Assembly (NCBI GenBank): GCA_012840485.1
Contig: DULG01000038.1
Span: 1 to 62,918, forward strand
DNA from: Clostridia bacterium
Lineage (GTDB): Bacteria; Bacillota; Thermoanaerobacteria; Thermoanaerobacterales; Thermoanaerobacteraceae
DNA: 62,918 nt
Direction: 5' to 3'
In this document: positions 1 through 62,918 of the stretch, one piece after another
How positions within the stretch are numbered: the first letter of the stretch is position 1
How the letters are laid out: each line of letters begins with the position of its first letter
Program-made: the position numbers and the translations under genes
Notes under the pieces: model-generated
The model's database searches: none
What the model saw: the letters and a program-made list of their open reading frames with translations, nothing else
Told to the model about the DNA's origin: nothing

Positions 1-115
1 TGGCGGAGGCGGGCACCTTAAGGCATGGATGCCGATTGTGCCCGGTACCCTGCCGGAACCTGAAGGTCGAGCTTTAGTTTTGTCGCTTTGGAACATCGGA
101 GCGACGATGCAAAAT
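1..115. other. GC-rich structured segment, possible 3' end of an RNA or IS element
   Basis: This stretch is far more GC-rich than its surroundings and folds well. GGGCAC (11-16) pairs with GTGCCC (38-43) around an inner GGCA/TGCC hairpin (22-33), and GTCGCT (82-87) pairs with AGCGAC (100-105). In an AT-rich thermophile such GC-rich paired DNA usually marks structured RNA. It also resembles the right end of IS200/IS605-type elements, where the tnpB 3' end overlaps a structured guide RNA. One frame stays open across it to base 171, but I recognise no protein. The segment is cut by the window edge, so family and strand are unresolved. Confidence 0.3.
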
Positions 116-142
116 ATCTCCTTTGAATATTTTTTAATTTTG

Positions 143-212
143 TCAACAAACTGGCCCCACTTTTATTGAAAGTGGGGTTTGCTTTACATTTTTTATAATT
201 TTAGTTTGTTGA
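143..212. terminator. Nested inverted repeats with intrinsic terminator
   Basis: An inner 9-bp stem (CCCCACTTT at 155-163 with AAAGTGGGG at 169-177) is followed by a T-rich stretch and looks like a rho-independent terminator for whatever enters from the left. It is enclosed by a second perfect 10-bp inverted repeat, TCAACAAACT (143-152) and AGTTTGTTGA (203-212). The outer repeat could be an element end or simply a longer stem. Confidence 0.6.
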
Positions 213-498
213 TAATCTTTTTTGAATTATAAATTAAATATGCTGCTTTTATGCAAAGCAGCAGGCTTACCCAATGCACTTTACGTATAAAAGTAGCAAC
301 TTTCTAAATATGACTTTGTTTACAGTATAAAATTATAAAAATGGGCCTAATTTCTTATTTTTTATTGTATAATTCACTAACAAATATAAGGATCATTGCT
401 TGTATCATTGCAATTGTATATATCCCTATAATTTTAAAGCAAATATAAAATGCTTCAAACTTTGTCTAGTTTATCAATAAAATTGATAGAGGTTTTTG
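213..498. other. Non-coding AT-rich spacer with one hairpin
   Basis: No convincing gene is seen here. The only clear structure is a hairpin, TGCTGCTTT (241-249) with AAAGCAGCA (255-263). It lacks a T-run on the plus strand, but an AT-rich stretch follows it on the minus strand. The rest is AT-rich upstream DNA of the 566 gene. Confidence 0.5.
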
Positions 499-527
499 TT
501 GTTTACTAAAAAATCTCATGTTATAAT
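499..527 (+). promoter_or_regulatory. Sigma-A promoter of the PEP-binding-domain gene
   Basis: TTGTTT (499-504), a 17-bp spacer and a perfect TATAAT (522-527) lie about 40 bp upstream of the likely start at 566. Confidence 0.6.
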
Positions 528-565
528 TTGTGTAAAGTTAAATTGTTCAATGGGCGGTGGAAAAC

Positions 566-2266
566 ATGTTTGAGACTTTGCTATATAAAAATTATGACCC
601 ACGATTGAACGAAAAAAATAAACATAGAATTTTTGGGAAGGGGCATATTGGGGGAAAGGCTTCAGGCCTTTCTTTTGCGGAAGAAGTATTAGAAAGATAT
701 CATGAAGTGTTTGTTAAAAGTATAAAGATACCCGAAAGCTTTTTCATTGCTACAGACTATTATCAAATGTTTATAGATTACAATTATCTCAATGATATAA
801 CTGAGGATACTCCCTATGAGGAGGCAGAAATAAGATTTAAAGAGGCTAAATTTCCATCAGAATATAAACAGATATTGTATGAAATTTTAACCAAAATGAA
901 TTATCCTTTAGCGATAAGGTCTTCTTCTTTGCTAGAAGACAATGTGAAATATTCCTTTGCTGGTAAGTATTATACTACTTTTATACCCAATAGAGGTACA
1001 ATGAGGGAAAGAGTAAATCAACTAGAAAAAGCTATCAAAGAAATTTATTTGAGTGTTTATGGTCCCGATGCTGTTGCTTACAGAAGAAAACACGCTCCTG
1101 GCCAAAAAGAATCAATGGGTGTTATTGTCCAGCAACTCATAGGCAGTCAAAAGGGAATATACTTTTATCCAGAGGTTTCAGGGGTGGGTTTTTCAAGGAA
1201 TTACAGGAGGTGGACTGATAGGATAAAGATAGAAGACGGGGTAGTCAGATTGGTTTTTGGCCTAGGGACTAAGTGCACTGGAAGGGGATATGCAAGGATT
1301 TTTTCTCTTACTAATTTGCGCCTCCGACCGGAAGGAAATAATCCGAGGGAGATAGCCCAAAATTCACAGGAAGCTTTTGATGTGTTGAATTTGATTTCAG
1401 GAGAAGTTGAAACTTACAATATAAATGAAGTGCCTCAATTTTTGACGTATCACAACAAAATTAATGATATTGCTCAAGTGTATTCAAAAAAAGAAAATGC
1501 CATTTTTGATATAAATATGCTAAACAATAATGATATTTTTAATAAGTATATATTTACCTTTGAAAATTTTCCAAGAAGGCACAGGGGATTTTTTAATATA
1601 ATTTCTAAATTGTTTAAATACTTAGAAGAAGAAATGGGAATAGCGGTTGATATTGAGTTTACTTATGACTTAGAGAGGGAAGAGTTCTACCTTCTTCAGG
1701 CAAGGCCTTTGAGTTCTTATGAAAGCTTTAGAAAAGTGCATATCCCAAAGGATATTGAGGATAAGTGTATTTTATTAAAAGGAGATAGAATGATTACAAA
1801 TGGCGTTTTGCGCAATATAAGGTATATACTCTACGTAGACCATGAGGTATACAGCCAGTATAAGGATAAATATGAAATTGCTAGAATAATTGGTAGACTT
1901 AATAAAAGCATTGGAGACAGATATATTTTAGTAGGGCCGGGGAGATGGGGCTCTTCAAATCCCTATTTAGGAGTGCCAGTTATATATAATGAAATATCTA
2001 ATGCTGCTATGATTGTAGAGTTGGGAATAAAAAATGGAGATTTTATGCCAGAGCTTTCCTATGGAACTCACTTTTTTGCTGATTTAGATGTTGACAATAT
2101 TTTATATATGCCGGTATTTGACGGCTACGAAAATAATATCTTTAACGAAGAATGGTTTAAAAAAGGGACATATATCGACACAGCGGTTAAAATTTTTGAA
2201 GGCCGTTTTGATGCTTATTTAGATGGAGACAAAATGATAGGGTATGTTATTTCTCATGAGAAGTGA
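566..2266 (+). CDS. PEP/pyruvate-binding domain protein (PPDK_N family)
   Basis: A 566-residue protein related to the nucleotide-binding half of PEP synthase and pyruvate phosphate dikinase. A glycine-rich entry (GGKASGL), an RSSSLLED segment followed by FAGKYYTTF, and a closing LLQARPL motif are the usual signatures of that ATP-grasp-like domain. The phosphohistidine and PEP-binding domains of full-length PEP synthase (about 800 residues) are absent. A C-terminal region containing VGPGRWGSSNP replaces them. It therefore probably does not make PEP by itself, and the substrate is unknown. A GTG at 557 is in frame, but GGCGGTGG just ahead of ATG 566 favours the latter start. It is monocistronic, between a sigma-A promoter and a terminator. 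Confidence 0.75.
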   Translation: MFETLLYKNYDPRLNEKNKHRIFGKGHIGGKASGLSFAEEVLERYHEVFVKSIKIPESFFIATDYYQMFIDYNYLNDITEDTPYEEAEIRFKEAKFPSEYKQILYEILTKMNYPLAIRSSSLLEDNVKYSFAGKYYTTFIPNRGTMRERVNQLEKAIKEIYLSVYGPDAVAYRRKHAPGQKESMGVIVQQLIGSQKGIYFYPEVSGVGFSRNYRRWTDRIKIEDGVVRLVFGLGTKCTGRGYARIFSLTNLRLRPEGNNPREIAQNSQEAFDVLNLISGEVETYNINEVPQFLTYHNKINDIAQVYSKKENAIFDINMLNNNDIFNKYIFTFENFPRRHRGFFNIISKLFKYLEEEMGIAVDIEFTYDLEREEFYLLQARPLSSYESFRKVHIPKDIEDKCILLKGDRMITNGVLRNIRYILYVDHEVYSQYKDKYEIARIIGRLNKSIGDRYILVGPGRWGSSNPYLGVPVIYNEISNAAMIVELGIKNGDFMPELSYGTHFFADLDVDNILYMPVFDGYENNIFNEEWFKKGTYIDTAVKIFEGRFDAYLDGDKMIGYVISHEK

Positions 2267-2416
2267 GTCGATTTATGTATAAAAAAATATAAAAATAACA
2301 AAAAATGAGACTTAAGTCCTATTTAAAGTACCAAAATAATGTAATATAATTTAAACTGTAAGAATGATTCCCCTTTTCCCCATAAAATTTAATATATTCT
2401 GCACCCCCAACCCAAT

Positions 2417-2450
2417 ATAGGCTGCTTTAAAGCAGCTATTTTTTTGTTTT
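2417..2450 (+). terminator. Intrinsic terminator
   Basis: The palindrome GCTGCTTTAAAGCAGC (2421-2436) is followed by a run of seven T. It separates the 566-2266 gene from the sigma-D promoter that follows. Confidence 0.75.
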
Positions 2451-2453
2451 TGC

Positions 2454-2481
2454 TAAAGTTTAGCCTTTAAAATGCCGATAA
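2454..2481 (+). promoter_or_regulatory. Sigma-D (flagellar, sigma-28) promoter
   Basis: TAAA (2454-2457), a 16-bp spacer and an exact GCCGATAA (2474-2481) match the motility sigma-D consensus (TAAA-N15-GCCGATAA) apart from one extra spacer base. It directs transcription into the surface-protein operon that begins at 2563. See also the sigma-D site at 14528. Confidence 0.7.
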
Positions 2482-2562
2482 ATAAGGTTAGAGGGGTTTT
2501 TGAGAATTGTTTCACATAGAACATTTTACCATTTATTCATAAATCTGAGAGGAGCATGTCGA

Positions 2563-5500
2563 ATGAAGAGATTTTTGTCATTGGCTATTGCTGTAAGCAT
2601 GATATTGTCACTTTTCCCGGGAAATATGTCGAAAGCATATGGAGCATATTCTCCAAATATAACATCGGTAGCTTCTTTGAGATTAGATGGGACAATGGCA
2701 TCTCCTGCTAAAGGTCCTGTTGACCAATACACTGACATAAAAATTACAGGAAGCGGTTTTGTTACATACGACACAAATGGCAATGTGGTCTCTTCTGTCA
2801 GTGCAGTTTACATTGATTCACCCATAGATTCCAATAAGCTCACAATACTAAGTGCAAATGAAAATACAATTTATGCAAAAGTTCCCCCAGCGTCTAAAAT
2901 TGGTCTTAGCCCAGATACTCCTTATACTATAATAGTTCAGCGAAGTGACGGACAGAGTGCAGCTATATTTAATGGCTTTACATATATAAATAACCCATAT
3001 ATTTCAAAAGTAGCTCTTGATAACTTTATTACACTTGTCAAAGATTCCAATGGCAATATTATAAGCAGAACTACAAAGTCATATATAAGAATGGAAGGAA
3101 GTTATTTAAATGACATAGGATTAGCTCAGATCAACGGAGAAACAGCTTCAGTTGTTTCGCAAAGCGGTTCTGTGCTTATTACGACTATTCCTCAAAACAT
3201 TAACATAGACCCTACAACTTTATACACTGTAAATGTCACAAATATATACCGTGGGCGTTCTAATACAGTGCAAACGAATATTTATGCTGTAAATCAAGAT
3301 ATAACAGGATTATCTCAGTATACTGTCATTGTAGGAGATACAATTACTATATATGGTCATGGTTTTTCCACTCTTGGTAGCGGATTTAAAGTGTATGTAG
3401 GAGCGAATCTTGTAAATTCTTCAGATGTAAATATAGTAAGCGATACTGAAATGACTGTAAAGGTTCCTGCTCCTAAAGATACGACACTTGAGTATCAAAA
3501 TATTGATATTGTCGCAGCTGACGGTTCTACTGCTACTTTAGTTAATGCTTTAAAAATAATACCTACACCTGCTGTAATTACTATAGATAATATTACTCCA
3601 AATGCAGGTTCTGTATCAGGAGGAACAAAAGTTATAATTGTAGGACAAAATTTAAGAGAAGATTTAATAGTAAAATTCGGTGGGGTTGTAGCAAAAAGTG
3701 TACAAAGCATCACTTTACCTGGCCTTACAGCAAATCAGCGTGCTATACAAGTTACTACGCCTCCTTACAGTAAGTCCGGTCCTGTGGATGTGAGTTTGGT
3801 TGACCCTATTACAGGGTATACTGTAACCAAACAAAATGGATTTTTCTACCTTGCTGTTGAAGATACTATGGTGGTTGTTGATATGAATCCTGATCATGGA
3901 TATGAAAGCGGAAACACAGATGTGACATTGTGGGGATTTAATTTTCAAAAAAGTGATGATCCTTCCCCTTACACTGTTAATTCTGACAACACAGAAATAA
4001 CTTATACCAATACAAATTACACTTACAAAGACCCTGCTACTGGCAATTTAGTAGAAGGTTCCAGGGAAAGAAAACTTTATGTCACTTTTGGCGGTAACAA
4101 AGCCCAGATAAAAAGCATATTCAATCCTGGAACGGGACAACAAACTTTAAATGTGTTGTCTCCTAGTGTGACACTTAATCCCCCTGGACAAGATATGCCA
4201 GTAGATGTGGTTGTTACAGTGGAAACGACTATAAAAGATGCTAATGGAAATGTAGTCATGCACTACTCTGAACAGAGTTCTCCACCTACAAAATTTACTT
4301 ACAATCCATTGCCTTCAAATCCCCAAATTTTAAGCATATCACCCAGTTCGGGAAGCCGTGCCGGTGGAGATACAGTGATTATTCAGGGATTTGATATAAG
4401 GCCAGGTGTAAAAGTGTACTTTGGGGATAAATTAGCTACTGTTAAAGATTTAACAACTGGTGGAGACAATAAGTCAGTGCTTACAGTTATTTCGCCACCA
4501 TCTACTGCTTTGGGTTATGTAGACGTGAAAGTTGTAAATAAGGATGCGGATGCCAATAGAGGCTTTGCAATTTACTCAAAAGGCTATTATTACTATACTG
4601 CTCCTTCTATAAGCAATATTTTTACAAATTTTGGTTCAAAATATGGTGGTAACTTTATTACAATAACAGGTAGTGATTTTTATGTAGGGCAGACAGTCAT
4701 AGATGGGGTGTATATGCCTAAATATCCTGATGTAAGAATTGGAAATATTCAATTAAAAGTAATTTCTGTTGAAGACAAAGATGGCAATATAATAGATGGA
4801 AAGAAACTTAACATTGGTACAAAGATTAAAGCTATAGTACCTGAAACACAAGTGCCTTATACAGTTGGATGGCAAGATATGACAATTCAAAATTACGATG
4901 GCATAAGTGGTACTGTAGGCGGAAGTGTGACTTTGCAAAATGCTTTTGAGATAAAAGATACTCAAAAGAATCCGACTATTACCTCCGTTGACCCTAATAA
5001 AGGGCCCACAAAAGGTGGCACACCTATCAAAATTTTGGGAAGCAATTTTGAAAAGGGAAGCATAGTTACAATAGAAGGAGTGCAGGCAACCGTCACAAAA
5101 GTCTTAAGTGGCAATACTGAAATAGATGCGACTACGCCACCGGGGACATTGGGCAAAAAAATTGTTCAAGTTGTAAATCCTTCTGACGGCGGTACAGCGA
5201 CATTAGTAGATGGATTTGAGTATCTTTTGATTGAAACAAAGCCCCAGATAACTAAAGTTGTTCCTAATTACGGCGGCAAAGGGACGCTTATATACATTTT
5301 TGGAAGCGACTTTTCACTGAAAGTTGGGGATAGCGAAGGAGCAAAAGCTTATATAGGAGATACTGTTCTTGAAAATGTGTATGTAATAAATGACACGACA
5401 ATTACAGGAATAATACCTGACATGAGGTACTCTGGCCTTTACGATATAAAAGTTGTAAATCCTGATACTGCTCAAGCTGTGGCTCCCGAAAAGTTTCATT

Positions 5501-7860
5501 TCCTTGTACCAGAAAGTAGCCCAATAATAACTTCTGTATATCCGAACTTTGGTACAGTAAAGGGTGGTACTTCTATCTTGATTGAAGGAAGTGATTTTAG
5601 AAGGGGTGCAGAAGTATTTATAGGAGGCAACAAAGCCACAAACGTAACTGTAAGTCCTGATGGAAAGACGATAACTGCTACTACTCCTCCAGGAGTTCCA
5701 GGTAAAACTTATGTAACTGTTGTAAACTATGATGGTGGCAATTACACTTATGGACTTCATGAGGGGGAAAGCGGGTTTACATATGTTGTGCCCAACAGCC
5801 AGCCTGTCATTACAAAGATAGAACCTAATAGCGGCTCTACTTATGGAGGACAAGAAGTGACCATATATGGTCAAGACTTTAGAATTTCTAAAGACGAAAA
5901 TGGAAATATACTAAAAGATGAAAACGGCAATCCAATAGGCCCCGAAGTGTATTTTGGAAATGTCAAAGCGGAGAAGGTTACTTATATTGATTATGGAACT
6001 TTAAAAGTTATTACACCTCCTAACGTGCCTGGAAAAGTCAGAGTAACTGTTGTAAACTATGATGCAGGGCTTGGGTACATTGACAATGGATATACTTATA
6101 TTCAATCGAAACCTCAGATTAAAGAAGTTATACCTCCAAAGTTTGATAAGGCTGGAGGAACTTATAGTATTATCATAGGAAGTGATTTTGCAGTTCCTGT
6201 ATATGATAACGACAAATTAGTAGTACCGGGTTCTTCTGTTTATATTGATGGAACTAAAGTGCATGATGTAAAAGTTGTAGACAGTACAATGATAAAATTT
6301 ACTGCTCCTCCGGTGGACAAAATAGGCATGAAGGAATTAAAGGTAGTAAATCCAGATGGAGGAACTGCTGTATTTAAAATAGAGTATGTATCTCCAAACT
6401 CACATCCTTTGATAACCTCTATAACTCCCAATAAAGGCAGTATTAATGGGGGCACTTATGTAACTATCAAAGGACAAGACTTTAGAGAAAAAGTTAAAGT
6501 GTATTTTGATGCTTATGAAGCGAAAGTAGTTGCGAATACCTCTGATACTATTACTGTAATCACTCCTGCCGCAGACCCGCAGAAAGACTTAGACCGTCTT
6601 GCGGATGTGACAGTGTTTAATATTGATGACGGAGGAAGTTATACTTTAAAGGAAGCATTTATGTATATCGCTACAGAGTCCAACCCGAAGATAACTTCTA
6701 TTACTCCTAATACAGGGTCTACAAAAGGAGGAGAAACAGTAACCATAACAGGTAATGACTTTAGACAAGGAGCAAGGGTGTTTTTTGGAGATGCGGAAGC
6801 TTATAATGTAATTGTGAAAAGTTATAACACGATTGTCGTGACAACCCCAGGGCATGCAGAGGGAAAAGTAGATGTAATTGTGAGAAATCCCGATTATGCA
6901 AATGCTGTTTTGCCTCAAGGTTTTACCTATGTGCAAACAGCACCGGATAATCCAGTAGGCTTTTGGGCCGAATCAATAGCCGGTAACGACCATACATTAT
7001 ATTTACATTGGTCAGAGGCAAAAGGAGCAAAATACTATGAAATCTATGGTAAGACAGCTAATTCGGCAGATTACAAATTCATCGCTGCAACAGATAAATT
7101 GGAGTATTACGTGACAAATCTTTTGCCAAATACTACTTACTCCTTTGCCATGAGAGCTGTAAATGATTTGGGCCCCAGTGATTTTGTATACACTTATGCT
7201 ACTACTGATACTTCTTCTAACAGCAAATATGACACTTCTGTTACAGGAGTAAAAAATGACACTACTTATGCAACAGCAAACGGCTCTTTAGTTATTACCT
7301 TAGGGGATGATATATTAGATAAGTCCTATTTTCCTATTGATTTAAAGGAAAATGGCTATAAGAATATAAACAAATTAGTTTTAAACATCCCTTCCAAGTA
7401 TAAAAATAATGCATATGCCAATATTGAAGTTAAGGCAGAAGGATTTATTTTTAAATTTTCCCTCTCTCACCTTTATTTATCGGGAGAGTACGACAGAATA
7501 ACTATAAGCAAGTTATCAGACAGAGGTTATGACGAAATATCAAAAAATTTGCCGAAAGGTTATAAAATAATATCTGACATTTACGATATAACTTATGAAA
7601 GGGTTAGTGACAACAAAACAACTGCTTATACAAGTTTTTACAATAAAGTAAATATGAAAGTAATAATTGATAAAAATAAATTAGGCAATAGAAGTATGAG
7701 CCTTTCAAAACTCATGTATATAACTGATTGCATAAGTACTAAGTCTTGCTATGGTTTATCAGTAAATAGCTATGGAATATCCAATATCTTTGTTGATAAT
7801 GCTTTAAATGCTGTATCAGGTGATATATATTATCCGGGCAGGATAGCTGCTATTTATTGA
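2563..7860 (+). CDS. Giant secreted IPT/TIG-repeat surface protein
   Basis: A 1765-residue secreted protein. The start at 2563 gives a signal peptide (MKRF, then a hydrophobic stretch ending near SKAYGAY) and has AGAGGAG upstream; an in-frame TTG at 2500 would bury that signal. The body is about 11 clear and 3 degenerate IPT/TIG immunoglobulin-like repeats of about 90-100 residues, each opening like ITSITPNTGSTKGGETV and containing ITGNDFR-type segments. One fibronectin type III-like domain (starting GFWAESIAGNDHTLYLHW) and a unique C-terminal region of about 270 residues follow. It has no SLH or sortase signal of its own. The next two genes encode SLH proteins, so it may be held at the surface through them (inference). 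Expression from a sigma-D promoter suggests co-regulation with motility. Confidence 0.85.
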   Translation: MKRFLSLAIAVSMILSLFPGNMSKAYGAYSPNITSVASLRLDGTMASPAKGPVDQYTDIKITGSGFVTYDTNGNVVSSVSAVYIDSPIDSNKLTILSANENTIYAKVPPASKIGLSPDTPYTIIVQRSDGQSAAIFNGFTYINNPYISKVALDNFITLVKDSNGNIISRTTKSYIRMEGSYLNDIGLAQINGETASVVSQSGSVLITTIPQNINIDPTTLYTVNVTNIYRGRSNTVQTNIYAVNQDITGLSQYTVIVGDTITIYGHGFSTLGSGFKVYVGANLVNSSDVNIVSDTEMTVKVPAPKDTTLEYQNIDIVAADGSTATLVNALKIIPTPAVITIDNITPNAGSVSGGTKVIIVGQNLREDLIVKFGGVVAKSVQSITLPGLTANQRAIQVTTPPYSKSGPVDVSLVDPITGYTVTKQNGFFYLAVEDTMVVVDMNPDHGYESGNTDVTLWGFNFQKSDDPSPYTVNSDNTEITYTNTNYTYKDPATGNLVEGSRERKLYVTFGGNKAQIKSIFNPGTGQQTLNVLSPSVTLNPPGQDMPVDVVVTVETTIKDANGNVVMHYSEQSSPPTKFTYNPLPSNPQILSISPSSGSRAGGDTVIIQGFDIRPGVKVYFGDKLATVKDLTTGGDNKSVLTVISPPSTALGYVDVKVVNKDADANRGFAIYSKGYYYYTAPSISNIFTNFGSKYGGNFITITGSDFYVGQTVIDGVYMPKYPDVRIGNIQLKVISVEDKDGNIIDGKKLNIGTKIKAIVPETQVPYTVGWQDMTIQNYDGISGTVGGSVTLQNAFEIKDTQKNPTITSVDPNKGPTKGGTPIKILGSNFEKGSIVTIEGVQATVTKVLSGNTEIDATTPPGTLGKKIVQVVNPSDGGTATLVDGFEYLLIETKPQITKVVPNYGGKGTLIYIFGSDFSLKVGDSEGAKAYIGDTVLENVYVINDTTITGIIPDMRYSGLYDIKVVNPDTAQAVAPEKFHFLVPESSPIITSVYPNFGTVKGGTSILIEGSDFRRGAEVFIGGNKATNVTVSPDGKTITATTPPGVPGKTYVTVVNYDGGNYTYGLHEGESGFTYVVPNSQPVITKIEPNSGSTYGGQEVTIYGQDFRISKDENGNILKDENGNPIGPEVYFGNVKAEKVTYIDYGTLKVITPPNVPGKVRVTVVNYDAGLGYIDNGYTYIQSKPQIKEVIPPKFDKAGGTYSIIIGSDFAVPVYDNDKLVVPGSSVYIDGTKVHDVKVVDSTMIKFTAPPVDKIGMKELKVVNPDGGTAVFKIEYVSPNSHPLITSITPNKGSINGGTYVTIKGQDFREKVKVYFDAYEAKVVANTSDTITVITPAADPQKDLDRLADVTVFNIDDGGSYTLKEAFMYIATESNPKITSITPNTGSTKGGETVTITGNDFRQGARVFFGDAEAYNVIVKSYNTIVVTTPGHAEGKVDVIVRNPDYANAVLPQGFTYVQTAPDNPVGFWAESIAGNDHTLYLHWSEAKGAKYYEIYGKTANSADYKFIAATDKLEYYVTNLLPNTTYSFAMRAVNDLGPSDFVYTYATTDTSSNSKYDTSVTGVKNDTTYATANGSLVITLGDDILDKSYFPIDLKENGYKNINKLVLNIPSKYKNNAYANIEVKAEGFIFKFSLSHLYLSGEYDRITISKLSDRGYDEISKNLPKGYKIISDIYDITYERVSDNKTTAYTSFYNKVNMKVIIDKNKLGNRSMSLSKLMYITDCISTKSCYGLSVNSYGISNIFVDNALNAVSGDIYYPGRIAAIY

Positions 7861-7873
7861 GGAGTGAGTTGGA

Positions 7874-10468
7874 GTGAAAAAAAAGATTAGCATTTTAGTT
7901 GTTTCTTTAATTTTGATTTTTAGTAATTCTTATGTTCTTGCCCAAAACGATCTAAATGGACCCTTGTACTACGGAACAGAGAATGCAGAAAGTATTTATT
8001 ACAATATGTCCTTTAAAGATATAAAAGACAGTTTTGCTAAAAATGATATAATGAAGCTAACCGCTCTTTCGATAATTAGAGGTGGCGGAGAACAAAAATT
8101 TTATCCTAAAAGTCCTTTAAAAAGGGAAGAAGCTCTAGCATATATAATCAGGGTAATGGGATTGGAAGAACAGGTTCAAAAAGTGCCTATATCCTCCTCT
8201 ACTGCAGTAGGAGGGGTTAACCCTTCTGCTGCTAATTCTAATCAGCAAGGTACAACAGGACAAAGTAACACTTCTTCTCAATCTAATGTGAAAGTGGATT
8301 CTTGGGCAAAAGGAGTAATTGAGGTGGCTCTGAAATACAATCTTTTGAGCAAAGAGGATTTGACATTGGATTTTACTGCAAATGCCACGCGAGAAGAAGC
8401 TGCCTATTGGATAGCTAAAGGATTAAATTTCACACCTATTTATGGGAAAGACCTACAAAGAGTTTATGCTTTTTTAGATGCTAAGAGTTTTAATGTTAAT
8501 TATATTCCCTATATTGAAGCAATTTTAAGAAATGGGATAATGTCAGGATATAACAATGGCAAATTTGGACCTAATGATAATATAACACGGGAACAGATGG
8601 CAGCAGTTTTTAATAAAGTTTTTAACTTTGGATATAGTCTAATGGGATATTCTATATTAGAGGCTACGGTAGAGGATATAATTTATAATCAAATTGCGGG
8701 TGAGAACATTTTAAAGAAAACTTTTGTTCTTATTAATGATAAAGGACAAAATGAGTATATTGTAGTTCAACAAACTTATTTTCCAAAAAGCATCGTACAT
8801 AATTCGGATTTTTTAACTATAAGCAATGAGTCTCCTTCTTTTTCTGATTCTATTATGGTAGGAGATAGAGTGAGGTTTTACATAAGCGGTGAGAAGGTAA
8901 TATTTGCTGAAAAAGTACCGGCATCTTATAGTATATTAGAAGGGGAAATAAAAGATGTAACAGATTACACTATAACTTTAGAAACGGAAGCAGGAGACGA
9001 ATATATATTTTTCTACAATTCTAATACACAAGTGTATTTTAACAATTTACCTGCTTCTGTAAAAGATTTGAAATATGGACAAAGTATCATTGTATATCTT
9101 GACAAAAATACAGCTCATAAAATAGAAGTGGAATATGAGGATTTGGGAAGTGGTAAGATTGAAAAGGGTTCTAGACAGATAACAGGAAAAGTACTGGCTA
9201 TATATTCAGAAGAAAATGGCATAAACATTAAATTAGATGATGGGGGAATTTATTATATTGGCTATGGTATACCTATCATAAAAGAGGGCAAAGCTATTCC
9301 ATTATCTTCAATAAAAGAGGGAGATTATGTAAACTTATATTTTGATAAGGCTTATGGGAATAAGCCTGACAAAGTTTTGATAGAAAATGGATATCATCAG
9401 GTTTTCGATATCATAAGAGGAAATTTAGGGAGTTTATTTAATTACAACAATTCCGTTTCCATAAACAATGTAGAAAATTATTATCAGGGAACGTGGAAAA
9501 GTTCAAGTGATTTTGCTTTTTATCCTCTAGAGGAGGCTAAAATATATTACAATGGTTTTGAAATCAGTAAAGATGACCTTAAAAATTATAAAGGGAATCA
9601 AGTATATGCTGCTGTTGAAAACCATTTTGGACGTGATTCTATTACCTTTATAAATATTTCTCCTAGATTTACAATGAGTTACAGTGGTATTGCGAGTTTT
9701 GATACCCAATCAATGATTCTTAAATTGACTGATGGTAGAAAAATAATTGTAAATGATGGTACTATTATTTTAAAAGATGGAAGAAAAGTACCTTATACTT
9801 CCCTATCAGGAACTAAACAGTTATATGTATCTTTTTCACAGACAGATAGAGGCTTGTATGCAAATTTTATTTCAATAATTGATAGTGCGTATAAGGAATA
9901 TTATTATGCAAAAGGTTATATAAATGAAGCGACTTCAAATTCTATTAGCATTGGTAGTTATCCGTACAGGAGCGGCTGGTATCAAGTTTATGGTTACTAT
10001 GGGATAGAGAATAACGAATGGGAGATAGCAGGTAGCTATAAAACTTTTTATGTGGGAGATAAAACTTTTATAGTTGACAATAGGGGAAAGGAAGCAAAAG
10101 TTATTCCTTTTACAGACTTTTTAGATATAAAGTACGGAAAGTATGCTTATACTTCTATCCACGTATATGTAGTTTCTCAGGAAGACAATGCCATTGCTAT
10201 AAATATATTAACTCCAACAGGTCAGGAAAGAGTTTCTACTGCTAATGTAATAGCCGTAGATGGAAATAAAGTGATTTTGAAAAATGTAAATGATTGGAAT
10301 GAATTAAGCAAAATGTGGAATTTAAACTCGACAGTTGATACGATAGATGTATCAAAGGCGATAATAGTCAAAGATGGACAAGCAATTAGTACCAATTCTA
10401 TAAATCCTGGCGATTCTCTCTATATCGTACGAAATGGGTCAATGGCTGTAATTGTAACGGTTAAATAG
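7874..10468 (+). CDS. S-layer homology (SLH) domain protein, N-terminal SLH
   Basis: An 864-residue secreted protein with a GTG start behind GGAGTGAG. A signal peptide ending near VLAQ is followed by three SLH-like domains within about residues 35-255. The third is the clearest (ILRNGIMSGYNNGKFGPNDN, then ITREQMAAVFNK). SLH domains bind pyruvylated secondary wall polymers and anchor proteins to the wall. The remaining 600 residues are a series of small beta-rich modules (repeats of the type GEIKDVTDYTITLET and GKVLAIYSEENGINIKLDDG) of unknown role. It lies 13 bases after the TIG-repeat gene and is surely co-transcribed with it. Confidence 0.85.
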   Translation: MKKKISILVVSLILIFSNSYVLAQNDLNGPLYYGTENAESIYYNMSFKDIKDSFAKNDIMKLTALSIIRGGGEQKFYPKSPLKREEALAYIIRVMGLEEQVQKVPISSSTAVGGVNPSAANSNQQGTTGQSNTSSQSNVKVDSWAKGVIEVALKYNLLSKEDLTLDFTANATREEAAYWIAKGLNFTPIYGKDLQRVYAFLDAKSFNVNYIPYIEAILRNGIMSGYNNGKFGPNDNITREQMAAVFNKVFNFGYSLMGYSILEATVEDIIYNQIAGENILKKTFVLINDKGQNEYIVVQQTYFPKSIVHNSDFLTISNESPSFSDSIMVGDRVRFYISGEKVIFAEKVPASYSILEGEIKDVTDYTITLETEAGDEYIFFYNSNTQVYFNNLPASVKDLKYGQSIIVYLDKNTAHKIEVEYEDLGSGKIEKGSRQITGKVLAIYSEENGINIKLDDGGIYYIGYGIPIIKEGKAIPLSSIKEGDYVNLYFDKAYGNKPDKVLIENGYHQVFDIIRGNLGSLFNYNNSVSINNVENYYQGTWKSSSDFAFYPLEEAKIYYNGFEISKDDLKNYKGNQVYAAVENHFGRDSITFINISPRFTMSYSGIASFDTQSMILKLTDGRKIIVNDGTIILKDGRKVPYTSLSGTKQLYVSFSQTDRGLYANFISIIDSAYKEYYYAKGYINEATSNSISIGSYPYRSGWYQVYGYYGIENNEWEIAGSYKTFYVGDKTFIVDNRGKEAKVIPFTDFLDIKYGKYAYTSIHVYVVSQEDNAIAINILTPTGQERVSTANVIAVDGNKVILKNVNDWNELSKMWNLNSTVDTIDVSKAIIVKDGQAISTNSINPGDSLYIVRNGSMAVIVTVK

Positions 10469-10490
10469 AAAAAATATTGGGGGAATTCCA

Positions 10491-11975
10491 ATGAAAAAGT
10501 TTTTAGGATTAGTTGTAACAATTGTTTTTTTACTTTCTTCCTTTAATCAAGTTTTTGCTAATGATGCAGGATTTGAAAATGGTATTGCTAATGAGCAAGA
10601 GTACAGGGAAGTTGTGTTTATCACAGGAGAACCTATTGTATTTAAGGGAGTTCTTAAAGTTAGTAAAACAGTGAAAGGAGATACTATTAAGACGACCTAT
10701 AGGTATGACCTTACTTCTGAGAGAGGAGATAAACTTACTCGTTCTCTTAGCTTTGTTACTCAGCAGATGAAAAAGCCTGAATATAATCAAATAATCAGTC
10801 AAACTGCTCTTAGCACATATAGCGAAAATATAAAGATAGGAAATAATACTTATGCTTTGGATAGAAATAACGGCTATGTATTTTTAGGTTCTGAAGTAAG
10901 AAGCATAAATCCGGCTGTTACTTATTATGCTGGCAATTACTCTGGAGTAAAACTATATAGAATAAATGGCACTAAAGGGACAGTAAAGGTGAGCATAAAT
11001 GATAAAACAGTAGGCTTTACCCATAAATATGGAAGTGCTGAAACTCATCAAATAGATTATTTAATTGAAAGTTCAATTGGAACAAATAAAGAAGCAAAAA
11101 AATGGACGGGAGAAGCCCATGTGAATGTCTCTTTTACTGATAAATCTACTATTGAATATGTAGAGAACGACCCCCAATACATAAGTTTTAGAGGAGGATA
11201 CCTTTTAAAGCAAAATAGCGACAATATGATGAATTATTCTTATAATCTTTCTAAATTAGATGATAACAGCAATGAAATAGGAAGAAACATAGGTAATGGA
11301 AGTTTAAAATTAGAAGGAGTACCTCTTGAAAAGAGACTTGTAGTACCTAATGTAAAAGATATAAATGGAACATGGGGAAGAGAAGATATTAAAAAGCTAT
11401 TAGCTATGGAAATATTTCCCAACGACTCTGAGTATTTTGGTCCCAAACTTCCTATATTACGTATGAATTTTACCACTGCTGTTGCAAAAGCAATCGGCTT
11501 AGAACCAGAAGAACCGACTAAAACTACCCTTTATGCTGGGAGGAATAAGGTTCCAGCAGAAATTTCACCTTTTATTGATGTTTCAGTTTCTGACCCAAAT
11601 TATGGATATATAAAAAAGGCCAGTGATGTAGGACTCATCTCTGGAACGGCTCCAAATCAATTTAGTCCTTCAAAATCTCTTACTCGTGCTGAAGCAGCAG
11701 TGATATTTATAAGGGCTTTAGGACTTGAAAACCTCGCTCCTAGTGGAAATTTTGCTACGGGTTTTTTAGATGATTCCCTTATTCCCCTATGGGCAAAGAG
11801 AAGTGTTTATGTAGCACGAAACATTGGACTTCTTTCAGGAGATGGTTATGGAAGATTTAATCCGTCAGATTATGTTACTAGAGAAGAAGCAGCTGCGATG
11901 ATATCCAGAATGTTAGATTTTATGATGAGAGATTTGACATTTGATTATGTAATGAGAATATTAAATTATCATTAA
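10491..11975 (+). CDS. S-layer homology domain protein, C-terminal SLH
   Basis: A 494-residue secreted protein with a signal peptide ending near QVFAND. The first 280 residues are beta-rich and unrecognised. The C-terminal part carries three SLH domains, visible as GLISGTAPNQFSPSKSLTRA followed by EAAVIFIRALGL and as GLLSGDGYGRFNPSDYVTRE. It is the mirror arrangement of the preceding gene, whose SLH domains are N-terminal. It follows that gene by 22 bases with its own GGGGGAATT ribosome binding site and ends the surface operon at a strong terminator. Confidence 0.85.
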   Translation: MKKFLGLVVTIVFLLSSFNQVFANDAGFENGIANEQEYREVVFITGEPIVFKGVLKVSKTVKGDTIKTTYRYDLTSERGDKLTRSLSFVTQQMKKPEYNQIISQTALSTYSENIKIGNNTYALDRNNGYVFLGSEVRSINPAVTYYAGNYSGVKLYRINGTKGTVKVSINDKTVGFTHKYGSAETHQIDYLIESSIGTNKEAKKWTGEAHVNVSFTDKSTIEYVENDPQYISFRGGYLLKQNSDNMMNYSYNLSKLDDNSNEIGRNIGNGSLKLEGVPLEKRLVVPNVKDINGTWGREDIKKLLAMEIFPNDSEYFGPKLPILRMNFTTAVAKAIGLEPEEPTKTTLYAGRNKVPAEISPFIDVSVSDPNYGYIKKASDVGLISGTAPNQFSPSKSLTRAEAAVIFIRALGLENLAPSGNFATGFLDDSLIPLWAKRSVYVARNIGLLSGDGYGRFNPSDYVTREEAAAMISRMLDFMMRDLTFDYVMRILNYH

Positions 11976-12001
11976 CTAGCATGTAAAGATGCAACAATCT
12001 G

Positions 12002-12031
12002 GCACAAGAGTCTAAGCTCTTGTGCTTTTTG
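12002..12031 (+). terminator. Intrinsic terminator of the surface-protein operon
   Basis: A perfect 9-bp stem, GCACAAGAG (12002-12010) with CTCTTGTGC (12017-12025), is followed directly by TTTTT. Confidence 0.85.
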
Positions 12032-12064
12032 CTTCTACAAAATTTTTACGATATAAAATCCTTA

Positions 12065-12093
12065 GAATAAAGATATATTTAGACACATATATT
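12065..12093 (+). promoter_or_regulatory. Probable sigma-E promoter of spoIID
   Basis: GAATAAA (12065-12071), a 14-bp spacer and CATATATT (12086-12093) resemble the mother-cell sigma-E consensus (KMATATT-N14-CATACANT). In Bacillus subtilis spoIID is a sigma-E gene, so the position fits. Confidence 0.55.
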
Positions 12094-12124
12094 TTATTTA
12101 GCATTTATTAATTGGAGGGGGAAA

Positions 12125-13168
12125 ATGAAATATATATGGTATGGAGTTTTTACGATTGTTTTTAGTTTAATAATTTTGCCATCTATAATAGTATTTGGAT
12201 TTAATTCTCATAAAAATGTTTCTACCTCTACAGTTGAAGTACAACTTGTAGATGAGGGAAAATTAATTAAATTGACAAATACTCCCAACTATGAAAATAT
12301 AAATATTTTCATTATAGGTCAAAATAAACTGCAAAAAATGAATTTAGAAGAGTATATAAAAGGTGTTGTAGCGGCTGAAATGCCTGCAGAATTTGAACTA
12401 GAGGCTTTAAAAGCTCAGGCTGTTGCAGCAAGGACTTATGTTCTTTCAAAAGAAATTGCATTAGGAGGTAAAGGCTGTGAATTACATCCAGGGGCAGATG
12501 TTTGCACTGATCCGCAGCATTGTCAAGCTTGGGAATCGGTAGAAGATATGAAAAAGAAATGGGGAGAAAATTTTGATAAGTACTATAAAAAAATATCAGA
12601 AGCAGTTGAAGACACAAAAGGGCTTGTTTTGATTTATAATGATGCTTTGATTGTGCCAGCTTACCATGCTATAAGTGGTGGCAAAACAGAAAATTCCGAA
12701 GATGTATGGCAGAACAAGATTCCTTATTTAAGAAGTGTTGTTTCTCCAGGGGAAGAAGAAGCTTCTAAATATAAAACGGTTGTTACGGTGCCAAAAGAAG
12801 AATTCATAAGCAAATTAAAAGAAAGACAGCCTTCTTTGAAATTAAATAGTACCAACCTTTTATCTCAGATACAGGATATAGAAAGAACACAGGCTGGGCA
12901 TGTTAAAAGTTTAACGATGGGAAATGTAGTTTTTACAGGGAAAGATATAAAAGAAATTTTTGATTTAAATTCCACTAATTTTTCTTTTGGTTTGCAAGGA
13001 AATAATATTGTAATAACTGTTATAGGTTATGGACATGGGGTAGGTATGAGTCAATATGGGGCAAATGCAATGGCAAAACAAGGGAAGACTTTTGAGGAAA
13101 TATTAAAATACTACTATAATGGAGTAGAATTAATAAAAATAGAAGATTTATTTAAACTGCAGCACTGA
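12125..13168 (+). CDS. spoIID: Stage II sporulation protein D (lytic transglycosylase)
   Basis: A 347-residue membrane-anchored SpoIID. The N-terminal membrane helix spans about residues 4-26. The family core EYIKGVVAAEMPAEF...LKAQAVAARTY lies near residues 78-107, and the signature YGHGVGMSQYGA lies near 300. SpoIID is a peptidoglycan lytic transglycosylase that acts with SpoIIM and SpoIIP to drive engulfment of the forespore. Length and gene order (spoIID, then the M23 protein, spoIIID and mbl) agree with Bacillus. It starts at ATG behind GGAGGGGG. Its terminator stem begins inside the stop-codon region. Confidence 0.93.
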   Translation: MKYIWYGVFTIVFSLIILPSIIVFGFNSHKNVSTSTVEVQLVDEGKLIKLTNTPNYENINIFIIGQNKLQKMNLEEYIKGVVAAEMPAEFELEALKAQAVAARTYVLSKEIALGGKGCELHPGADVCTDPQHCQAWESVEDMKKKWGENFDKYYKKISEAVEDTKGLVLIYNDALIVPAYHAISGGKTENSEDVWQNKIPYLRSVVSPGEEEASKYKTVVTVPKEEFISKLKERQPSLKLNSTNLLSQIQDIERTQAGHVKSLTMGNVVFTGKDIKEIFDLNSTNFSFGLQGNNIVITVIGYGHGVGMSQYGANAMAKQGKTFEEILKYYYNGVELIKIEDLFKLQH

Positions 13169-13187
13169 TTAAGTGCTGTATTTTTTG
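13158..13187 (+). terminator. Terminator overlapping the spoIID stop codon
   Basis: CAGCACT (13160-13166) pairs with AGTGCTG (13172-13178) and is followed by TATTTTTT. The 5' arm overlaps the spoIID stop codon, and the 3' end abuts the putative sigma-F -35 element of the next gene. Confidence 0.75.
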
Positions 13188-13215
13188 CATAAATAGACAT
13201 AATAGTGGTTAAAAT
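13187..13215 (+). promoter_or_regulatory. Probable sigma-F/G promoter of spoIIQ
   Basis: GCATA (13187-13191), a 15-bp spacer and GGTTAAAAT (13207-13215) match the forespore sigma-F/G pattern closely. SpoIIQ is a forespore product in Bacillus, so the prediction supports the gene call. The site starts right at the end of the upstream terminator. Confidence 0.55.
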
Positions 13216-13234
13216 ACCATTTGGAGGTGGAAAT

Positions 13235-14089
13235 ATGAGAATAAATAAAGACAATTGGATAAGGTTTTTTGATAGAAAAGGGTTTTACATTGTATTATTT
13301 TTATCGGTGGTAGTAGTAGCAGTTACTGCGGTGTATTTTACTAGTAGCAATTTAAAAAAATTAGAGGAATTTAGAAAGGCACAACAAGAAGAAATTAACT
13401 CAGCTCTTGACACTAATTGGGACTACGAATACGAAGAGAAATTGGCTCAAGCACAAGAGAAAGAAAACAAAAAGACAGAATCCGCTGAAGTCATGAACCA
13501 GCCAACAAAAGATACGATTTCTCAAGAAAGTAATTCTACTAAAACCGCAACAGAGAACAAAGAAAGTAAAAGCCTAACAAGAAATAAAGAAGTGCAAAAC
13601 AAAAAAGATTCTGCTGTTCCTGTTACAACTGATGTAGCTACTTCTAATACAGTAGTTCAAAAGACTAGCAATTCCAATTTATCATCCTTAACCTTGCTTA
13701 AACCTGTAGAAGGAGATATAGTATTGGAGTTTGCGAAGGACAAATTGGTATTTTCAAAGACTCTTCAAGAATGGACAACCCATAAAGGGGTAGATATTGG
13801 AGGAAAATTAGGAGAGCCTGTATTGGCGGCTATGGAGGGAATAGTAACTAAAGTATATAAAGACCCTAAGTTGGGTAATACAGTTGTTATAAAAAATGGG
13901 AAATGGGAAACACGATATGCAAATTTAGAGGATGAAATCTTAGTAAAAGAAGGAGAGAAAGTGATAAAGGGGCAACAAATAGGGAAAATAGGAGAATCAG
14001 CAAAATTTGAGATTGCTGAAGGTCCTCATTTACATTTTGAACTTTGGGAGAATGGTGTACCTGTTGACCCTACAGGATATTGTAAATAA
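13235..14089 (+). CDS. spoIIQ: SpoIIQ-like M23 peptidase-domain protein
   Basis: A 284-residue protein with one N-terminal membrane helix (about residues 14-35), a long charged and Ser/Thr-rich linker, and a C-terminal LytM/M23 domain from about residue 155. Position between spoIID and spoIIID matches SpoIIQ, the forespore half of the SpoIIQ-SpoIIIAH channel. Both metal-binding motifs are present: an H and D in HKGVDIG and HLH in GPHLHFELW. It may therefore be an active endopeptidase, as in clostridial SpoIIQ and unlike B. subtilis SpoIIQ, which lacks a full set of metal ligands. ATG 13235 behind GGAGGTGG is the start. The in-frame GTG at 13205 lies inside the promoter. Confidence 0.85.
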   Translation: MRINKDNWIRFFDRKGFYIVLFLSVVVVAVTAVYFTSSNLKKLEEFRKAQQEEINSALDTNWDYEYEEKLAQAQEKENKKTESAEVMNQPTKDTISQESNSTKTATENKESKSLTRNKEVQNKKDSAVPVTTDVATSNTVVQKTSNSNLSSLTLLKPVEGDIVLEFAKDKLVFSKTLQEWTTHKGVDIGGKLGEPVLAAMEGIVTKVYKDPKLGNTVVIKNGKWETRYANLEDEILVKEGEKVIKGQQIGKIGESAKFEIAEGPHLHFELWENGVPVDPTGYCK

Positions 14090-14098
14090 CAAATATAG

Positions 14099-14136
14099 AA
14101 GACTTGAATACTTGGTTATTCAAGTCTTTTTTGTTT
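14099..14136 (+). terminator. Intrinsic terminator
   Basis: A perfect 12-bp stem, AAGACTTGAATA (14099-14110) with TATTCAAGTCTT (14117-14128), is followed by a T-run. Confidence 0.85.
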
Positions 14137-14212
14137 TTATAAGATTCTAACCCCTGCGTTTCGGCATATACATATTAGTGAGATTTGAAAATTTAATAAG
14201 GGGGTTTTGAGT

Positions 14213-14473
14213 TTGAAAGATTATATAGAGGAGAGAACGTTAGAAATATCAAAATACATAGTGGAACATAAGGCGACCGTTCGAGAAGCTGCTAAAGTCT
14301 TTGGGGTCAGCAAAAGTACGGTTCATAAAGATGTCACAGAAAGACTACCTGATATAAATTTTGAATTGTATAGAGAAGTAAGAGAAATTTTAAGTAAGAA
14401 TAAAGCAGAAAGGCATATAAGGGGTGGAAAAGCGACTAAAATTAAGTATCAAAAATTGAATAATAAAATTTAA
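14213..14473 (+). CDS. spoIIID: Sporulation transcriptional regulator SpoIIID
   Basis: An 86-residue DNA-binding protein. It begins MKDYIEERT and contains the helix-turn-helix VREAAKVFGVSKSTVHKDVT followed by ERLP and a basic C-terminal RHIRGGKATKIKY, all hallmarks of SpoIIID. It activates and represses mother-cell genes between the sigma-E and sigma-K stages. TTG 14213 is chosen because AAGGGGG ends 8 bases upstream and because the family starts M-x-DYI. An in-frame TTG at 14207 is too close to that site. It lies alone between a terminator and the sigma-D promoter of mbl. A sigma-E promoter would be expected upstream, but I see no convincing one. Confidence 0.93.
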   Translation: MKDYIEERTLEISKYIVEHKATVREAAKVFGVSKSTVHKDVTERLPDINFELYREVREILSKNKAERHIRGGKATKIKYQKLNNKI

Positions 14474-14527
14474 AAAATAAAAGAGGATTTTGTAAGTTTA
14501 TAGCGAATTAATAATTTGATAATAAAT

Positions 14528-14554
14528 TAAACATTTCGGCATCAATGTCGATAA
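14528..14554 (+). promoter_or_regulatory. Sigma-D promoter of the mbl-flagellar operon
   Basis: TAAA (14528-14531), exactly 15 bases, then GTCGATAA (14547-14554) differs from the sigma-D consensus at one position. It lies about 50 bp upstream of mbl, which is followed by flagellar rod genes. Confidence 0.7.
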
Positions 14555-14603
14555 TTTAAATAGATGCCGTGTTTGTCGAAATACATAAGAAGGGTGTGTT
14601 TAC

Positions 14604-15632
14604 ATGTTTGCAATTTCAAAGGATATTGGGATTGACCTTGGTACGGCATCTGTCCTTGTCTACATCAGGGGAGAAGGAATTGTTCTAAAAGAGCCATCAG
14701 TTGTAGCAATTGATAGGAATACTAATAATATTCTTGCGGTAGGCGAAGAAGCCCAACGAATGGTAGGCAGGACACCGGGGAATATATTAGCTATAAAGCC
14801 CATGAGGGCAGGGGTAATTTCTGATTATGATGTCACAGAAAAAATGCTAAGGTATTTCATAAATAAAGCTTGTGGCAGTAGATTTTTATTGAGACCTAAA
14901 ATAATGATTTGTATTCCGACCGGGGTGACTCAAGTAGAAAAAAGGGCTGTAATTGATGCAGCACTGCAAGCGGGGGCAAGAAAAGCGTATCTTATTGAAG
15001 AGCCGATTGCGGCAGCTATAGGAGCAGGATTAGATATATCACAGCCCAGTGGGAATATGATTGTAGATATTGGGGGAGGCACCACTGACATAGCTGTGAT
15101 TTCTTTAGGTAGTTCGGTGGTGTCTAAAAATATTAAAGTAGCAGGGGACAACTTTGATGAGGCAATAATACGGTATATGAGGAAAAAACATCATATTATA
15201 ATTGGGGAAAGAATGGCAGAAGAAATAAAAATAAATATTGGAACAGCGTATTTTGATGGTACTGAAGAAAAAATGGTGGTAAAGGGAAGAAGCCTGCTTT
15301 CAGGTTTGCCTCAAAATATAGAAGTCACTTCTTGCGAAATATGTGAAGCGTTGGAAGAACCATTGGAAGAGATTGTTGAAGCTGTCCACAGTGTATTGGA
15401 GAGGACGCCACCTGAGCTAGCTGCTGACATAAGCGATAAGGGGATAATACTTACAGGTGGGGGGGCGTTACTTAAAGGATTAGATAGACTCTTAAGAGAA
15501 AGAATGAATACCCCTGTTTATGTTGCAAATGACCCGATAAGCTGTGTTGCTTTAGGAGCAGGGAAAGCATTAGAATCTATTGATATCCTTGAAAAATCAG
15601 AAACGGTGGTAGATGTATATAAAATTAAATAA
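14604..15632 (+). CDS. mbl: MreB-like actin homologue Mbl
   Basis: A 342-residue bacterial actin of the MreB/Mbl family. It shows the phosphate-1 loop IGIDLGTASVLVY, the ATP-binding segment VDIGGGTTDIAVISLG near residue 155, and TPPELAADISDKGIILTGGG near the end. It forms membrane-associated filaments that guide side-wall peptidoglycan synthesis. The neighbourhood spoIIID-mbl-flhO-flhP is the Bacillus arrangement, hence Mbl rather than MreB. Here the gene heads an operon with flagellar genes behind a sigma-D promoter, so part of its expression is probably linked to motility. ATG start behind AGAAGGGTG. Confidence 0.88.
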   Translation: MFAISKDIGIDLGTASVLVYIRGEGIVLKEPSVVAIDRNTNNILAVGEEAQRMVGRTPGNILAIKPMRAGVISDYDVTEKMLRYFINKACGSRFLLRPKIMICIPTGVTQVEKRAVIDAALQAGARKAYLIEEPIAAAIGAGLDISQPSGNMIVDIGGGTTDIAVISLGSSVVSKNIKVAGDNFDEAIIRYMRKKHHIIIGERMAEEIKINIGTAYFDGTEEKMVVKGRSLLSGLPQNIEVTSCEICEALEEPLEEIVEAVHSVLERTPPELAADISDKGIILTGGGALLKGLDRLLRERMNTPVYVANDPISCVALGAGKALESIDILEKSETVVDVYKIK

Positions 15633-15644
15633 GAAGGTGGTTTT

Positions 15645-16400
15645 ATGTTGAGAGGCCTTTATAGTGCTGCCTCTGGAATGATCACTCAAAGCAAGATAAT
15701 GGATGTTCTTTCAAATAATCTGGCAAATATTAATACGGCGGGATATAAAAAAGATGTAGTAGTTACTTCCTCATTTCCCCATTTTGAAGTTACAAGATAT
15801 GGAGGTGATGATGTACCACGTGACGGTAAAATTGGTAGAATGGATTATGGAGTGTTAATTGATACTTTTCACACGGTTTTTGAAGAAGGTGCTTTTTCGC
15901 AGACGAATGGCAAATTAGATTTTGCAATAGATGGAAATGGATTCTTTGTAGTAAATACTCCTAACGGAGAAAGGTATACAAGAGATGGATCTTTTACGTT
16001 AACAAAGGAAGGATATTTAGTTACAAAAGAAGGTTATTTTGTAGAGGGAGAAAATGGCCCTATACAATTATCCCAAGGGGATATTTCTGTTGACGAGCTG
16101 GGAAATGTAATAAACAATGGCCAATTGGTGGACAGGCTTAAAATTGTAGATTTTGATAATTATGATGGTTTGAGAAAAGAAGGAAATAATTTGTTTTTTA
16201 TAGATAATAATGCTACAGTACAATCTATTCCTGCAACAGGTAAAGTGAAACAAGGGTTTTTAGAGCAATCCAATGTAAATTCAGTTAAAGAGATGGTAAA
16301 TGTGATAAGTGTCATGAGAAATTATGAAGCCAATCAAAAAGTCGTGGTTGCATTTGATGAGACTCTTGGGAAAGCAGTTAATGAAGTGGGAAAAGTGTAA
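15645..16400 (+). CDS. flhO: Flagellar basal-body rod protein FlgF/FlhO-like
   Basis: A 251-residue member of the flagellar rod/hook family. The N-terminal Flg_bb_rod motif (GLYSAASGMITQSKIMDVLS, then NNLANINTAGYK) and the C-terminal motif (KQGFLEQSNVNSVKEMVNVI, then ...MRNYEANQK) form the coiled coil that packs these proteins in the rod. The central FAIDGNGFFVV segment is also typical. Length fits FlgF/FlhO. It is co-transcribed with mbl (12-base gap) and the FlgG-like gene that follows. Confidence 0.88.
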   Translation: MLRGLYSAASGMITQSKIMDVLSNNLANINTAGYKKDVVVTSSFPHFEVTRYGGDDVPRDGKIGRMDYGVLIDTFHTVFEEGAFSQTNGKLDFAIDGNGFFVVNTPNGERYTRDGSFTLTKEGYLVTKEGYFVEGENGPIQLSQGDISVDELGNVINNGQLVDRLKIVDFDNYDGLRKEGNNLFFIDNNATVQSIPATGKVKQGFLEQSNVNSVKEMVNVISVMRNYEANQKVVVAFDETLGKAVNEVGKV

Positions 16401-16416
16401 AGGAGGGTAAAAGCTT

Positions 16417-17217
16417 ATGATGAGAGCTTTGTGGTCTGCGGCAACTGGCATGACAGCTCAGCAGCTCAATGTGGATGTTATTGCGAATAACCTTGCAAAT
16501 GTAAATACTACTGCTTTTAAAAAGGAGAGGGCAGAGTTTAAAGACTTGATTTATCAAACTTTGCAAAGGGAAAATGTTTATGGGGGTCAGGGCAAGCCTG
16601 TAAATATGCAAGTAGGAGTGGGTGTAAGACCTTCAGCAATTATAAAGGATTTTACGGAAGGCAGTCTTCAACAGACGGGCAACCCTTTAGATTTTGCGCT
16701 GGATGGAGAGGGTTTTTTTGCAGTTTTGGGGCCAGATGATAAGGTGTATTACACAAGAGATGGAAGTTTTAAACTGAGTCCAGAAGGTAGCACCTTGATG
16801 CTTGTCACAGCAGATGGATACCCTGTATTAGATGAGAGTGGCAATCCTATAGTTTTTGATAGCACAGAAAAAGATATTGCAGTATCTCCTTTGGGAGTAA
16901 TTACTGCAAAAAGTCCTGATGGTACTACACAGGAAATAGCTACTTTAGGGATTTTTAACTTTGAAAATCCCCAAGGGCTTTTAAATGTGGGAAGCAATCT
17001 TTATGAACCTACGGAAGCATCAGGACAAGCAGGTACAAGGGACGATTTTGAAGGAAGAATGGGGAAAGTCATGCAAGGATTTTTAGAAACTTCTAATGTT
17101 CAAGTGGTAAAAGAAATGGTGGATATGATTGCGGCGCAAAGAGCTTATGAAATAAATTCAAAAGCTATACAGGCGGCAGATGAAATGTTGGGTATTGCAA
17201 ATAATTTAAGGAGATAG
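16417..17217 (+). CDS. flhP: Flagellar distal rod protein FlgG/FlhP-like
   Basis: A 266-residue FlgG-family protein with the N-terminal motif ALWSAATGMTAQQLNVDVIA followed by NNLANVNTTAFKKERAEFKD, the core FALDGEGFFAV, and the C-terminal GKVMQGFLETSNVQVVKEMV followed by DMIAAQRAYEINSKAIQ. FlgG forms the distal rod of the flagellum. It starts at ATG behind AAAGGAGGG, 16 bases after the FlgF-like gene. ATG 16420 is an equally possible start. Confidence 0.9.
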   Translation: MMRALWSAATGMTAQQLNVDVIANNLANVNTTAFKKERAEFKDLIYQTLQRENVYGGQGKPVNMQVGVGVRPSAIIKDFTEGSLQQTGNPLDFALDGEGFFAVLGPDDKVYYTRDGSFKLSPEGSTLMLVTADGYPVLDESGNPIVFDSTEKDIAVSPLGVITAKSPDGTTQEIATLGIFNFENPQGLLNVGSNLYEPTEASGQAGTRDDFEGRMGKVMQGFLETSNVQVVKEMVDMIAAQRAYEINSKAIQAADEMLGIANNLRR

Positions 17218-17241
17218 GTACTCTAAAGGGGATGAATTTAA

Positions 17242-17589
17242 GTGGAAATAAATCCTGCCAATAATGGGATAATTACAAATATGATTTCTACTGCGTTAAA
17301 GAACCCACAAGTGGATGAAAGTGATTTTGAGCGAATAATGCAACAAGCTATAAAAGAAAAAGATAGTGAAAAACTCAAAGAAGCATGTAAACAATTGGAA
17401 GCAAATTTTATAGGGCTTATGTTAAATGAAATGAAGAAAACAATTCCAGAAGACCCCTTAACAGGTAATAATTTATCAAATGATTTTTTTACTTCTTTGC
17501 TGTACGATAAGTATGCCGAAATATTAGCTCAAAATGGCGCATTTGGTTTTGCGGAACAAATTTATAACCAGCTTTCGAAGAAGATGTAA
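17242..17589 (+). CDS. FlgJ-like rod-binding domain protein
   Basis: A 115-residue protein matching only the N-terminal rod-binding domain of FlgJ: the segment KEACKQLEANFIGLMLNEMK, a proline-rich turn, and a helical end (YDKYAEILAQNGAFGFAEQI). The peptidoglycan hydrolase domain of proteobacterial FlgJ is absent, as is usual in Firmicutes. It probably caps or scaffolds the growing rod. GTG start behind AAAGGGGATG. Last gene of the mbl-flagellar operon. Confidence 0.82.
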   Translation: MEINPANNGIITNMISTALKNPQVDESDFERIMQQAIKEKDSEKLKEACKQLEANFIGLMLNEMKKTIPEDPLTGNNLSNDFFTSLLYDKYAEILAQNGAFGFAEQIYNQLSKKM

Positions 17590-17615
17590 AAGGGCAAGAG
17601 ACCCTTTTTTATTTT
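17589..17615 (+). terminator. Intrinsic terminator of the flagellar operon
   Basis: AAAGGG (17589-17594) pairs with CCCTTT (17602-17607) and a T-rich run follows. The stem begins at the last base of the stop codon. A TATAAT at 17629-17634 downstream may be the -10 of fabZ, but no clear -35 is seen. Confidence 0.7.
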
Positions 17616-17690
17616 TAATATTTTGTGATATAATCAATAGTAGCTTTTTGCTGCGTTTTCTATATTTGTTAGAAAGAGGTGACAATTAAG

Positions 17691-18119
17691 GTGGAAAATA
17701 AAGATATACGAAAAATACTTCCTCATAGATATCCTTTTTTATTGGTAGATAGAATAATAAAAATTGAAGAAGGGAAAAAAGCTATAGGGATAAAAAATGT
17801 AACAGCTAATGAACCTTTTTTTCAGGGGCATTTTCCGGATAACCCTATAATGCCAGGAGTATTGATTGTTGAAGCATTGGCACAAGTTGCTGGTATTGCT
17901 GTTATGGACGTAGAGGAATTTAAAGGGAAATTAGGGCTTTTTACAGGTATTGATAAGTGCCGTTTTAAAAAAGTAGTAAGACCGGGAGACCAGCTTATCT
18001 TGGAAGTTGTAATAGATTCAATAAAAATGGGGCTTGTAAAAGCTAAAGGTACAGCAAAAGTTGGGAATGAAGTAGCAGCAACAGCAGAACTTATGTTTAT
18101 AATGAGTGAAGAGGAGTAG
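17691..18119 (+). CDS. fabZ: 3-hydroxyacyl-ACP dehydratase FabZ
   Basis: A 142-residue hot-dog-fold dehydratase of type II fatty acid synthesis. The signature [14 protein letters not shown] is near the N-terminus, and the active-site stretch [20 protein letters not shown] contains the catalytic His and a Glu. GTG 17691 is the likely start because AAAGAGGTGA ends 8 bases upstream; an in-frame GTG at 17679 overlaps that site. In B. subtilis fabZ (ywpB) also lies close to mbl-flhOP. murJ follows by 8 bases. Confidence 0.93.
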
Positions 18120-18127
18120 AAGTACAT

Positions 18128-19693
18128 ATGTCAACTGTAAAGAAAACTGTAAAAGCAGCTGGAATTATAATGGTTTTAACTTTCCTCAGCAAAATATTTG
18201 GATTTTTACGGGACATGACTTTAGCTGCGAAGTTTGGTACTTCTGTTTCAATGGATGCATACAATATGGCTACTGTTATACCCATGATACTTTTTGCAGC
18301 AGTGACTGCTTCAATTGCCACGACTGTTATACCTATTTTTACTGAATATTTACAGAAAGAGGGAAAGCAAAAGGCTTTTGATTTTGTAAATAATTTATTA
18401 GGTGTTGTCTTATTAACGACGATAATTTTAACTTTGTTAAGCTTTTTGTTTGTGCCTTATCTTGTAAAGTTTGTGGCTCCAGCGTTTACTGGAGATAAAT
18501 TTGAGTTGACAGTGAAACTTACAACTATATTATTGCCTACGATGGTATTGATAGCAGCTTCTAATATTTTTACTGGCGCTCTTCAGGCGATGGAACATTT
18601 TACTGTTCCTGCTATGATAGGAATTCCTTACAATGTTATAGTGATAACTATAGCTATTTTGTACGGAAGTCAATTTGGAATTATTGCAATAGCTTATGCT
18701 ATAATTATTGCTACCTTCGTACAAGCATTGATGCAATTACCTGTGTTATATAGTTTAGGATATAGATTTCGGCTAAGAGTGAATTTTAAAGATGAGGGAG
18801 TAAAAAGAGTTATTTTGCTAGCAATGCCTGTCCTAATAGGTACAGGGATACAGACAATAAATGTATATGTGGATAGAGTAATTGCTTCTTTTCTACCTGA
18901 TGGAAGTATTGCCGCCCTAAATTATGCCAATAGGCTTAATATGTTTGCTTTAGGTATTTTTTCAACAGCAATTGCAACTGTAATATACCCTGTTTTGTCA
19001 AAGCATTCAGTAGCTGATGATAAAGAAGACTTTATAAAAAGTTTAAATTTTGCGGTTAGTGGTATTTTATATGTATTAATACCCGTGTCGATTGGCGCGA
19101 TGGTACTCCGAATGCCTATAATAAAATTATTATTTGAAAGAGGAGCTTTTGATAAAACTTCTACACATCTCACTTCAATTGCTCTTTTCTATTTTGCTAT
19201 AGGTATGACTGCGTATGGACTTAGAGATGTCTTGAGTAGAAGTTTTTACTCTATGAAAGATACAAAAACTCCTATGATAAATGGAGCAATGGCTGTGTTA
19301 TTAAATATTGTACTTAATTTAATTTTAGTAAGATATTTAAAATTAGGTGGACTTGCACTTTCTACTTCTATTGCAGCCATATTTGCTACTTTTCTTTTAT
19401 TTACATCGCTAAAGAAAAAACTTGGGAAAATAGGCGGAAAATACATGTTTATGAGTTTTATAAAGGCAATGTTTGCAGCAATTGTAATGGGGGTGATAGT
19501 GCATTTTATGTATAATAATTTAATTGTTAAGATGCCGTCAGATAAAAGAATTTATGAGGTTATAGCCCTGTTTATAACTATATTAGTGGGGGCTATAATT
19601 TACTCTACTATTGTATTGGTTACTGATAAATCTGCTTTTTCTTATTTCAAAAAAGGCATAAAATTTCTAAATTCTAAACTTGTAAGAAATTAA
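18128..19693 (+). CDS. murJ: Lipid II flippase MurJ (MviN)
   Basis: A 521-residue polytopic membrane protein of the MOP superfamily with about 14 hydrophobic segments. The N-terminus (LTFLSKIFGFLRDMTLAAKF, then GTS) carries the conserved Arg-Asp of MurJ, and the central GLRDVLSRSFYSMKDTKTPM segment is also diagnostic. MurJ flips lipid II across the membrane for wall synthesis. It is translationally close to fabZ (8-base gap). Confidence 0.9.
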   Translation: MSTVKKTVKAAGIIMVLTFLSKIFGFLRDMTLAAKFGTSVSMDAYNMATVIPMILFAAVTASIATTVIPIFTEYLQKEGKQKAFDFVNNLLGVVLLTTIILTLLSFLFVPYLVKFVAPAFTGDKFELTVKLTTILLPTMVLIAASNIFTGALQAMEHFTVPAMIGIPYNVIVITIAILYGSQFGIIAIAYAIIIATFVQALMQLPVLYSLGYRFRLRVNFKDEGVKRVILLAMPVLIGTGIQTINVYVDRVIASFLPDGSIAALNYANRLNMFALGIFSTAIATVIYPVLSKHSVADDKEDFIKSLNFAVSGILYVLIPVSIGAMVLRMPIIKLLFERGAFDKTSTHLTSIALFYFAIGMTAYGLRDVLSRSFYSMKDTKTPMINGAMAVLLNIVLNLILVRYLKLGGLALSTSIAAIFATFLLFTSLKKKLGKIGGKYMFMSFIKAMFAAIVMGVIVHFMYNNLIVKMPSDKRIYEVIALFITILVGAIIYSTIVLVTDKSAFSYFKKGIKFLNSKLVRN

Positions 19694-19714
19694 TTTTGTA
19701 AATGAGGTGGTATT

Positions 19715-20833
19715 ATGAAATCAAAAGTATATTTTTACAATCTGAGGGCAAACAAAGCTAGCAGCAGTTTGTCCTCCAAAGTAGCGAGAATTTTTGATGT
19801 AGCAGGTTTTAAAAACATTATTAATAAAAATGATTTGGTAGCTATTAAAATTCACTTTGGAGAAAAGGGAAACAACGCCTACATAAACCCTATATATGTA
19901 AGAAAAGTGGTTGACAAAATTAAAAGTTATGGGGGGAAACCTTTTTTAACAGATACAAATACTCTTTACAAAGGCAGTCGTTCAAATGCAGTTGACCATT
20001 TAGTGACAGCGATTGAAAATGGTTTCGCATATGCTGTTGTGAACGCACCAATAATAATTGCTGACGGTATTTTAAGTAAAGACTCTGTAGAAGTAAAAAT
20101 TGATAAAAAGCATTTTGACACTGTAAAAATTGCTTCCAATATTTTCTTTGCAAACTCAATGATTGTGATGTCACATTTTAAAGGTCATGAATTGGCTGGC
20201 TTTGGAGGAGCTATCAAAAACTTAGCTATGGGGTGTGCACCTGCAGCAGGAAAACAACAGCAGCATTCAACAGTGCAGCCTGTGGTAGGGAAAGGATGTA
20301 CGGCCTGTCAAATGTGTATCAGGAATTGTCCTGTAAATGCGATATCTTTGGTCAATGGTTCAGCTTATATTGACCCTTCTATATGTATAGGGTGTGGAGA
20401 ATGCGTGTCTATTTGTCAATATGGTGTTATAAAACCTCAATGGGGAACTGATATGGACGCTTTCATAGAGAGGATGACAGAATATGCATATGGAGCCTAT
20501 TCTACTAAAAAGGGGAAAATTGCTTTTATAAACTTTGTCATGAATGTAACTCCTCTTTGCGATTGTACACCATGGAGTGATGCGCCGATTGTTCCTGACA
20601 TAGGAATATTGGCTTCCTTTGACCCTGTTGCCATAGATCAGGCAAGCTATGACCTTGTAAATCAGCAGTTTGGGCATAGGGGTACAGCTTTGGAAGAGGC
20701 AGGTTATGGTATGAATCCAGGAGAAGACAAATTTAAAGCATTGCACCCTGAGACTAAGGGAAAATTGCAATTAAAATATGGAGAAGAAATTGGATTAGGT
20801 ACAAGAGATTATGAACTTATTGAACTAAAATAG
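19715..20833 (+). CDS. DUF362 domain protein with two [4Fe-4S] clusters
   Basis: A 372-residue DUF362 protein with a ferredoxin insert. Cluster one uses Cys195, 198, 201 and 205 (CTACQMCIRNC) and cluster two Cys224, 227, 230 and 234 (CIGCGECVSIC). DUF362 proteins are widespread in anaerobes and are presumed electron carriers, but their partner is unknown. It starts at ATG behind AATGAGGTGG and ends on a terminator whose stem overlaps its stop codon. Confidence 0.82.
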   Translation: MKSKVYFYNLRANKASSSLSSKVARIFDVAGFKNIINKNDLVAIKIHFGEKGNNAYINPIYVRKVVDKIKSYGGKPFLTDTNTLYKGSRSNAVDHLVTAIENGFAYAVVNAPIIIADGILSKDSVEVKIDKKHFDTVKIASNIFFANSMIVMSHFKGHELAGFGGAIKNLAMGCAPAAGKQQQHSTVQPVVGKGCTACQMCIRNCPVNAISLVNGSAYIDPSICIGCGECVSICQYGVIKPQWGTDMDAFIERMTEYAYGAYSTKKGKIAFINFVMNVTPLCDCTPWSDAPIVPDIGILASFDPVAIDQASYDLVNQQFGHRGTALEEAGYGMNPGEDKFKALHPETKGKLQLKYGEEIGLGTRDYELIELK

Positions 20834-20856
20834 CAGGATAATCCTGCTATTTTTTA
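20831..20856 (+). terminator. Intrinsic terminator overlapping a stop codon
   Basis: TAGCAGGAT pairs with ATCCTGCTA within 20831-20849, followed by TTTTTT. The first three bases are the stop codon of the DUF362 gene. Confidence 0.8.
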
Positions 20857-20925
20857 ATAATTTTTAGTGACTTATGAGAACGTTTGTAGTATTATATAAT
20901 TAAAGAGGGGTGGGGAGGGGGGTTT

Positions 20926-21084
20926 ATGGAAAAATATTTTGTTCTTGCTTCTATTATAGCAGTAATTACCTTTGTGCTATTTTTAATAGCCTCGGTCCTT
21001 TTTGTGCAATGGACAAATAAACTTTTCGGAATTGAAGAAAATAAAAAAGAAAAAGAGAAAAGGAAAGATAAGTTACACAGTTGA
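20926..21084 (+). CDS. Small single-span membrane protein (52 aa)
   Basis: This short gene encodes MEKYFVLAS, a hydrophobic helix of about 22 residues (through ASVLFV) and then a highly charged KKEKEKRKDK tail. A strong GGGGAGGGGGG ribosome binding site precedes the ATG. A TATAAT lies at 20895-20900. It ends 15 bases before pgeF and is likely co-transcribed with it. The topology suggests a small membrane-anchored protein with a cytoplasmic basic tail. I do not recognise a family. Confidence 0.6.
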   Translation: MEKYFVLASIIAVITFVLFLIASVLFVQWTNKLFGIEENKKEKEKRKDKLHS

Positions 21085-21099
21085 TAAAGGAGTGATACT

Positions 21100-21912
21100 T
21101 TGGAAATAGGTTTTAAAAGGAATGAGGTAAAAGGAGTAGTTTTTTACACAATACCTTCTTTTGAAAGGACGGGGCTTGTCAAACACCTTTTTACTACTCG
21201 GATTGGGGGTGTAAGCAAAGGCAAATACGCTTCCTTGAATTTAAGCTTAAAAAGATATGACACTAAAGATGAAGTCTATGAAAATTTTAAAATAATATGT
21301 GATATTGGCGGTTTTTCATATGAAGATATGGTTTTTTCAGACCAAGTTCATGGTGATGTTATAAAAAAGGTGACTTACGAAGATAAAGGCAAAAACTTTG
21401 GTGGAAGCGATATCTCTGGTGTAGATGCCCTTATGACTAATGAAAGAGGCATTCCTCTTGTTACATTTTATGCCGACTGTGTGCCTTTGTTTTTCTTAGA
21501 CCCTGTCAAAAAAGTTATTGCCCTTGCACACGCAGGATGGAGAGGCACAGTAGCCTACATTGGGCCTAAAACAGTTAATGCCATGAAAGAAGAATATGGC
21601 TCAAATCCCAAAGATATACTTATAGGGATAGGCCCTTCTATATACAAATGCTGCTATGAAGTAGGTGATGATGTTGCGAATAAAATTAAAGATGTTATTG
21701 ATGAATGGGAAAAAGTTCTTGTGAAAAGGGCGGAGGGCAAATGGATGCTGGATTTACAGCTTACCAACTACATTGAACTTATAAATACTGGCATACCAGA
21801 TGAAAACATTACAGTAAGCCAAATGTGCACCCATTGCAATAGTGAATTTTATTCCTATAGAAGGGACAAAGGCATGACAGGCAGTATGACAGCTTTTATG
21901 GAGCTTAAGTAG
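21100..21912 (+). CDS. pgeF: Peptidoglycan editing factor PgeF (YfiH, laccase-domain family)
   Basis: A 270-residue YfiH-family protein. His84 in SDQVHGD, Cys127 in YADCVPLFF and His144 in HAGWRGT form the conserved metal/active site. In Escherichia coli the enzyme removes wrongly incorporated serine from peptidoglycan precursors, and the family also shows purine nucleoside phosphorylase or oxidase activity. It starts at TTG with AAAGGAGTGA 6 bases upstream. Family length is normal. Confidence 0.85.
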   Translation: MEIGFKRNEVKGVVFYTIPSFERTGLVKHLFTTRIGGVSKGKYASLNLSLKRYDTKDEVYENFKIICDIGGFSYEDMVFSDQVHGDVIKKVTYEDKGKNFGGSDISGVDALMTNERGIPLVTFYADCVPLFFLDPVKKVIALAHAGWRGTVAYIGPKTVNAMKEEYGSNPKDILIGIGPSIYKCCYEVGDDVANKIKDVIDEWEKVLVKRAEGKWMLDLQLTNYIELINTGIPDENITVSQMCTHCNSEFYSYRRDKGMTGSMTAFMELK

Positions 21913-21977
21913 TTTTTCTTTTATGATATTTGTTCTAATACATAAATTGAAAAATGGTTATTTGTGTCTTTTATATA

Positions 21978-22006
21978 TTGACTATTTCTATGCTGAATAA
22001 TATAAT
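21978..22006 (+). promoter_or_regulatory. Sigma-A promoter of the toxin-antitoxin pair
   Basis: TTGACT (21978-21983), exactly 17 bases and TATAAT (22001-22006) form a near-consensus promoter 48 bp ahead of the antitoxin start. CTATGC (21988-21993) and GCATAG (22031-22036) flank the start region and could be operator halves. Confidence 0.7.
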
Positions 22007-22053
22007 CAAATTGGATAACATGTAGAATAGGCATAGTAAAAGAGGTGATAAAA

Positions 22054-22287
22054 ATGAGAGTAAGCGCTACAGAATTCAAAACAAGAGTCGGTAAATATTT
22101 AGAATTAGTTGATAAAGAAGAAATTATTATAACGAAAAATGGCCGTGAAGTTGCGAAACTTATTCCAGCAAAAAAAGAAGGTACACCAAATGCAGATTTT
22201 TTGTATGGAATTTTATCTAACTATCCTGACAAAAATATAACGGCTGAGCAAATACGGGAAGAAAGAATAAGAAATAAATACAATTAA
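22054..22287 (+). CDS. Phd/YefM-type antitoxin
   Basis: A 77-residue Phd/YefM fold protein: RVSATEFKTRVGKYLELVDK, then IIITKNGREVAKLIP is the classic DNA-binding N-terminus, and the charged C-terminal tail would bind the toxin. Such antitoxins usually repress their own operon. ATG 22054 behind AAGAGGTGAT is preferred over an in-frame GTG at 22045 that is part of that site. The PIN-domain gene follows after 51 bases. Confidence 0.85.
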   Translation: MRVSATEFKTRVGKYLELVDKEEIIITKNGREVAKLIPAKKEGTPNADFLYGILSNYPDKNITAEQIREERIRNKYN

Positions 22288-22338
22288 AGGGGAGGGGAAA
22301 ATTACCCGTTAAATAACAATATGGGTATAATGGGTTAA

Positions 22339-22758
22339 ATGATGAAAGCGTTAATTGATACTAATGTTATTCTTGACGTTTTATTGAAAAGAACTCCCTT
22401 TGATGTAGATGCTTATAACATATTAAAATTAGCGGAAGAAAAAAAGATAGATGCTTATTTAGCTGCTTTTTCAATTACAGATATATATTATTTCATAAAT
22501 AAAAACCTTTCTCACAATGATAGCATAAAAACATTAGAAGCTTTGTTAAGTATAGTAGAAGTAGTGAGTATAACAAAACATGATATAAAGAAAGCAATGA
22601 ATTTTAAGGAGTTTAGAGATTTAGAAGATGCTTTACAAATGAAATGCTTGAAAAAGTTAAAGGGTGATTTGATTATTACAAGAGATGAGGAATTCCAAAA
22701 AATAACTAATAAAGCAATATCACCAAAAGATTTTTTATCCAATGAGAGCTTAAATTAA
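22339..22758 (+). CDS. PIN-domain toxin (VapC-like ribonuclease)
   Basis: A 139-residue PIN-domain protein. It opens with ALIDTNVILDVLL, which contains the first catalytic Asp. A second acidic cluster lies in FRDLEDALQM and a third in IITRDEEF. These residues bind Mg in PIN ribonucleases that cleave RNA when free of antitoxin. It follows the Phd-type antitoxin and is probably co-transcribed with it. No strong ribosome binding site is seen, so translation may be weak, as is often the case for toxins. ATG 22342 is an alternative start. Confidence 0.83.
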   Translation: MMKALIDTNVILDVLLKRTPFDVDAYNILKLAEEKKIDAYLAAFSITDIYYFINKNLSHNDSIKTLEALLSIVEVVSITKHDIKKAMNFKEFRDLEDALQMKCLKKLKGDLIITRDEEFQKITNKAISPKDFLSNESLN

Positions 22759-22794
22759 AAACTAATACAAATGATACCATACTTTTTATGCCAT

Positions 22795-22820
22795 AAGACC
22801 TATTAAGGTCTTTTTTATTT
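22795..22820 (+). terminator. Intrinsic terminator of the toxin-antitoxin operon
   Basis: AAGACCT (22795-22801) pairs with AGGTCTT (22806-22812), followed by TTTTATTTT. Confidence 0.75.
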
Positions 22821-22888
22821 TATCTAAAAATTTTTGTTCACAACTTATGCAATTTACTAAATATTCCGCTACAATTCCTGCCATATTT

Positions 22889-22905
22889 ATGGTATATTTT
22901 TTGCA
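22889..22905 (+). promoter_or_regulatory. Possible sigma-54 promoter ahead of the LevR-like gene
   Basis: The sequence TATGGTATATTTTTTGCA has GG (22891-22892) and GC (22903-22904) separated by exactly 10 bases and a TTGC -12 box. The -24 box (TGGTATA) departs from TGGCACG in two places. If real, the activator gene at 22935 is itself under sigma-54. Confidence 0.45.
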
Positions 22906-22934
22906 TAATATACATTGAAGGGAGGCTTGTCACT

Positions 22935-25865
22935 ATGATTGAAAGAATTTTTGAAATTATACAAAAAGAGGATAAAAAGAATCCTTTAACAGATGACCAA
23001 ATAGCCGCAATTCTCAATATTAAAAGAGAAGATGTGACACAATTTAGACTGAAAAATAATATTCCTGACTCAAGAGAAAGAAGAAAACCTTACCTTTTAG
23101 AAGATGCAAAAAAAATAATTTCAAAGGACCCAAATATTTCAGATAGAAATTTGACAAAACAATTAAATAATTTAGGATATAATATTTCTCGTTTTGTAGC
23201 TGCACAAATAAAAAAGGAAATTTTGAAAGATAAAATTGCAGATAATTTAGTGCAACGAAGTACTATTAAAAACGATACTGTAAATTTTGAAACTCCTAAA
23301 ACAGCTAAAAGCTTACTCTCATTTAAAGAGATTATTGGAAGCGAAGGAAGTCTTAAAGTGCAGATAAGCCTTGCAAAAGCTGCAGTACTTTATCCTCCCC
23401 ATGGATTGCATACTTTAATAGTAGGACCATCTGGATCTGGAAAAAGCCAGCTGGCTGAAGCAATGTACAATTTTGCAGTAGAATCAGGCCGCTTTAGAGA
23501 AGGTGCTCCTTTTGTTGTGTTTAACTGCGCCGATTATGCAGATAATCCACAACTTCTAATGGCACAGCTCTTTGGGTACGTCAAAGGAGCTTTTACCGGA
23601 GCTGATACAGAAAAAAGAGGGTTAGTAGAAAAAGCAAATGGAGGCATACTTTTTCTGGATGAAGTTCACAGGCTTCCTAGTGAAGGGCAAGAAATACTCT
23701 TTTATCTTTTAGATAAAGGCAAATTTAGGAGATTAGGGGAAACAGAGAGTACTAGAGAAGCGCAAATTATGCTCATTGCTGCTACCACTGAAAATCCAGA
23801 ATCAGCACTTCTTCTGACTTTTAGAAGAAGAATTCCTGTTCTGATTGAACTTCCATCTCTTTCCGAAAGACCTCCTCATGAAAGATATGAGATAATCTAT
23901 AACTTTTTCACAAAAGAGTCTGTGCGCCTTAATAAGACTATTGTGATTAAAAAAGAGGCTTTAAGGGCTTTGATGCTATATGAGTGCCCAGGTAATTTAG
24001 GACAATTGCGGAGTGATATTCAGGTTGCCTGCGCAAAAAGCTTTCTAGCGTCACTTGGTAGTAAAAGTTCTTCTTTAGTTGTGGATGTTTCTGACCTTCC
24101 AAATCACGTCAAAATGGGCCTCTTTAGACTGAATAAAAGAGATCCTGAAATAGAAAGGTATTTGGGAGAGGACCTTGTGGTCTATCCTGACAAGAAGGTA
24201 AAAATATTTCCAAAAGAAGACAGGTATATGCTTCCTGACGAAATATACCAATTTATAGAAGAAAGGTTTATTGACTTAAAAAGACAGGGACTTACAAAAG
24301 AAGAAATAGATAAAATTCTAAGCAAGGAAATGGAGATAGAGCTTAAAAAATTTGCTGCAAGTGTTAAAACCAGCATTTCAATTTCAAAGAAAGAGCTTGT
24401 GAATGTTGTGGGAGAAAAGATTGTGAATGCAGTCGAAAAAGCCTATGAAATTGCAAGGAGAAGCTTTAAAAATTTAGAAGACAATCTCTTTTACTCTCTT
24501 GCTATTCACTTGAGCGCGACGTATGAAAGGATATTGAGCGGCAAGCCCATCTTTAATCCTCAACTGGAGAACATAATCAGAGAATATCCTTTGGAGTATT
24601 CCACAGCTAAGATTATGGCTAAAGAAATAAATAAAGAGCTTGGAATTGAGCTTCCCGAGGAAGAGATAGGGTTTATAGCTATGTACTTAAAAACTTTTTC
24701 AGGAGAAAAGCCAGTGGAAGAGGGAAGAGTGGGAGTAATTGTTCTAACTCACGGACATGTGGCAAGCAGTATGGCAGAGGTGGCTAATAGGCTTTTGGGA
24801 GTTAATCATGCTATAGGTATAGACATGGCTTTAGATGAAAAACCCGAAAAAGTTCTTGAGAGGACAATTGAGGTTGTAAAAAGAATAGATGAAGGCAAAG
24901 GCTGTATTGTATTAGTTGATATGGGTTCTCTTGTAACCTTTGGTGAAATTATAACTAAAAGAACTGGAATACCTACGAGAGTTGTAGCAAGAGTGGATAC
25001 TGTGATGGTGTTAGAGGCTGTGAGAAGAGCTATTATACCTGAGACTACTTTGGATGAGATAGCAGATGCTATAGACAGTGAAAAGTCATATGTAGGGAAG
25101 GTAGAAACACTTTTTGACAAAAAGCCTTCCAAAGCTATTGTGACAGTATGTATAACTGGGGAAGGTACAGCCCTTAAAATAAAAAAGTACATTGAAGATT
25201 TGATTCCAGAACTTAAAGAAAATTACAAAGTAATTCCTGTCGGCATGCTAAGACAAGAGGATATAGCAAAAGAGATAGAAAAAATAAGAAAAGAAAATGA
25301 TGTGGCAGCATTTGTAGGTACAATAAATCCCGGCATAGAAAGTATACCCTTCATATCTGTAGAAGAAGTTTTAAAAGGAGATGGGGTAGAAAAGATAAAG
25401 AAGATAATAGGGCTTAAAAAGGAAAATCCGCTAAAAGAGGTAATTGACGAGGAGCTAATTTTCTTAGATGTAGATGCTTTTGTCAAAAGCGACGTGATAG
25501 ATTTGCTGGCAGAAAAACTCTATGAAAAAGGATATGTGGACGACAGGTTTTTATTAAGCGTATATAAAAGGGAAGCTATGGGAGCTACTATTTTAAACGA
25601 TGGAATAGCCATACCCCATGGTTACCCAGAACATGTCATAAAACCAGCCATAGCTATTGCAAAATTGAAAGAGCCTATATATTGGGAAAAGGACCTCATG
25701 GCAGATTTAGTATTTATGATAGCATTGAAAGAGGAGTCGAATAATTATTTGTCTTGGTTAAATAAGTTGGTTTTAAATAAAGAAATTGTACAAAAGTTGA
25801 AGAAAACTAAAACTTCTATGGAGATAAAGAAGATTATTGTTAATTTTACAAACCATGACGATTAG
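22935..25865 (+). CDS. LevR-type sigma-54 activator with PRD and PTS domains
   Basis: A 976-residue transcriptional activator. An N-terminal helix-turn-helix region occupies about residues 1-100. The AAA+ domain has Walker A GPSGSGKS (164-171), the sigma-54 contact loop GAFTGA (218-223) and Walker B ILFLDE (238-243). Next come a PRD (around 515-590, LEEEIGFIAMYL-like), an EIIA-Man-like domain (VLTHGHVASS, near 600) and a region with CITGEGTA near 735. A fructose-type EIIA domain (AIPHG) closes the protein. PTS phosphorylation of these histidines normally sets activity. It should activate the consensus sigma-54 promoter located just after its own stop codon, which drives the galactitol-type PTS. 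Confidence 0.9.
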   Translation: MIERIFEIIQKEDKKNPLTDDQIAAILNIKREDVTQFRLKNNIPDSRERRKPYLLEDAKKIISKDPNISDRNLTKQLNNLGYNISRFVAAQIKKEILKDKIADNLVQRSTIKNDTVNFETPKTAKSLLSFKEIIGSEGSLKVQISLAKAAVLYPPHGLHTLIVGPSGSGKSQLAEAMYNFAVESGRFREGAPFVVFNCADYADNPQLLMAQLFGYVKGAFTGADTEKRGLVEKANGGILFLDEVHRLPSEGQEILFYLLDKGKFRRLGETESTREAQIMLIAATTENPESALLLTFRRRIPVLIELPSLSERPPHERYEIIYNFFTKESVRLNKTIVIKKEALRALMLYECPGNLGQLRSDIQVACAKSFLASLGSKSSSLVVDVSDLPNHVKMGLFRLNKRDPEIERYLGEDLVVYPDKKVKIFPKEDRYMLPDEIYQFIEERFIDLKRQGLTKEEIDKILSKEMEIELKKFAASVKTSISISKKELVNVVGEKIVNAVEKAYEIARRSFKNLEDNLFYSLAIHLSATYERILSGKPIFNPQLENIIREYPLEYSTAKIMAKEINKELGIELPEEEIGFIAMYLKTFSGEKPVEEGRVGVIVLTHGHVASSMAEVANRLLGVNHAIGIDMALDEKPEKVLERTIEVVKRIDEGKGCIVLVDMGSLVTFGEIITKRTGIPTRVVARVDTVMVLEAVRRAIIPETTLDEIADAIDSEKSYVGKVETLFDKKPSKAIVTVCITGEGTALKIKKYIEDLIPELKENYKVIPVGMLRQEDIAKEIEKIRKENDVAAFVGTINPGIESIPFISVEEVLKGDGVEKIKKIIGLKKENPLKEVIDEELIFLDVDAFVKSDVIDLLAEKLYEKGYVDDRFLLSVYKREAMGATILNDGIAIPHGYPEHVIKPAIAIAKLKEPIYWEKDLMADLVFMIALKEESNNYLSWLNKLVLNKEIVQKLKKTKTSMEIKKIIVNFTNHDD

Positions 25866-25867
25866 TA

Positions 25868-25884
25868 TGGCACGATATTTGCAT
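25868..25884 (+). promoter_or_regulatory. Consensus sigma-54 promoter of the galactitol-type PTS operon
   Basis: TGGCACGATATTTGCAT: the -24 box TGGCACG is perfect, the -12 box is TTGCA, and GG (25869-25870) and GC (25881-25882) are 10 bases apart. It begins 3 bases after the activator's stop codon. The upstream activator sites therefore probably lie within the 3' end of the activator gene. Confidence 0.88.
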
Positions 25885-25998
25885 TAGATATTTCTTAGAA
25901 TATTTGGTTGATTGACCTAAAAGATGGGGGTGGGAGTAGGGTATGCGTGGTGTTAATTTATAGAAGAAGAGGAAGTTATTGAAGGAGGAGGGTAAAAC

Positions 25999-27408
25999 GT
26001 GGAAGGTTTGAAAAGTATAGTACAACAAATTTTAAATTATGGTCCTGCTATGATGATGCCAATAATTCTATTTGTTTTAGCACTTATTTTTAGGCAGTCT
26101 GTAGGGAAAAGTGCTAGAGCAGCATTAGTAGTAGGCGTAGCATTTATAGGAATAAATGCAGTATTAGGAGCAGTATTTGGAGCAATAGGTCCAACAGTTG
26201 ATGCTATTGCAAAAGGATTTGGACTTAGTTTACAAGGCTTAGATGTAGGATGGCCTTTGACCGCTGCTATTACTTGGGGAGTTGCTATTTCTGCAGCAAT
26301 CATTCCAATTGCTTTCATAGTAAATATCATATTACTACTACTAAATTGGACTAAAACTTTTGATGCTGATGTGTGGAACTATTGGCATTGGGCTTTTTCT
26401 GCAGTAATGGTATATATGTGGACAAAAAATATTTGGTTAGCTTATTTAGTAGCTATTGTTGTAGAAATAATAATATTAAAGCTTGCAGATTGGACTGCTC
26501 CTCTTGCTCAGCGCTATTTCAACATTCCAGGTACTTCACTTCCGCATACAGAGACTGTTAACTGGGCTCCTATAAACTTGGCATTAGAAAAGTTGATATT
26601 TTCACGAGTGCCTTCACTAGAAAAAGTGAAAGCGGATCCAGAAGGATTGGTAAAAAAGTTTGGTGTATTTGGAGAGCCTATTATGTTGGGGTTTTATGTA
26701 GGAATACTTCTCGGTATACTTGGAAGGCAACCAGTTGTAGATATATTTAAAACAGGTATATATTTGTCAGCTTTGATGCTTTTACAGGGGCGTATGATTG
26801 GTATTTTAATGGAAGGACTTTTGCCGATTGCAAATGGAATATCTGAATATTTTGCTCGTTCTACAAGGTTCCAAAATCGAGAAATTTATATAGGTATAGA
26901 TGCAGGGCCTATAGGGTTAGCTAATCCTACTTCTATTTTCGTAGGATATCTCATGTTACCATTAGTGATTTTGTTTGCCTTTATTCCAGGGAACAAAATA
27001 CTTCCATTAGCAGATTTGGCGATTTTACCTATTTTCGTAATGTGGGCTGCTGCTGCATCTCGTGGGAACGTAATAAAGACATTTTTAAATGGTTTGGTAA
27101 GTGTAATTTTAGTTATGTACATTACAAATGCTTTCGCTGTGCCTCTTACGGATGCTGCTAAAGCAATAAATTACGCAATTCCTGCTGGAGTAGTTCTCGT
27201 ATCTTCCTTGGATGCTGGTGGGCACATACTGCCATTTATAGTTATTTTGCCTATAGTAGCTTTTGCATCTGGAAAGCCTGAAATGGCTATAGTACCTATT
27301 ATTATTGGTATTTTGTACTTCTTAGCATGGTATTATGCTAAAGATCAGCCGGTTAAAATTGCGGAAAAAATGGATTCAGAAGCAGGGGCAAGCATAGAAG
27401 CAGATTAA
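25999..27408 (+). CDS. PTS galactitol-family EIIC transporter
   Basis: A 469-residue polytopic membrane protein with about 12 hydrophobic stretches, typical of the GatC/SgcC family of PTS permeases: VDAIAKGFGLSLQGLDVGWP, and later GIDAGPIGLANPTSIFVGYL and the ASRGN segment. It imports a polyol or sugar, which is phosphorylated on the way in by the separately encoded EIIB and EIIA. GTG start behind GAAGGAGGAGGG. First gene after the sigma-54 promoter. The substrate cannot be read from the sequence. The downstream aldolase and kinase suggest a pentitol, hexitol or deoxy sugar. Confidence 0.88.
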   Translation: MEGLKSIVQQILNYGPAMMMPIILFVLALIFRQSVGKSARAALVVGVAFIGINAVLGAVFGAIGPTVDAIAKGFGLSLQGLDVGWPLTAAITWGVAISAAIIPIAFIVNIILLLLNWTKTFDADVWNYWHWAFSAVMVYMWTKNIWLAYLVAIVVEIIILKLADWTAPLAQRYFNIPGTSLPHTETVNWAPINLALEKLIFSRVPSLEKVKADPEGLVKKFGVFGEPIMLGFYVGILLGILGRQPVVDIFKTGIYLSALMLLQGRMIGILMEGLLPIANGISEYFARSTRFQNREIYIGIDAGPIGLANPTSIFVGYLMLPLVILFAFIPGNKILPLADLAILPIFVMWAAAASRGNVIKTFLNGLVSVILVMYITNAFAVPLTDAAKAINYAIPAGVVLVSSLDAGGHILPFIVILPIVAFASGKPEMAIVPIIIGILYFLAWYYAKDQPVKIAEKMDSEAGASIEAD

Positions 27409-27431
27409 AAAATATCTTAAAAAATATCTAA

Positions 27432-27464
27432 AGAGGGAACTTGAGCGTTGCTCAAGTTCCCTCT
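27432..27464 (+). repeat. Perfect 15-bp intercistronic hairpin without T-run
   Basis: GAGGGAACTTGAGC (27433-27446) and its exact reverse complement (27450-27463) flank a 3-base GTT loop, with one more A-T pair outside. No T-run follows (ACAAAGAAAG), so it is more likely an mRNA-stabilising or processing structure than a full terminator. Confidence 0.8.
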
Positions 27465-27488
27465 ACAAAGAAAGGTTGGGATCTCTTT

Positions 27489-28130
27489 ATGGATGTAAGA
27501 GAGAAACGATTGAGGGAAGAATTATCTGAGATTATGAACAGGGTTTATACAAAAGGATTAGCTTCTAGTGTAGGTGGAAATAGTAGTATTATTTGCAGAG
27601 AAGATTCATATGTTCTTATTACCCCTTCTGGATTAGATAAGATGAATGTATTGCCGGAAAGTATTGTAAAAGTTAATTTAGATGGAAAAGTATTAGATGG
27701 AGGGGTTCCTTCTAGTGAGCTTATCAATCATTTAGCTATTTATAAATCAAGAGAAGATATAAATGCTATAGTTCATGCCCATCCTCCTACTGCAGTAGGA
27801 ATGGTTTCTGCTGGTTTTGTACCTAAACCTGTAACTCCTGAATATGTGGTTATGATTAAAAAATTATCAATAGTAGATTTTGCAGTACCAGGGGAAGAAT
27901 CGATTAACAAATTGGTTAATGGATTAAAAGAAAGCGATATTGTTCTTTTAAAAAATCATGGAGTTTTTAGTGTGGGACAGAACCTTTTTGAAGCCTTTGC
28001 TAGGATCGAAGTATTGGAAGAAGCAGCAAAAATGGTTTTTGCAGGTAAACTATTTGGAGGTATGCATGAATTTAGTGAAGAAGAAATCAAAGAAATTATA
28101 GATAAATATGTGAGAAAAAAGGAGGGGTGA
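27489..28130 (+). CDS. Class II aldolase/adducin family protein
   Basis: A 213-residue zinc aldolase or epimerase of the FucA/AraD family. Zinc ligands His96 and His98 (HAHPP) and His157 (KNHGVF) and the acid Glu77 in SSELINH align with fuculose-1-phosphate aldolase. It would cleave a ketose phosphate to DHAP and an aldehyde, or epimerise a pentulose phosphate. ATG 27489 is the start. An in-frame upstream start at 27441 falls inside the hairpin. It sits between the PTS EIIC and EIIB genes, so its substrate should be the phosphorylated product of this transporter or one step later. Confidence 0.82.
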   Translation: MDVREKRLREELSEIMNRVYTKGLASSVGGNSSIICREDSYVLITPSGLDKMNVLPESIVKVNLDGKVLDGGVPSSELINHLAIYKSREDINAIVHAHPPTAVGMVSAGFVPKPVTPEYVVMIKKLSIVDFAVPGEESINKLVNGLKESDIVLLKNHGVFSVGQNLFEAFARIEVLEEAAKMVFAGKLFGGMHEFSEEEIKEIIDKYVRKKEG

Positions 28131-28135
28131 AATGT

Positions 28136-28450
28136 ATGAATAAGAAATTTCTTATATATGTAGCGTGTGGTTCTGCAGCTGCTTCTGCTAATTTGGTAAA
28201 AGACAGATTGTCAGATTTGCTTAAGAAGAGAGGAATTGATGCAGAACTGAAGACTATGAGGGTATCTGAAGTTCCAAATACAGTCAGAGCGAAAAGACCT
28301 GATTTAGTAATTATTACGGCAGGCAGTTTTTCAAAAGGTGATTTGCCTGCAGACTTACCAGTTTTGAGTGGATTGCCTTTAATGACGATGATAGGTGTAG
28401 ATAAATTCATGCAGGAGGTTCAACAAGCTCTACACAAGGTGGGTGACTAA
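28136..28450 (+). CDS. PTS galactitol-family EIIB component
   Basis: A 104-residue EIIB of the galactitol/lactose-like Cys-phosphorylated type. The phosphocysteine is in the N-terminal loop VACGSAAASA (Cys11), and the second half has the AGSFSKGDLP segment. It passes phosphate from EIIA to the sugar bound by EIIC. ATG 28136 behind GGAGGGGTG is preferred over the in-frame GTG at 28127 because it gives the usual short N-terminus. The GTGA at the aldolase stop suggests translational coupling. Confidence 0.85.
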   Translation: MNKKFLIYVACGSAAASANLVKDRLSDLLKKRGIDAELKTMRVSEVPNTVRAKRPDLVIITAGSFSKGDLPADLPVLSGLPLMTMIGVDKFMQEVQQALHKVGD

Positions 28451-28451
28451 A

Positions 28452-28895
28452 TTGGATATTTTAGTAATCTCTGAAGAAGTAGAGGGTTCAAGAGAAGAGA
28501 TTCTTTCTTATATTGCAGATGTTTTATTAAAAAAAGGTTTCGTAAAAGAAGGATATAAAGAATCTTTATTAGAAAGAGAAAATAAATTTCCAACAGGTTT
28601 GTATGTTAATGAGACTTTTAAAGTGGCTATACCTCATACTGAAATAAATTTTGCTAATAGAAATGTTTTAGTTATAGTTAGACCTCTCAATCCAGTATAT
28701 TTTAAAAGAATGGATGATCCGACTACAGAAATAGAAGTAGATATTATTTTTGTTTTAGTAATAAAAGAGCCTGATAATTATCTAAAATTTTTAAGTAAAT
28801 TGACAGAAAACTTAGCTAATGAAGAATTTATAAAGCTGGTAAAAGATAGAGATATAAGAGCTATTTCAGAATACATTAACAAATTCTTTGATTGA
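28452..28895 (+). CDS. PTS fructose/galactitol-type EIIA component
   Basis: A 147-residue EIIA of the fructose-mannitol-galactitol fold (PTS_EIIA_2). The phosphorylated residue is His62 in VAIPHTE. It receives phosphate from HPr and passes it to the EIIB encoded just upstream. TTG 28452 has AAGGTGGGTGA at the right distance. An in-frame GTG at 28443 would overlap the ribosome binding site and EIIB stop. EIIA, EIIB and EIIC are separate polypeptides here, as in GatABC. Confidence 0.82.
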   Translation: MDILVISEEVEGSREEILSYIADVLLKKGFVKEGYKESLLERENKFPTGLYVNETFKVAIPHTEINFANRNVLVIVRPLNPVYFKRMDDPTTEIEVDIIFVLVIKEPDNYLKFLSKLTENLANEEFIKLVKDRDIRAISEYINKFFD

Positions 28896-28937
28896 AAGTA
28901 ATTAAATTTTTATAAAAAAGACCGGAGAGTGGTATTT

Positions 28938-29291
28938 TTGGGACGTTATTTTACTGTAGTTTTCTATTCACCTTGGTTCGAAGAAATGGGGAGAGAAGGA
29001 GTGGAGAGAGTTTTAAGAGATGATTTGAAGTACCGCTTTGTAAAAAACGAGCATAATGGTTCGTGGTGGGAGAAGGGGAATAAAATAGCAACTTTTATTG
29101 GACTAGTCAACTGGAATCTACTATATAGGAAAGTTTTTGTAGAAGAAGTTGACAGAAATAAAGTGAGGTTTATTTATCATTTCTCGTGGCTTACAAATGT
29201 AGGTGTTTTGATATCTGCTGCAAGAGGAGAACTTGGATATTTACAACAGGTTTTTAAAGTAGAGAAAATGGAAGTAGAAAGGTTGCGGTAA
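28938..29291 (+). CDS. Conserved-looking hypothetical protein (117 aa)
   Basis: I do not recognise this protein. It is rich in aromatic residues (several F, Y and W, including NGSWWEKGN and YHFSWLTN), has no signal peptide or clear membrane helix, and ends in a helix that looks amphipathic. TTG 28938 has GGAGAG at a proper distance; an in-frame GTG at 28929 directly abuts that site. It lies inside the sigma-54 operon between the EIIA and FGGY kinase genes and is followed by a strong hairpin, so it belongs to the same sugar pathway by context only. Confidence 0.55.
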   Translation: MGRYFTVVFYSPWFEEMGREGVERVLRDDLKYRFVKNEHNGSWWEKGNKIATFIGLVNWNLLYRKVFVEEVDRNKVRFIYHFSWLTNVGVLISAARGELGYLQQVFKVEKMEVERLR

Positions 29292-29298
29292 AGATAAT

Positions 29299-29327
29299 AG
29301 CAGATATTCAATATTTGAATATCTGCT
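29299..29327 (+). repeat. Perfect 13-bp intercistronic hairpin
   Basis: AGCAGATATTCAA (29299-29311) and its exact complement (29315-29327) flank a 3-base loop. Only AAAATTTTA follows, so termination would be weak. It resembles the hairpin at 27432 in design: long perfect arms and a 3-base loop. Confidence 0.75.
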
Positions 29328-29355
29328 AAAATTTTAGAAGTGGAGGAGTTCTATA

Positions 29356-30804
29356 ATGATTTTCATTGGAATTGATATTGGGACTCAAAGCATTAAAGCA
29401 ATAGCCGTAACAGAAAAAGGTGACAAAGTGGCATTTGCTAGTGAAGAATTAAAAGACGTATATAGTCCTCGAGACGGATGGAAAGAGCAAAATCCTTTAG
29501 AATGGGAAAAAGGTTTAATGGATGTTCTAAAGAAAACTATTAAAGATATATCTTATAAAGGTTATTCCTTAAGTGAAATAGTTGCTATTTCTGTAGATGG
29601 TACCTCTGGTACTATTATCGCTATTGATGAATATAATCGGCCTTTATTGAATGCCATAATGTATAATGATTCTAGATCAATAAGAGAAGCGGAGTTTATA
29701 AACCAATTAGCAACAGATTTTGAAAAAAAATTAGGATATGTTTTTAATTCATCTTTTGCATTACCGAAAATTTTATGGGTAAAGAATAATTTACCTGAAA
29801 TATATTCTAGAACCAAAAAATTTGTTCACCAAGCAGATTATATTGTAGGACTTTTAACAGGAATTTATGACATTACGGACCATTCTAATGCTTTGAAAAC
29901 AGGCTTTGATCTATTAGAATACACATGGCCAGAATTTATTTTTAAAAGTTTACAAATTGACAAAGATAAATTACCACAAGTTGTAAGTCCTGGTACTAAA
30001 ATTGGTACAATATCAAAAAAAATTTCTGAAGAAACAGGAATACCTCCCAATGTTATTGTAGTAGCAGGCATGACTGATGGGTGCGCGGGTCAAATAGCTT
30101 CTGGAACCGTAAAAGAAGGAGAGTGGAATTCTATTTTAGGTACTACCTTGGTGTTAAAAGGGATTACAGATAGGCTACTTATAGATCCTTTAGGAAGAAT
30201 TTATTCTCATCTTCATCCAGAAGGTTTGTGGATGCCTGGTGGTGCGAGTAATACTGGAGGGGAATGCATAGAAGAAATTTTTTTGGGTGTTGATTATAAC
30301 AAATGGAATAAAGAGGCAGAAAAATTTTTACCTAGTAATTTGATTATTTACCCTTTAGTGAGAAAAGGAGAAAGATTTCCATTTGTTAATCCAGATGCAA
30401 AGGGGTTTATTATGGGGAATTATGAGAATAAATATGAATTATATCTTGGGTATTTAGAAGGAGTGGGATTGACTGAGAAATTGTGCTATGAAGTTGTTCA
30501 ACAATTAGGAGCGATAGTGGGTGATAAAATTTTTGTTACTGGTGGAGCGGTAAAAAGTAAATTATGGTTAAAGATAAGAGCAAGTATTTTGAATAAAAAT
30601 CTAGTAATTCCTGAAATTAGCGAATCAGCTATGGGGAGTGCAATAACGGCAGCTTCCAAAACTTTTTATAATAATGTTTTTGAAGCTGCAAGTAATATGG
30701 TGAAATTAAAAGAAACAGTAGGACCAGAAAATACTTTGATAAAAGCTTACGAAGACAAATATGAGAAATTTATTCTTTTAATGAAACAAAATGGATATAT
30801 CTAA
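29356..30804 (+). CDS. FGGY-family carbohydrate kinase (xylulokinase-like)
   Basis: A 482-residue FGGY kinase. The N-terminal ATPase motif is IGIDIGTQSIKAIAV. The DGWKEQNP and MYNDSRS segments are typical of xylulokinase-like enzymes, the middle has VVAGMTDGCAGQIASG, and the C-terminal ATP site is FVTGGAVKSKLW. It phosphorylates a ketose or polyol with ATP. Since the cell imports this sugar already phosphorylated by the PTS, the kinase may act on a second substrate or on an intermediate such as a ketose released by the aldolase. It is probably still part of the sigma-54 operon. Confidence 0.85.
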   Translation: MIFIGIDIGTQSIKAIAVTEKGDKVAFASEELKDVYSPRDGWKEQNPLEWEKGLMDVLKKTIKDISYKGYSLSEIVAISVDGTSGTIIAIDEYNRPLLNAIMYNDSRSIREAEFINQLATDFEKKLGYVFNSSFALPKILWVKNNLPEIYSRTKKFVHQADYIVGLLTGIYDITDHSNALKTGFDLLEYTWPEFIFKSLQIDKDKLPQVVSPGTKIGTISKKISEETGIPPNVIVVAGMTDGCAGQIASGTVKEGEWNSILGTTLVLKGITDRLLIDPLGRIYSHLHPEGLWMPGGASNTGGECIEEIFLGVDYNKWNKEAEKFLPSNLIIYPLVRKGERFPFVNPDAKGFIMGNYENKYELYLGYLEGVGLTEKLCYEVVQQLGAIVGDKIFVTGGAVKSKLWLKIRASILNKNLVIPEISESAMGSAITAASKTFYNNVFEAASNMVKLKETVGPENTLIKAYEDKYEKFILLMKQNGYI

Positions 30805-30821
30805 TCAAGGAGTGAGATAAA

Positions 30822-32150
30822 GTGAGTATTTTTAAGGCCTGTGACATTAGGGGAATTTATGGAAAAGAATTAGATGAATTACAAGCTTTTGAAATTGGTA
30901 GAGCTTTCGGAACATTTATTGATGGGAAAAACGCTGTGGTAGGTGGGGATGCAAGGATAAGTACGCCTTTACTTAAAGAAAAGGTAATAGAGGGTTTACT
31001 TTTAAGTGGGTGTGATGTAATTGATATAGGAATAGTACCTACTCCTACTTTTTACTTTGCAAAAACTTATTTGAATATATATGGAGGAGTAATGGTTACG
31101 GCTTCCCATAACCCTTCGGAGTATAATGGATTCAAAATAGCTTTTGGAGATTTGCCAGTTACAGAAGAAGATATTAAAAAAATAGAAAATTTGGTAAAAA
31201 CTAAAAATTTTAAACAAGGGCGGGGTAAATTAATAGATAGATTTGTTTTAAACGAATATGAAAATTATATACAGAGTTTTTTTACTTCTATAAATAATAG
31301 CTTGAAAGTTGTAGTAGATGGTGGAAATGGAATTGCAGGCCCTACAGCAGTAAATCTTTTCAGAAAATTAAATTATGAAGTAGAAACGCTTTTTTGTGAA
31401 CCTGATGGAACTTTTCCAAATAGAGAGCCTAATCCTGCTGTAGAGAAAAATTTAGAGCATTTAAAACGGAAAGTGGTTGAGGTTAATGCAAATTTTGGTG
31501 TTGCTTTTGATGGAGATGGTGACAGAGTGGCGTTTGTAGATGAAAATGGAAAAGTTATACCAAGCGAGAAAATAATTATAATCTTTGCTAAATACTTATT
31601 CAAAAAATATGGTCCAGGTAAGATTATTTATGATCATAAATGTTCTACTATTGTAGAAAAGGAAATAAGAAAATTAGGTGGAGAGGCAGTCAGAGAGAAA
31701 TCAGGACATGCCTTTATAAAGCGAAGCTTTTTACAGCAAGATGCAGTAATGGCTGGTGAGATTAGTGGACATTATTTTTTCAAAGAATTAGGTGGGGACG
31801 ATGGAATTTTTTCTGCATTATTAATGGGAGAGATAATTAATACTTTAGGGAAAAAATTATCTGAGTTAGCTAATGAAATACCAAATTATTACATTACTCC
31901 TGATATTAGAATAGCTTATCCATACAATAAAGAAAAATTATTTGAAATGGTAAAAAAGGAGTTTTCTGTGTATACTATTGATACTTTGGATGGAGTAAGA
32001 GTAATTTTCCCTAATGGTTGGGGATTAATAAGACTTTCAGTAACTGAACCAATAATTACTATGAGATTTGAAGGTGATACTCCTGAAGACTTAATAAAAA
32101 TAAAAGAGTTGTTTAAAGAGAAGATTCCTACTCTTAAGGAATTAATTTAA
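30822..32150 (+). CDS. Phosphomannomutase/phosphoglucomutase family protein
   Basis: A 442-residue alpha-D-phosphohexomutase. It has the active phosphoserine loop VTASHNPSEYNGFK (Ser95), the metal loop FDGDGDRVAFVD (around 230), the sugar-binding GEISGH and a C-terminal phosphate-binding RFEGDT. It interconverts hexose 1- and 6-phosphates and would feed sugar phosphates into glycolysis or cell-wall synthesis. GTG start behind AAGGAGTGAG, 17 bases after the kinase gene. Confidence 0.87.
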   Translation: MSIFKACDIRGIYGKELDELQAFEIGRAFGTFIDGKNAVVGGDARISTPLLKEKVIEGLLLSGCDVIDIGIVPTPTFYFAKTYLNIYGGVMVTASHNPSEYNGFKIAFGDLPVTEEDIKKIENLVKTKNFKQGRGKLIDRFVLNEYENYIQSFFTSINNSLKVVVDGGNGIAGPTAVNLFRKLNYEVETLFCEPDGTFPNREPNPAVEKNLEHLKRKVVEVNANFGVAFDGDGDRVAFVDENGKVIPSEKIIIIFAKYLFKKYGPGKIIYDHKCSTIVEKEIRKLGGEAVREKSGHAFIKRSFLQQDAVMAGEISGHYFFKELGGDDGIFSALLMGEIINTLGKKLSELANEIPNYYITPDIRIAYPYNKEKLFEMVKKEFSVYTIDTLDGVRVIFPNGWGLIRLSVTEPIITMRFEGDTPEDLIKIKELFKEKIPTLKELI

Positions 32151-32180
32151 TTGACATAAAAGAATTACATTGGGGCGTTA

Positions 32181-32224
32181 TTTTTTGTATTAAAGTTATT
32201 ATAACAATTTATTTATACAAAAAA
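32181..32224. repeat. Inverted repeats ahead of the dehydrogenase remnant
   Basis: TTTTTTGTAT (32181-32190) and ATACAAAAAA (32215-32224) are exact inverted repeats, and between them lies GTTATTATAAC (32195-32205), itself a palindrome. The region may be a repressor operator or a weak terminator downstream of the mutase gene. Confidence 0.4.
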
Positions 32225-32253
32225 GGTGTACCAATTTTGAGGAAGTGATCAAG

Positions 32254-33281
32254 TTGAAAACCGTATTATTTTATGGACTCCAAAGTATAAAAATTGAAGA
32301 AAAAGAAATACCAAAAGCAGGATCAGGTGAGGTGGTAGTAAAGAATAAAGTGGCTTTACCCTGTGGGACAGACGTAAAAATGTATCTACGTGGACATCCT
32401 TTATGGAGTCCCCCTTTCTTTTTGGACATGAAGCGGCAGGAATTGTTGTACAAATAGGAGAAGGAGTGAAGAATTTTAAGGTGGGAGATAGAGTTGTGGC
32501 TCATAACTCTGCTCCTTGTAATAAATGTTATTATTGTAAACAAGGGCAGCATTCTATGTGTGAAAATATAATGTTTAATTTTGGAGCTTTCGCTGAATAC
32601 TAAAAAATTCCAAAAGAGATTGTGGAACAAAATATGTTTAGAGTGCCAGACTTTATTTCTTTTAAAGATGCCGCTTTGTTAGAACCTTTATCTTGTGTAG
32701 TTTATGGAATTGATGAGATTGGAATTTCTTTAGGAGATATTGTAGTAGTTAATGGAGCAGGGCCTATTGGATTGATGTTTGTAAGGTTAGCATATTTTAG
32801 AGGAGCAAAAGTGATAGTTACTGATATATCTGAGGAGCGTCTCAATTTGGCGCATGAGTTGGGAGCAGCTTTTACTATTAATGTAGCAAAGGTTGAAGAT
32901 CAGGTGAAAGCTGTTAAAGAATTGACAGAGGATAAAAGAGGAGTAGACGTAGCTATTGAAGCAGTGGGCCTCCCAGAAGTATGGGAAAAACTATTCGTAT
33001 GGCTAGGAAAGGTGGAAGAGTTTTGTTATTTGGGGGGACAAAAAGTGGAAGTTTTATAACAATAGATACAGAGTTATTACATTATTCTCAACTCACAATT
33101 AAAGGTGTATTTCATACGACTCTGAAACATGTAAAAATAGCCTTTAAACTTATCAAAAATGGATTAATAACAGCAGATAAATTTGTTACTAACGAGTATA
33201 AAATTAGAAGAAATAGAAAAAGCGTTACTTGAACACAGAGAAGGAAAAGTAATAAAAAATTGCATAGTTTTTGATGATTAG
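32254..33281 (+). pseudogene. Decayed zinc-containing alcohol/polyol dehydrogenase
   Basis: The remains of a medium-chain zinc dehydrogenase of the sorbitol/threonine dehydrogenase type, about 340 codons. The pieces in order are: catalytic CGTDVKMYLRGH; a frameshift near 32410; GHEAAG and the structural-zinc cysteines PCNKCYYCKQGQHSMCEN; an in-frame TAA at 32601; the Rossmann segment VNGAGPIGLMFVRL; a frameshift near 32985; GGRVLLFGGT; another frameshift near 33205; and the tail LEEIEKALLEHREGKVIKN. With at least three frameshifts and one stop it cannot make an intact enzyme unless the sequence has errors. It probably once oxidised the polyol phosphate imported by the adjacent PTS. Confidence 0.88.
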
Positions 33282-33504
33282 TATTGTACAAAAAATTTAC
33301 TACAAGTCAAAAATTTTATACTTTTGAGCAAATTTTAAATTTTCTAAATAAATGTTTGTTTTGGACTATAGTATAAACACTTATATCTCCTCCATGATAG
33401 ATACAATGAAATATGGGAAGGGAATTTTACATTGTTTTTCAGCAGTTTTCGTGTATAATAATATTAAAGAAATAAGGCAAAATATAGTTAAAGGAGGAGA
33501 AAAC
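33282..33504. other. Intergenic region upstream of transketolase
   Basis: An AT-rich region with no supported gene. The reading frame of transketolase stays open into it, but no ribosome binding site exists before 33490 and the promoter lies inside it. Confidence 0.6.
33432..33459 (+). promoter_or_regulatory. Sigma-A promoter of transketolase
   Basis: TTGTTT (33432-33437), a 16-bp spacer and TATAAT (33454-33459) lie 45 bp upstream of the ATG, giving transketolase its own transcript separate from the sugar operon. Confidence 0.55.
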
Positions 33505-35508
33505 ATGGCAGAAAGAATAGAGCAGTTGGCCATAAACGCTATAAGAGTGCTGTCTATTGATGCCATTGAAAAGGCGAAATCAGGCCATCCCGGGATGCCA
33601 ATGGGAGCAGCTCCTATGGCGTATGTACTTTGGACAGAGTTTATGAATCACAATCCTCTCAATTCTAAGTGGTTCAATCGCGACAGGTTTGTTTTGTCAG
33701 CAGGACATGCTTCAATGCTTTTGTACGCGCTTTTGCACCTTTCAGGCTACAAAGTTTCCATGGAAGACATAAAGAATTTCCGCCAGTGGGGGTCAAAAAC
33801 TCCTGGGCATCCGGAGTACGGCCTTACTGATGGAGTAGAGGCGACGACTGGACCTTTAGGGCAGGGCCTTGGGATGGCAGTAGGAATGGCAATGGCTGAA
33901 CGCTTCCTTGCCAATAAGTATAACCGCGGTTCTTACAACATAATAGACCACTATACATATGTAATTGCAAGCGATGGAGACCTAATGGAAGGGATATCTC
34001 ACGAAGCAGGTTCATTGGCAGGCCATTTAAAGCTTGGCAAACTGATTGTGCTTTACGATTCTAACGATGTAACCTTGGATGGAGACAGGCACTTATCCTT
34101 TACAGAAAGCGTTGCAGATAGGTTCAAAGCCTATGGATGGCAGGTTTTAAGAGTCGATGATGGCAATGACCTTGACGCTATAAGAAATGCTATAAGTGAA
34201 GCTAAGAAAAACACAGAACAGCCTACCTTAATTGAAGTAAAGACCGTCTTGGGTTACGGGGCTCCCAATAAAGCAGGCAAATCTGATGCACACGGGGCTC
34301 CACTAGGTGAAGAGGAGGCTCGTTTGGCAAAAGAATATTATAAATGGGAGTATGAACCTTTCTTTATTCCAGAAGAAATATACGAGCATTATAGAGCTAA
34401 AGTTCTTGAGAGAGGCAAAAAGGCAGAAGAAGAGTGGAATAAACTGTTTGAGGCTTATAAAAAAGAATATCCTGAATTAGCAAAAGAGTTAGAAGATGCC
34501 ATGAATGGAAACCTTCCAGAAGGCTGGGACAAAGACATGCCTTCTTATGATAAAGGGGCTTATGCGACGAGAGATGTATCTGGAGAGATGATAAATGCTT
34601 TAGCAAAAAATATCCCCTACTTCATAGGTGGCAGCGCAGATCTTGCAAGTTCTAACAAGACAGCTATAAAAGGAGAAAAGCCCTTTGGGCCTACCAGCAA
34701 TTACACTGGAAGAAACATATGGTTTGGCGTAAGGGAATTTGGAATGGCTACAGCTTTGAATGGGATGGCACTCCACGGAGGACTTAAAGTCTATGGCGGA
34801 ACATTCCTAGTATTTAGCGACTATCTCCGCCCCGCTTTAAGGCTTTCAGCTTTAATGGGAGTACCTGTAACTTATGTATTTACACATGACTCAATCGCTG
34901 TAGGAGAAGATGGGCCTACACATCAGCCAGTAGAGCATCTTGCGGCATTTCGCGCAATGCCAAATGTGTCAGTTATAAGGCCAGCAGACGGGAATGAGAC
35001 AAGAGCTGCATGGAAATTAGCAGTGCAGTCTAAGAATGTACCCACGGTTTTGATTTTGACAAGGCAAAAACTTCCAATCCTTCCCACAACAAAAGAAAGA
35101 GCTGAAGAAGGCGTGGCAAAAGGTGCTTATATAGTATCAGACGGCGAAAAGGAAACTCCTGATATCCTTCTTTTGGCATCTGGATCAGAAGTATCTTTAG
35201 CAGTTGAAGTGCAAAAGAAGTTAAAAGAAGAAGGGATAGACGCAAGAGTGGTGAGCATGCCTTCATGGGACAGATTTGAAAAGCAAAGTGAAGACTATAA
35301 AAATTCTGTATTGCCTCCACAAGTCAAAAAGAGATTGGCAATTGAAGCAGCAGCGCCTCTTGGCTGGGAGCGCTATGTAGGGGATGAGGGCAAAGTTATA
35401 GGAATCAACACTTTTGGAGCTTCTGCACCAGGTGAAAAATTAATGGAAGAATACGGCTTTACAGTCAATAGGATAGTAGAGGAAGCTAAAGCTTTACTAA
35501 GACAATAA
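33505..35508 (+). CDS. tkt: Transketolase
   Basis: A full-length single-chain transketolase of 667 residues. It shows the N-terminal [18 protein letters not shown] motif, the thiamine diphosphate motif starting [18 protein letters not shown] (read here as SDGDLMEG) and ending in an SNDVTLDG-like segment, and the pyrimidine domain [20 protein letters not shown]. It transfers two-carbon units in the pentose phosphate pathway. ATG 33505 behind AAAGGAGGAG is the start. Codon choice is somewhat richer in G and C than in its neighbours, consistent with high expression. It sits beside pentose/polyol genes but has its own promoter and terminator. Confidence 0.95.
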
Positions 35509-35517
35509 AGTAACTTT

Positions 35518-35560
35518 AAGCTGCTCCTGTCTGTTCTAAGGCAAGGAGCAGCTTTTATTT
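35518..35560 (+). terminator. Intrinsic terminator of transketolase
   Basis: AAGCTGCTCCT (35518-35528) pairs perfectly with AGGAGCAGCTT (35544-35554), followed by TTATTTTCC. Confidence 0.8.
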
Positions 35561-35631
35561 TCCTCTAAAAATTTTTATTTTTCTGTGATATACTTTTTAT
35601 AAACACACAAGTTTTAAAGGGGAGATTCTCC

Positions 35632-38379
35632 TTGACAAACAAAGAGAAAGTATTTAATTTGGTTAAAGAATTATCACAGGATATCAATATAAAAGAGAAA
35701 AAAGGAGTTACTGCGCAGGAAATAGCCCAGAAATTAAATTTAAGGAGAAATGTGGCGAGCCATTTGTTGAACGAGCTATACAAAGAGGGCAAAGTGATAA
35801 AGATAAACACAAGACCTGTATACTTTTTGGATAAGGAAGTTTATGAGAAAAGGGCAAAAGAGTTTAAAGAAGCTTCAAAAGATTTGGGTGTTCCTGTAAA
35901 GAATTTTACAGAAGACCCTTTTACAAAGCTTATTGGATATAATGGGAGTCTTAAGGAGCAAGTAAAGTTGTGCAAATCAGCTGCTTCTTATCCACCTAAT
36001 GGTCTTCCTATTCTGCTCATCGGCAATACAGGAGTAGGTAAAAGCTATATTGCGCAGCTTATTTACGAATATGCTAAATCTATTGGTGCTATAGATGAAA
36101 ATGCTCCCTATGTAATATTTAATTGTGCTGAATACGCCAATAATCCTGAACTACTTTCCGCAAACCTTTTTGGCTATGTAAAAGGAACATTTACAGGTGC
36201 TGATAAAGACAAACCCGGCCTTTTAGAAGAAGCGAATGGAGGATATTTGTTTTTGGATGAGGTTCACAGGCTTCCGCCAGAAGGGCAGGAAAAACTGTTT
36301 CTATTTTTGGACAAAGGCATATTTAGAAGGCTTGGTGAGACAGGCAATTGGAGGACAGCAAAAGTAAGGTTTATATTTGCTACAACTGAAGACCCTGAGC
36401 AAACTCTTACAAAGACTTTTTTAAGAAGGATACCATTAGTTGTAAACATCCCCTCTCTTTATGATAGGCCTTTACATGAAAGGTTACAACTTATCTATAA
36501 CTTTTACAAAAATGAGGCCAAAAATTTGGGAATGGATATTTTAATAAGCAAACAAGTGCTGAATGTTCTTCTTAAGACCAAAATATCCGGCAACATTGGC
36601 AAACTTATAAATGTTATAAAATACAGCTGTGCTCAAGCCTATAACCATGTCATAAGAAAGAAAACAAATATATTGCGAATCCATCTATATGACCTGCCAA
36701 GAGAGATGCAGGCTGATTTAGATATAATAAAAAGTAATTTTCATTTTAACGGAGTGTTAATTTCTCACAATAGAAAAGATGAAGATCTGGTATGGGATGG
36801 AGAAGACAATAAAGATGTATATGAAGTAGCAAACAAAATATTTGAGCTATTTGAGAAATATAGTAGTAAGGAAATAAATGCTGATAGTTTTAAAAAAGAT
36901 TCTTTGATTTATTTAAATGAGTTTACAGATAAAATAATTTTTAAAAACGATAACACGTATATAGATTCAATAGTTTTCAATGCTATTAAAAACGTAGTAG
37001 AAAATGTGTTAAATATAATACAAAATATGTACGGAATTAAATATTATGGCAATTCAGTTTTGGTATTGACTCATTTTATTAATTATTTATTAAGCGATGT
37101 AACTTACGAGAAGTATTCTGAGAATATAAAAGTGGTATTGGGAGTTTTGAAAAATGTTTTTCCCAAAGAGTTTATAATAGCTAATAAAATAGTTGAACTT
37201 ATTGAAGTTAACCTGGACGTCAAGCTCAACCAAATAGCTGTAATTTATTTTACACTTTATATTAAAAGCTTAAATAAAAGTGACAATACTAATCTCATAA
37301 ATTCTATAATAATAGCCCATGGTTATTCAACTGCCAGTAGCATAGCTAGTATCGCCAATAGGCTTTTGGGACAGTTTGTTTTTGAAGCTTTTGATATGCC
37401 AATTGAGATGTCGACACAAGAGATTATGCTAAAAGTTCAAGATTATTTAAAAAATATAGATACCTCCAAAGGGATTATTATATTAGTAGACATGGGTTCT
37501 TTAGAGGAGATATACAAGTCTTTGACTGACATTGTCGAGGGAGACATAGCAATTATTAATAATATCACTACTCAATTGGCTTTAGACGTTGGGAATAGAA
37601 TATTGCAAAATCAACCACTAGAGCAAATTGTAACAGAGGCAATACAGAAAAATAGTATTAGTCATAGGTTGATTAAATCTCAAAAACACAAAAGAAATGC
37701 TATTCTTACAACATGTATTACGGGGATTGGGACTGCTGTTAAAATAAAAGACCTTTTACATCAATGCCTTGCCAGCGAAGATGTTGAAATAATTGCATAT
37801 GATTACAATAGGCTTAAAGGCAACGGCATAAAAGATGAGGTATTCAAAAATTTCAATGTCAAGCTAATTATTGGTACAGCAGATCCTGGCATAAAGGAAA
37901 TACCTTATTTGTCTTTAGAAGATTTAATTACAGGGAATGGTAACGTATTCTTGAGTAAGGTCTTAAAAGGATTTGCAGATGATGTAACTATAGAGCGAGT
38001 TAATCAAGCAATAGTTAAGCTTTTCTCTTTACAGAATGTACTTCATTATCTTACTATATTAAATCCCGATAAAATAATTGATCAGGTTGAAAAAGCTGTC
38101 AGTGATTTAGAGTTACATCTTGGATTTAAATTTTCAAATGACTTAAAGATAAGTTTGTATATACACATGAGCTGCTTGATTGAAAGGTTAATAATGAAGG
38201 ATCCTATTACTTCTTATGAAAAACTAAAAGAATTTGAACAGTGTCATAGACACTTTATAGATTGTGTAAAATCTTCTTTTAGTGTAATAGAAGAAATCTA
38301 TAAAGTAGAAATTCCTACATCAGAGATAGGGTTTATATATGACATAATCCGTTCTAAAGTAAAAAATGTGGCTGTTTAG
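35632..38379 (+). CDS. Second LevR/ManR-type sigma-54 activator
   Basis: A 915-residue activator. It has a winged-helix N-terminus (about 1-68) and an AAA+ domain with Walker A GNTGVGKS (131-138). The sigma-54 loop reads GTFTGA (185-190) instead of the usual GAFTGA, and Walker B is YLFLDE. Next come a first PRD, an EIIA-Man-like domain (IIAHGYSTASS), a region with CITGIGTAVK and a C-terminal PRD (QCHRHFIDCVKSSF). TTG start behind AAAGGGGAG. It differs from the 22935 activator in its DNA-binding end and in lacking a C-terminal fructose-type EIIA. It is followed directly by a sigma-54 promoter that drives an ABC transporter cassette. Confidence 0.9.
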   Translation: MTNKEKVFNLVKELSQDINIKEKKGVTAQEIAQKLNLRRNVASHLLNELYKEGKVIKINTRPVYFLDKEVYEKRAKEFKEASKDLGVPVKNFTEDPFTKLIGYNGSLKEQVKLCKSAASYPPNGLPILLIGNTGVGKSYIAQLIYEYAKSIGAIDENAPYVIFNCAEYANNPELLSANLFGYVKGTFTGADKDKPGLLEEANGGYLFLDEVHRLPPEGQEKLFLFLDKGIFRRLGETGNWRTAKVRFIFATTEDPEQTLTKTFLRRIPLVVNIPSLYDRPLHERLQLIYNFYKNEAKNLGMDILISKQVLNVLLKTKISGNIGKLINVIKYSCAQAYNHVIRKKTNILRIHLYDLPREMQADLDIIKSNFHFNGVLISHNRKDEDLVWDGEDNKDVYEVANKIFELFEKYSSKEINADSFKKDSLIYLNEFTDKIIFKNDNTYIDSIVFNAIKNVVENVLNIIQNMYGIKYYGNSVLVLTHFINYLLSDVTYEKYSENIKVVLGVLKNVFPKEFIIANKIVELIEVNLDVKLNQIAVIYFTLYIKSLNKSDNTNLINSIIIAHGYSTASSIASIANRLLGQFVFEAFDMPIEMSTQEIMLKVQDYLKNIDTSKGIIILVDMGSLEEIYKSLTDIVEGDIAIINNITTQLALDVGNRILQNQPLEQIVTEAIQKNSISHRLIKSQKHKRNAILTTCITGIGTAVKIKDLLHQCLASEDVEIIAYDYNRLKGNGIKDEVFKNFNVKLIIGTADPGIKEIPYLSLEDLITGNGNVFLSKVLKGFADDVTIERVNQAIVKLFSLQNVLHYLTILNPDKIIDQVEKAVSDLELHLGFKFSNDLKISLYIHMSCLIERLIMKDPITSYEKLKEFEQCHRHFIDCVKSSFSVIEEIYKVEIPTSEIGFIYDIIRSKVKNVAV
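38240..38254. promoter_or_regulatory. Candidate upstream activator site (palindrome)
   Basis: A perfect 15-base palindrome, AGTGTCATAGACACT, lies inside the last codons of the activator gene, centred 160 bp upstream of the -24 GG of the sigma-54 promoter. The same GTGTC-N3-GACAC core recurs at 58005 at a similar distance from a -24 element. Enhancers for LevR-type activators normally lie at such distances. Confidence 0.45.
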
Positions 38380-38382
38380 AAA

Positions 38383-38419
38383 GTGCCAAGTGATATTACA
38401 CTGCTTGGCACATTTTTTG
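38383..38419 (+). terminator. Terminator hairpin shared with the sigma-54 promoter
   Basis: GTGCCAAG (38383-38390) pairs with CTTGGCAC (38404-38411), followed by ATTTTTT. The 3' arm and T-run are also the -24 box and spacer of the next promoter. Confidence 0.7.
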
Positions 38420-38422
38420 CAA
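38405..38422 (+). promoter_or_regulatory. Sigma-54 promoter of the ABC/amino-sugar cassette
   Basis: TTGGCACATTTTTTGCAA: GG (38407-38408) and GC (38419-38420) are exactly 10 bases apart, and the -24 TGGCAC and -12 TTGCA boxes are near-perfect. A purine-rich leader of about 230 bases with no supported gene runs from here to the lipoprotein gene at 38652. Confidence 0.85.
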
Positions 38423-38651
38423 CTACCATTAAGTTATAAGTGAAAAATATTGAAACCACGTGTAAAAGATTTGGGCAAAAATAAGAAGAAATAACTATTA
38501 CTAAAGGAGGGGGATAAAAAGTTACTTTTGTTAAACGATTAAACAGATTTAAAGAGGGAAGGGGGAAGATCTGGAGGAAAAGGCATAAAACTTGGAAAGG
38601 AAAATATTTACTAAATTATAGTAAACTCTAGGATAGGAGGAAGTTGTTTAA

Positions 38652-39947
38652 ATGAGAAAGTTTATTGCGCTAATAGTGGTGTTGGCATTGGTTATTGGGT
38701 GTATAGCAGGATGCAGCAATAAGGCTGCACAAAAAGAAGAACAACCTTCTCAGCAACCTGCTCAGGAAAAGGTTACTATAAAATTCTGGCAAGCAGGTGG
38801 AGATACTGCTGGAGCAGCCGAAAAAATGTCAGAGCTTATAAAAAAGTTTGAAGAAGCAAATCCCAATATCAAAGTAGAATATATGGCAATACCGTGGGCT
38901 GAAAATCCACATGAAAAATTTCAAACAGCTATAGTAGGTGGAGAAATAGCAGACCTTTTAGTTGTGGGGTCACCATTTGACCACGTCTTGGCAAATAGTG
39001 GTGCAATAATTTCTTTAGATCAATTTGCAGATGAAAATCTTAAAAAAGATTTAATGGATGTTTTTGCAAGAGAAGGTATATATCATGGTAAAAATAAAGA
39101 AATGGATGGAAAACTTATTTCTATTCCTTTATTTGGAGATGTAAGAACAATTGTGTATAATAAAGAAATTTTCCAGAAAAGTGGTGTTCCTGAACCTACA
39201 GAGTCTTGGACACTTGAAGAATTTAAGCAAAATGCTATAAAACTTACCAAAGATGATGTATATGGATTTGGTACTTCTGCAAGATATTCATCTCAGTGGC
39301 TTCCATTTGTATGGGATAAGGGTGGAGATATACTGAATGAACAAATGACAGAAGCAACAGTTACTACTCCAGAATGGAAAGAGGCAATTGAATATTATAT
39401 TGATTTACTTAATAAAACCAGTGTTCCAGGTTCTATTAATGTAAATTTAGCAGATATTCAGAAATCGTTTGCAGAAGGAAAAGTTGCAATGTTTGTTACT
39501 ACGCAGGATTATGTACAGGAACTTATGAAGGATCCTAATTTAAAAGATAAAATAGGTGTAGGTCAAATGCCCCATGATAAGTATCAAACTGCTTTTGCAG
39601 GGGCAGATGTTTTAGTAATTACCAAACAATCAAAACATCCAAAAGAAGCTTGGGAATTACTTAAATTCTTGGTATCTACCGAAAGTCAAATAGATTATTG
39701 CAAAACAGTAGGATTTTTGCCAGTAGTGAAATCAGCTGCAAGCGATCCTTACTTTACTAATGATCCTATCAAAAAAGGATTCTTACAAGCTCTTGAACAT
39801 GGTAAGTTTTATACAAAATCTGATAAAGCATCGGGTATTACTACAATATTACGTGCAGAAATACAAAATGCTATTTCAAAGAAGAAGACTGTGGATAAAG
39901 CTCTGGAAGATATGAAACAGGCAATTGACCTTCTTTTGAAGTCATAA
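38652..39947 (+). CDS. ABC transporter sugar-binding lipoprotein
   Basis: A 431-residue family 1 extracellular solute-binding protein. It has a lipoprotein signal peptide with lipobox IAGC (Cys21), a polar linker, then the fold opening VTIKFWQAGGD with a characteristic FAEGKVAMFV segment near residue 277. It would capture an oligosaccharide outside the membrane and pass it to the permeases encoded next. GGATAGGAGG gives a strong ribosome binding site. The hairpin after the gene probably raises its level over the permeases. The substrate is not directly visible; genes downstream suggest an amino sugar. Confidence 0.9.
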   Translation: MRKFIALIVVLALVIGCIAGCSNKAAQKEEQPSQQPAQEKVTIKFWQAGGDTAGAAEKMSELIKKFEEANPNIKVEYMAIPWAENPHEKFQTAIVGGEIADLLVVGSPFDHVLANSGAIISLDQFADENLKKDLMDVFAREGIYHGKNKEMDGKLISIPLFGDVRTIVYNKEIFQKSGVPEPTESWTLEEFKQNAIKLTKDDVYGFGTSARYSSQWLPFVWDKGGDILNEQMTEATVTTPEWKEAIEYYIDLLNKTSVPGSINVNLADIQKSFAEGKVAMFVTTQDYVQELMKDPNLKDKIGVGQMPHDKYQTAFAGADVLVITKQSKHPKEAWELLKFLVSTESQIDYCKTVGFLPVVKSAASDPYFTNDPIKKGFLQALEHGKFYTKSDKASGITTILRAEIQNAISKKKTVDKALEDMKQAIDLLLKS

Positions 39948-39963
39948 ATCCTACTTGATAGAA

Positions 39964-39991
39964 ACAGGCGCACCTAAAAAGGTGTGCCTGT
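39964..39991 (+). terminator. Hairpin after the binding-protein gene (attenuator)
   Basis: ACAGGCGCACCT (39964-39975) pairs with AGGTGTGCCTGT (39980-39991) over 12 bp with one G-T pair and a 4-base A loop. No T-run follows, so it likely protects the lipoprotein mRNA or only partly stops transcription. Confidence 0.65.
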
Positions 39992-40054
39992 CTATAAACT
40001 ATAGGCAATTTACTGGTGTTTGGTAGTAAAAAAATGTAAAAGTGGTGTAGAAGA

Positions 40055-40948
40055 ATGATTGTAACAAATAAAAAAGAAAAAATGGGCTACTATTTATTTC
40101 TTTTGCCAGCATATTTAATATTTACAGTGTTTATATTTTGGCCAGTTATTCACTCATCATATCTTTCCTTTTTTAAATATAACATAATAACTATTACTTC
40201 GCCAGATTTTGTCGGTTTAAAAAACTATAAATTTTTATTTAATGATGAAGTTTTTTGGACAAGTATAAAAAATACTGTGATATTTGTTATAAGTACTGTT
40301 CCTGTTAAAATGGCTTTGGGAATTATGCTTGCTATGCTTCTTAATCGTAAAGATTTGAGGTTTAAAACATTCTACAGAACCTGTTTTTATATACCTGTTG
40401 TAATTTCTATGGTTGCGATTTCAATCGTATGGATGTTGTTATTTAATCCAGGCCCTAATGGAGTAGTTAATATATTGCTATCAAAATTTGGAGTAAAGCC
40501 TCTGGGGTGGATTGCGGACTCGAATCTTTCTTTATTAACTGTAATGTTATTAGTAATATGGAAAGATTTGGGATATATTATGGTAATATATTTGTCAGGA
40601 CTTATGAGGATACCTGACGAAATCTATGAAGCAGTAGCTTTGGATCCCGTAAGTTCATGGCAAAAATTCTGGTATATTACATGGCCTTTGTTAAAACCTA
40701 CTACTATTTTCATTCTTATAACTCAAATAATAGAGTCATTCCAAGTATTTACGCCAATTTATGTAATAACGGAAGGAGGACCAGGATACAGTAGTACTAC
40801 CATAGTGAATTATTTATATCAAAAAGGTTTTAGAGAATATGAAATGGGCATAGCATGTGCAGTGGCTTACCTATTATTTGTGGTACTCCTCATATTGACC
40901 ATGTTGCAAAACAAAATCTCCAAGGCTGAAGAAATCCGGTATGACTAA
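40055..40948 (+). CDS. ABC sugar permease, MalF/UgpA type
   Basis: A 297-residue inner-membrane permease with six hydrophobic segments. The coupling loop that contacts the ATPase reads YEAVALDPVSSWQKFWYITW, followed by P, a variant of the EAA motif with Pro in place of the usual Gly after Asp. It pairs with the permease encoded 38 bases downstream. No ATP-binding subunit gene is present nearby, so a shared MsmK-type ATPase elsewhere is expected. Confidence 0.88.
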   Translation: MIVTNKKEKMGYYLFLLPAYLIFTVFIFWPVIHSSYLSFFKYNIITITSPDFVGLKNYKFLFNDEVFWTSIKNTVIFVISTVPVKMALGIMLAMLLNRKDLRFKTFYRTCFYIPVVISMVAISIVWMLLFNPGPNGVVNILLSKFGVKPLGWIADSNLSLLTVMLLVIWKDLGYIMVIYLSGLMRIPDEIYEAVALDPVSSWQKFWYITWPLLKPTTIFILITQIIESFQVFTPIYVITEGGPGYSSTTIVNYLYQKGFREYEMGIACAVAYLLFVVLLILTMLQNKISKAEEIRYD

Positions 40949-40986
40949 TATAAAGAGTTTGGAAAGTTAAAAGAAAGGGTGAAAAA

Positions 40987-41811
40987 ATGAAAAAAATTTT
41001 GCTGTATGTAATAATAACAATTACGGCATTTTTTATGCTTTCTCCCATGTTATGGATGGTTTCTACTTCTTTTTCAAAGGATTCTATAATTGCTTCAGCG
41101 AATATTATACCTAGAGATTTTACTATAGAAAATTATATAAAAGCATGGAATTTTCCTAAAGTGTTTGACAAAAGTGTTACATTCGGTACTTTCTTTTTGA
41201 ATAGTGTGATAGTTACAGCATGTTTAGTCGTAGGGGGGTTATTCGTAGACTCGCTTGCGGGATATGTACTTGCGAGAAAGGATTTTCCAGGGAGGAATGT
41301 GTTTTTCTATGCAGCGCTTGCAACTCTTATGATTCCTATTTATGTTACTGCAATTCCTATGTTCCTTATAGTGCGAGGTTTAGGATGGATAAATACCTAT
41401 GAAGCATTAATTATTCCATTTCTTTCATCAGGGTTTGGTATATATATGTTTAAGCAGTATTTTCAAACTATACCTATTGAATTAGAGGAAGCTGCAAAGA
41501 TTGATGGTTATTCTGATTTTTGGATTTATGCGCGTGTTATAGTGCCACTGGCAAAACCGGCATTTGGAACTATGGCAATACTTAAATTCATGTGGTCATG
41601 GAATATGTTTTTCTGGCCTTTGATTGTAACTACCGACATCAAAATGAAAGTGTTGCAATTGGGACTTACAATGTTTAGGGGACTTAATGTAACTCAGTGG
41701 GGACTTTTAACAGCCGGCATGACTATTGCTACTTTACCGCCTGTTATTATTTACATTATTTTTCAAAGATATTTTACAGGTGGATTAATGGCTGGTTCTT
41801 TAAAAGGTTAA
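40987..41811 (+). CDS. ABC sugar permease, MalG/UgpE type
   Basis: A 274-residue permease with six hydrophobic segments and a canonical EAA loop (LEEAAKIDGYSDFWIYARVI, then VPLAKPA). The C-terminus (YFTGGLMAGSLKG) is the usual ending of MalG-like subunits. It forms a heterodimeric channel with the preceding gene product. ATG start behind AGAAAGGGTG. The BadF-type kinase gene begins 18 bases after its stop. Confidence 0.9.
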   Translation: MKKILLYVIITITAFFMLSPMLWMVSTSFSKDSIIASANIIPRDFTIENYIKAWNFPKVFDKSVTFGTFFLNSVIVTACLVVGGLFVDSLAGYVLARKDFPGRNVFFYAALATLMIPIYVTAIPMFLIVRGLGWINTYEALIIPFLSSGFGIYMFKQYFQTIPIELEEAAKIDGYSDFWIYARVIVPLAKPAFGTMAILKFMWSWNMFFWPLIVTTDIKMKVLQLGLTMFRGLNVTQWGLLTAGMTIATLPPVIIYIIFQRYFTGGLMAGSLKG

Positions 41812-41829
41812 AAGCGAGGTTGAAACAAT

Positions 41830-42840
41830 ATGAAAATATTTGCAGGCTATGATTGCGGTGGTAGTAAAACAAAATGTATTCTTGCCGATGAAAATGGTGA
41901 AATTTTAGCCAGTGCTGTAGAAGGACCTTCTAATTTTTTGTCATGCGGCTATGAAATAGCAAAAAAATCCATAGAAGAATGCACCAGACAGGCTTTATTA
42001 AAGGCGGGTTTTAAGGAGAATAAAAAAATATACAGTGCATATGTAGGGTCTGCTTCCGTTGAGCTTTTCTCAAAAAATGAAAGAATATATAATTTTTATA
42101 AAAGTTCTATTAACACTGAATATTTAGGCATAAACAATGATGCTTATATAGCCTGGTATGGTACGACATTTGGGAAGACCGGTATTATTTCAATATCTGG
42201 CACAGGAGCAGTTACCTATGGAATATGTGAGGATGGAAGATGGAAAAAAGCAGGTGGGTGGGGATATCTTGTAGAAGATGAAGGATCAGGTTATTCCTTG
42301 GGCAGAAAGGCGCTACAGCTTGCAGTAAAGTCATATGATGGAATAATAGATAAAAATAAATTTGAAAAAGAAATAATGGAGTTTTTTTCTTTAAAATCTA
42401 TGAAGGAGCTTACGCCTATGCTGTACCAAGACCCTTACAATGGTGTAAGAATTGTAGCCTCTGCAGCTAAATGTCTCTTTAAATTATTTAATGAGGATTA
42501 TAGTTTAGCAATGGAGATATTAGAAGAGGCTACTTCTCAGATTGCAGACACCATATATGCCGTTTACTCTTATTTAGATTTAAAAAATCAATTTATTAGG
42601 ATAGGAGTAGCGGGAGGAATATTTTACGCGGGAGGTAACCGCCTGTTAGAAATGTTGGATAAAAAATTAAGAGAACGAGGAATGGAAATGTTTCATCTAA
42701 CTTTCCCTGAAATACTTCCAGAAGTATCGGCTTTGCTTCTTGCATATAATCAACTAAGGTGTGAAGATTATAAAAAAGCAGAGCAAACTATTATGCAACA
42801 ATTTAAAAAGTCCATTGAGGTGAAACAAAATTGTGTATGA
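41830..42840 (+). CDS. BadF/BadG-type ATPase, probable amino-sugar kinase
   Basis: A 336-residue actin-fold protein of the BadF/BadG/BcrA/BcrD family, which includes eukaryotic-type N-acetylglucosamine kinase and MurK. The ATP loops are AGYDCGGSKTKCILAD at the N-terminus, ISGTGAVTYG near 120 and GVAGGIFYAGG near 260. WGYLVEDEGSGYSLGRKAL is the conserved sugar-kinase stretch. It most likely phosphorylates the amino sugar brought in by the ABC transporter. It overlaps the next gene by 10 bases, suggesting translational coupling. A paralogue lies at 58221. Confidence 0.82.
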   Translation: MKIFAGYDCGGSKTKCILADENGEILASAVEGPSNFLSCGYEIAKKSIEECTRQALLKAGFKENKKIYSAYVGSASVELFSKNERIYNFYKSSINTEYLGINNDAYIAWYGTTFGKTGIISISGTGAVTYGICEDGRWKKAGGWGYLVEDEGSGYSLGRKALQLAVKSYDGIIDKNKFEKEIMEFFSLKSMKELTPMLYQDPYNGVRIVASAAKCLFKLFNEDYSLAMEILEEATSQIADTIYAVYSYLDLKNQFIRIGVAGGIFYAGGNRLLEMLDKKLRERGMEMFHLTFPEILPEVSALLLAYNQLRCEDYKKAEQTIMQQFKKSIEVKQNCV

Positions 42841-44132
42841 TGGCAGGGTACGGAGAAAAAGTGATTACCCCTCAACTACTAGGGCCTATGGCAGGATATG
42901 ATAGCAGAGAGGAGAATGCTAAAGGAATACACGACGACTTATATGCTAGATGCCTGATTTTAAAGATAGAGAAAAAGGCCGTTGTTTTGATTTCACTTGA
43001 TGTATTAGGAGTAGATGAATGCCTTATAGAAATGATTAAGAGTGCAATAATGGCGGTTGATAGGGAGGTAGAGAAGGAAGGCATATTTGTGTGTGCTACT
43101 CATACGCACAGTGGGCCTTCGGCTATATTTTCAAATAAAGTGACTTTTGATTTAAATTATGTTAATTTTGTTACTTTACAGTGTCGCGAAGCTTTTTTGG
43201 AAGCGATGAATGACATTAAAGAGGCAAGTATATATCATGGAACAAAAGATATTTTTGGTATTGCATCAAAAAGAAACATTTATGACCCACAAAAAAGTCA
43301 GGAAGGTATTAAATGTAAGTTTCTTAAAATAGAGAAAAATGACAGGGAAATAATGGTTATTAATTTCCCGTGCCACTTGACGGTGTTAGATGAAGGTAAC
43401 TTTTACTATTCTAAAGATTTAGTATATGGTTTAGAATTGGAATTAAAAGAAAATGGCAATAATAAGTTTCTATTCATAAATGGTGCTGCAGGAGACATAA
43501 GCACAAGATTTTGTAAAAAGGACGCCTCCTTTGAGGAAACCGAAAGATTGGGACGATTGCTTGCAAGAGAAATATTAAAAGAAAAAACTGAAATGCATAA
43601 AATCGACTCTTTACAGCCTTTTACCGTTAAAGAAACTTCCTTTCTAATAAAATATAAGGGAAATCTTTCTGAAGAAGAGAAAAAGGCAAAAAAAGCTCAG
43701 ATAGAAGACCTTCTTACTCAAATAAAAGATAAAAGGGCGCGAAGAGACCTTGAATCTGCGTTGTTAGTTCTTAATCGTCCTAATAGAGACTTTAGTAAAA
43801 TCCCTGGGGTCCTTAAATTAGAAGAGGGCTTTTTCAAAAGGATAAAAATGAGTTTAGCAATAATGGGACAGCTCGTTTTTATAGGAGTTCCTTTTGAGAT
43901 TTACTACAGTACAGGCATTAAAATTGAAAATATTTTAGAGAGAAAATATAGACACAGCATCGTGTTGATATTTGGATATTGTGGAGGATATGAAGGATAT
44001 ATTCCACCGGCGGAGAATTTTTCACAAATCTCTTATGAAGTTATTGCTTCACTTTTTGAGATGGATGCAGAGAAGAAACTACTTGAGGCTATTGAAAAAA
44101 TGGTAACAGAGATTGGTGGTGAGAATTTATGA
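42831..44132 (+). CDS. Neutral/alkaline ceramidase-like protein
   Basis: A 433-residue protein resembling the N-terminal domain of neutral/alkaline non-lysosomal ceramidases: it starts AGYGEKVITP, has DLYARCLIL and the zinc-type motif CATHTHSGPS. True ceramidases are longer (about 650 residues) and secreted. This one has no signal peptide and sits in a sugar cassette, so it is probably an amidase acting on an N-acyl amino sugar or peptide (inference). GAGGTGA lies 7 bases before TTG 42831; ATG 42837 is the alternative. It overlaps the next gene by 4 bases (ATGA). Confidence 0.7.
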   Translation: MCMMAGYGEKVITPQLLGPMAGYDSREENAKGIHDDLYARCLILKIEKKAVVLISLDVLGVDECLIEMIKSAIMAVDREVEKEGIFVCATHTHSGPSAIFSNKVTFDLNYVNFVTLQCREAFLEAMNDIKEASIYHGTKDIFGIASKRNIYDPQKSQEGIKCKFLKIEKNDREIMVINFPCHLTVLDEGNFYYSKDLVYGLELELKENGNNKFLFINGAAGDISTRFCKKDASFEETERLGRLLAREILKEKTEMHKIDSLQPFTVKETSFLIKYKGNLSEEEKKAKKAQIEDLLTQIKDKRARRDLESALLVLNRPNRDFSKIPGVLKLEEGFFKRIKMSLAIMGQLVFIGVPFEIYYSTGIKIENILERKYRHSIVLIFGYCGGYEGYIPPAENFSQISYEVIASLFEMDAEKKLLEAIEKMVTEIGGENL

Positions 44133-45259
44133 GTGAACGTTTTGATTTAAACGAAGCACTTGAATTATTAAAGGATTTCACTAATATGGATAGCCCTAGT
44201 GGTGAGAAAGATTATACTGATAAGTTTGTAGATCGTTTGGAAGCTGAATTTAGTAAGATTGGAATGATTGTAAGGCGGATAAAACAGCAACAAGTTGGGG
44301 ATTTTTTAGAATGTTACATAGGAAAAGGTGATAAAAAAATTCTTCTTTTAGGCCATACCGATACGGTTTTTCCCTCAGGTACTGCTTCAAAAAGGCCTTT
44401 TAAAAAAGAAAGAGAGGTCATTTACGGTCCCGGGGTACTTGATATGAAAGGTGGAATTGTAGTTCTTTTATATGCTTTGAAAAAGATAATTAAAAGCCTT
44501 CCGAATAGCATAAAACTGATTGTATTTTTAAACAGTGATGAAGAAATAGGATCTATCTACAGTAAAGATTATATTTTGAAACTTTCAAAGGACGCCATAG
44601 CTTGTCTTTCTTTCGAACCTGCTAAACCAGGGACGCTTACTGTAGAGAGAAAAGGAATTATCAGTTTTAAAATGACGGTTAAAGGGATCCCGGCTCATTC
44701 AGGGGTGAATTACGAAAAAGGCAGAAGTGCGATAGAAGAAATTGCTCGCAAAGTATGTGCTCTCTATGATGATATAAGAGATATGGAGAAAAATGTCAGT
44801 GCAAATGTAGGATATATACATGGGGGAAGCAAAGTAAATATAGTTGCGGAGCATGCAGAAGCTCAGGTTGAAATAAGGTACTTTAATTTGGAGAAAGAAA
44901 AAGAAATAAGGGGGAAAATTGAGAAAATAGTTAACACTACTTTTGTGGATGGGACGCATACACATATTACTATTCTTTCTGAAAGGCCTCCTTTAGTTGC
45001 CAATGAGGGCTGCAAAAAATTGTTTGAAATTGCTAGAGAAGAGGCGCAAAAACTGGGGAGGGAGATTAAAGGGAGAAGGACAGGAGGGGGAGGGGATGCC
45101 TCCTTTGCGGCCATATGGGGCATACCTGTTCTTGACGGACTTGGTCCTGAAGGAGAAGATTCTCACACAGAAAAAGAGTTTGTAATTGTAGAGAGTATTC
45201 CATTTAAGATAGAACTTGCTGCTACTACCATATTGAACATAGCAGAAGGAGGGTTTTAA
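44129..45259 (+). CDS. M20-family metallopeptidase (ArgE/DapE/CPG2 type)
   Basis: A 376-residue di-zinc peptidase/deacylase. Probable ligands are His76 and Asp78 in LLGHTDTVFP, Asp105 in GPGVLDMKGGI, the Glu pair 138-139 in NSDEEIGS, and a late His in EDSHTEKEF. The dimerisation domain (GIPAHSGVNYEKGRSAIEE) is present. It resembles glutamate carboxypeptidase-type M20 enzymes. In this cassette it may cleave an amide or peptide attached to an imported sugar. Start and stop overlap the neighbouring genes tightly (ATGA before, no gap after). Confidence 0.85.
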   Translation: MSERFDLNEALELLKDFTNMDSPSGEKDYTDKFVDRLEAEFSKIGMIVRRIKQQQVGDFLECYIGKGDKKILLLGHTDTVFPSGTASKRPFKKEREVIYGPGVLDMKGGIVVLLYALKKIIKSLPNSIKLIVFLNSDEEIGSIYSKDYILKLSKDAIACLSFEPAKPGTLTVERKGIISFKMTVKGIPAHSGVNYEKGRSAIEEIARKVCALYDDIRDMEKNVSANVGYIHGGSKVNIVAEHAEAQVEIRYFNLEKEKEIRGKIEKIVNTTFVDGTHTHITILSERPPLVANEGCKKLFEIAREEAQKLGREIKGRRTGGGGDASFAAIWGIPVLDGLGPEGEDSHTEKEFVIVESIPFKIELAATTILNIAEGGF

Positions 45260-45991
45260 ATGAATAACAGATATATAGAAGTTATTAAAAAGTTGATAAA
45301 TGAAATTGAAAGAACTCAATCCCAGGTCATAGAAGAAGTTTCGCAAGTATGTGCAGAAGCAATAAAAAATGACAAACTTTTATATTTCTTTGGGACGGGT
45401 CATTCTCACATGATATGCGAAGAACCTTTTTATAGAGCGGGGGGATTGGCCTGCGTATATCCAATACTAGAACCTTCTCTCATGCTCCACCAAGGAGGGT
45501 ATAAAAGTACACTTATGGAAAGAGTAGAAGGAATGGGGAAGATACTTTTGGAAGACAGTGGGGCAGATAAAGGAGATGTGCTCTTTTTAATATCGAATTC
45601 GGGTAGGAATCCTACAGTAATAGAAATGGCGATTGAGGCAAAAGGGAAAGGCATTATTACAGTTGCAATAACTTCACTTAAGCATTCCCATACTTTTTCC
45701 TCTAGGCATAAAAGTGGAAAAAATCTCTATGAACTCACTGATTATGTAATAGACAATTGTGGCATTCCAGGGGATGCTGCAGTTGAACTTGAAAACTTTC
45801 CTCAAAAGGTTGCACCTACTTCTTCAATTGCTGCTATTCTTATCGTCAATACTATAGTCACAAATGTTGTAGACAAATTATTATCGTGGGGGTTTACGCC
45901 TCCCGTGTTTATAAGTGCTAATACCGATGAAGGGGATAAGTTTAATCAAGACCTTCTAAAGAGATACAGACCACGTATAAAAGTGCTATGA
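45260..45991 (+). CDS. SIS-domain sugar isomerase-like protein (UPF0309-like)
   Basis: A 243-residue single SIS domain protein. FFGTGHSHMICEE and LISNSGRNPTVIEMAIEA are the two phosphosugar-binding loops of the SIS fold. It is shorter than MurQ etherases (about 300 residues) and lacks their extra helices as far as I can see, and looks like the UPF0309 group. A role in isomerising or deaminating an amino-sugar phosphate fits the cassette. It starts right at the base after the M20 stop codon. Confidence 0.78.
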   Translation: MNNRYIEVIKKLINEIERTQSQVIEEVSQVCAEAIKNDKLLYFFGTGHSHMICEEPFYRAGGLACVYPILEPSLMLHQGGYKSTLMERVEGMGKILLEDSGADKGDVLFLISNSGRNPTVIEMAIEAKGKGIITVAITSLKHSHTFSSRHKSGKNLYELTDYVIDNCGIPGDAAVELENFPQKVAPTSSIAAILIVNTIVTNVVDKLLSWGFTPPVFISANTDEGDKFNQDLLKRYRPRIKVL

Positions 45992-46252
45992 AAAAAGGTT
46001 TTGCTTTGTTGTTGCAGCGAGGGTACAACAAGAAGCAAGGGCTTCTTATTGTGATAAAAAATCAATTAGTAGTGCTTCTTATTATTATTATAAAGGATGT
46101 ATTAAGTGATTTTTAATGGTAGTCAATTGCAAAATGAAGTAAATATTAGAGCAAAAAAATTACATCATTAGAAAGGTAATAGAAAGATTATTGTTAATTT
46201 GAAGTTAAAGGCAAATAAGGGATTTGGTACAAAGGAAAAGGAGGAGAAGAAA
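45992..46252. other. Intergenic region with a doubtful 42-residue reading frame
   Basis: An ATG at 45988 overlaps the SIS gene stop (ATGA) and opens a 42-codon frame, MKKGFALLLQRGYNKK and on to an isoleucine-rich stretch. It has no ribosome binding site and no recognisable family. I see no terminator or consensus promoter. The purine-rich GGAGGAG at 46240 serves the next gene. Confidence 0.4.
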
Positions 46253-48394
46253 GTGAAAATTGCAGTTTTAAAAGCTGGTGAAGCTACTGATTTAAAAAGT
46301 GTAGATAAAGTTGTCCATATTCTAAAAGAATATGGAATAAAGGCTGATAAAATTTCTCCTGAAGACATTGCAAAAGGAAAACTTAGTAAATTCGATGTCT
46401 TGGTAATACCTGGAGGAAGGGCCCTCAAGCAAGCTGAAGCCCTTGGGGATGAAGGGCGAAAGATTGTAAAAGAATTTGTTGAAAAAGGTGGAGGCTACAT
46501 TGGTATTTGTGCTGGAGCTTACCTGGCTTCCAAAGGAGAAGGAAAATTTGCTTCCTACTTAGGAATTGTTAATACGCAGGCTGCGGATATTGAACATTGG
46601 GATAGAGGTTGTGGAGATGTACAGGTAAAAGTAAAAGATCCAAACCATCCTGTATTAAAGGCGTATTACGGTGTACTTACTGTTTATTATGAAAATGGAC
46701 CTATACTGAGGAGATCAAATGATTTAAATCTTGTACCTTATACTGAACTTGCTACGTATATTAGTGATATTCATGAAAATGGTCCAGAAAAAATAACACC
46801 TAATGCCTCTGCTCTTACTGCATCAGAATATGGCAATGGAAGGGTAGTATTATTTAGTTTTCATCCAGAGTTTACTGCCGGCTTAGAAGAAATGCTGGTA
46901 CAAGCGGCATTGTGGTGTGCAAAAACTTCTCCTGAGGAATATCCTCTTAAACTGAAGAAAACCCACGATGTAAAAATTAAAGGAGCATGGCTGTGGGGGA
47001 AGACAGTGTACAATTTAGGAGTAGATGGTGCGAAGATAATAACAGATCAAATGAAAGAATACGGTTTTACTGATATATTTCTTCTTGTAAAAGGGACGGC
47101 AGGGAGAGTTGATTATAATAGCAAAATAGCTTTAGGACTAGCTCATCCCGATAGAGATATATTAAAAGAAGTAGTAGAGGAAGCACACAAAAAGGGAATA
47201 AGGGTTCATGCTTGGTTTGTTGTGGGTTCTGACAAACAGTGGGCAACACTTCATCCTGAAGATAGAATGGTGCACATCAAAAGAGGACCGGATGATACAG
47301 CGGTGGCCCTATTATCTTTGAATTATAGAGAATATGTGAAAAATATTGTGAAAGAAGTTTTGGGGAATTATAAAATTGAGGGGATTCATGTGGATTATAT
47401 AAGATATCTTCATGTTGAATTTGGATTTAACGAAGATTATGAAATAGCAGAAGCAAAAAAGATGGGACTAAATATAGACAAAGTGAAGTATTTGATAGAT
47501 AGGACATATTATACCGAGAAAGATGGTAAATCTATATTTGAAGCATATGATAAGGGAGATAAAGATGTTATTGGTTGGGTAGGAATAAGGAGAAATGCTG
47601 TAAAATCTTTTGCTGAGGAAATAAAAAATGTAGTAAAATCTTACAATCCGAAAGTAAAATATTCCGCAGCTTTGAAACCAGAAGGAGCTTATACTTCGAA
47701 TTTCCTGATAGCTCAAAATGATTCTAAAACATTTGTGATAGTACATTGTGGACAGGATTATAAAGATGCCTTTTTGATTTATGATTTTGTAACACCTATG
47801 CTATATTGGGCGTATTACGGCAAGTCGCCCCAATGGACTGTAGTACTTTATAATAATGCGAAAAATATACTTGGTAAAGAAAGAGTATATCCGGGATTGC
47901 AGGCATACAGCCCTGTTAAAACTTCTGATCTTTCTGATGCAATAAATTATATAAAACGAGATGAAGGAGAAGGGATAGTTTTCTTTAAATATGACACCTT
48001 CGCTTTAAGTAAGATTGACATAAAAAAAATAAACAATAAAGAAGAAAAGATTATTAATATCATTTTAACTAATTCTTTAAGTAGAGATAATTTCTCAGAT
48101 GTAAATGTTACAGAAGAGGAAATAGAGAATGTTGATATTACAAAGGTTGAGATAGAGATGAAAGGCAATTATACAATCAAAAATATTTTAGAAAGTACAC
48201 CGGAAGTGACCATTCAAGTTTCTGAAAATAATAAATTGATTACAATAACAGGAAATCCATGTATACCTCAAAATGGTACTTTGAAAATTTCTGCAGTAAT
48301 TGAAGGGGAAGGCGACAAAAATTGCGAACCAGCTCAAGTGAGATTTTATGTCACTGACAAGTATTATGAAGTGAGGGTATATAATCAATACTGA
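46253..48394 (+). CDS. BPL_N amidotransferase-like domain fused to a GHL10 glycosidase-like domain
   Basis: A 713-residue two-domain protein. Residues about 1-225 match the BPL_N/glutamine-amidotransferase-like fold, with the nucleophile elbow GGYIGICAGAYLAS (Cys) and the late FSFHPEF (His-x-Glu). Residues from about 240 match the GHL10 family (GAWLWGKTVYNLG, RVHAWFVVGSD, and GIHVDYIRYLH with the probable catalytic Asp). A final 100-residue beta-rich region follows. GTG 46253 has GGAGGAGA 5 bases upstream; an in-frame TTG at 46199 has no ribosome binding site. No signal peptide is present, whereas many GHL10 proteins are secreted. The role is presumably in glycan or muropeptide breakdown inside the cell. 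Confidence 0.75.
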   Translation: MKIAVLKAGEATDLKSVDKVVHILKEYGIKADKISPEDIAKGKLSKFDVLVIPGGRALKQAEALGDEGRKIVKEFVEKGGGYIGICAGAYLASKGEGKFASYLGIVNTQAADIEHWDRGCGDVQVKVKDPNHPVLKAYYGVLTVYYENGPILRRSNDLNLVPYTELATYISDIHENGPEKITPNASALTASEYGNGRVVLFSFHPEFTAGLEEMLVQAALWCAKTSPEEYPLKLKKTHDVKIKGAWLWGKTVYNLGVDGAKIITDQMKEYGFTDIFLLVKGTAGRVDYNSKIALGLAHPDRDILKEVVEEAHKKGIRVHAWFVVGSDKQWATLHPEDRMVHIKRGPDDTAVALLSLNYREYVKNIVKEVLGNYKIEGIHVDYIRYLHVEFGFNEDYEIAEAKKMGLNIDKVKYLIDRTYYTEKDGKSIFEAYDKGDKDVIGWVGIRRNAVKSFAEEIKNVVKSYNPKVKYSAALKPEGAYTSNFLIAQNDSKTFVIVHCGQDYKDAFLIYDFVTPMLYWAYYGKSPQWTVVLYNNAKNILGKERVYPGLQAYSPVKTSDLSDAINYIKRDEGEGIVFFKYDTFALSKIDIKKINNKEEKIINIILTNSLSRDNFSDVNVTEEEIENVDITKVEIEMKGNYTIKNILESTPEVTIQVSENNKLITITGNPCIPQNGTLKISAVIEGEGDKNCEPAQVRFYVTDKYYEVRVYNQY

Positions 48395-48402
48395 TTAACA
48401 GG

Positions 48403-48442
48403 GGGAAGGTTTTTGCACCTTTGAGTGCAAAAACCTCCTTCT
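48403..48442 (+). terminator. Strong hairpin between the GHL10 and GH3 genes
   Basis: AGGTTTTTGCAC (48407-48418) pairs perfectly with GTGCAAAAACCT (48425-48436), extended by GGGGGA and TCTCC bases. No good T-run follows, so the read-through needed for the downstream gene is plausible. Confidence 0.65.
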
Positions 48443-48481
48443 CCTTTAATTAGAAGTAATACTTATGTGGAGGGATTTTAA

Positions 48482-50089
48482 GTGGAGATAAATAAGATGA
48501 GTTTAGATGAAAAAATAGGTCAAATGATTATGGCAGGTTTTTCTTCTGTTACTGCCAATTATTGTGGTTATGATGAGCATATAGATATACTCATAACTAA
48601 ATACAAAGTAGGGAATATTAGTCTATTTGCAAGAAATATAGGTTCAATAGAAGAAATTACTAAGCTTACTGAAACTATTCAAAAAAACATGATAGAACAC
48701 ATTGGTATTCCAGCTATTATAGGGACAGATCAAGAAGGAGGGGTGGTTACACAGGTTAGAGAAGGAGCTGTATTTTTTCCAGGCAATATGGCAGTTGCTG
48801 CAGCAAACATTGAAGGAAGTACCTTGAAAGAAGGAGAAATAGTAGGAGAAGGTCTTAGAGCACTTGGGATAAATCTCAATATAGCGCCTGTGCTGGATGT
48901 GAATAACAATTCCAAAAATCCCATAATTGGGGTAAGGTCTTATGGAGATGACCCTGAACAAGTGGCAAAGTTAGGAGTAGATTTTATAAAAGGAGTTCAA
49001 AGCAGAGGGGTGATAGCGACAGCGAAACATTTTCCAGGGCATGGAGATACAGAAATAGATACACATGTTGACATACCTACCGTCCCTTATGATCGAGAAA
49101 GGCTTGAAAGAGTAGAATTTTATCCTTTTAGAAAAGCAGTTGAAAATGGCGTTGACGCAATTATGACAGCTCATATTTATTTTCCTGCTATAGATGATGA
49201 AAAAATCCCTGCAACTTTATCCTACAATATTCTTACAAAGCTTTTGAGAGATAATATGGGTTTTAAAGGTATCATAATGACTGACTGTATGGAAATGGAT
49301 GCGATTTCAAAGAATTTTGGAATAGAAAAAGGGTCAGTTATGGCGATAAAAGCGGGTACTGATATGATAGAAATTTCTCATCATCTTGATGTTCAAATAA
49401 GAAGCGTAGAAGCTATAAAGAAAGCTGTCTTAAATGAAGAGATTCCGGAGGAGAGAATAAATGAGTCAGTGAGAAGGATATTGGAGATAAAGAAAAAATA
49501 TGGGTTGTTTGAAAATCCTTATCCGGATTTGATCAAAGCAAAAGAAGTGTTAAATTGCAAAAAGTATATAGAATTTGCTCGCCAGGTCAGCGAAAAAAGT
49601 ATCACTCTTATAAGGGACAGAAATAAGCTTATACCTCTTAATGTCGCAAATAAAAAAATTATTTCAATTTCTCCCGAGCCAAAAATGTTCATGGGAGGTA
49701 TTTGGGAAGCTGTTAGGAAAAAATACACTTTGTGTGAAGCCTTGAGAAAAGAGTTTGGAGGAAAATCTATTATCATTCCTTTTAATCCTGAATCGGGGAT
49801 GACAAAAGAAATTGTTAAAGAGTGTGAAAAAGCCGACTTAGTAATTATTGGGGTGTCCAAATTAAATTCAAATCCTGGGGAGGTAGAGCTTGTAAATAAA
49901 ATAAGCCGTTTAGGTAAGGATGTAATAGTAATCTTACTAAAAAATCCTTATGATGTTCTGTCATTAGAAGATATTTCCACATGTGTGTGTGCTTATGAGC
50001 ATACTCCTTTAGCAATAGAAAGTGTAATAAAAGTTTTGAAAGGTGAGATAAAATGCGAAGGAGTTTTACCAGTGAAAATAGAAATATGA
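48482..50089 (+). CDS. Glycoside hydrolase family 3, NagZ-like beta-N-acetylhexosaminidase
   Basis: A 535-residue GH3 enzyme with the NagZ-type catalytic loop KHFPGHGDTEIDTH (182-195), in which the His-Asp dyad acts as acid/base, and the nucleophile Asp268 in MTDCMEMDAI. A C-terminal GH3-C-like domain follows (from about 365). These enzymes release N-acetylglucosamine from muropeptides or chitin fragments. There is no signal peptide, so it acts on imported material, in line with the ABC transporter and BadF kinase upstream. GTG start behind GTGGAGGG. This gene is the best guide to the substrate of the cassette. Confidence 0.88.
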   Translation: MEINKMSLDEKIGQMIMAGFSSVTANYCGYDEHIDILITKYKVGNISLFARNIGSIEEITKLTETIQKNMIEHIGIPAIIGTDQEGGVVTQVREGAVFFPGNMAVAAANIEGSTLKEGEIVGEGLRALGINLNIAPVLDVNNNSKNPIIGVRSYGDDPEQVAKLGVDFIKGVQSRGVIATAKHFPGHGDTEIDTHVDIPTVPYDRERLERVEFYPFRKAVENGVDAIMTAHIYFPAIDDEKIPATLSYNILTKLLRDNMGFKGIIMTDCMEMDAISKNFGIEKGSVMAIKAGTDMIEISHHLDVQIRSVEAIKKAVLNEEIPEERINESVRRILEIKKKYGLFENPYPDLIKAKEVLNCKKYIEFARQVSEKSITLIRDRNKLIPLNVANKKIISISPEPKMFMGGIWEAVRKKYTLCEALRKEFGGKSIIIPFNPESGMTKEIVKECEKADLVIIGVSKLNSNPGEVELVNKISRLGKDVIVILLKNPYDVLSLEDISTCVCAYEHTPLAIESVIKVLKGEIKCEGVLPVKIEI

Positions 50090-50134
50090 GAATGGCAATA
50101 TTAAAAAAATAGAAATTTTTGGGAGGAAGAAATT

Positions 50135-51269
50135 ATGGAAGGTCCAAGAACGTGCAAAAAAGAAGAATTTAAAGATGCAATAAACCTTATAAACCAAATA
50201 TTTAGGATATCTCAAGGTCATAATCCTACAATGGCCGAGGAATTTCCACTCCTTCTTAATGAAGGAAATTTAGAAAATATGCGTGCCATTGTGGAGGACG
50301 GAAAAGTAGTGTCTATTGTAAATTACTATATTACCACGGTATTAATCGAAGGAATACCTATAAAAGTTGCTTCAGTAGGAGCAGTCTGCACAGACGAAAA
50401 ACACAGAGGAAAAGGATATGCTTCACTGCTACTAGATGATACAGAAAAAAGAATGAAAAAACAAGGAGTGGATGTTGTTCTTATATCAGGAGACAGGAAT
50501 TTATATTTAGAAAAAGAATACTGCAAAGCAGGATGCAATCAAATTTGATGCATATCCACAAGAAGAATTGAAGGAGGACGTAGAGCTCGTGGAGTATATA
50601 GATAAATATTTAATTGAAATGGCAAAAATGTATAATAAACAGCCTACAAGATACTATAGAAGCTTATTTGAATTTAAAAACCTTTTAAAAGGCAGAATTA
50701 TACCATGGGGGAGTTTTACTTATCAAACCTATTTAGTAAAGAAAGGGGGCCTTTTGAAAGGATATGTAGTACTCCGGATAGTTCATGATAACCCAAGAAA
50801 AGGATATATAATTGAATACAGTGGCGATGCAAATATAATTTACGAGAGTTTAAAGAAGATAGCTGCTGCTAACTCTTTGGAATATGTTCGTGTGCCCTGT
50901 ACTTTCAATGATGATATGCTTGGAGTAGTAGAGGAAAAAGGTAAATCTTACGAAAAGATTAATCTTTTGGGGACACTAAAAGTATTAAATTTTCAGCAAT
51001 TAATGGAAAAACTCAAACCGTATTTCTTACAATATGTCGAAAAAGATATTGTAGAAAATATAAAATTTATCGAAGAAGAAGATAACTATATAATTGAAAT
51101 TAAAAATGAAATATTGAAAATAGATGATGTGGTAAAACTTACAAAACTAGTTTTTGGAGATAAAGGATTTGGCATGGAAGTCCATGATATAAGTCCTAAC
51201 TTAAAAGAATTTATTTCAACGGTTTTCCCACTGCCTTTTGTATGGCCTGGAAATTTAAATTTTCAATAA
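50135..51269 (+). pseudogene. GNAT acetyltransferase with Eis-like C-terminus, single frameshift
   Basis: The first frame (50135-50548) encodes a GNAT domain with the acetyl-CoA loop DEKHRGKGYASLLL and breaks off after LYLEKEYCKAG. The second frame resumes at once as KFDAYPQEELKEDVELVEYI and runs to 51269 with a sterol-carrier-like end similar to Eis-type acetyltransferases. Together they give one protein of about 375 residues, a normal length for this group. A one-base change near 50525-50540 explains the split. Possible causes are mutation, a sequencing error or, less likely, programmed frameshifting. I see no classic slippery site. The substrate is unknown; position after the NagZ-like gene suggests an amino-sugar or aminoacyl target. 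Confidence 0.75.
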
Positions 51270-51338
51270 GTAGGGTTGATAACTAAATTTACACCTTAAT
51301 TTATAGCAAATGATAGCAAAGGAAAGGAGAAATTAATC

Positions 51339-51716
51339 ATGAAGATGCTAAAGACATTTCTTGGATGCTTTTTAACGGGGTTAATAGTACAGAGTGCGTG
51401 GGGAGCCCTTGTAAAATCTTATGGTCTTATAGGGGGCTGGTTTGCAGCCTTTATCATAATAAGTCCAATGTGGTTTTTAAACCATTACTTAGGCTTAATA
51501 GAGAATGAAAAAGATGGAGCATGGATTGATATGGCAGCAGGCATTGCTATTGCAGGAATGGCAAGGGATTTGTTCAAATCTCATTCGATAGCTCCTATGT
51601 TTAAAGCATTGCCAGTTTTATGTGCAGTGATAGCTGGAGGGACTGTAGGAGGATATTTAGCTGTTATCATAAGGCATGAAATGGAAAACAACGTAAAAAT
51701 GGAGGAAGAAGGATGA
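51339..51716 (+). CDS. Small integral membrane protein A of a pair
   Basis: A 125-residue protein with about four membrane helices and motifs GALVKSYGLIGGWFAAFIII, NHYLGLI and GAWIDMAAGIAIAG. It shares pattern with the next gene (GxxGGWxxAxxI, NHxLxLI, WVDM/WIDM...AG), so the two are divergent paralogues that probably form a heteromer. I am reminded of the small subunits called Lin0368-family putative glycerol transporters, but I am not certain. It overlaps the next gene by 4 bases. Confidence 0.6.
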   Translation: MKMLKTFLGCFLTGLIVQSAWGALVKSYGLIGGWFAAFIIISPMWFLNHYLGLIENEKDGAWIDMAAGIAIAGMARDLFKSHSIAPMFKALPVLCAVIAGGTVGGYLAVIIRHEMENNVKMEEEG

Positions 51717-52045
51717 TGTACAACTATATCGTAATGGCATTTGTGGCAGGTTTTATTCTTCCATTTCTCATAGAATTGTTATGGCATGAAATGGTAAGAT
51801 TATGGGGAGCAATAGGAGGTTGGATTGGTGCCGGTTTTATTGTAGGGACGGTATGGATAGTAAATCACGGACTGGACTTGATACATCAGATTGGACCATG
51901 GGTTGATATGACGTGGGGTTTGTGTGCAGGACTTTTCACGGCTTCAATAGTTCGCGGAGGAAAATTTAAAAAAGCGGTTCCTCACTTGGTTGCTGGCATA
52001 CTGGGAGGCATAGTAGCAGGGTATGTTTTATCATTGTTTGTTTAA
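51713..52045 (+). CDS. Small integral membrane protein B of a pair
   Basis: A 110-residue protein with about four membrane helices. LWGAIGGWIGAGFIVGTVWI, NHGLDLIHQIGPWVDMTWGL and a glycine-rich last helix (AGILGGIVAGYVLSLFV) parallel its upstream partner. The ATGA overlap with that gene means the two are made together. Small paired proteins of this kind are typical of heteromeric transporters or channels. The solute is unknown. Confidence 0.6.
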   Translation: MMYNYIVMAFVAGFILPFLIELLWHEMVRLWGAIGGWIGAGFIVGTVWIVNHGLDLIHQIGPWVDMTWGLCAGLFTASIVRGGKFKKAVPHLVAGILGGIVAGYVLSLFV

Positions 52046-52070
52046 AAAACATAGAAATAGAAACTTAATA

Positions 52071-52112
52071 AAAAGCGGGTGCTAAATAATTTTATATAGC
52101 ACTCGCTTTTTA
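52071..52112. terminator. Bidirectional terminator
   Basis: A 14-bp stem (AAAAGCGGGTGCTA at 52071-52084 with TAGCACTCGCTTTT at 52097-52110, one G-T pair) has A-runs before and T-runs after it. It can serve both the membrane-protein pair on the plus strand and the LysR gene on the minus strand. Confidence 0.8.
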
Positions 52113-52152
52113 ATATACAACTTAAAATTTGCAAAGTGCAAAGAATAAATTA

Positions 52153-53058
52153 TTACAATTCAAGATTAGGATATGACTCCTTTAATATTCCAATGAATGC
52201 TCTAGCAGGTGCAGACAAGATTTTGTCTTTCTTTTGTACATAATAAAGCTTTCTTATGAATTTTATATCTCTAAATTTCAAACCTATAAGCCCGCCAAAA
52301 GCTATTTCTTTTTCGATAGTATTTTCTGGAATAATTGACACTCCAAGACCTGCCTCAACAGCCTGCTTAATAGCTTCTATGTTTCCAAGTTCTATTGTTT
52401 TTTTGATATCTATTCCCCTTCCTGTAATTATTTTTTTGACAAAGGACATAGTTGCTGATTCTTTATTAGAACATATAAAACATTCTTCTTCAAGTTCCTC
52501 TATATTTATATTATTTCTATCCTTCCATCTATGAAAAGGTGGAATTATGAGAACTAATTTCTCACTGCAGAAAGGAACGCATATAAGACTCTTATTCTCA
52601 ATAATTTCTCCATTATCCGCTATAAGAGCAAAGTCAATCACATTGGTATGAATATATTCCAGTATTTTATGATAAAAATTAACATGCAAATTTATGTAAA
52701 TGTTTGGATATTTAGAAAGATATTTTTTTAATAACTGCGGTATACGATATACACCTATCGAACCTGTTGCACCGAAAGAAAGAATTCCCCGGTTTAGCGA
52801 TTCCATTTCGCATATTTTTGCTAGATAATCTCTTGTAAGATTAAGTACAGTTTCGGCATATTCAAGAAAAAGTTTACCATTTTCATTTAAATATACTTTT
52901 TTTCCTATCCTATCAAATAATTTGCAGCCCACATAGTTTTCAATTTCTTGTATATGCTTTGTAACTGTAGGTTGAGAGCAAAATAATTCTTCTGAAGCCT
53001 TTGTAAAACTCTGATTCTTAGCCATTGCACAAAAGGTTTTTAGTTTTTCAATATCCAT
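52153..53058 (-). CDS. LysR-family transcriptional regulator
   Basis: A 301-residue LysR-type regulator. It begins MDIEKLKTFCAMAKNQSFTK with the helix-turn-helix KASEELFCSQPTVTKHIQEI, and has the periplasmic-binding-like effector domain from about residue 90. It is transcribed away from the DASS transporter gene, the classic layout for a LysR protein controlling its neighbour in response to the transported acid. The shared 130-bp spacer contains a palindrome that overlaps its own -10 region, suggesting autoregulation. Confidence 0.9.
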   Translation of the reverse strand: MDIEKLKTFCAMAKNQSFTKASEELFCSQPTVTKHIQEIENYVGCKLFDRIGKKVYLNENGKLFLEYAETVLNLTRDYLAKICEMESLNRGILSFGATGSIGVYRIPQLLKKYLSKYPNIYINLHVNFYHKILEYIHTNVIDFALIADNGEIIENKSLICVPFCSEKLVLIIPPFHRWKDRNNINIEELEEECFICSNKESATMSFVKKIITGRGIDIKKTIELGNIEAIKQAVEAGLGVSIIPENTIEKEIAFGGLIGLKFRDIKFIRKLYYVQKKDKILSAPARAFIGILKESYPNLEL

Positions 53059-53077
53059 AGTTTATCACCTCCATTTT

Positions 53078-53100
53078 AATTATAACATTTCGTTATAATT
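53078..53100. promoter_or_regulatory. Palindromic operator between lysR-type gene and transporter
   Basis: AATTATAAC (53078-53086) and GTTATAATT (53092-53100) are exact 9-bp inverted arms around a 5-base centre. The TTATAAC half-sites fit a LysR T-N11-A type box. On the minus strand the palindrome supplies TATAAT, a likely -10 for the regulator. Confidence 0.65.
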
Positions 53101-53117
53101 ATTACTATATTATTGAA

Positions 53118-53146
53118 TTGTATAATAAATAAACATGATATATAAT
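53118..53146 (+). promoter_or_regulatory. Sigma-A promoter of the DASS transporter
   Basis: TTGTAT (53118-53123), 17 bases and TATAAT (53141-53146) lie about 40 bp ahead of the transporter's ATG and 18 bp after the palindrome. Confidence 0.5.
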
Positions 53147-53188
53147 GAGACTGAAAAACCAAATAAAAATTTGTGAAGGGGGAAAAGT

Positions 53189-54670
53189 ATGAATATTTTA
53201 ACTGCAGGAATAGAAGGAAAAGAAAAGACAAACTTTGAAAAGTGGCTTTCATATCTTGGGGTGCCAATAGCAGTTATAATTTTCGCGTTACTTTTTACGA
53301 TGAGAACTCCCACTGGATTGACGCTTCAAGGGAAATCGGCGATTGCTGTGTTTTTGGCGGTGTTCGTGCTGTGGGTATCACAGGCTGTTCCAACGTTTGT
53401 TTCATCCCTCATTGCAATAGTATTGTTAACGCTTACAAGTGCATGGGATGAAAAGTCAGTACTTGGAGTATTTGGATATGATGTAATTTGGTTGATGATA
53501 TCTGCATTCATAATTACTTCTGGAATGACAAAAACAGGACTTGCTAACAGGGTTGCTCTTTGGCTTGTTTCTACTTTTGGAAAGACTGCACGTCGTGCTC
53601 TTATTTCTTTGATAATAGCTAACTTTGTAATTGCATTTATTGTGCCTTCTACAACAGCAAGAGCTGCTCTGATGCTCCCCATAGCATTGCTTGTTGCACA
53701 GGCATATGGTGCTCAACCTGGCAAAAGTAATTTTGGGAAATTAATAATGATACAGGAATTGCAAGTAAATAATATTTCCACAACTGCTATTTTGACTGCA
53801 ACCGCACCTCAAATTATGGCAGTTGGAATTATAAAAGACCTCACCGGATATAATGTATCGTGGTCAGAATGGTTTATTGCTTCACTTCCTGTTGCCTTGT
53901 GTACAATGATAATATCATACTTAGTAGGTCTTATGATATTTGAGCCAGAAGTGAGTGTACCGGTGATGGAAGATCGTGGCAATGACGGTATAGGGAAGTT
54001 AAAGGAACAACTTCGTAAGATGGGACCTATGACAAAGGAAGAGAAAAAAGCCCTGTTTATATTTTGCCTTACCGTATTCCTGTGGGCAACAGATAAGTGG
54101 CATGTTCAAATGTTTGGCTTTAAAATCAGCCTTGTAATGGTTGCGATTATATCTGCTACACTGTTTTATCTACCTTTTATAGGACTTATTAGTTGGAAGG
54201 ACACAAAAATTCCATGGGACCTTATGATATTCAGTGCTGGTGCCTATGCAGTAGGTATGGCATTAGATAAATCTGGTGCAGCAGCATGGGCATTAAAGGC
54301 TGTATTTGGCAGTTTAGACCTTGGTAAGATAGGATTTTTCCCATTATACATGATAGTTATATTTATTGCTATATTTAGCCATCTGGTGTTTACTAGTAAA
54401 ACAGTAAGGACAGCGATATTAATACCAGCAGTAATAGGCATTGCAAATGCTGCAGGAATAAATCCAATAGCTTTAGCGTTACCGGCGTCCTTTACAATTG
54501 CAGATTCAATTACCCTACCTCCTCACTGTAAACCCAATCTGATATTCTACAGTACCGGTTATTTCAGTGTGCTTGATCAATTCTTCTATGGGATGATAGT
54601 CCTCATAGGCAAGTGGCTATTGCTGGGTATAGCTTCATTGACGTGGTTCAAAATTATAGGGATATGTTAG
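53189..54670 (+). CDS. DASS-family (SLC13) anion/dicarboxylate transporter
   Basis: A 493-residue membrane protein with about 12 hydrophobic segments. The motifs FIVPSTTARAALMLPI and FTSKTVRTAILIP (two S-x-T/T-x-P-type anion loops of inverted repeats), and FTIADSITLPPHCKPNLIFY near the end, identify the divalent anion:Na+ symporter family. Substrates of this family include succinate, malate, tartrate and sulfate. It is divergent from the LysR regulator and followed by a secreted protein and a PGM-like enzyme, possibly one pathway. Confidence 0.85.
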   Translation: MNILTAGIEGKEKTNFEKWLSYLGVPIAVIIFALLFTMRTPTGLTLQGKSAIAVFLAVFVLWVSQAVPTFVSSLIAIVLLTLTSAWDEKSVLGVFGYDVIWLMISAFIITSGMTKTGLANRVALWLVSTFGKTARRALISLIIANFVIAFIVPSTTARAALMLPIALLVAQAYGAQPGKSNFGKLIMIQELQVNNISTTAILTATAPQIMAVGIIKDLTGYNVSWSEWFIASLPVALCTMIISYLVGLMIFEPEVSVPVMEDRGNDGIGKLKEQLRKMGPMTKEEKKALFIFCLTVFLWATDKWHVQMFGFKISLVMVAIISATLFYLPFIGLISWKDTKIPWDLMIFSAGAYAVGMALDKSGAAAWALKAVFGSLDLGKIGFFPLYMIVIFIAIFSHLVFTSKTVRTAILIPAVIGIANAAGINPIALALPASFTIADSITLPPHCKPNLIFYSTGYFSVLDQFFYGMIVLIGKWLLLGIASLTWFKIIGIC

Positions 54671-54688
54671 AAAAGGAGGAAGGGTACT

Positions 54689-55447
54689 ATGTTTAAAAAA
54701 ATAAAAGTGATATTATTAATGGCTATCTTTATATTATCAGTAGCTTTGACTTCCGTTTTATATGCTGCACAAAACCCGGATTTTAAAAGTTACAAAGAAG
54801 TTTTCTTACCTATAAATGAAAAAGATGCGAAACTTACCATTACAGCAGAAGAAGTTCCTGATGCAGCAGGTTACGTTTATTTATTTAGTACAATAAAAGA
54901 AGCAAAGCTTGAAGAAGTTCAAGCAGAGGAGAATGTCCTTGTAAATAATACGCCTGAAAAGAAAAAAATAGGAAGTGTTGATTGCCTTGCGTTTAAAGTC
55001 TTGGATAAGGAAAAGCCTATAAAACTCAAAGTATCCTTTATGGTGCCAAACTTTTATTCAATTAAAAATGAAGCAGCTGAGGAAAGTACGGGACCAGGAG
55101 GGACTTACAGAGTATCTTATTCTTTTACATGTCCTGTAGCTTCTGGTATTGATACTTATTCATTAAAAATCCTGTTACCAGAAAATAATGAAATATTGAC
55201 TGTTACTGCTCCTAAAACTTATGAAATTGGAATGGAAGGGAAAAACAGATATATACTTGTGAATATGAAGGGAAAAGAAGGCAAGAAAGGTCTTAGTTTT
55301 GCGGAATCTGTAAGTATGGATTTTGTAATAAAAAAGGAGAGTACAACCAAAAATATTTTGGTCTGGATTGTATCATTGGGAATAGCCGCAACATTTTTAG
55401 TATTTAATAAAAAACAATTAGGGGAAGAAGGGAAAGAGGTATCATAA
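54689..55447 (+). CDS. Secreted protein with C-terminal membrane anchor, unknown function
   Basis: A 252-residue protein with a signal peptide (hydrophobic stretch ending near SVLYAAQN), a beta-rich extracellular domain of about 190 residues, and one C-terminal membrane helix (NILVWIVSLGIAATFLVF) followed by a short basic tail. I do not recognise the family. It is sandwiched between the DASS transporter (18-base gap, AAAGGAGGAAGG ribosome binding site) and the PGM-like gene (no gap), so it probably works with the transporter at the membrane. Confidence 0.6.
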   Translation: MFKKIKVILLMAIFILSVALTSVLYAAQNPDFKSYKEVFLPINEKDAKLTITAEEVPDAAGYVYLFSTIKEAKLEEVQAEENVLVNNTPEKKKIGSVDCLAFKVLDKEKPIKLKVSFMVPNFYSIKNEAAEESTGPGGTYRVSYSFTCPVASGIDTYSLKILLPENNEILTVTAPKTYEIGMEGKNRYILVNMKGKEGKKGLSFAESVSMDFVIKKESTTKNILVWIVSLGIAATFLVFNKKQLGEEGKEVS

Positions 55448-56695
55448 ATGAGGAAAAAGAAATGCATAATGGTTATAGGAGATGGGCTTGGAGATAGACC
55501 GGTTGAATTGTTGCAAGGTAAAACACCTCTGGAAGTAGCAAAAAAACCCGTTATAAATATGCTTTCATTAAATGGTATGACTGGGCTTGTACACCCGTAC
55601 AAGCCCGGCATAAGAGTTGGTACAGATGTTGGACATCTTTGTATATTCGGGTATGAACCAGAAAAAGTTTATAGTGGGAGAGGTCCAATTGAAGCATTTA
55701 GTGCGGGAATAGAACTTAAAGCTGATGATGTTGCTTTTCGTGCTAACTTTGCTACTGTGAGTGAAGATTTGACGGTTATAGATAGAAGAACAGGTCGTAT
55801 AAGAGAAGGTACAAGATTGTTGGCGGAGAGTTTAAATGGTATAGAAATAGACGATTGTAAAATATTTGTTAAGGAGTTGACAGAACATAGAGCAGCAGTT
55901 GTGATAAGGGGAGAAGGTTTAAGTGATATGGTAACAGACACAGATCCAGGAACGGCACATGAGGGAGAAAAAGTTAAAAGACCTCTTCCTACAGAAAATA
56001 CGCTAGAAGCAGAAAAAACTGCAAGGGTATTATGGAAATTTCTTATGCGAGCTCATGAGATATTAAAAATACATCCTGTCAACGTAGAAAGGCAAAAAAA
56101 TGGTCTCTTTCCTGCTAATTTTATCATAACCAGGGGTGCAGGTAAGTTAAAGAAAATAGAAAAAATTACAGATATTTTTAAAGTCAAGGCAGCATGTATT
56201 GCAGGAGATGAGACAATACTTGGAATAGGGAAAATGTGCGGTTTTGATGTATTTACCAGTAACAAATTTACAGGGAGTTTTGATACTGATTACAAGGGCA
56301 AAGCATTGATGGCGCTTCAAAAAATAAATGAAGGGTATGACTTTGTGGTAGTTCATGTAAAAGCTACAGACCTTGCTGGCCATGATAACATACCTTTCAA
56401 AAAAGTAGAGGTGATAGAGAATATAGAAACTATTTTTTCTCTTCTTTATTCAAATATAGATAGATTAAATACATATTTATGTTTAACTGCTGACCACACA
56501 ACCCCGTGTTCTGTAAGAGACCATACCTGTGATCCAGTTCCTGTATTTATATGGGGGAGTGATGTTAGAAAAGATGGTATTCAGGAATTTGGAGAAGAAT
56601 ATATAAAGAGCGGTTCTCTGTCGGGATACACTGCAAAAGATGTATTTTATACACTCATGGATTTCATGGGATATACTGAAAAATACGGCGCTTAG
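55448..56695 (+). CDS. Archaeal-type cofactor-independent phosphoglycerate mutase (ApgM family)
   Basis: A 415-residue member of the alkaline-phosphatase superfamily closest to archaeal ApgM. It has GDGLGDRPVELLQGKTPLEV at the N-terminus (metal and phosphate site), TDVGHLCIFGYEP, YSGRGPIEA, and the metal-binding end CLTADHTTPC. It would interconvert 3- and 2-phosphoglycerate. Bacteria with this type normally also have a main glycolytic mutase, and the position behind a dicarboxylate-type transporter hints at another phospho-acid substrate (inference). Confidence 0.8.
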   Translation: MRKKKCIMVIGDGLGDRPVELLQGKTPLEVAKKPVINMLSLNGMTGLVHPYKPGIRVGTDVGHLCIFGYEPEKVYSGRGPIEAFSAGIELKADDVAFRANFATVSEDLTVIDRRTGRIREGTRLLAESLNGIEIDDCKIFVKELTEHRAAVVIRGEGLSDMVTDTDPGTAHEGEKVKRPLPTENTLEAEKTARVLWKFLMRAHEILKIHPVNVERQKNGLFPANFIITRGAGKLKKIEKITDIFKVKAACIAGDETILGIGKMCGFDVFTSNKFTGSFDTDYKGKALMALQKINEGYDFVVVHVKATDLAGHDNIPFKKVEVIENIETIFSLLYSNIDRLNTYLCLTADHTTPCSVRDHTCDPVPVFIWGSDVRKDGIQEFGEEYIKSGSLSGYTAKDVFYTLMDFMGYTEKYGA

Positions 56696-56707
56696 AGGTG
56701 ATTTTTA

Positions 56708-57991
56708 ATGGAACTAAAATTTTTCGGGGGTTCTGGAGAGTATGGAAGGGCATGTTTTGCAGTGTTAAGTGAGCATAAAAACATACTTCTAGACTGTGGT
56801 GTTAAAAGGATACAGATTAAAAACAAAGTTGGTGAATATCCTCTGATTGATGGGGAGCTTATTAAAAATATAGATTATGTATTTTTATCCCATGCTCACG
56901 AAGACCACTGTGCTGCTCTTCCACTTCTTTATAAATTGGGATACGATGGATATATTTATTGTACTGAAGAGACAGCAATACAATCGAGAGATAGCATAAA
57001 AAAATGGATAAATACTGTACTCCAAAATAATGGAGCACTTCCTTTTAATTTATCTGATGTAGATAAGGTAAAATATCGTACAATTACATTGGGTAAATCT
57101 ATTATTGAGAAAAATTTCGAAGTTGAGGCAGGAATGAGTGGTCACATGGTAGGTGGAGTATGGTTTAAATTTAGGCTTGATAGGAAGAAAATCTTTTATT
57201 CAGGAGATTATTGTTTTGATTCTATTCTTTTAAATTATGAAGTGCCCCATGATAAGTGTGATATAGCAATTATAGACGCTTCATACGGGGATGACAATAC
57301 TAGGCAGGAAGAATATTGGGACAGAATTTACAATAAAATTAAGGAAACAGTGACAAGAGGGGGAAAAGCATTACTTCCAGTGCCTGCCCGTGGTAGAGGT
57401 GTGGAGATACTTCTTTTATTGACACAAAAACCTCTATTAATAAGAGAGAACAGAATAGAAATTTATGTAGAAAAAAATATATTAGATGCAGTTAAGGAAG
57501 TCAAATGCAGTCAGAACTGGCTTAAAACATCTGCAAGGGAATATTTTGAAAACTTTAATTTGGCTTTGATAAATGTAGTTAGCTCAAAAATTGAAAGAGA
57601 GAAGATAGTAAGAAGCGAAGGTCCAGCTGTTATACTCTGTACAGATGGGATGATATCATCTGAAACCTCTCTTTATTACTTTGAAAGTATCAGTAAAAAT
57701 GAACTAAATACAATAATTCTTACAGGATATCAAGCAGAAGGAACTATTGGTAAAAGGATATTAAGTGATGAGGGACGCAAAGAGTTAAATGTAAAATGTG
57801 AAGTTGTGAACATAAGGCATAAAGTGCATCCAGGGTTCAACGATTTACTCATTCTCTTGGATTCAATAAAACCCGATAATACACTTTTAGTGCATTGCGA
57901 ATTTGAAATATGTAAAAATCTCGTGCCTCTTCTTAAAAAACACGGTTATAATTCCAATTGCTTTATGCCGGGAGAATTTATAAAGGTTTAA
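56708..57991 (+). CDS. Metallo-beta-lactamase-fold beta-CASP nuclease-like protein
   Basis: A 427-residue MBL-fold protein. The zinc motif is LSHAHEDHC (His62, His64, Asp66, His67), with a later Asp in YSGDYCFD. The beta-CASP region includes PARGRG and GYQAEGTIGKRIL, seen in CPSF-73-like RNA-processing nucleases, and the last His occurs in LLVHCE. It might process RNA. Co-transcription with metabolic genes (12 bases after the PGM-like gene) leaves a hydrolase role open. Confidence 0.78.
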   Translation: MELKFFGGSGEYGRACFAVLSEHKNILLDCGVKRIQIKNKVGEYPLIDGELIKNIDYVFLSHAHEDHCAALPLLYKLGYDGYIYCTEETAIQSRDSIKKWINTVLQNNGALPFNLSDVDKVKYRTITLGKSIIEKNFEVEAGMSGHMVGGVWFKFRLDRKKIFYSGDYCFDSILLNYEVPHDKCDIAIIDASYGDDNTRQEEYWDRIYNKIKETVTRGGKALLPVPARGRGVEILLLLTQKPLLIRENRIEIYVEKNILDAVKEVKCSQNWLKTSAREYFENFNLALINVVSSKIEREKIVRSEGPAVILCTDGMISSETSLYYFESISKNELNTIILTGYQAEGTIGKRILSDEGRKELNVKCEVVNIRHKVHPGFNDLLILLDSIKPDNTLLVHCEFEICKNLVPLLKKHGYNSNCFMPGEFIKV

Positions 57992-57997
57992 ATAAAT

Positions 57998-58111
57998 TTG
58001 TGCAGTGTCACAGACACATTGCAAAATTTTATTGAATTTTTGATTAGTATCATATTTGGCTGTTCGTATGAAGTTATATTAGGAGAAAAGAGAGATAATT
58101 TGGTTGTTTAG
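57998..58111 (+). pseudogene. Remnant of the 3' end of a LevR-type activator gene
   Basis: QCHRH encoded at 58003-58017 (CAGTGTCACAGACAC) matches QCHRHF near the C-terminus of the 35632 activator. The last codons before the TAG at 58109 read YEVILGEKRDNLVV, against YDIIRSKVKNVAV at the end of that activator. The pieces are in different frames and the middle is shortened, so this is a relic. The terminator hairpin that follows is also homologous. The rest of the gene is missing: the beta-CASP gene ends just upstream. Confidence 0.75.
58005..58017. promoter_or_regulatory. Candidate upstream activator site (palindrome) in the relic
   Basis: GTGTC-ACA-GACAC is a perfect palindrome centred 128 bp upstream of the -24 GG at 58139. 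The same core lies at 38241-38253 ahead of the module 2 sigma-54 promoter. Confidence 0.45.
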
Positions 58112-58112
58112 A

Positions 58113-58150
58113 GCATGTCAAGTAGTACTACACTACTTGGCATGCTTTTT
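58113..58150 (+). terminator. Terminator hairpin overlapping a -24 element
   Basis: GCATGTCAAGTAGT (58113-58126) pairs with ACTACTTGGCATGC (58132-58145) over 14 bp with one T-G pair, followed by TTTTT. It is the counterpart of the hairpin at 38383. Confidence 0.8.
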
Positions 58151-58154
58151 GTTA
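58137..58154 (+). promoter_or_regulatory. Sigma-54-like promoter with altered -12 box
   Basis: TTGGCATGCTTTTTGTTA has a good -24 box (TTGGCATG) and the right 10-base spacing from GG (58139-58140), but the -12 box reads TTGTT instead of TTGCA. It is the counterpart of the promoter at 38405 and precedes the kinase and mannose-type PTS genes. Activity may be reduced by the change in the GC step. Confidence 0.5.
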
Positions 58155-58220
58155 TATATAAATAAATAAAATAATAAGCCAAAGTTTTATTAATATGAAG
58201 CAAGTAAAGGGGTTGAAAAA

Positions 58221-59207
58221 ATGTTTTTCCTTGGAGTAGATGGAGGAGGAACAAAAACTAAATTTGCTCTTTTTAATGACCAGTTAAAAGTATGTGGTAC
58301 TTTTGATACAACCACATCCCATGTAACCCAAGTAGGGAAGGAAGGTGTAATTAAAGTTTTACAATCTGGACTAGAAAATGTACTTCAAGAAGCAAAAATA
58401 TGTAAAGAAGAAATAAAATATGTAGTTTTAGGGATGCCAGGTTATACAGAAATCAAAAGTAACGATGCACAAATTGAAGAAGCAGTGGCGAGTGTTTTTA
58501 ATTTTACAAATTACTACATTGTAAATGATGCTGAAGTAGGATGGGCAGGAGCACTTGCCTGTCAACCGGGTATTAACATAGTGGCAGGAACTGGTTCTAT
58601 CGCTTTTGCAGTGGATGTGGAAGGGAGAAGGGAAAGAATTGGAGGTTGGGGAGAATTTATAGGTGATGAGGGAAGTGCTTATTGGATTGCAAAAAAAACA
58701 TTAGAAGGGTACAGTAAACAGAAAGATGGGCGATTACTTAAAACAGTTTTGGTAGATATAATTGATAAAAAATATGGCATAAAAGATAAATTCGAAATAA
58801 TTGATATAATGCACAATCAATATAAATTAAAGCGAGATAAAGTTGCAGAATTATCTTTATGTACATTTGCTGCAGCACAGAGAGGATGTAAATATTCAAT
58901 AGAAATTTTTGAAAAGGCGGCATATGAGCTTTTTTTACATGTGGAGGGAATATTAAGAAAAACAAAATATTCGGATACAATTTTAGTCTCATATGTAGGG
59001 GGTGTTTTTAAAGCTGGGGATTTTGTGTTACAACCTTTAAAAACTTTTTTAAGCAAATTAAATGACAAAATTGTATTACTTCCTCCCAAGATGGAGCCTT
59101 GTTTCGGGGCAGCATTTTATGCTTACTTAAAGTATAAAAGTTTAAATCCGACAGAGGAATTAATTGATACACTGGTGCAGGAAATCAGGAACTACTTGAA
59201 AAATTAG
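58221..59207 (+). CDS. BadF/BadG-type ATPase, probable amino-sugar kinase (second copy)
   Basis: A 328-residue BadF-family kinase. LGVDGGGTKTKFALFND begins the ATP site, GINIVAGTGSIAFAV is the second phosphate loop, and WGEFIGDEGSAYWIAKKTLE and SYVGGVFKAG are the other shared segments. It is a distant paralogue of the kinase at 41830, having the same order of motifs but different sequence. N-acetylglucosamine kinase or MurK-like activity is the best guess. It lies between the sigma-54-like promoter and the mannose-type PTS. Confidence 0.82.
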   Translation: MFFLGVDGGGTKTKFALFNDQLKVCGTFDTTTSHVTQVGKEGVIKVLQSGLENVLQEAKICKEEIKYVVLGMPGYTEIKSNDAQIEEAVASVFNFTNYYIVNDAEVGWAGALACQPGINIVAGTGSIAFAVDVEGRRERIGGWGEFIGDEGSAYWIAKKTLEGYSKQKDGRLLKTVLVDIIDKKYGIKDKFEIIDIMHNQYKLKRDKVAELSLCTFAAAQRGCKYSIEIFEKAAYELFLHVEGILRKTKYSDTILVSYVGGVFKAGDFVLQPLKTFLSKLNDKIVLLPPKMEPCFGAAFYAYLKYKSLNPTEELIDTLVQEIRNYLKN

Positions 59208-59262
59208 TTTACAAAAATCAGTGTATATGGTAAAACCTTAGGTAAAAGGAGATGATGTTTTA

Positions 59263-59736
59263 TTGCAAAATATAGTTTTAGCAAGGATAGACGATAGATT
59301 AATACATGGGCAAGTGGCGGTAACGTGGTCATTTTACGTTGGGGCAAATGTAATAATTGTAGTAGATGATGAGATAGCAAAGGATCCTACACAGCAGATA
59401 TTACTGGATTTAGCAGCTCCTCAAGAAGTAGTGACGCGCTATTTTACAGTAGCTGAAACGATAGAAAAAATACCTAAAGCGGCTCCACATCAAAAAATAT
59501 TTCTTATCGTCCGAAATGTAAATGTTTTAGTCCAGCTTGTTGAAGGAGGAGTGCCAATAAAAGAAGTAAATATTGGGAATATGCACTTCAAAGAAGGGAA
59601 AAGACAAATAACTCTTACTGTGTGGGTTGATGAAAAGGACATTGAGGCTTTCAAAAAGTTAAATAGCTTGGGGATAAAATGCGAGATAAAAAGAGTGCCT
59701 TCTGAGAAAGGCAAAGATATTATGGAATTAATATAA
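59263..59736 (+). CDS. PTS mannose-family EIIB component
   Basis: A 157-residue EIIB of the mannose/fructose/sorbose family. The phosphorylation site is His15 in ARIDDRLIHGQVAVTW, and INIGNMHF-like and SEKGKDIMEL segments are typical. It accepts phosphate from the EIIA encoded at 61324 and passes it to the sugar moved by EIIC/EIID. TTG start behind AAAGGAGATGATG. First PTS gene of a full B-C-D-A set. Confidence 0.9.
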   Translation: MQNIVLARIDDRLIHGQVAVTWSFYVGANVIIVVDDEIAKDPTQQILLDLAAPQEVVTRYFTVAETIEKIPKAAPHQKIFLIVRNVNVLVQLVEGGVPIKEVNIGNMHFKEGKRQITLTVWVDEKDIEAFKKLNSLGIKCEIKRVPSEKGKDIMELI

Positions 59737-59747
59737 GAGGTGTGAAT

Positions 59748-60506
59748 ATGTTAATAAAATCTCTGTTATTAGCCTTGTATGCTGGACTTGCTGAGATTGA
59801 TGGAAATAATACGCAGCTAAAAATTGGACGCCCTCTTGTTGCTGGCCCAATAGTAGGACTTATATTAGGAGACGTGGAAAAAGGATTGATTGTTGGAACA
59901 GTTTTAGAAATGGTAGGATTAGGTATGATTGGTTTAGGAGGTGTCTCTCCTCCCAATATTGTCATTGGAGGGATTTTAGGAACAGCTTTTGCAATAACGA
60001 CAGGAGTGACACCAAAAGTTGCTGTGTGCTTGGCTATTCCCTTTGCTATGTTAGCCCAATTGTTAATAGTAAAAATTTACAAAAACTGTTGTTGGTTTGC
60101 CCGTAAAATTGATGAGTACGTTGAAAAAGGCAATATAAGAGGGATAGAACTTGTACATCTTTCCGGAATTATTCCTTTATTCATTTTTTCTGGAGGGATT
60201 GTATTTTTGACCTTTTATTTTGGTGCAAATATGGTAGAAAAGCTAGTAAAATTATTACCGCCTGTAATAATAGGGGGACTTGAAGTTGCTGGTGGTATGA
60301 TGCCAGCGGTGGGTTTTGCGATGCTTTTAAAGGTTATGCTAAGGAAAGAATATTTTCCTTTGCTATTATTGGGTTTTGTACTTATTGCGTATTTTAAACT
60401 TCCTTTAACGGCAGTTATAATTATGGCACTAATTATTGCAGTGTATACTTACTTTAAAAGGAGTTTGAATAAAGGCGACGGAGGAGCAATAAATAATGGT
60501 ATATAA
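59748..60506 (+). CDS. PTS mannose-family EIIC component
   Basis: A 252-residue membrane subunit (AgaC/ManY type). AEIDGNNTQLKIGRPLVAGP, then IVGLILGD is the family signature, followed by GTVLEMVGLGMIGLGGVSPP. It forms the membrane channel with EIID. ATG 59748 behind AAGAGGTGTG is preferred over the in-frame GTG at 59742. It overlaps the EIID gene by 11 bases. Confidence 0.9.
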   Translation: MLIKSLLLALYAGLAEIDGNNTQLKIGRPLVAGPIVGLILGDVEKGLIVGTVLEMVGLGMIGLGGVSPPNIVIGGILGTAFAITTGVTPKVAVCLAIPFAMLAQLLIVKIYKNCCWFARKIDEYVEKGNIRGIELVHLSGIIPLFIFSGGIVFLTFYFGANMVEKLVKLLPPVIIGGLEVAGGMMPAVGFAMLLKVMLRKEYFPLLLLGFVLIAYFKLPLTAVIIMALIIAVYTYFKRSLNKGDGGAINNGI

Positions 60507-61287
60507 TCCAGATGATAGAAAATTAACAAAGAGAGATTTATATAAAATAGCGTGCCGTTCATTATTTCTACAAGCCTCCTTTAATTATGAAAGAATGCAA
60601 GCTACCGGTTGGCTGTACAGTATTTTGCCTGCTCTGAAAAAAATTTATAAAGATAACGCTGACGAGTTAAAAAGAGCCATGAAAAGTCATCTTGAAATTT
60701 TTAATAGTCATCCTTTTTTAGTTCCCTTGATTTTGGGTATCATAGCTTCTATGGAAGAAAAAGGTGAAAATAGGGATACAATTAAGCGAGTGAAGAGTGC
60801 ATTGATGAGCTCTCTTGGGGGTATTGGCGATTCTATTGTGTGGTTAATGATATTTCCCATATGTGCAGGATTGGGAATTTCTCTGGCTGTACAAGGTAAT
60901 CTTTTAGGACCTATACTCTTTTTGATTTTATTCAATGTTGTACATTTCATATTGATATTTGGAGGAATAAAGTACGGTTATAGAGAAGGCTTAAATAATT
61001 TAACCTCCTTAAAAACTTATACTAAATTTATATCTTCTTTCGCTTCTATAATTGGCCTTATAATGGTAGGAGCTTTGATTGCCTTGTATGTAGACATCAA
61101 AACTCCTGTTGTGATTAAGTTGGGCAAGATTGAGATTTTAGCCAGTAATGGAATTTTAGATAATATTTTGCCGTTAATATTTACATTCTTTGTATACTGG
61201 CTGTTTAAAAAGGGACTATCTTCCAACAAAGTGATAGGAATAACTATATTGCTTGGAATTATCTGTAGATATCTAGGCATTCTTTAA
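60496..61287 (+). CDS. PTS mannose-family EIID component
   Basis: A 263-residue membrane subunit of the ManZ/AgaD family. It opens LTKRDLYKIACRSLFLQASF, then NYERMQATGW, and has SLGGIGDSIVW and VHFILIFGGIKYGYREG. EIID is unique to mannose-type PTS and sits with EIIC in the membrane. The presence of separate B, C, D and A subunits marks a complete, intact transporter. Confidence 0.9.
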   Translation: MVYNPDDRKLTKRDLYKIACRSLFLQASFNYERMQATGWLYSILPALKKIYKDNADELKRAMKSHLEIFNSHPFLVPLILGIIASMEEKGENRDTIKRVKSALMSSLGGIGDSIVWLMIFPICAGLGISLAVQGNLLGPILFLILFNVVHFILIFGGIKYGYREGLNNLTSLKTYTKFISSFASIIGLIMVGALIALYVDIKTPVVIKLGKIEILASNGILDNILPLIFTFFVYWLFKKGLSSNKVIGITILLGIICRYLGIL

Positions 61288-61323
61288 AAAGTCAATATAA
61301 AACTTCGCTATTGGAGGTTTAAA

Positions 61324-61734
61324 ATGGTGAGATTAATTGTGACAGGTCATGGGAAATTTGCAAGTGGATTAATTAATGTAATAGAGGTCATAGCGGGAAG
61401 ACAGGAAAATTTAATTGCTATCGAATTTGCTAGTCAGGATTTAGAAGAGTATATGGGAAAAATAGAAAAGGCTATAAAAGAGGCTATAGATAATGGGGAG
61501 AGTGTGATAATACTGACTGATTTAATAAGTGGTACGCCCTTTAGAATATCTTCTTTTCTCAGTGAAAAATATAGCAATGTGCATGTAGTTGCAGGAACCA
61601 ATGTTCCCATGCTCATAGAAGCGGTATTTAAAAGAGGAAATTTTAAAAAAGCAGAAGAATTGGTCGCACATCTTATCAATATAGGGAAAAATGGTATTGA
61701 AAGTTTTGATAATTTGCTAAAGCAAAAAAAGTAG
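61324..61734 (+). CDS. PTS mannose-family EIIA component
   Basis: A 136-residue EIIA of the mannose family. His9 in IVTGHGKFASG is the phosphorylation site, and ILTDLISGTPFR and VVAGTNVPMLIEA are the usual loops. It is phosphorylated by HPr and also could signal to PRD-type activators. ATG start behind TTGGAGG. It lies 36 bases after EIID and 37 bases before the aldolase gene. Confidence 0.9.
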   Translation: MVRLIVTGHGKFASGLINVIEVIAGRQENLIAIEFASQDLEEYMGKIEKAIKEAIDNGESVIILTDLISGTPFRISSFLSEKYSNVHVVAGTNVPMLIEAVFKRGNFKKAEELVAHLINIGKNGIESFDNLLKQKK

Positions 61735-61771
61735 TTGGACAATACTTTCGATAGGGTGGAAGGTGAACAAA

Positions 61772-62626
61772 ATGCCATTAGTCAATACAAAAAAGATGCT
61801 TGAAGATGCAAAGAAAAACAAATATGCAGTAGGAGCCTTTAACATACACAACCTTGAAACATTAAAATCGGTGGTGAAAGCTGCAGCTGAGATGAAATCA
61901 CCTTTAATTTTACAAACGACACCTGGCACAATAAAGCATGCAGGAGAAGACTATATAGCTGCAATGGCAAAAGTCGCATCAGAAAAATACGACATACCAA
62001 TAGCACTACATTTAGACCACAGCAATTCATTTGACCTTGTTGTAAAATGCATAAGGGCAGGTTACACTTCAGTAATGATTGACGGCTCTGCCCTTCCCTA
62101 TGAAAAAAATATCGAACTGACAAAAAAAGTTGTCGAGGTAACTCATGCAGCAGGGGTGACTGTAGAAGCAGAACTTGGAAGTATAGTAGGCGTTGAAGAC
62201 GATATGTACGTAAAAGAAGATAAAAGTGCATTTACAGATCCTGAAATGGCAGCGGATTTTGTAGAGAAGACAGGAGTTGACTCATTAGCTATAGCAATTG
62301 GTACAGCACATGGGATGTACAAAGGAGAAGTAAAACTTGACTTTGAAAGGCTAAAAGAAATAGCGAGCTTAGTAGACATTCCATTGGTACTTCATGGTGC
62401 ATCAGGAGTTCCAGATGAGTTGGTAAAAAAAGCTATAGCACTGGGTATATGCAAATTAAACATTGCTACAGAATTAAAAATTCCTTTTGCAAATGCAATA
62501 AAAGAAGTATTTAAAAATAACCCAGATGAGAGCGATCCAAGAAAATTCCTTGCACCTGGAGAAAAAGCAATAGAAGAAGTCGTAAAAGAAAAAATAAAAC
62601 TTTTTGGCTGTGGTGAAAGAGCATGA
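61772..62626 (+). CDS. Class II ketose-bisphosphate aldolase (Fba/GatY/KbaY family)
   Basis: A 284-residue class II aldolase. LHLDHSNSFD contains the catalytic Asp82 and zinc ligand His83, with other ligands in the segments GTAHGMY and LHGASG; NIATELK binds phosphate. The length and the coupled PfkB gene (ATGA overlap) suit either fructose- or tagatose-1,6-bisphosphate cleavage. ATG 61772 behind GGAAGGTGAA is the start; an in-frame GTG at 61763 overlaps that site. Adjacent to an amino-sugar-type PTS, a GatY/KbaY role is attractive but not proven. Confidence 0.87.
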   Translation: MPLVNTKKMLEDAKKNKYAVGAFNIHNLETLKSVVKAAAEMKSPLILQTTPGTIKHAGEDYIAAMAKVASEKYDIPIALHLDHSNSFDLVVKCIRAGYTSVMIDGSALPYEKNIELTKKVVEVTHAAGVTVEAELGSIVGVEDDMYVKEDKSAFTDPEMAADFVEKTGVDSLAIAIGTAHGMYKGEVKLDFERLKEIASLVDIPLVLHGASGVPDELVKKAIALGICKLNIATELKIPFANAIKEVFKNNPDESDPRKFLAPGEKAIEEVVKEKIKLFGCGERA

Positions 62627-62918
62627 TATTGACAGTCACTTTAAATCCCTCAGTTGACAGAAGTTACAGAGTAGACAATTTTCAGGTGGGCAAAATTTTC
62701 AGAGCCCAGGAAGAAAACAGCGTGGCAGGTGGCAAGGGAATCAATGTAACAAAGGTTATAAAAACATTGGGAGAAGAGGTAACAGCAACAGGATTTTTAG
62801 GCGGTAAATCGGGAGAATTCATAGAAGAAGAGCTTAACAAAATAGGTGTCAAATGTAGCTTTATCAAAATAGAGGGAGAGACTCGTACATGTATAGCAAT
62901 TTTAGACCCTGTATCAAA
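62623..62918 (+). CDS. PfkB-family phosphofructokinase/tagatose-6-phosphate kinase (partial)
   Basis: The first 98 codons of a hexose-phosphate kinase, cut by the window edge. ILTVTLNPSVDRSYRVDNFQ at the N-terminus and AGGKGINVTKVIKTLGE are the signatures of the FruK/LacC branch of the PfkB family. It would phosphorylate fructose 1-phosphate or tagatose 6-phosphate to the bisphosphate cleaved by the aldolase encoded just upstream. Its ATG overlaps the aldolase stop codon (ATGA), so the two are translationally coupled. Confidence 0.88.
   Translation, partial: MILTVTLNPSVDRSYRVDNFQVGKIFRAQEENSVAGGKGINVTKVIKTLGEEVTATGFLGGKSGEFIEEELNKIGVKCSFIKIEGETRTCIAILDPVS

Follow-up and report, generated by a model that had tools for sequence, protein, structure and literature searches.

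Candidate sigma-54 enhancer sites within the coding end of a LevR-type activator gene whose probable terminator shares bases with the downstream promoter

LevR of Bacillus subtilis is an EBP with PRD and EIIA-Man domains that is encoded next to a mannose-family PTS and is reported to act on the lev operon from a UAS near -125 (PMC10864463). In Clostridiales, a survey of CelR and LevR motifs found multiple UAS sites, mostly 100-250 bp upstream of TTGGCAT-N5-TTGCT promoters (Nie 2019, PMC6615313). That survey took its training motifs from upstream non-coding sequence, and the parts we consulted name no coding-embedded site, no terminator overlap and no Thermoanaerobacter. Sigma-54 enhancers can also occupy unusual places, as for the B. 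subtilis enhancer, probably that of RocR, which lies downstream of rocG and 1.5 kb downstream of its promoter rather than within the activator's coding sequence (PMC3844500). Sigma-54 elements inside genes are known from Salmonella, although those are promoter/polymerase sites (PMC3844500), in contrast to the putative activator sites in coding sequence that we describe here. In the open-access literature that we searched, which did not extend to older subscription papers, we found no description of a coding-embedded LevR enhancer or of a terminator/-24 overlap, although the motif itself may already be known.

We analyzed a 62,918-nt stretch of DNA (the window; contig DULG01000038.1 of assembly GCA_012840485.1) from the 2.65-Mb genome of a heat-loving member of the Thermoanaerobacteraceae. 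The 915-codon ORF at 35632-38379 (+) encodes a LevR-type sigma-54 activator: Pfam profiles matched Sigma54_activat (140 bits), PRD (80 bits, two stretches) and EIIA-man (33.5 bits). Its GAFTGA loop reads GTFTGA, a substitution listed as putative (PMC3162934), while the consensus of seven orthologs is GAFTGA. The nearest NCBIfam model, the DagR equivalog, scored 588 bits, below its curated cut-off of 1400. Of 20 genomes of the family, 12 including our own hold an ortholog, with 72-89% identity in the 11 others. Ten of the 12 orthologs have a mannose-family PTS operon directly downstream, whereas the window and one other genome (G007) have a carbohydrate ABC transporter operon, whose first genes lie at 38652-41811 (+) in the window. 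The matches of its substrate-binding protein to known families all fell below curated cut-offs, and an ortholog of this binding protein was found only in G007 among the 20 genomes.

The original prediction proposed an enhancer-like palindrome in the last coding segment of this gene, a -24/-12 promoter whose -24 box is the 3' arm of the gene's own terminator hairpin, and a second copy of the core palindrome near 58 kb. Indeed, all of these sequence elements are present. The perfect palindrome AGTGTCATAGACACT lies at 38240-38254 (+), within codons 870-875 and coding Q-C-H-R-H, and its core, GTGTC-N3-GACAC, occurs at exactly two places in the whole genome, 38241 and 58005. The sequence TTGGCACATTTTTTGC is found at 38405-38420, 26 bp after the stop, and contains the -24/-12 element TGGCACATTTTTTGC at 38406-38420 (+); the palindrome starts 166 bp upstream of TGG. 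The pattern TGGCAY-N5-TTGY occurs three times in the window (25868, 38406 and 58138) against 0.51 expected, and 3 of 100 shuffles reached three. All three sites are on the same strand and upstream of carbohydrate operons; two follow LevR-like activator genes and the third precedes a kinase and an Aga-type PTS operon. Genome-wide, the stricter TGGCAY-N5-TTGC occurs 29 times against 1 for the reversed pattern, and the genome encodes sigma-54 (Sigma54_DBD, 220.7 bits, at C90:9045-9521), so the promoter reading is sound.

The second copy precedes an apparent second target operon at 58221-62626 (+), which encodes a BadF/NagK-like kinase, an Aga-type (mannose family) PTS IIB-IIC-IID-IIA and a tagatose-bisphosphate-type aldolase. 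Here the first site, AGTGTCACAGACACA, is non-coding at 58004-58018 (+) and matches the 38-kb palindrome in 13 of 15 bases. A weaker second site, AGTATCATATTTGGC (8 of 15), follows 42 bp later at 58046-58060 (+). The -24/-12 element TGGCATGCTTTTTGT is at 58138-58152 (+), and its -24 box lies 134 bp downstream of the start of the palindrome, not 128 bp as first proposed. This copy shares flanking bases with the coding end (TTTG..CAGTG, TGTTTAG) and may be its decayed duplicate; however, with the hairpin left out, the local alignment of the two did not stand out from other window segments (score 60, third of the list), so common descent is suggested but not shown.

We next asked whether the palindrome was conserved beyond what the protein sequence requires in relatives that keep the promoter. 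The perfect palindrome is kept in the coding end of only 2 of the 12 family orthologs, with 14 of 15 bases kept in most of the others. Rather than the perfect palindrome, the conserved unit is a half-site word, AGTGTMA(TAG), repeated 41-42 bp (four helical turns) or 21 bp apart. In our locus the second site, AGTGTAATAGAAGAA, is at 38281-38295 (+), 41 bp after the first and in another reading frame (S-V-I-E). In most orthologs the 11-mer AGTGTCATAGA occurs twice in the last 150 nt of the gene, in two frames (Q-C-H-R and S-V-I-E) and 41 bp apart. Across eight representative orthologs, codon choice was unusually conserved at both sites, which ranked 13 and 6 among 914 five-codon windows for excess identical codons, although other stretches of the gene, for example around codons 627 and 812, scored as high or higher.

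When the best-scoring pair was chosen freely between 20 and 63 bp, the spacing was 41 bp in 13 of 13 coding modules, and 42 bp in 6 and 40 bp in 1 of 7 non-coding modules. The coding figure is one homologous state inherited by many, and the non-coding copies are the stronger evidence. These are the 58-kb copy, two loci in Caldanaerobacter (L060, L064), the second PTS promoter in three Thermoanaerobacterium genomes (L135-L137) and one locus in Caloramator (L143). Non-coding copies with helical spacing precede target operons in four genera. The pair pattern AGTGTMA-N33-36-AGTRTMA has only two hits in our genome, 38240 and 58004. Of 23 hits of GTGTCAHAGACA in the 20 genomes, 10 had no sigma-54 match within 320 bp and were set aside as chance.

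To compare these modules with controls, we added six loci from more distant relatives (L190-L194 and L197), giving 26 modules. Within 320 bp upstream of the -24 box, AGTGT[AC][AG] occurs 57 times, against a mean of 3.1 and a maximum of 10 in 100 dinucleotide shuffles, and 23 of 26 modules have a phased pair (20-22 or 40-43 bp). In contrast, 35 promoters behind other EBP genes have 1 word and no phased pair, and 28 other pattern matches in our genome have 4 words; three promoters are in both control sets. The three modules without a phased pair are the 58-kb copy, whose second site is AGTATCA, and two with a degraded first site (L033, L034). These counts must be read with some care, as the word was defined after the sites were seen and many of the modules are near-identical relatives. 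The window also carries a paralog at 22935-25865. Its promoter abuts the stop as well (it starts 2-21 bp after the stop in 15 of 16 paralog loci), yet we found no AGTGTMA word in its coding end, the only candidate word that we followed up there.

Two natural experiments were informative. In Caloramator quimbayensis (L143) the ortholog (71%) has no -24/-12 element after it and its coding end no longer holds an AGTGT word (AATGTCATGGAAAAT and AAAAGCAATTGAAGA), yet 2.6 kb downstream AGTGTCATTGACAGT and, 42 bp on, AGTGTCAAAAAAATA lie before TGGCATGTTTTTTGC, ahead of a second PTS operon. In genome G427 (locus L197, of a family labeled f92) the promoter lies 157 bp after the aligned gene end, behind a separate hairpin. 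There, the coding residues S-V-I-E..Y-S-V have become K-D-I-E..Y-N-V, and three AGTGTAA words, 21 and 32 bp apart, now lie between the genes. The other f92 relatives, with the promoter 12-40 bp from the stop (L190-L193), and L194 from another family keep two or three words in the coding end at 21 or 41 bp. These are only two independent events, but they are consistent with the coding enhancer being needed only where its promoter is. A third relative, G114, has an activator ending near residue 501 and neither promoter nor sites. The arrangement does have limits: three remoter LevR relatives (Clostridium L147 and L148, Enterococcus L150; 35-43%) have a promoter behind the gene but no good match to the sites and no such hairpin.

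The hairpin at 38383-38411 (+), followed by a T-run, is the probable terminator of the activator gene, and its 3' arm contains the -24 box. It folds at -14.4 kcal/mol (z -3.45), while the 17-pair hairpin at 58110-58148 (+), which also has a T-run and overlaps the -24 box, folds at -24.2 kcal/mol (z -6.9). A simple terminator scan listed the 58-kb hairpin but not that at 38 kb. At 58 kb the hairpin no longer follows an activator gene and would end the transcript of the upstream genes. All five bases of TGGCA pair with an upstream arm in a stem stronger than -9 kcal/mol in 14 of 25 modules, 3 more have a strong but imperfect stem, and 8 have none; L197, folded separately, has none. Eleven distinct hairpins show changed pairs on both sides around the fixed box (for example G-C, A-T and C-G at position -2), and in L194 the whole -24/-12 element is the 3' arm of an inverted repeat. 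Among 22 paralog loci, two of them without a promoter match, none has such a stem. No Rfam family matched in the window at gathering scores.

We also observed an element that was not part of the original prediction. TTACACT, the reverse complement of the UAS word AGTGTAA, sits at 38396-38402 (+), exactly 3 bp before TGGCA. It matches 7 of 7 bases at this distance in 13 of 26 modules and at least 6 of 7 in 20 of 26, including modules without a hairpin (L004-L006, L064, L141). Among controls, 0 of 35 and 0 of 28 match at 7/7, and 3 of 35 and 1 of 28 at 6/7. This position would correspond to about -36 to -30, at the edge of the polymerase, and the element may be a promoter-proximal activator half-site. 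More speculatively, and we regard this as unlikely on present evidence though not excluded, these loci could represent a distinct class of sigma-54 promoter in which the activator also recognizes this fixed inverted half-site, inside or beside a hairpin that ends the activator's own transcript. One protein's enhancer, terminator and promoter would then be fused, activator occupancy could couple promoter priming or blocking to termination of its own mRNA, and such enhancers would move in and out of coding sequence as the promoter moves.

Together, these data support, with good confidence though from sequence comparison alone, a compact sigma-54 control unit. We propose that the LevR-type activator binds two half-palindromic sites about four helical turns apart which, in its own gene, lie within the last 46 codons. 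From there it may loop onto the sigma-54 polymerase at 38406-38420 to fire the ABC transporter operon, and a non-coding copy of the unit at 58004-58152 would let it fire the kinase/Aga-PTS/aldolase operon 20 kb downstream. The hairpin inferred to end the activator's transcript is built from the -24 box itself plus a complementary left arm, with the T-rich -24/-12 spacer as its T-run. Protein binding, DNA looping, termination and induction through PTS phosphorylation are all inferences.

Of the alternatives, the one that survives best, although we find it improbable, is that the hairpin/-24 overlap is a coincidence of AT-rich gene ends. The overlap is absent in 8 of 25 modules and in 4 of 9 distant loci that we folded, and a G+C-rich -24 box followed by a T-rich spacer is already half a terminator that is easily completed by a left arm, which is also a plausible reason for the overlap. 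However, it recurs in the 5 other distant loci (L190-L194), with different flanks and compensatory pairs, and of the 29 pattern matches in our genome only 38406 pairs the whole box in a strong stem. It is much less likely that the sites bind a different regulator, such as a repressor or global factor. Palindromic 15-mers suit many dimeric regulators and binding data are lacking, but the word follows this activator's orthologs and their target operons, is nearly absent (1 word) from the 35 promoters of other EBPs, and lies 64-252 bp upstream of -24/-12, a placement that suits an EBP site (PMC6615313). Finally, that the palindrome is a by-product of conserved protein sequence in the second PRD, with the 58-kb copy only a decayed fragment of the gene's end, is very unlikely: although the sites do lie in a Pfam PRD domain and the 58-kb copy does share flanking bases, the word is kept in two frames with excess codon identity, non-coding copies in Caldanaerobacter (L064), Thermoanaerobacterium and Caloramator keep the sites and spacing, and the residues are replaced where the promoter is absent or moved.

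Regulon surveys that look for activator sites only in non-coding sequence will miss enhancers of this kind. The locus appears to give a clean case of protein-coding sequence under DNA-level selection as an enhancer, with natural losses when the promoter goes, and a ready system for asking whether a sigma-54 closed complex and a terminator that share bases influence each other. Moreover, it predicts a regulon for an uncharacterized activator, consisting of an ABC cluster and an Aga-type amino-sugar PTS.

In the genome of the window, the GAFTGA loop of the LevR-type activator (36184-36201) reads GTFTGA, while the consensus of its orthologs is GAFTGA. In a subset of these orthologs (loci L007-L010 and L141), a further AGTGT[AC] word was observed in the coding sequence, 70 bp upstream of site 1 of the putative UAS. 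The activator ortholog of genome G366 (locus L184) is reported with four in-frame stops although promoter and sites are intact, and genome G114 has one ending near residue 501 with no promoter or sites.

In Caldanaerobacter, a C39-peptidase-like ORF sits between the activator gene and its relocated promoter (positions 3105-3536 of locus L079, the matching cluster in Caldanaerobacter subterraneus), and the copy of the promoter left behind has lost its -12. In the window, a LysR-type regulator, an SLC13-type transporter, and phosphoglycerate-mutase-like and metallo-beta-lactamase-like genes, named here from reading the ORFs, lie at 52153-57991, but the matching cluster in C. subterraneus goes straight to the second target promoter, indicating either an insertion or a loss. 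Near a PTS/sugar operon, a 120-aa ORF (28929-29291) had no Pfam match at E <= 0.001.

The window encodes another LevR-like activator (22935-25865). At the end of this paralog (25863-25882), the -24/-12 element starts 2-21 bp after the stop codon in 15 of 16 loci, so its enhancer should also lie in the coding sequence or elsewhere; however, no AGTGTMA word is there. The protein begins (22935-23222) with a domain resembling the sigma-54 DNA-binding domain (Pfam PF04552, 30.8 bits against a cut-off of 22.8; RpoN structures 2o8k and 2ahq, E about 1e-4), so this activator may read a -24-like sequence.

Follow-up and report, generated by a model that had tools for sequence, protein, structure and literature searches.

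A LevR-type activator in a relative of Caldanaerobacter subterraneus, with an Aga-type PTS operon and an ABC importer/amino-sugar cassette as predicted targets

Introduction

In the literature consulted (PMC6615313, PMC12316311, PMC3162934, PMC6510779, PMC2941500, PMC8262876, PMC7438776), LevR/CelR-type (sigma-54/PRD) activators appear together with PTS operons. For LevR and MptR, two of these reports (PMC2941500, PMC8262876) present activation that depends on HPr, inhibition that depends on EIIB and acts through PRD2, and relief of this inhibition by the PTS substrate. ABC genes rise in an E. faecalis rpoN mutant, an effect ascribed to lost catabolite control (PMC8262876). We found no report of a LevR-type activator directly controlling an ABC importer in the literature searched.

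The locus analyzed here lies in a window of 62,918 nucleotides, which is an entire contig of a 2.65-Mb genome (G000) congeneric with Caldanaerobacter subterraneus DSM 13054 (G003). Its activator shares the domain content, the sigma-54 site and a PTS as the probable sensor with the LevR/ManR/MptR-CelR group, as represented by B. subtilis LevR and E. faecalis MptR, but it differs from that group in that a second operon, encoding an ABC importer, is preceded by the same enhancer-promoter module, and in that the enhancer sits inside the activator coding sequence. The PTS operon of the window resembles the Aga/Gam regulons for GalNAc and galactosamine, with which it has EIIB, EIIC, EIID, EIIA, tagatose-bisphosphate aldolase and PfkB in common (and AgaS in relatives). 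AgaR proteins are the regulators described for Aga/Gam regulons, whereas the regulator in the window is a LevR-type activator.

Results

The activator and its two downstream operons

The AAA+ domain of the activator matches PF00158 at 140 bits (cut-off 20.2), as expected of a sigma-54 AAA+ protein, and its PRD and EIIA-man domains match PF00874 (80.4 bits over two stretches) and PF03610 (33.5 bits). Inspection by eye located, by motif, an EIIA-type His in AHGYST, an EIIB-like Cys in TTCITGIGT and a PRD2 His in YIHMSC. The sigma-54 contact loop reads GTFTGA, the sole such variant among the eleven sequences spanning it, compared to GAFTGA in all ten orthologues covering that part. A T at this position is given as putative by Francke 2011, and a survey of 124 activators contained two with GTYTGA, both with PTS genes alongside. 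The top NCBIfam match over the full length is NF047795 (DagR) at 588.3 bits, far below the equivalog cut-off of 1400, and membership in DagR was therefore dropped; the full-length match is common to DagR, a D-glucosaminate PTS regulator, and to the window activator, which has another PTS and other cargo. The 2.65-Mb genome encodes rpoN.

Intact ORFs and domain matches confirmed the gene order of the original prediction, namely a LevR-type activator, a sigma-54-like site and the ABC and amino-sugar genes of Table 1, and all ORFs are intact. The stretch covered by that prediction ended at 50089 and left out the other operon that the activator is predicted to control, which is of Aga PTS type and starts at 58221. 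The EIIB of this operon also passes the curated Aga-type models NF007288 (186.3 bits, cut-off 180) and NF008508 (181.6 bits, cut-off 180), and the remaining PTS subunits score under their equivalog cut-offs (AgaW, 258 of 300; AgaE, 276 of 500; AgaF, 126 of 130) and are assigned as related only.

Table 1. Genes and predicted regulatory features of the window
Feature	Position	Strand	Remarks
LevR-type sigma-54 activator	35632..38379	+	915 aa; HTH, AAA+, PRD, EIIA-man, EIIB-like, PRD
Predicted enhancer (UAS) AGTGTCATAGACACT	38240..38254	+	perfect palindrome; activator 3' coding end, codons for QCHRH
Terminator-like hairpin and T-run	38383..38418	+	right arm is the promoter 1 -24 element
Predicted sigma-54 promoter 1 TTGGCACATTTTTTGC	38405..38420	+	GG-N10-GC; before ABC cassette
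Leader element GTTAAACGATTAAACAG	38530..38546	+	operator-like; counterpart TAAACGATTGACAG in second genome G003
ABC sugar-binding lipoprotein (SBP)	38652..39947	+	
ABC permease, MalF/UgpA type	40055..40948	+	
ABC permease, MalG/UgpE type	40987..41811	+	
BadF-type kinase	41830..42840	+	nearest solved relative a MurNAc/GlcNAc kinase
Ceramidase_alk-like amidase (Cer)	42831..44132	+	
M20 peptidase, glutamate-carboxypeptidase-like	44129..45259	+	
SIS protein	45260..45991	+	PRK02947; related to SCO4393
BPL_N-GHL10 fusion	46199..48394	+	
GH3 beta-N-acetylglucosaminidase-like enzyme	48482..50089	+	signal peptide not seen by eye
GNAT, ORF 50568 (no family), two DUF6905 genes	50135..52045	+	order kept in second genome G003
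Predicted enhancer copy 2 AGTGTCACAGACACA	58004..58018	+	non-coding; before PTS operon
Predicted sigma-54 promoter 2 TTGGCATGCTTTTTGT	58137..58152	+	GG-N10-GT; overlaps hairpin 58112-58146
Second BadF-type kinase (BadF2)	58221..59207	+	first gene of PTS operon
PTS EIIB, galactosamine/N-acetylgalactosamine type	59263..59736	+	TIGR00854 188.8 bits, cut-off 163.6
PTS EIIC (AgaW-like)	59742..60506	+	
PTS EIID (AgaE-like)	60496..61287	+	
PTS EIIA (AgaF-like)	61324..61734	+	
Tagatose-bisphosphate aldolase (GatY/KbaY type)	61763..62626	+	NF009374 427.7 bits, cut-off 383
PfkB-type sugar-phosphate kinase	62623..62918	+	truncated by contig end

Enhancer and promoter modules

Both predicted promoters display the -24/-12 arrangement of LevR-type targets. 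Promoter 1 begins 26 bp past the activator stop codon and 166 bp downstream of the palindrome, and the sigma-54 pattern TTGGCAYNNNNTTTGC occurs without mismatch only once in the window. Taken alone, the promoter 1 site is weak evidence, because its -24 half doubles as the right arm of the terminator-like hairpin (fold -14 kcal/mol, z -3.0, T-run after it). Scans for the sigma-54 pattern by itself were near or little above shuffled sequence, and it was the pairing with the enhancer that excluded chance: pairs in which the palindrome precedes a sigma-54 site by 90-260 bp occur twice in the window and in none of 300 dinucleotide shuffles, using a motif learned partly from these very sites. Across the whole 2.65-Mb genome, AGTGTCNNNGACASW is present without mismatch in two places only, 38240 and 58004, each preceding one of the two operons. 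When one mismatch is tolerated, the pattern has fewer occurrences than the reversed control (5 forward and 11 reverse, versus 20 and 21).

Since the first enhancer copy is coding, a synonymous-site test was applied. Where the two genera compared have identical amino acids, the codon is shared too in 53% of all cases (7301/13727; mean 0.53), compared to 100% (1.0) in the enhancer windows FEQCHR and EQCHRH, which rank 1 and 2 among 818 six-codon windows, with part of the conservation of the copy at 38240 being protein-level. The genes, the enhancer and promoter modules and their conservation are features of the DNA itself.

Orthologous activators and the second cassette-bearing genome

The activator found a match in 45 of the 61 genomes compared, and orthologues at 72-89% identity were identified in 11 relatives (the G019 copy being partial). 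A mannose-family PTS lies directly 3' of the orthologous activator in 10 of these 11, G003 being the exception, as called from ORFs or tblastn (L039, L040, L042, L043, L045, L047, L048) or from near-identical downstream DNA (L041, L044, L049). All ten PTS-linked relatives have a sigma-54 site between activator and PTS, and the inverted repeat AGTGTCATAGACACT lies 106-252 bp upstream of every sigma-54 copy compared, with 0-3 mismatches. Among deeper orthologues, the enhancer was not found for L175 (a fragment) or L176, and L177 and L178 have only versions with 2-3 mismatches. The proposal that the activator serves the ABC cassette instead of a PTS is contradicted by these ten arrangements and by the copy of the module that the PTS of the window (58221-62918) has for itself.

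The cassette is confined to G000 and G003 among the relatives: these two carry the full-length BPL_N-GHL10 fusion (2 of 61 genomes) and Cer (2 of 37 genomes), and a scan of genome contigs with the SBP returned one locus, in the species of G003. The G003 cassette is the same and is followed by BadF2-EIIB-EIIC-EIID-EIIA-aldolase-PfkB-AgaS. There, the site immediately 3' of the activator no longer has its -12 GC and gives way to a stretch with a C39-peptidase-like fragment, and a complete second module, made up of an enhancer (L046:4564) and TTGGCATGGTTTTTGC (4669), is positioned 197 bp before the SBP gene. The module before BadF2 and the PTS is kept in both genomes, each with GT at -12. A reading of the G003 Cer gene as a pseudogene was dropped; the reported TAG is at the C-terminal end of Cer.

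Two genomes thus retain an enhancer and sigma-54 module ahead of the cassette through different DNA, and because of this the ABC cassette is probably a LevR target, alongside the PTS. The predicted control of the cassette by the activator accordingly gains from the presence of the module before SBP in both cassette-bearing genomes, and the notion that the cassette was merely inserted, unregulated by LevR, was dropped once the common enhancer and the module in G003 had come to light.

Surveys of LevR-type neighborhoods

A search for LevR-plus-ABC neighborhoods, suggested with the original prediction, was carried out on two scales. The near-relative survey comprised 84 LevR-family neighborhoods, almost all of them of near relatives (75 from the 61-genome comparison and 9 further), with a full-length activator (at least 800 aa) in 70 and, among the 14 short family members, PRD-less forms without PTS. 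PTS genes lie within 5 kb of all 70 full-length activators and an ABC importer beside at least one (L157, in G040). In the phylum sample, 38 of 249 genomes gave a strong activator match, and 40 of 65 matching neighborhoods were examined (16 were already covered and 9 left out). PTS genes are near the activator in 34 of the 40 and further off in L211 and L213, and an ABC label was assigned in at least five (L194, L208, L210, L211, L213). The PTS and ABC labels in both surveys come from phmmer comparison with a small set of references, which makes the ABC counts lower bounds. The L208 binding protein is encoded upstream of the activator gene.

Two gene orders recur. In L194 and L210 the activator is followed by a cel-type PTS, an SBP, a pair of permeases and a protein some 800 aa long, which Pfam assigns in L194 to the GH94 phosphorylases, and L211 and L213 present the activator, an FGGY kinase, an SBP, a permease, an ATPase and a mannose-family PTS (Pfam run on L211). 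A sigma-54 site precedes the ABC block in L157 (7192), L194 (7299), L210 (7066), L211 (5301) and L213 (5256); L211 (11415) and L213 (11570) also have one ahead of the PTS. As a yardstick, such sites precede 78 of the 116 genes that immediately follow an activator versus 46 of 978 other same-strand genes. Liv-type ABC genes behind the cel PTS in L107 and L110 were not counted, since the gene for their binding protein has no sigma-54 site ahead of it. Three other lineages, with five loci between them, unite a LevR-type activator, a PTS and an ABC importer and have a sigma-54 site ahead of the ABC genes. The combination of activator and cargo, described beforehand as unusual, is so among near relatives (PTS in 70 of 70, ABC in at least one), yet other lineages have the trio as well.

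The two promoter regions of L213 are copies of each other (65% over 246 bp), and the copied stretch takes in what is left of an activator C-terminus. Duplication of the activator 3' end together with its promoter is therefore a plausible way to gain a second operon.

Content of the cassette

The nearest solved relatives of the GH3 enzyme are beta-N-acetylglucosaminidases and YbbD/NagZ (top match 6k5j, 390 bits), and the enzyme scores 195.4 bits against the NagZ model NF003740, slightly under its cut-off of 207. The SIS protein passes NF002805 (307 bits over a cut-off of 135) and reaches 25.9 bits against the MurQ model NF003915 (cut-off 168), for which reason an identity as MurQ, the MurNAc-6-P etherase, was dropped. 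Its nearest solved structures and proteins are 3cvj and SCO4393, the latter being presumably one and the same protein as NagS. According to PMC12680351, where SCO4393 is named, NagS is a GlcNAc-6-phosphate dehydratase. The kinase and the GH3 enzyme thus fit the amino-sugar cargo that had been predicted, while the muropeptide suggested as an example is one candidate substrate among several, given a SIS protein that falls below the MurQ cut-off and nearest solved enzymes of GlcNAc type.

Cer retains HTHSGP and GAAGDIS motifs by eye and weakly matches neutral ceramidases. Its relatives occur in 20 of 299 genomes, and 19 loci from 17 genomes, out of 26 matches, were viewed. Cer often adjoins SIS in these loci, together with a CUT1 importer in L216, L218, L219, L220, L221 and L225 and with mannose-family PTS genes in L215, L217 and L224. 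ABC genes lie near Cer without a SIS label in L223, L229 and L232, L230 has a Cer-SIS pair and no importer on its strand, and neither an ABC nor a PTS arrangement is clear in the remaining loci viewed. The RpiR-Cer-SIS-NAGidase-ABC cassettes of other Bacillota (L216, L218-221, L225) resemble the window in that Cer adjoins SIS and a CUT1 importer, and L219 has GH3 too. They differ from it in their regulator, which is RpiR in all five of the ABC-type loci checked (L216, L218, L219, L221, L225), with no PTS in the stretches viewed, whereas the cassette of the window is predicted to be under LevR control. A deeper LevR orthologue (G208, 47%) has the order LevR-Cer-PTS-NanE-SIS behind a sigma-54 site. 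Given that Cer/SIS sets are attached to ABC-RpiR or PTS genes elsewhere, and given G208, the best reading of the cassette is that of a set for the salvage of N-acetylhexosamine conjugates in which importer and regulator are exchangeable.

Discussion

These data make it likely that the activator is a PTS-sensing sigma-54 regulator of an Aga-type PTS regulon that absorbed the ABC/amino-sugar cassette. In the mechanism that we propose, each of two sigma-54 promoters would be served by a AGTGTCATAGACACT enhancer that lies 130-170 bp upstream of it and is bound by the activator. Promoter 1, just past the activator gene, would drive SBP-permease-permease-kinase-Cer-M20-SIS-GHL10-GH3 and promoter 2 (58137) would drive BadF-EIIB-EIIC-EIID-EIIA-aldolase-kinase. 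By analogy with LevR and MptR, phosphorylation by HPr would switch the activator on, and the Aga EIIB would phosphorylate PRD2 and keep it off until the PTS sugar drains the phosphate, such that the sugar sensed by the PTS would induce the ABC importer. The ABC side may import a larger amino-sugar conjugate, to be trimmed by cytosolic GH3, GHL10, M20 and Cer, with the BadF kinase and SIS protein processing the hexosamine, and the PTS may import the free amino sugar. Binding of the activator to DNA, the direction of control, the inducer and the substrate are what we infer from these arrangements. The points that we count against this explanation are that the enhancer pattern was partly defined on the sites it explains, that promoter 1 overlaps the hairpin, the GT in place of GC at the promoter 2 -12 element in both genomes, the GTFTGA loop, and the deep orthologues with an absent or degenerate enhancer (L175-L178).

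The overlap with the hairpin opens an alternative that we regard as unlikely, in which promoter 1 is vestigial: the hairpin would end the activator transcript, a sigma-A promoter in the 230-bp leader and another regulator would drive the cassette, and the activator would work on the PTS at 58221 only. The stability of the hairpin and its T-run, the broken -12 element of the equivalent G003 site, a 9-of-12 sigma-70-like match at 38593, the conserved operator-like element at 38530 and the RpiR regulators of ABC-Cer-SIS cassettes elsewhere are all consistent with it. However, G003 carries a full enhancer and sigma-54 module nearer to SBP, the G000 site and enhancer are perfect, and sigma-70-like matches in the region are at chance level (57 found versus 60.5 expected).

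A regulon-wide decay, with the GTFTGA change or a weak promoter leaving both operons silent or constitutive, might be read from the uniqueness of the loop variant among the eleven sequences and from the GT at promoter 2, but we deem it very improbable in view of the intact ORFs, the motifs that contain the EIIA His, the EIIB-like Cys and the PRD2 His, and the GTYTGA loops of two other activators with PTS genes beside them. The least credible reading, that of the original prediction, has the activator switch from the PTS to the ABC cassette and lose control of the former. It accounts for a cassette directly behind the activator and a non-consensus -12 element at promoter 2, and it is opposed by a PTS operon that is intact to the contig end and has an exact enhancer, as well as by the G003 PTS operon, which shows the same -12 GT plus AgaS.

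Beyond the absorbed cassette of this locus, we lean towards a general reading in which LevR-type activators carry a portable module, made of an enhancer at the 3' coding end and a sigma-54 promoter, whose repeated duplication puts ABC importers under PTS sensing. The module arrangement is found in the window, in G003 and in G166/G243, with the activator 3' end and promoter visibly duplicated before the PTS in G243, and sigma-54 sites precede ABC blocks also in G233, G257 and G040. If ABC importers too are under the command of LevR-type activators, a further class of transporter would respond to PTS phosphorylation as a signal, and predicting regulons from adjacent PTS genes alone would miss cargo; if the module is indeed portable, one PTS sugar would license ABC uptake of a complex glycan. 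With an enhancer hidden in the activator gene, such regulons could be found through conservation at synonymous sites. The two genomes of C. subterraneus type provide a natural before-and-after comparison of promoter rewiring. The host of the window locus is a heat-loving anaerobe.

Hairpins at the sigma-54 sites and the SBP leader

Inspection of the sigma-54 modules revealed that several copies include a terminator-like hairpin whose right arm doubles as the -24 box, a predicted promoter-terminator overlap. By eye, no hairpin sharing the -24 box was seen at three loci where activator orthologues are followed by a PTS (L039-L041), nor before the second BadF-type gene (BadF2) of Caldanaerobacter subterraneus DSM 13054 (G003). 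About 105 bp upstream of the start codon, the leader of the ABC binding protein (SBP) gene contains TAAACGATTRA(A)CAG, an operator-like element shared by the window and G003. In G003, the gap between the activator and SBP genes also holds a C39-peptidase-like fragment.

Coordinates of the observed features
Feature	Locus	Position
Hairpin sharing -24 box	window	38383-38418
Hairpin sharing -24 box	window	58112-58146
Hairpin sharing -24 box	L046 (G003)	4644-4678
Hairpin sharing -24 box	L044 (activator orthologue with PTS)	4000-4056
Operator-like element	window	38530-38546
Operator-like element	L046	4758-4771
C39-peptidase-like fragment	L046	4096-4534
Acetyltransferase-region ORFs	window	50135-51269
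LysR to beta-CASP block	window	52153-57991
Second LevR-family activator region	window	22935-29291
Perfect sigma-54 site	window	25868
PRD-less LevR-like gene	G000:C1 (another contig)	97235-98395
Ceramidase_alk-like/SIS pair	window	42831-45991

Other LevR-family genes

The second LevR-family activator of the window, which ends in an EIIA_2 domain, is an ordinary member of the LevR group; in its region, a perfect sigma-54 site lies immediately 5' of a galactitol-type EIIC gene. A LevR-like protein with HTH and AAA+ domains but no PRD, about 445 aa long and encoded elsewhere in the genome and at L164-L169, L074, L080 and L081 (apparently split in the last), lacks PTS neighbours and is kept across several genomes of the genus. 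At L107 and L110, genes judged by eye to encode a branched-chain-type ABC transporter lie 3' of the cel PTS operons of LevR-family activators, with no sigma-54 site before the binding protein gene.

Neighbouring genes

Between the cassette and the PTS operon, an acetyltransferase is apparently spread over two adjoining ORFs of 137 and 233 aa, the latter with no Pfam match; G003 has the same two ORFs. The stretch from the DUF6905 genes to the PTS operon contains a block with LysR, Na+/sulfate-type symporter, PGM-like and beta-CASP genes that is missing from the corresponding place in G003. The cassette's Ceramidase_alk-like and SIS proteins correspond to a pair that recurs side by side in the Bacillota (L215-L225, L177), accompanied by either ABC or mannose-family PTS importers.

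Follow-up and report, generated by a model that had tools for sequence, protein, structure and literature searches.

The levanase operon of Bacillus subtilis, which is controlled by LevR, depends on sigma-54 and carries a UAS at -125 (PMC10864463). CelR of Bacillus thuringiensis and Clostridium acetobutylicum is also a LevR-type regulator, and several UAS lie upstream of the sigma-54 promoter of its PTS (PMC10864463). Comparative genomics of PRD-containing EBP regulons in the Clostridiales, covering the LevR, AtlR and CelR groups, has described their UAS together with a sigma-54 consensus, TTGGCATNNNNNTTGCT, and UAS-promoter distances of mostly 100-250 bp (PMC6615313).

Here we analyzed a window, the whole stretch of 62,918 nucleotides from a Clostridia bacterium, in which positions 57998-58154 precede a PTS operon and resemble the 3' end of a LevR-type activator gene at 35632-38379; the coordinates of the activator, both cassettes and the PTS operon all refer to the forward strand. 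We think it likely that 57998-58154 is a cis-regulatory cassette through which the 35632 activator acts, via two UAS, on the sigma-54 promoter of the PTS operon. As with B. subtilis LevR, the activator is a PRD/EIIA-man protein of the same architecture, predicted to control a mannose-family PTS, and its UAS lie roughly 100-150 bp before the -24/-12 promoter, a likeness judged by layout. Unlike in the B. subtilis system, the enhancer pair is embedded in coding sequence at the 3' end of the activator gene and is found again elsewhere as a free-standing cassette, and a terminator hairpin overlaps the promoter. The arrangement of several UAS before a PTS promoter is shared with CelR, although the CelR target is a cellobiose PTS, while the predicted regulon here differs from those described for the Clostridiales in joining an Aga-type PTS to an ABC transporter, Thermoanaerobacter not being named in the text of that study (PMC6615313).

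The PTS subfamily, a tagatose-bisphosphate aldolase and an AgaS-family isomerase are shared with the aga/gam operons of Escherichia coli. Those operons are controlled by the repressor AgaR, whereas here a sigma-54 activator is predicted and a BadF kinase is the first gene. Searches of literature titles and abstracts returned no pertinent report of a sigma-54 promoter overlapping an intrinsic terminator or of enhancers within coding sequence, which is weak evidence of absence.

The 35632 activator and the PTS operon

The gene at 35632-38379 encodes a LevR-type sigma-54 activator of 915 aa, whose predicted targets are both cassettes; its domain order is AAA+, PRD, EIIA-man, PRD. Its AAA+ domain is clearly recognized (PF00158, E 8e-41) and is followed C-terminally by two PRD stretches and PF03610. 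The GAFTGA-like loop reads GTFTGA; its T in second place is among the putative variants given in PMC3162934. The genome contains rpoN, and close orthologs of the activator (72-89% identity) occur in 11 other genomes of the family. A mannose-family PTS operon lies behind the activator in the relatives examined; this genome and Caldanaerobacter subterraneus (G003) are the exceptions, with an ABC-transporter/BadF cluster in that place and the BadF-PTS-aldolase operon a further 14-20 kb away. This amino-sugar cluster also contains, at 42831-44132, a gene for a 433-aa protein that matches the N-terminal part of neutral/alkaline ceramidase (PF04734, E 5e-18).

The operon behind 57998-58154 begins with a BadF/NagK-like sugar kinase (58221-59207), followed by a PTS EIIB of the galactosamine/N-acetylgalactosamine type (59263-59736, over the NCBIfam PRK09756 and PRK11425 cut-offs), an EIIC of the sorbose/mannose family (59742-60506), an EIID of the AGA family (60496-61287), an EIIA-man (61324-61734) and a tagatose-bisphosphate-type class II aldolase, GatY/KbaY-like and over the cut-off of the GatY model (61763-62626). 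In the orthologous operon of C. subterraneus, the next genes are a PfkB/LacC-like kinase (over the 1-PFK cut-off, below that of LacC) and an AgaS-family isomerase (below cut-off). Judged by its predicted proteins, this is an Aga-type PTS operon, and galactosamine or GalNAc would be its sugar. The EIID of the window is sister to a clade with the EIIDs of genomes G004 and G008 and those of the second PTS (PTS2) of the sister-genus genomes G013 and G017 (97/97; long branches). This placement beside an activator-adjacent/PTS2-cassette clade supports the view that the PTS operon represents an old target type of the 35632 activator and would now be separated from it.

Putative paired enhancer elements and a predicted promoter overlaid on a hairpin

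The first element, UAS1 (58004-58017, AGTGTCACAGACAC), is a near-perfect AGTGTC/GACAC palindrome and a predicted binding site for a LevR-type activator; the second, UAS2 (58046-58054, AGTATCATA), follows 42 bp on. Their counterparts in the activator gene lie within the QCHRH codons (38240-38253) and the SVIEE codons (38281-38289, AGTGTAATA). The palindrome AGTGTCAYAGACAC has exactly two copies in the 2.65-Mb genome, at 38240 and 58004, and a genome-wide search returned no additional copy at one mismatch. In degenerate notation UAS1 is AGTGTCAyAGACAC and UAS2 an AGTrTmATA element. Relative to the -24 box of the PTS promoter the two sites stand at -134 and -92, in keeping with the UAS of a LevR-type activator, which is expected to be a repeated or palindromic element about 80-200 bp upstream and conserved with the activator.

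A search of 61 genomes with the pattern AGTGTMAYWGACA-N25..30-AGTRTMAYA gave 16 matches, strictly confined to the 12 genomes with an activator ortholog and spaced 40-42 bp in every pair; the reversed pattern gave none in the same genomes. Part of this co-occurrence is trivial, since 10 of the 16 sites sit in the 3' coding end of the activator. The six non-coding pairs all stand before a PTS or ABC operon: the one at 58004, two in C. subterraneus (one before the ABC operon and one before the PTS operon) and one each in the three sister-genus genomes, G013, G017 and G019.

At the UAS1 embedded in the activator gene, codons F868-H874 show no synonymous change among 11 orthologs, against an expectation of approximately 7 to 22 pairwise differences per codon, and rank among the lowest 0.3-0.5% of windows, as a DNA-level constraint on an embedded site would give. 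The UAS2 codons alone show no unusual constraint (4-8% rank), and the coding-embedded sites also encode a conserved protein motif; both points weigh against the cassette reading.

Downstream of the UAS pair lies a predicted sigma-54 promoter, TTGGCATGCTTTTTGT (58137-58152), with a start predicted near 58163. It matches TTGGCAY-N5-TTGC with GG-GC spacing exactly except that the -12 is TTGT, as it also is at the C. subterraneus ortholog; the counterpart behind the activator, TTGGCACATTTTTTGC (38405-38420), matches exactly and would serve the ABC-transporter operon starting at 38652. The TTGT and a single departure in UAS2 (AGTA) may make the PTS cassette weak. Cassette promoters follow the layout TACACT-N2-TTGGCAy-N5-TTGy, in which TACACT (58129-58134 here) precedes TTGGCA at an invariant distance of 2 nt, across two genera, and reads as an inverted UAS half-site, AGTGTA. 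In the window, TTGGCAYNNNNNTTGY occurs exactly twice, at the two cassettes (0.25 expected), and the extended pattern TACACT-N2-YTGGCAY-N5-TTGY has exact matches in the 61 genomes at these cassettes only. Other LevR-type activators of the family have TACTAT-TTGGCAT before their promoters, which is related but not identical, and the TACACT feature may therefore be partly general rather than specific to the 35632 activator.

The promoter is overlaid on a terminator-like hairpin of 17 bp (58110-58148; -23.8 kcal/mol, z -6.8), the 3' arm of which holds the -24 box while its T-run forms the spacer between -24 and -12. Folding places a similar hairpin behind the activator gene (38383-38411), again overlapping the -24 box. 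Over nine hairpins 96.9% of pair cells pair, compared to at most 47% in slid controls, and changes on both sides affect 10 cells against 2.6 in shuffles, a value reached by none of 500. The element thus combines a stable hairpin, a T-run and compensatory changes, as an intrinsic terminator would. On its own it is a good terminator, and one could suppose that the region holds nothing more than the end of the upstream operon, with a stem resembling a -24 box by chance, a coincidental palindrome and a PTS operon read from some other promoter; sigma-70-like hexamers are as frequent here as in shuffles, which leaves room for such a promoter. We regard this as quite improbable, because TACACT and TTGGCA keep their fixed spacing even in the hairpin-less cassettes (G004 and the PTS cassette of C. 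subterraneus) and because the UAS pair accompanies the promoter in two genera. The hairpin-less cassettes have a separate terminator-like hairpin upstream, as read by eye. We infer that the hairpin terminates the upstream gene and that terminator and promoter, though overlaid, are each maintained independently.

Origin of the match to the activator 3' end

The first-pass annotation had read 57998-58154 as the relic of a third LevR-type activator that kept only its regulatory tail, and had proposed aligning 57990-58160 with 38230-38425. Aligned locally over 57992-58170 and 38201-38440, the two regions match significantly, with a score of 45 against a mean of 19.3 +/- 2.6 and a maximum of 32 in 500 dinucleotide shuffles. 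The signal consists of two blocks, the palindrome (58004-58017) and the hairpin/-24 block (58110-58152); each scores 32 when aligned alone, a value reached by 0 of 500 shuffles, which bears out the reported match to the downstream terminator and -24 element. The match is real but falls mainly on cis-regulatory elements. Aligned alone, the 'tail' ahead of the stop is borderline (score 22, with 23 of 500 shuffles as good), and the stretches between the motifs resemble the activator of the window no more than expected by chance (spacer z -0.1, middle z 0.6). The earlier observation is thus confirmed in part.

The same annotation had taken QCHRH and then YEVILGEKRDNLVV as one activator end. We find the QCHRH codons (from 58003) and the YEVILGEKRDNLVV codons (from 58067) in different frames with in-frame stops between them, so they do not form one broken reading frame without indels. 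When the 915-aa activator was searched by tblastn against 57991-58230 and the corresponding gap of C. subterraneus, only QCHRH/CHRH and noise were returned. LevR-type activators often stand directly before their own PTS operon, which suits a relic of a once complete third activator, as do the features listed below for a partial copy. We nevertheless hold such a relic to be highly improbable: UAS1 follows the stop codon of the preceding gene after just 12 bp, no further trace of an activator was found at this site or at the C. subterraneus ortholog, the non-motif sequence is unlike the activator, and no intact activator occupies this position in the genomes examined, which include only a single close ortholog of the locus.

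Alternatively, the 3' end of the 35632 activator gene may have been duplicated, with the enhancer, stop, terminator and promoter kept and the coding part either decayed or left out of the copy; its present function would be the same as proposed above. We give this possibility some, though clearly minor, weight. A possible remnant of the last 13 activator codons (VILGEKRDNLVV stop; 58073-58111), weak and out of frame with QCHRH, is identical to the activator of the window at 23 of 39 nucleotides in a gap-free, stop-anchored comparison, and a fraction of 0.0003 of anchored 39-mers match as well (DNA tails of G000, G002, G003, G004, G008 and G009 compared); its amino-acid profile score falls at 0.4% of anchored tails. 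This weak match outside the regulatory motifs hints at descent from an activator end. Stop codon and hairpin also have the same order and spacing as at the activator, and C. subterraneus has a second non-coding copy 0.6 kb behind its activator, where the adjacent promoter lacks a -12. There, at L017:13036-13700, the promoter directly behind the activator has TTAC in place of the -12, a C39-peptidase-like gene comes next, and a complete non-coding cassette follows before the ABC operon; the arrangement looks like an insertion that parted the activator from its target with a duplicated regulatory end.

A partial copy fits less well with the chance-level similarity of the UAS1-UAS2 spacer and most of the middle, with the two coding-like pieces in different frames and with the cassettes of relatives. 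The non-motif sequence of the 57998 cassette is closer to the PTS cassette of C. subterraneus (spacer z 2.9, P 0.006; middle z 2.3, P 0.024), in z-scores that omit the PTS2 cassettes of G013 and G019, whose UAS2 was not parsed. Since the likeness is to this cassette and not to the activator of the window, the PTS cassette most likely predates the split of this species and C. subterraneus. In G013, G017 and G019 the gene order is activator, PTS1, cassette, PTS2, aldolase. Their cassette consists of AGTGTAATTGACA, 42 bp on AGTGTCATA or AGTGTAACA, and then a hairpin with TTTACACTGCTTGGCATGCTTTTTGC (a close variant in G019), and it lies in the gap between PTS genes, outside any activator gene and without an activator coding tail. 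These distant cassettes come close to the case of a segment that never belonged to an activator gene, while the weak 39-nt tail match gives a partial copy some probability.

A strict protein scan of the genome contigs for the locus gave one match, C. subterraneus. There, unannotated reading-frame fragments (e.g. MLNNEGVPANYEADMEALITLCFLHYIGW) lie between DUF6905 and the PTS cassette at L002:5540-5700 and look like the remains of an unrelated gene. In the window, the interval between the DUF6905 genes and the cassette (52153-57991) holds a LysR regulator, a Na+/sulfate-type symporter, a phosphoglycerate mutase-like gene and an MBL-fold hydrolase. The symporter, mutase and hydrolase genes are absent from the orthologous place in C. 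subterraneus, so the block was acquired or lost directly next to UAS1.

Predicted regulon and other LevR-type activators

Under the reading we prefer, a cis-regulatory cassette served by the 35632 activator, the protein would bind UAS1 and UAS2, which lie about four turns of the helix from each other, and through looping of the DNA would open the sigma-54 closed complex at 58137-58152, so that transcription of the BadF kinase, Aga-type mannose-family PTS and aldolase operon starts near 58163. The hairpin into which the promoter is built would stop transcription arriving from the upstream metallo-hydrolase operon. The second copy of the cassette, which occupies the 3' coding end of the activator gene and faces the ABC-transporter operon, would activate that operon, and a single activator would thus drive two amino-sugar operons 20 kb apart, the ABC operon in cis and the Aga-type PTS operon in trans. 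Its activity may be controlled by phosphorylation of the PRD and EIIA domains, as in LevR and CelR (PMC10864463). Other LevR-type activators of the genome could in principle act at the PTS cassette, but judged by sequence the 35632 activator is the sole candidate whose distribution fits the sites. Two earlier proposals, that the retained 3' end works as enhancer and promoter of the PTS operon and that the 35632 activator may drive it in trans, are well supported as predictions by the UAS pair, the sigma-54 promoter, their conservation and this distribution.

More tentatively, the activator 3' end might be a portable enhancer-terminator-promoter cassette, copies of which placed new operons (PTS and ABC transporter) under the activator, an idea we would not yet favor. 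If it holds, about 180 bp would combine protein code, two enhancers, the gene's own terminator and the promoter of the next operon. The layout is economical, with an enhancer in the coding end of the activator and a terminator that doubles as -24 box, and the binding motif should be usable across the genus (with Caldanaerobacter) and its sister genus. Because such a layout can also mimic an activator 'pseudogene' wherever a copy of the cassette lies, a supposed activator relic in front of a sigma-54 operon is best examined for enhancer sites before anything else.

An enhancer embedded in the activator 3' end may be a common layout in the LevR-type family, judging the paralogs by promoter position: in other LevR-type paralogs a sigma-54 promoter stands roughly 110 nt past the stop. 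A second LevR-type activator in the window, at 22935-25865, contains AAA+, PRD, EIIA-man and EIIA-2 domains. Its stop codon abuts a sigma-54 promoter at 25866-25885 (TAG-TATGGCACGATATTTGCA; promoter from 25868), and a weak match to the RpoN-box part of Sigma54_DBD lies at its N-terminus (Pfam E 4.5e-4; over cut-off in the genome search).
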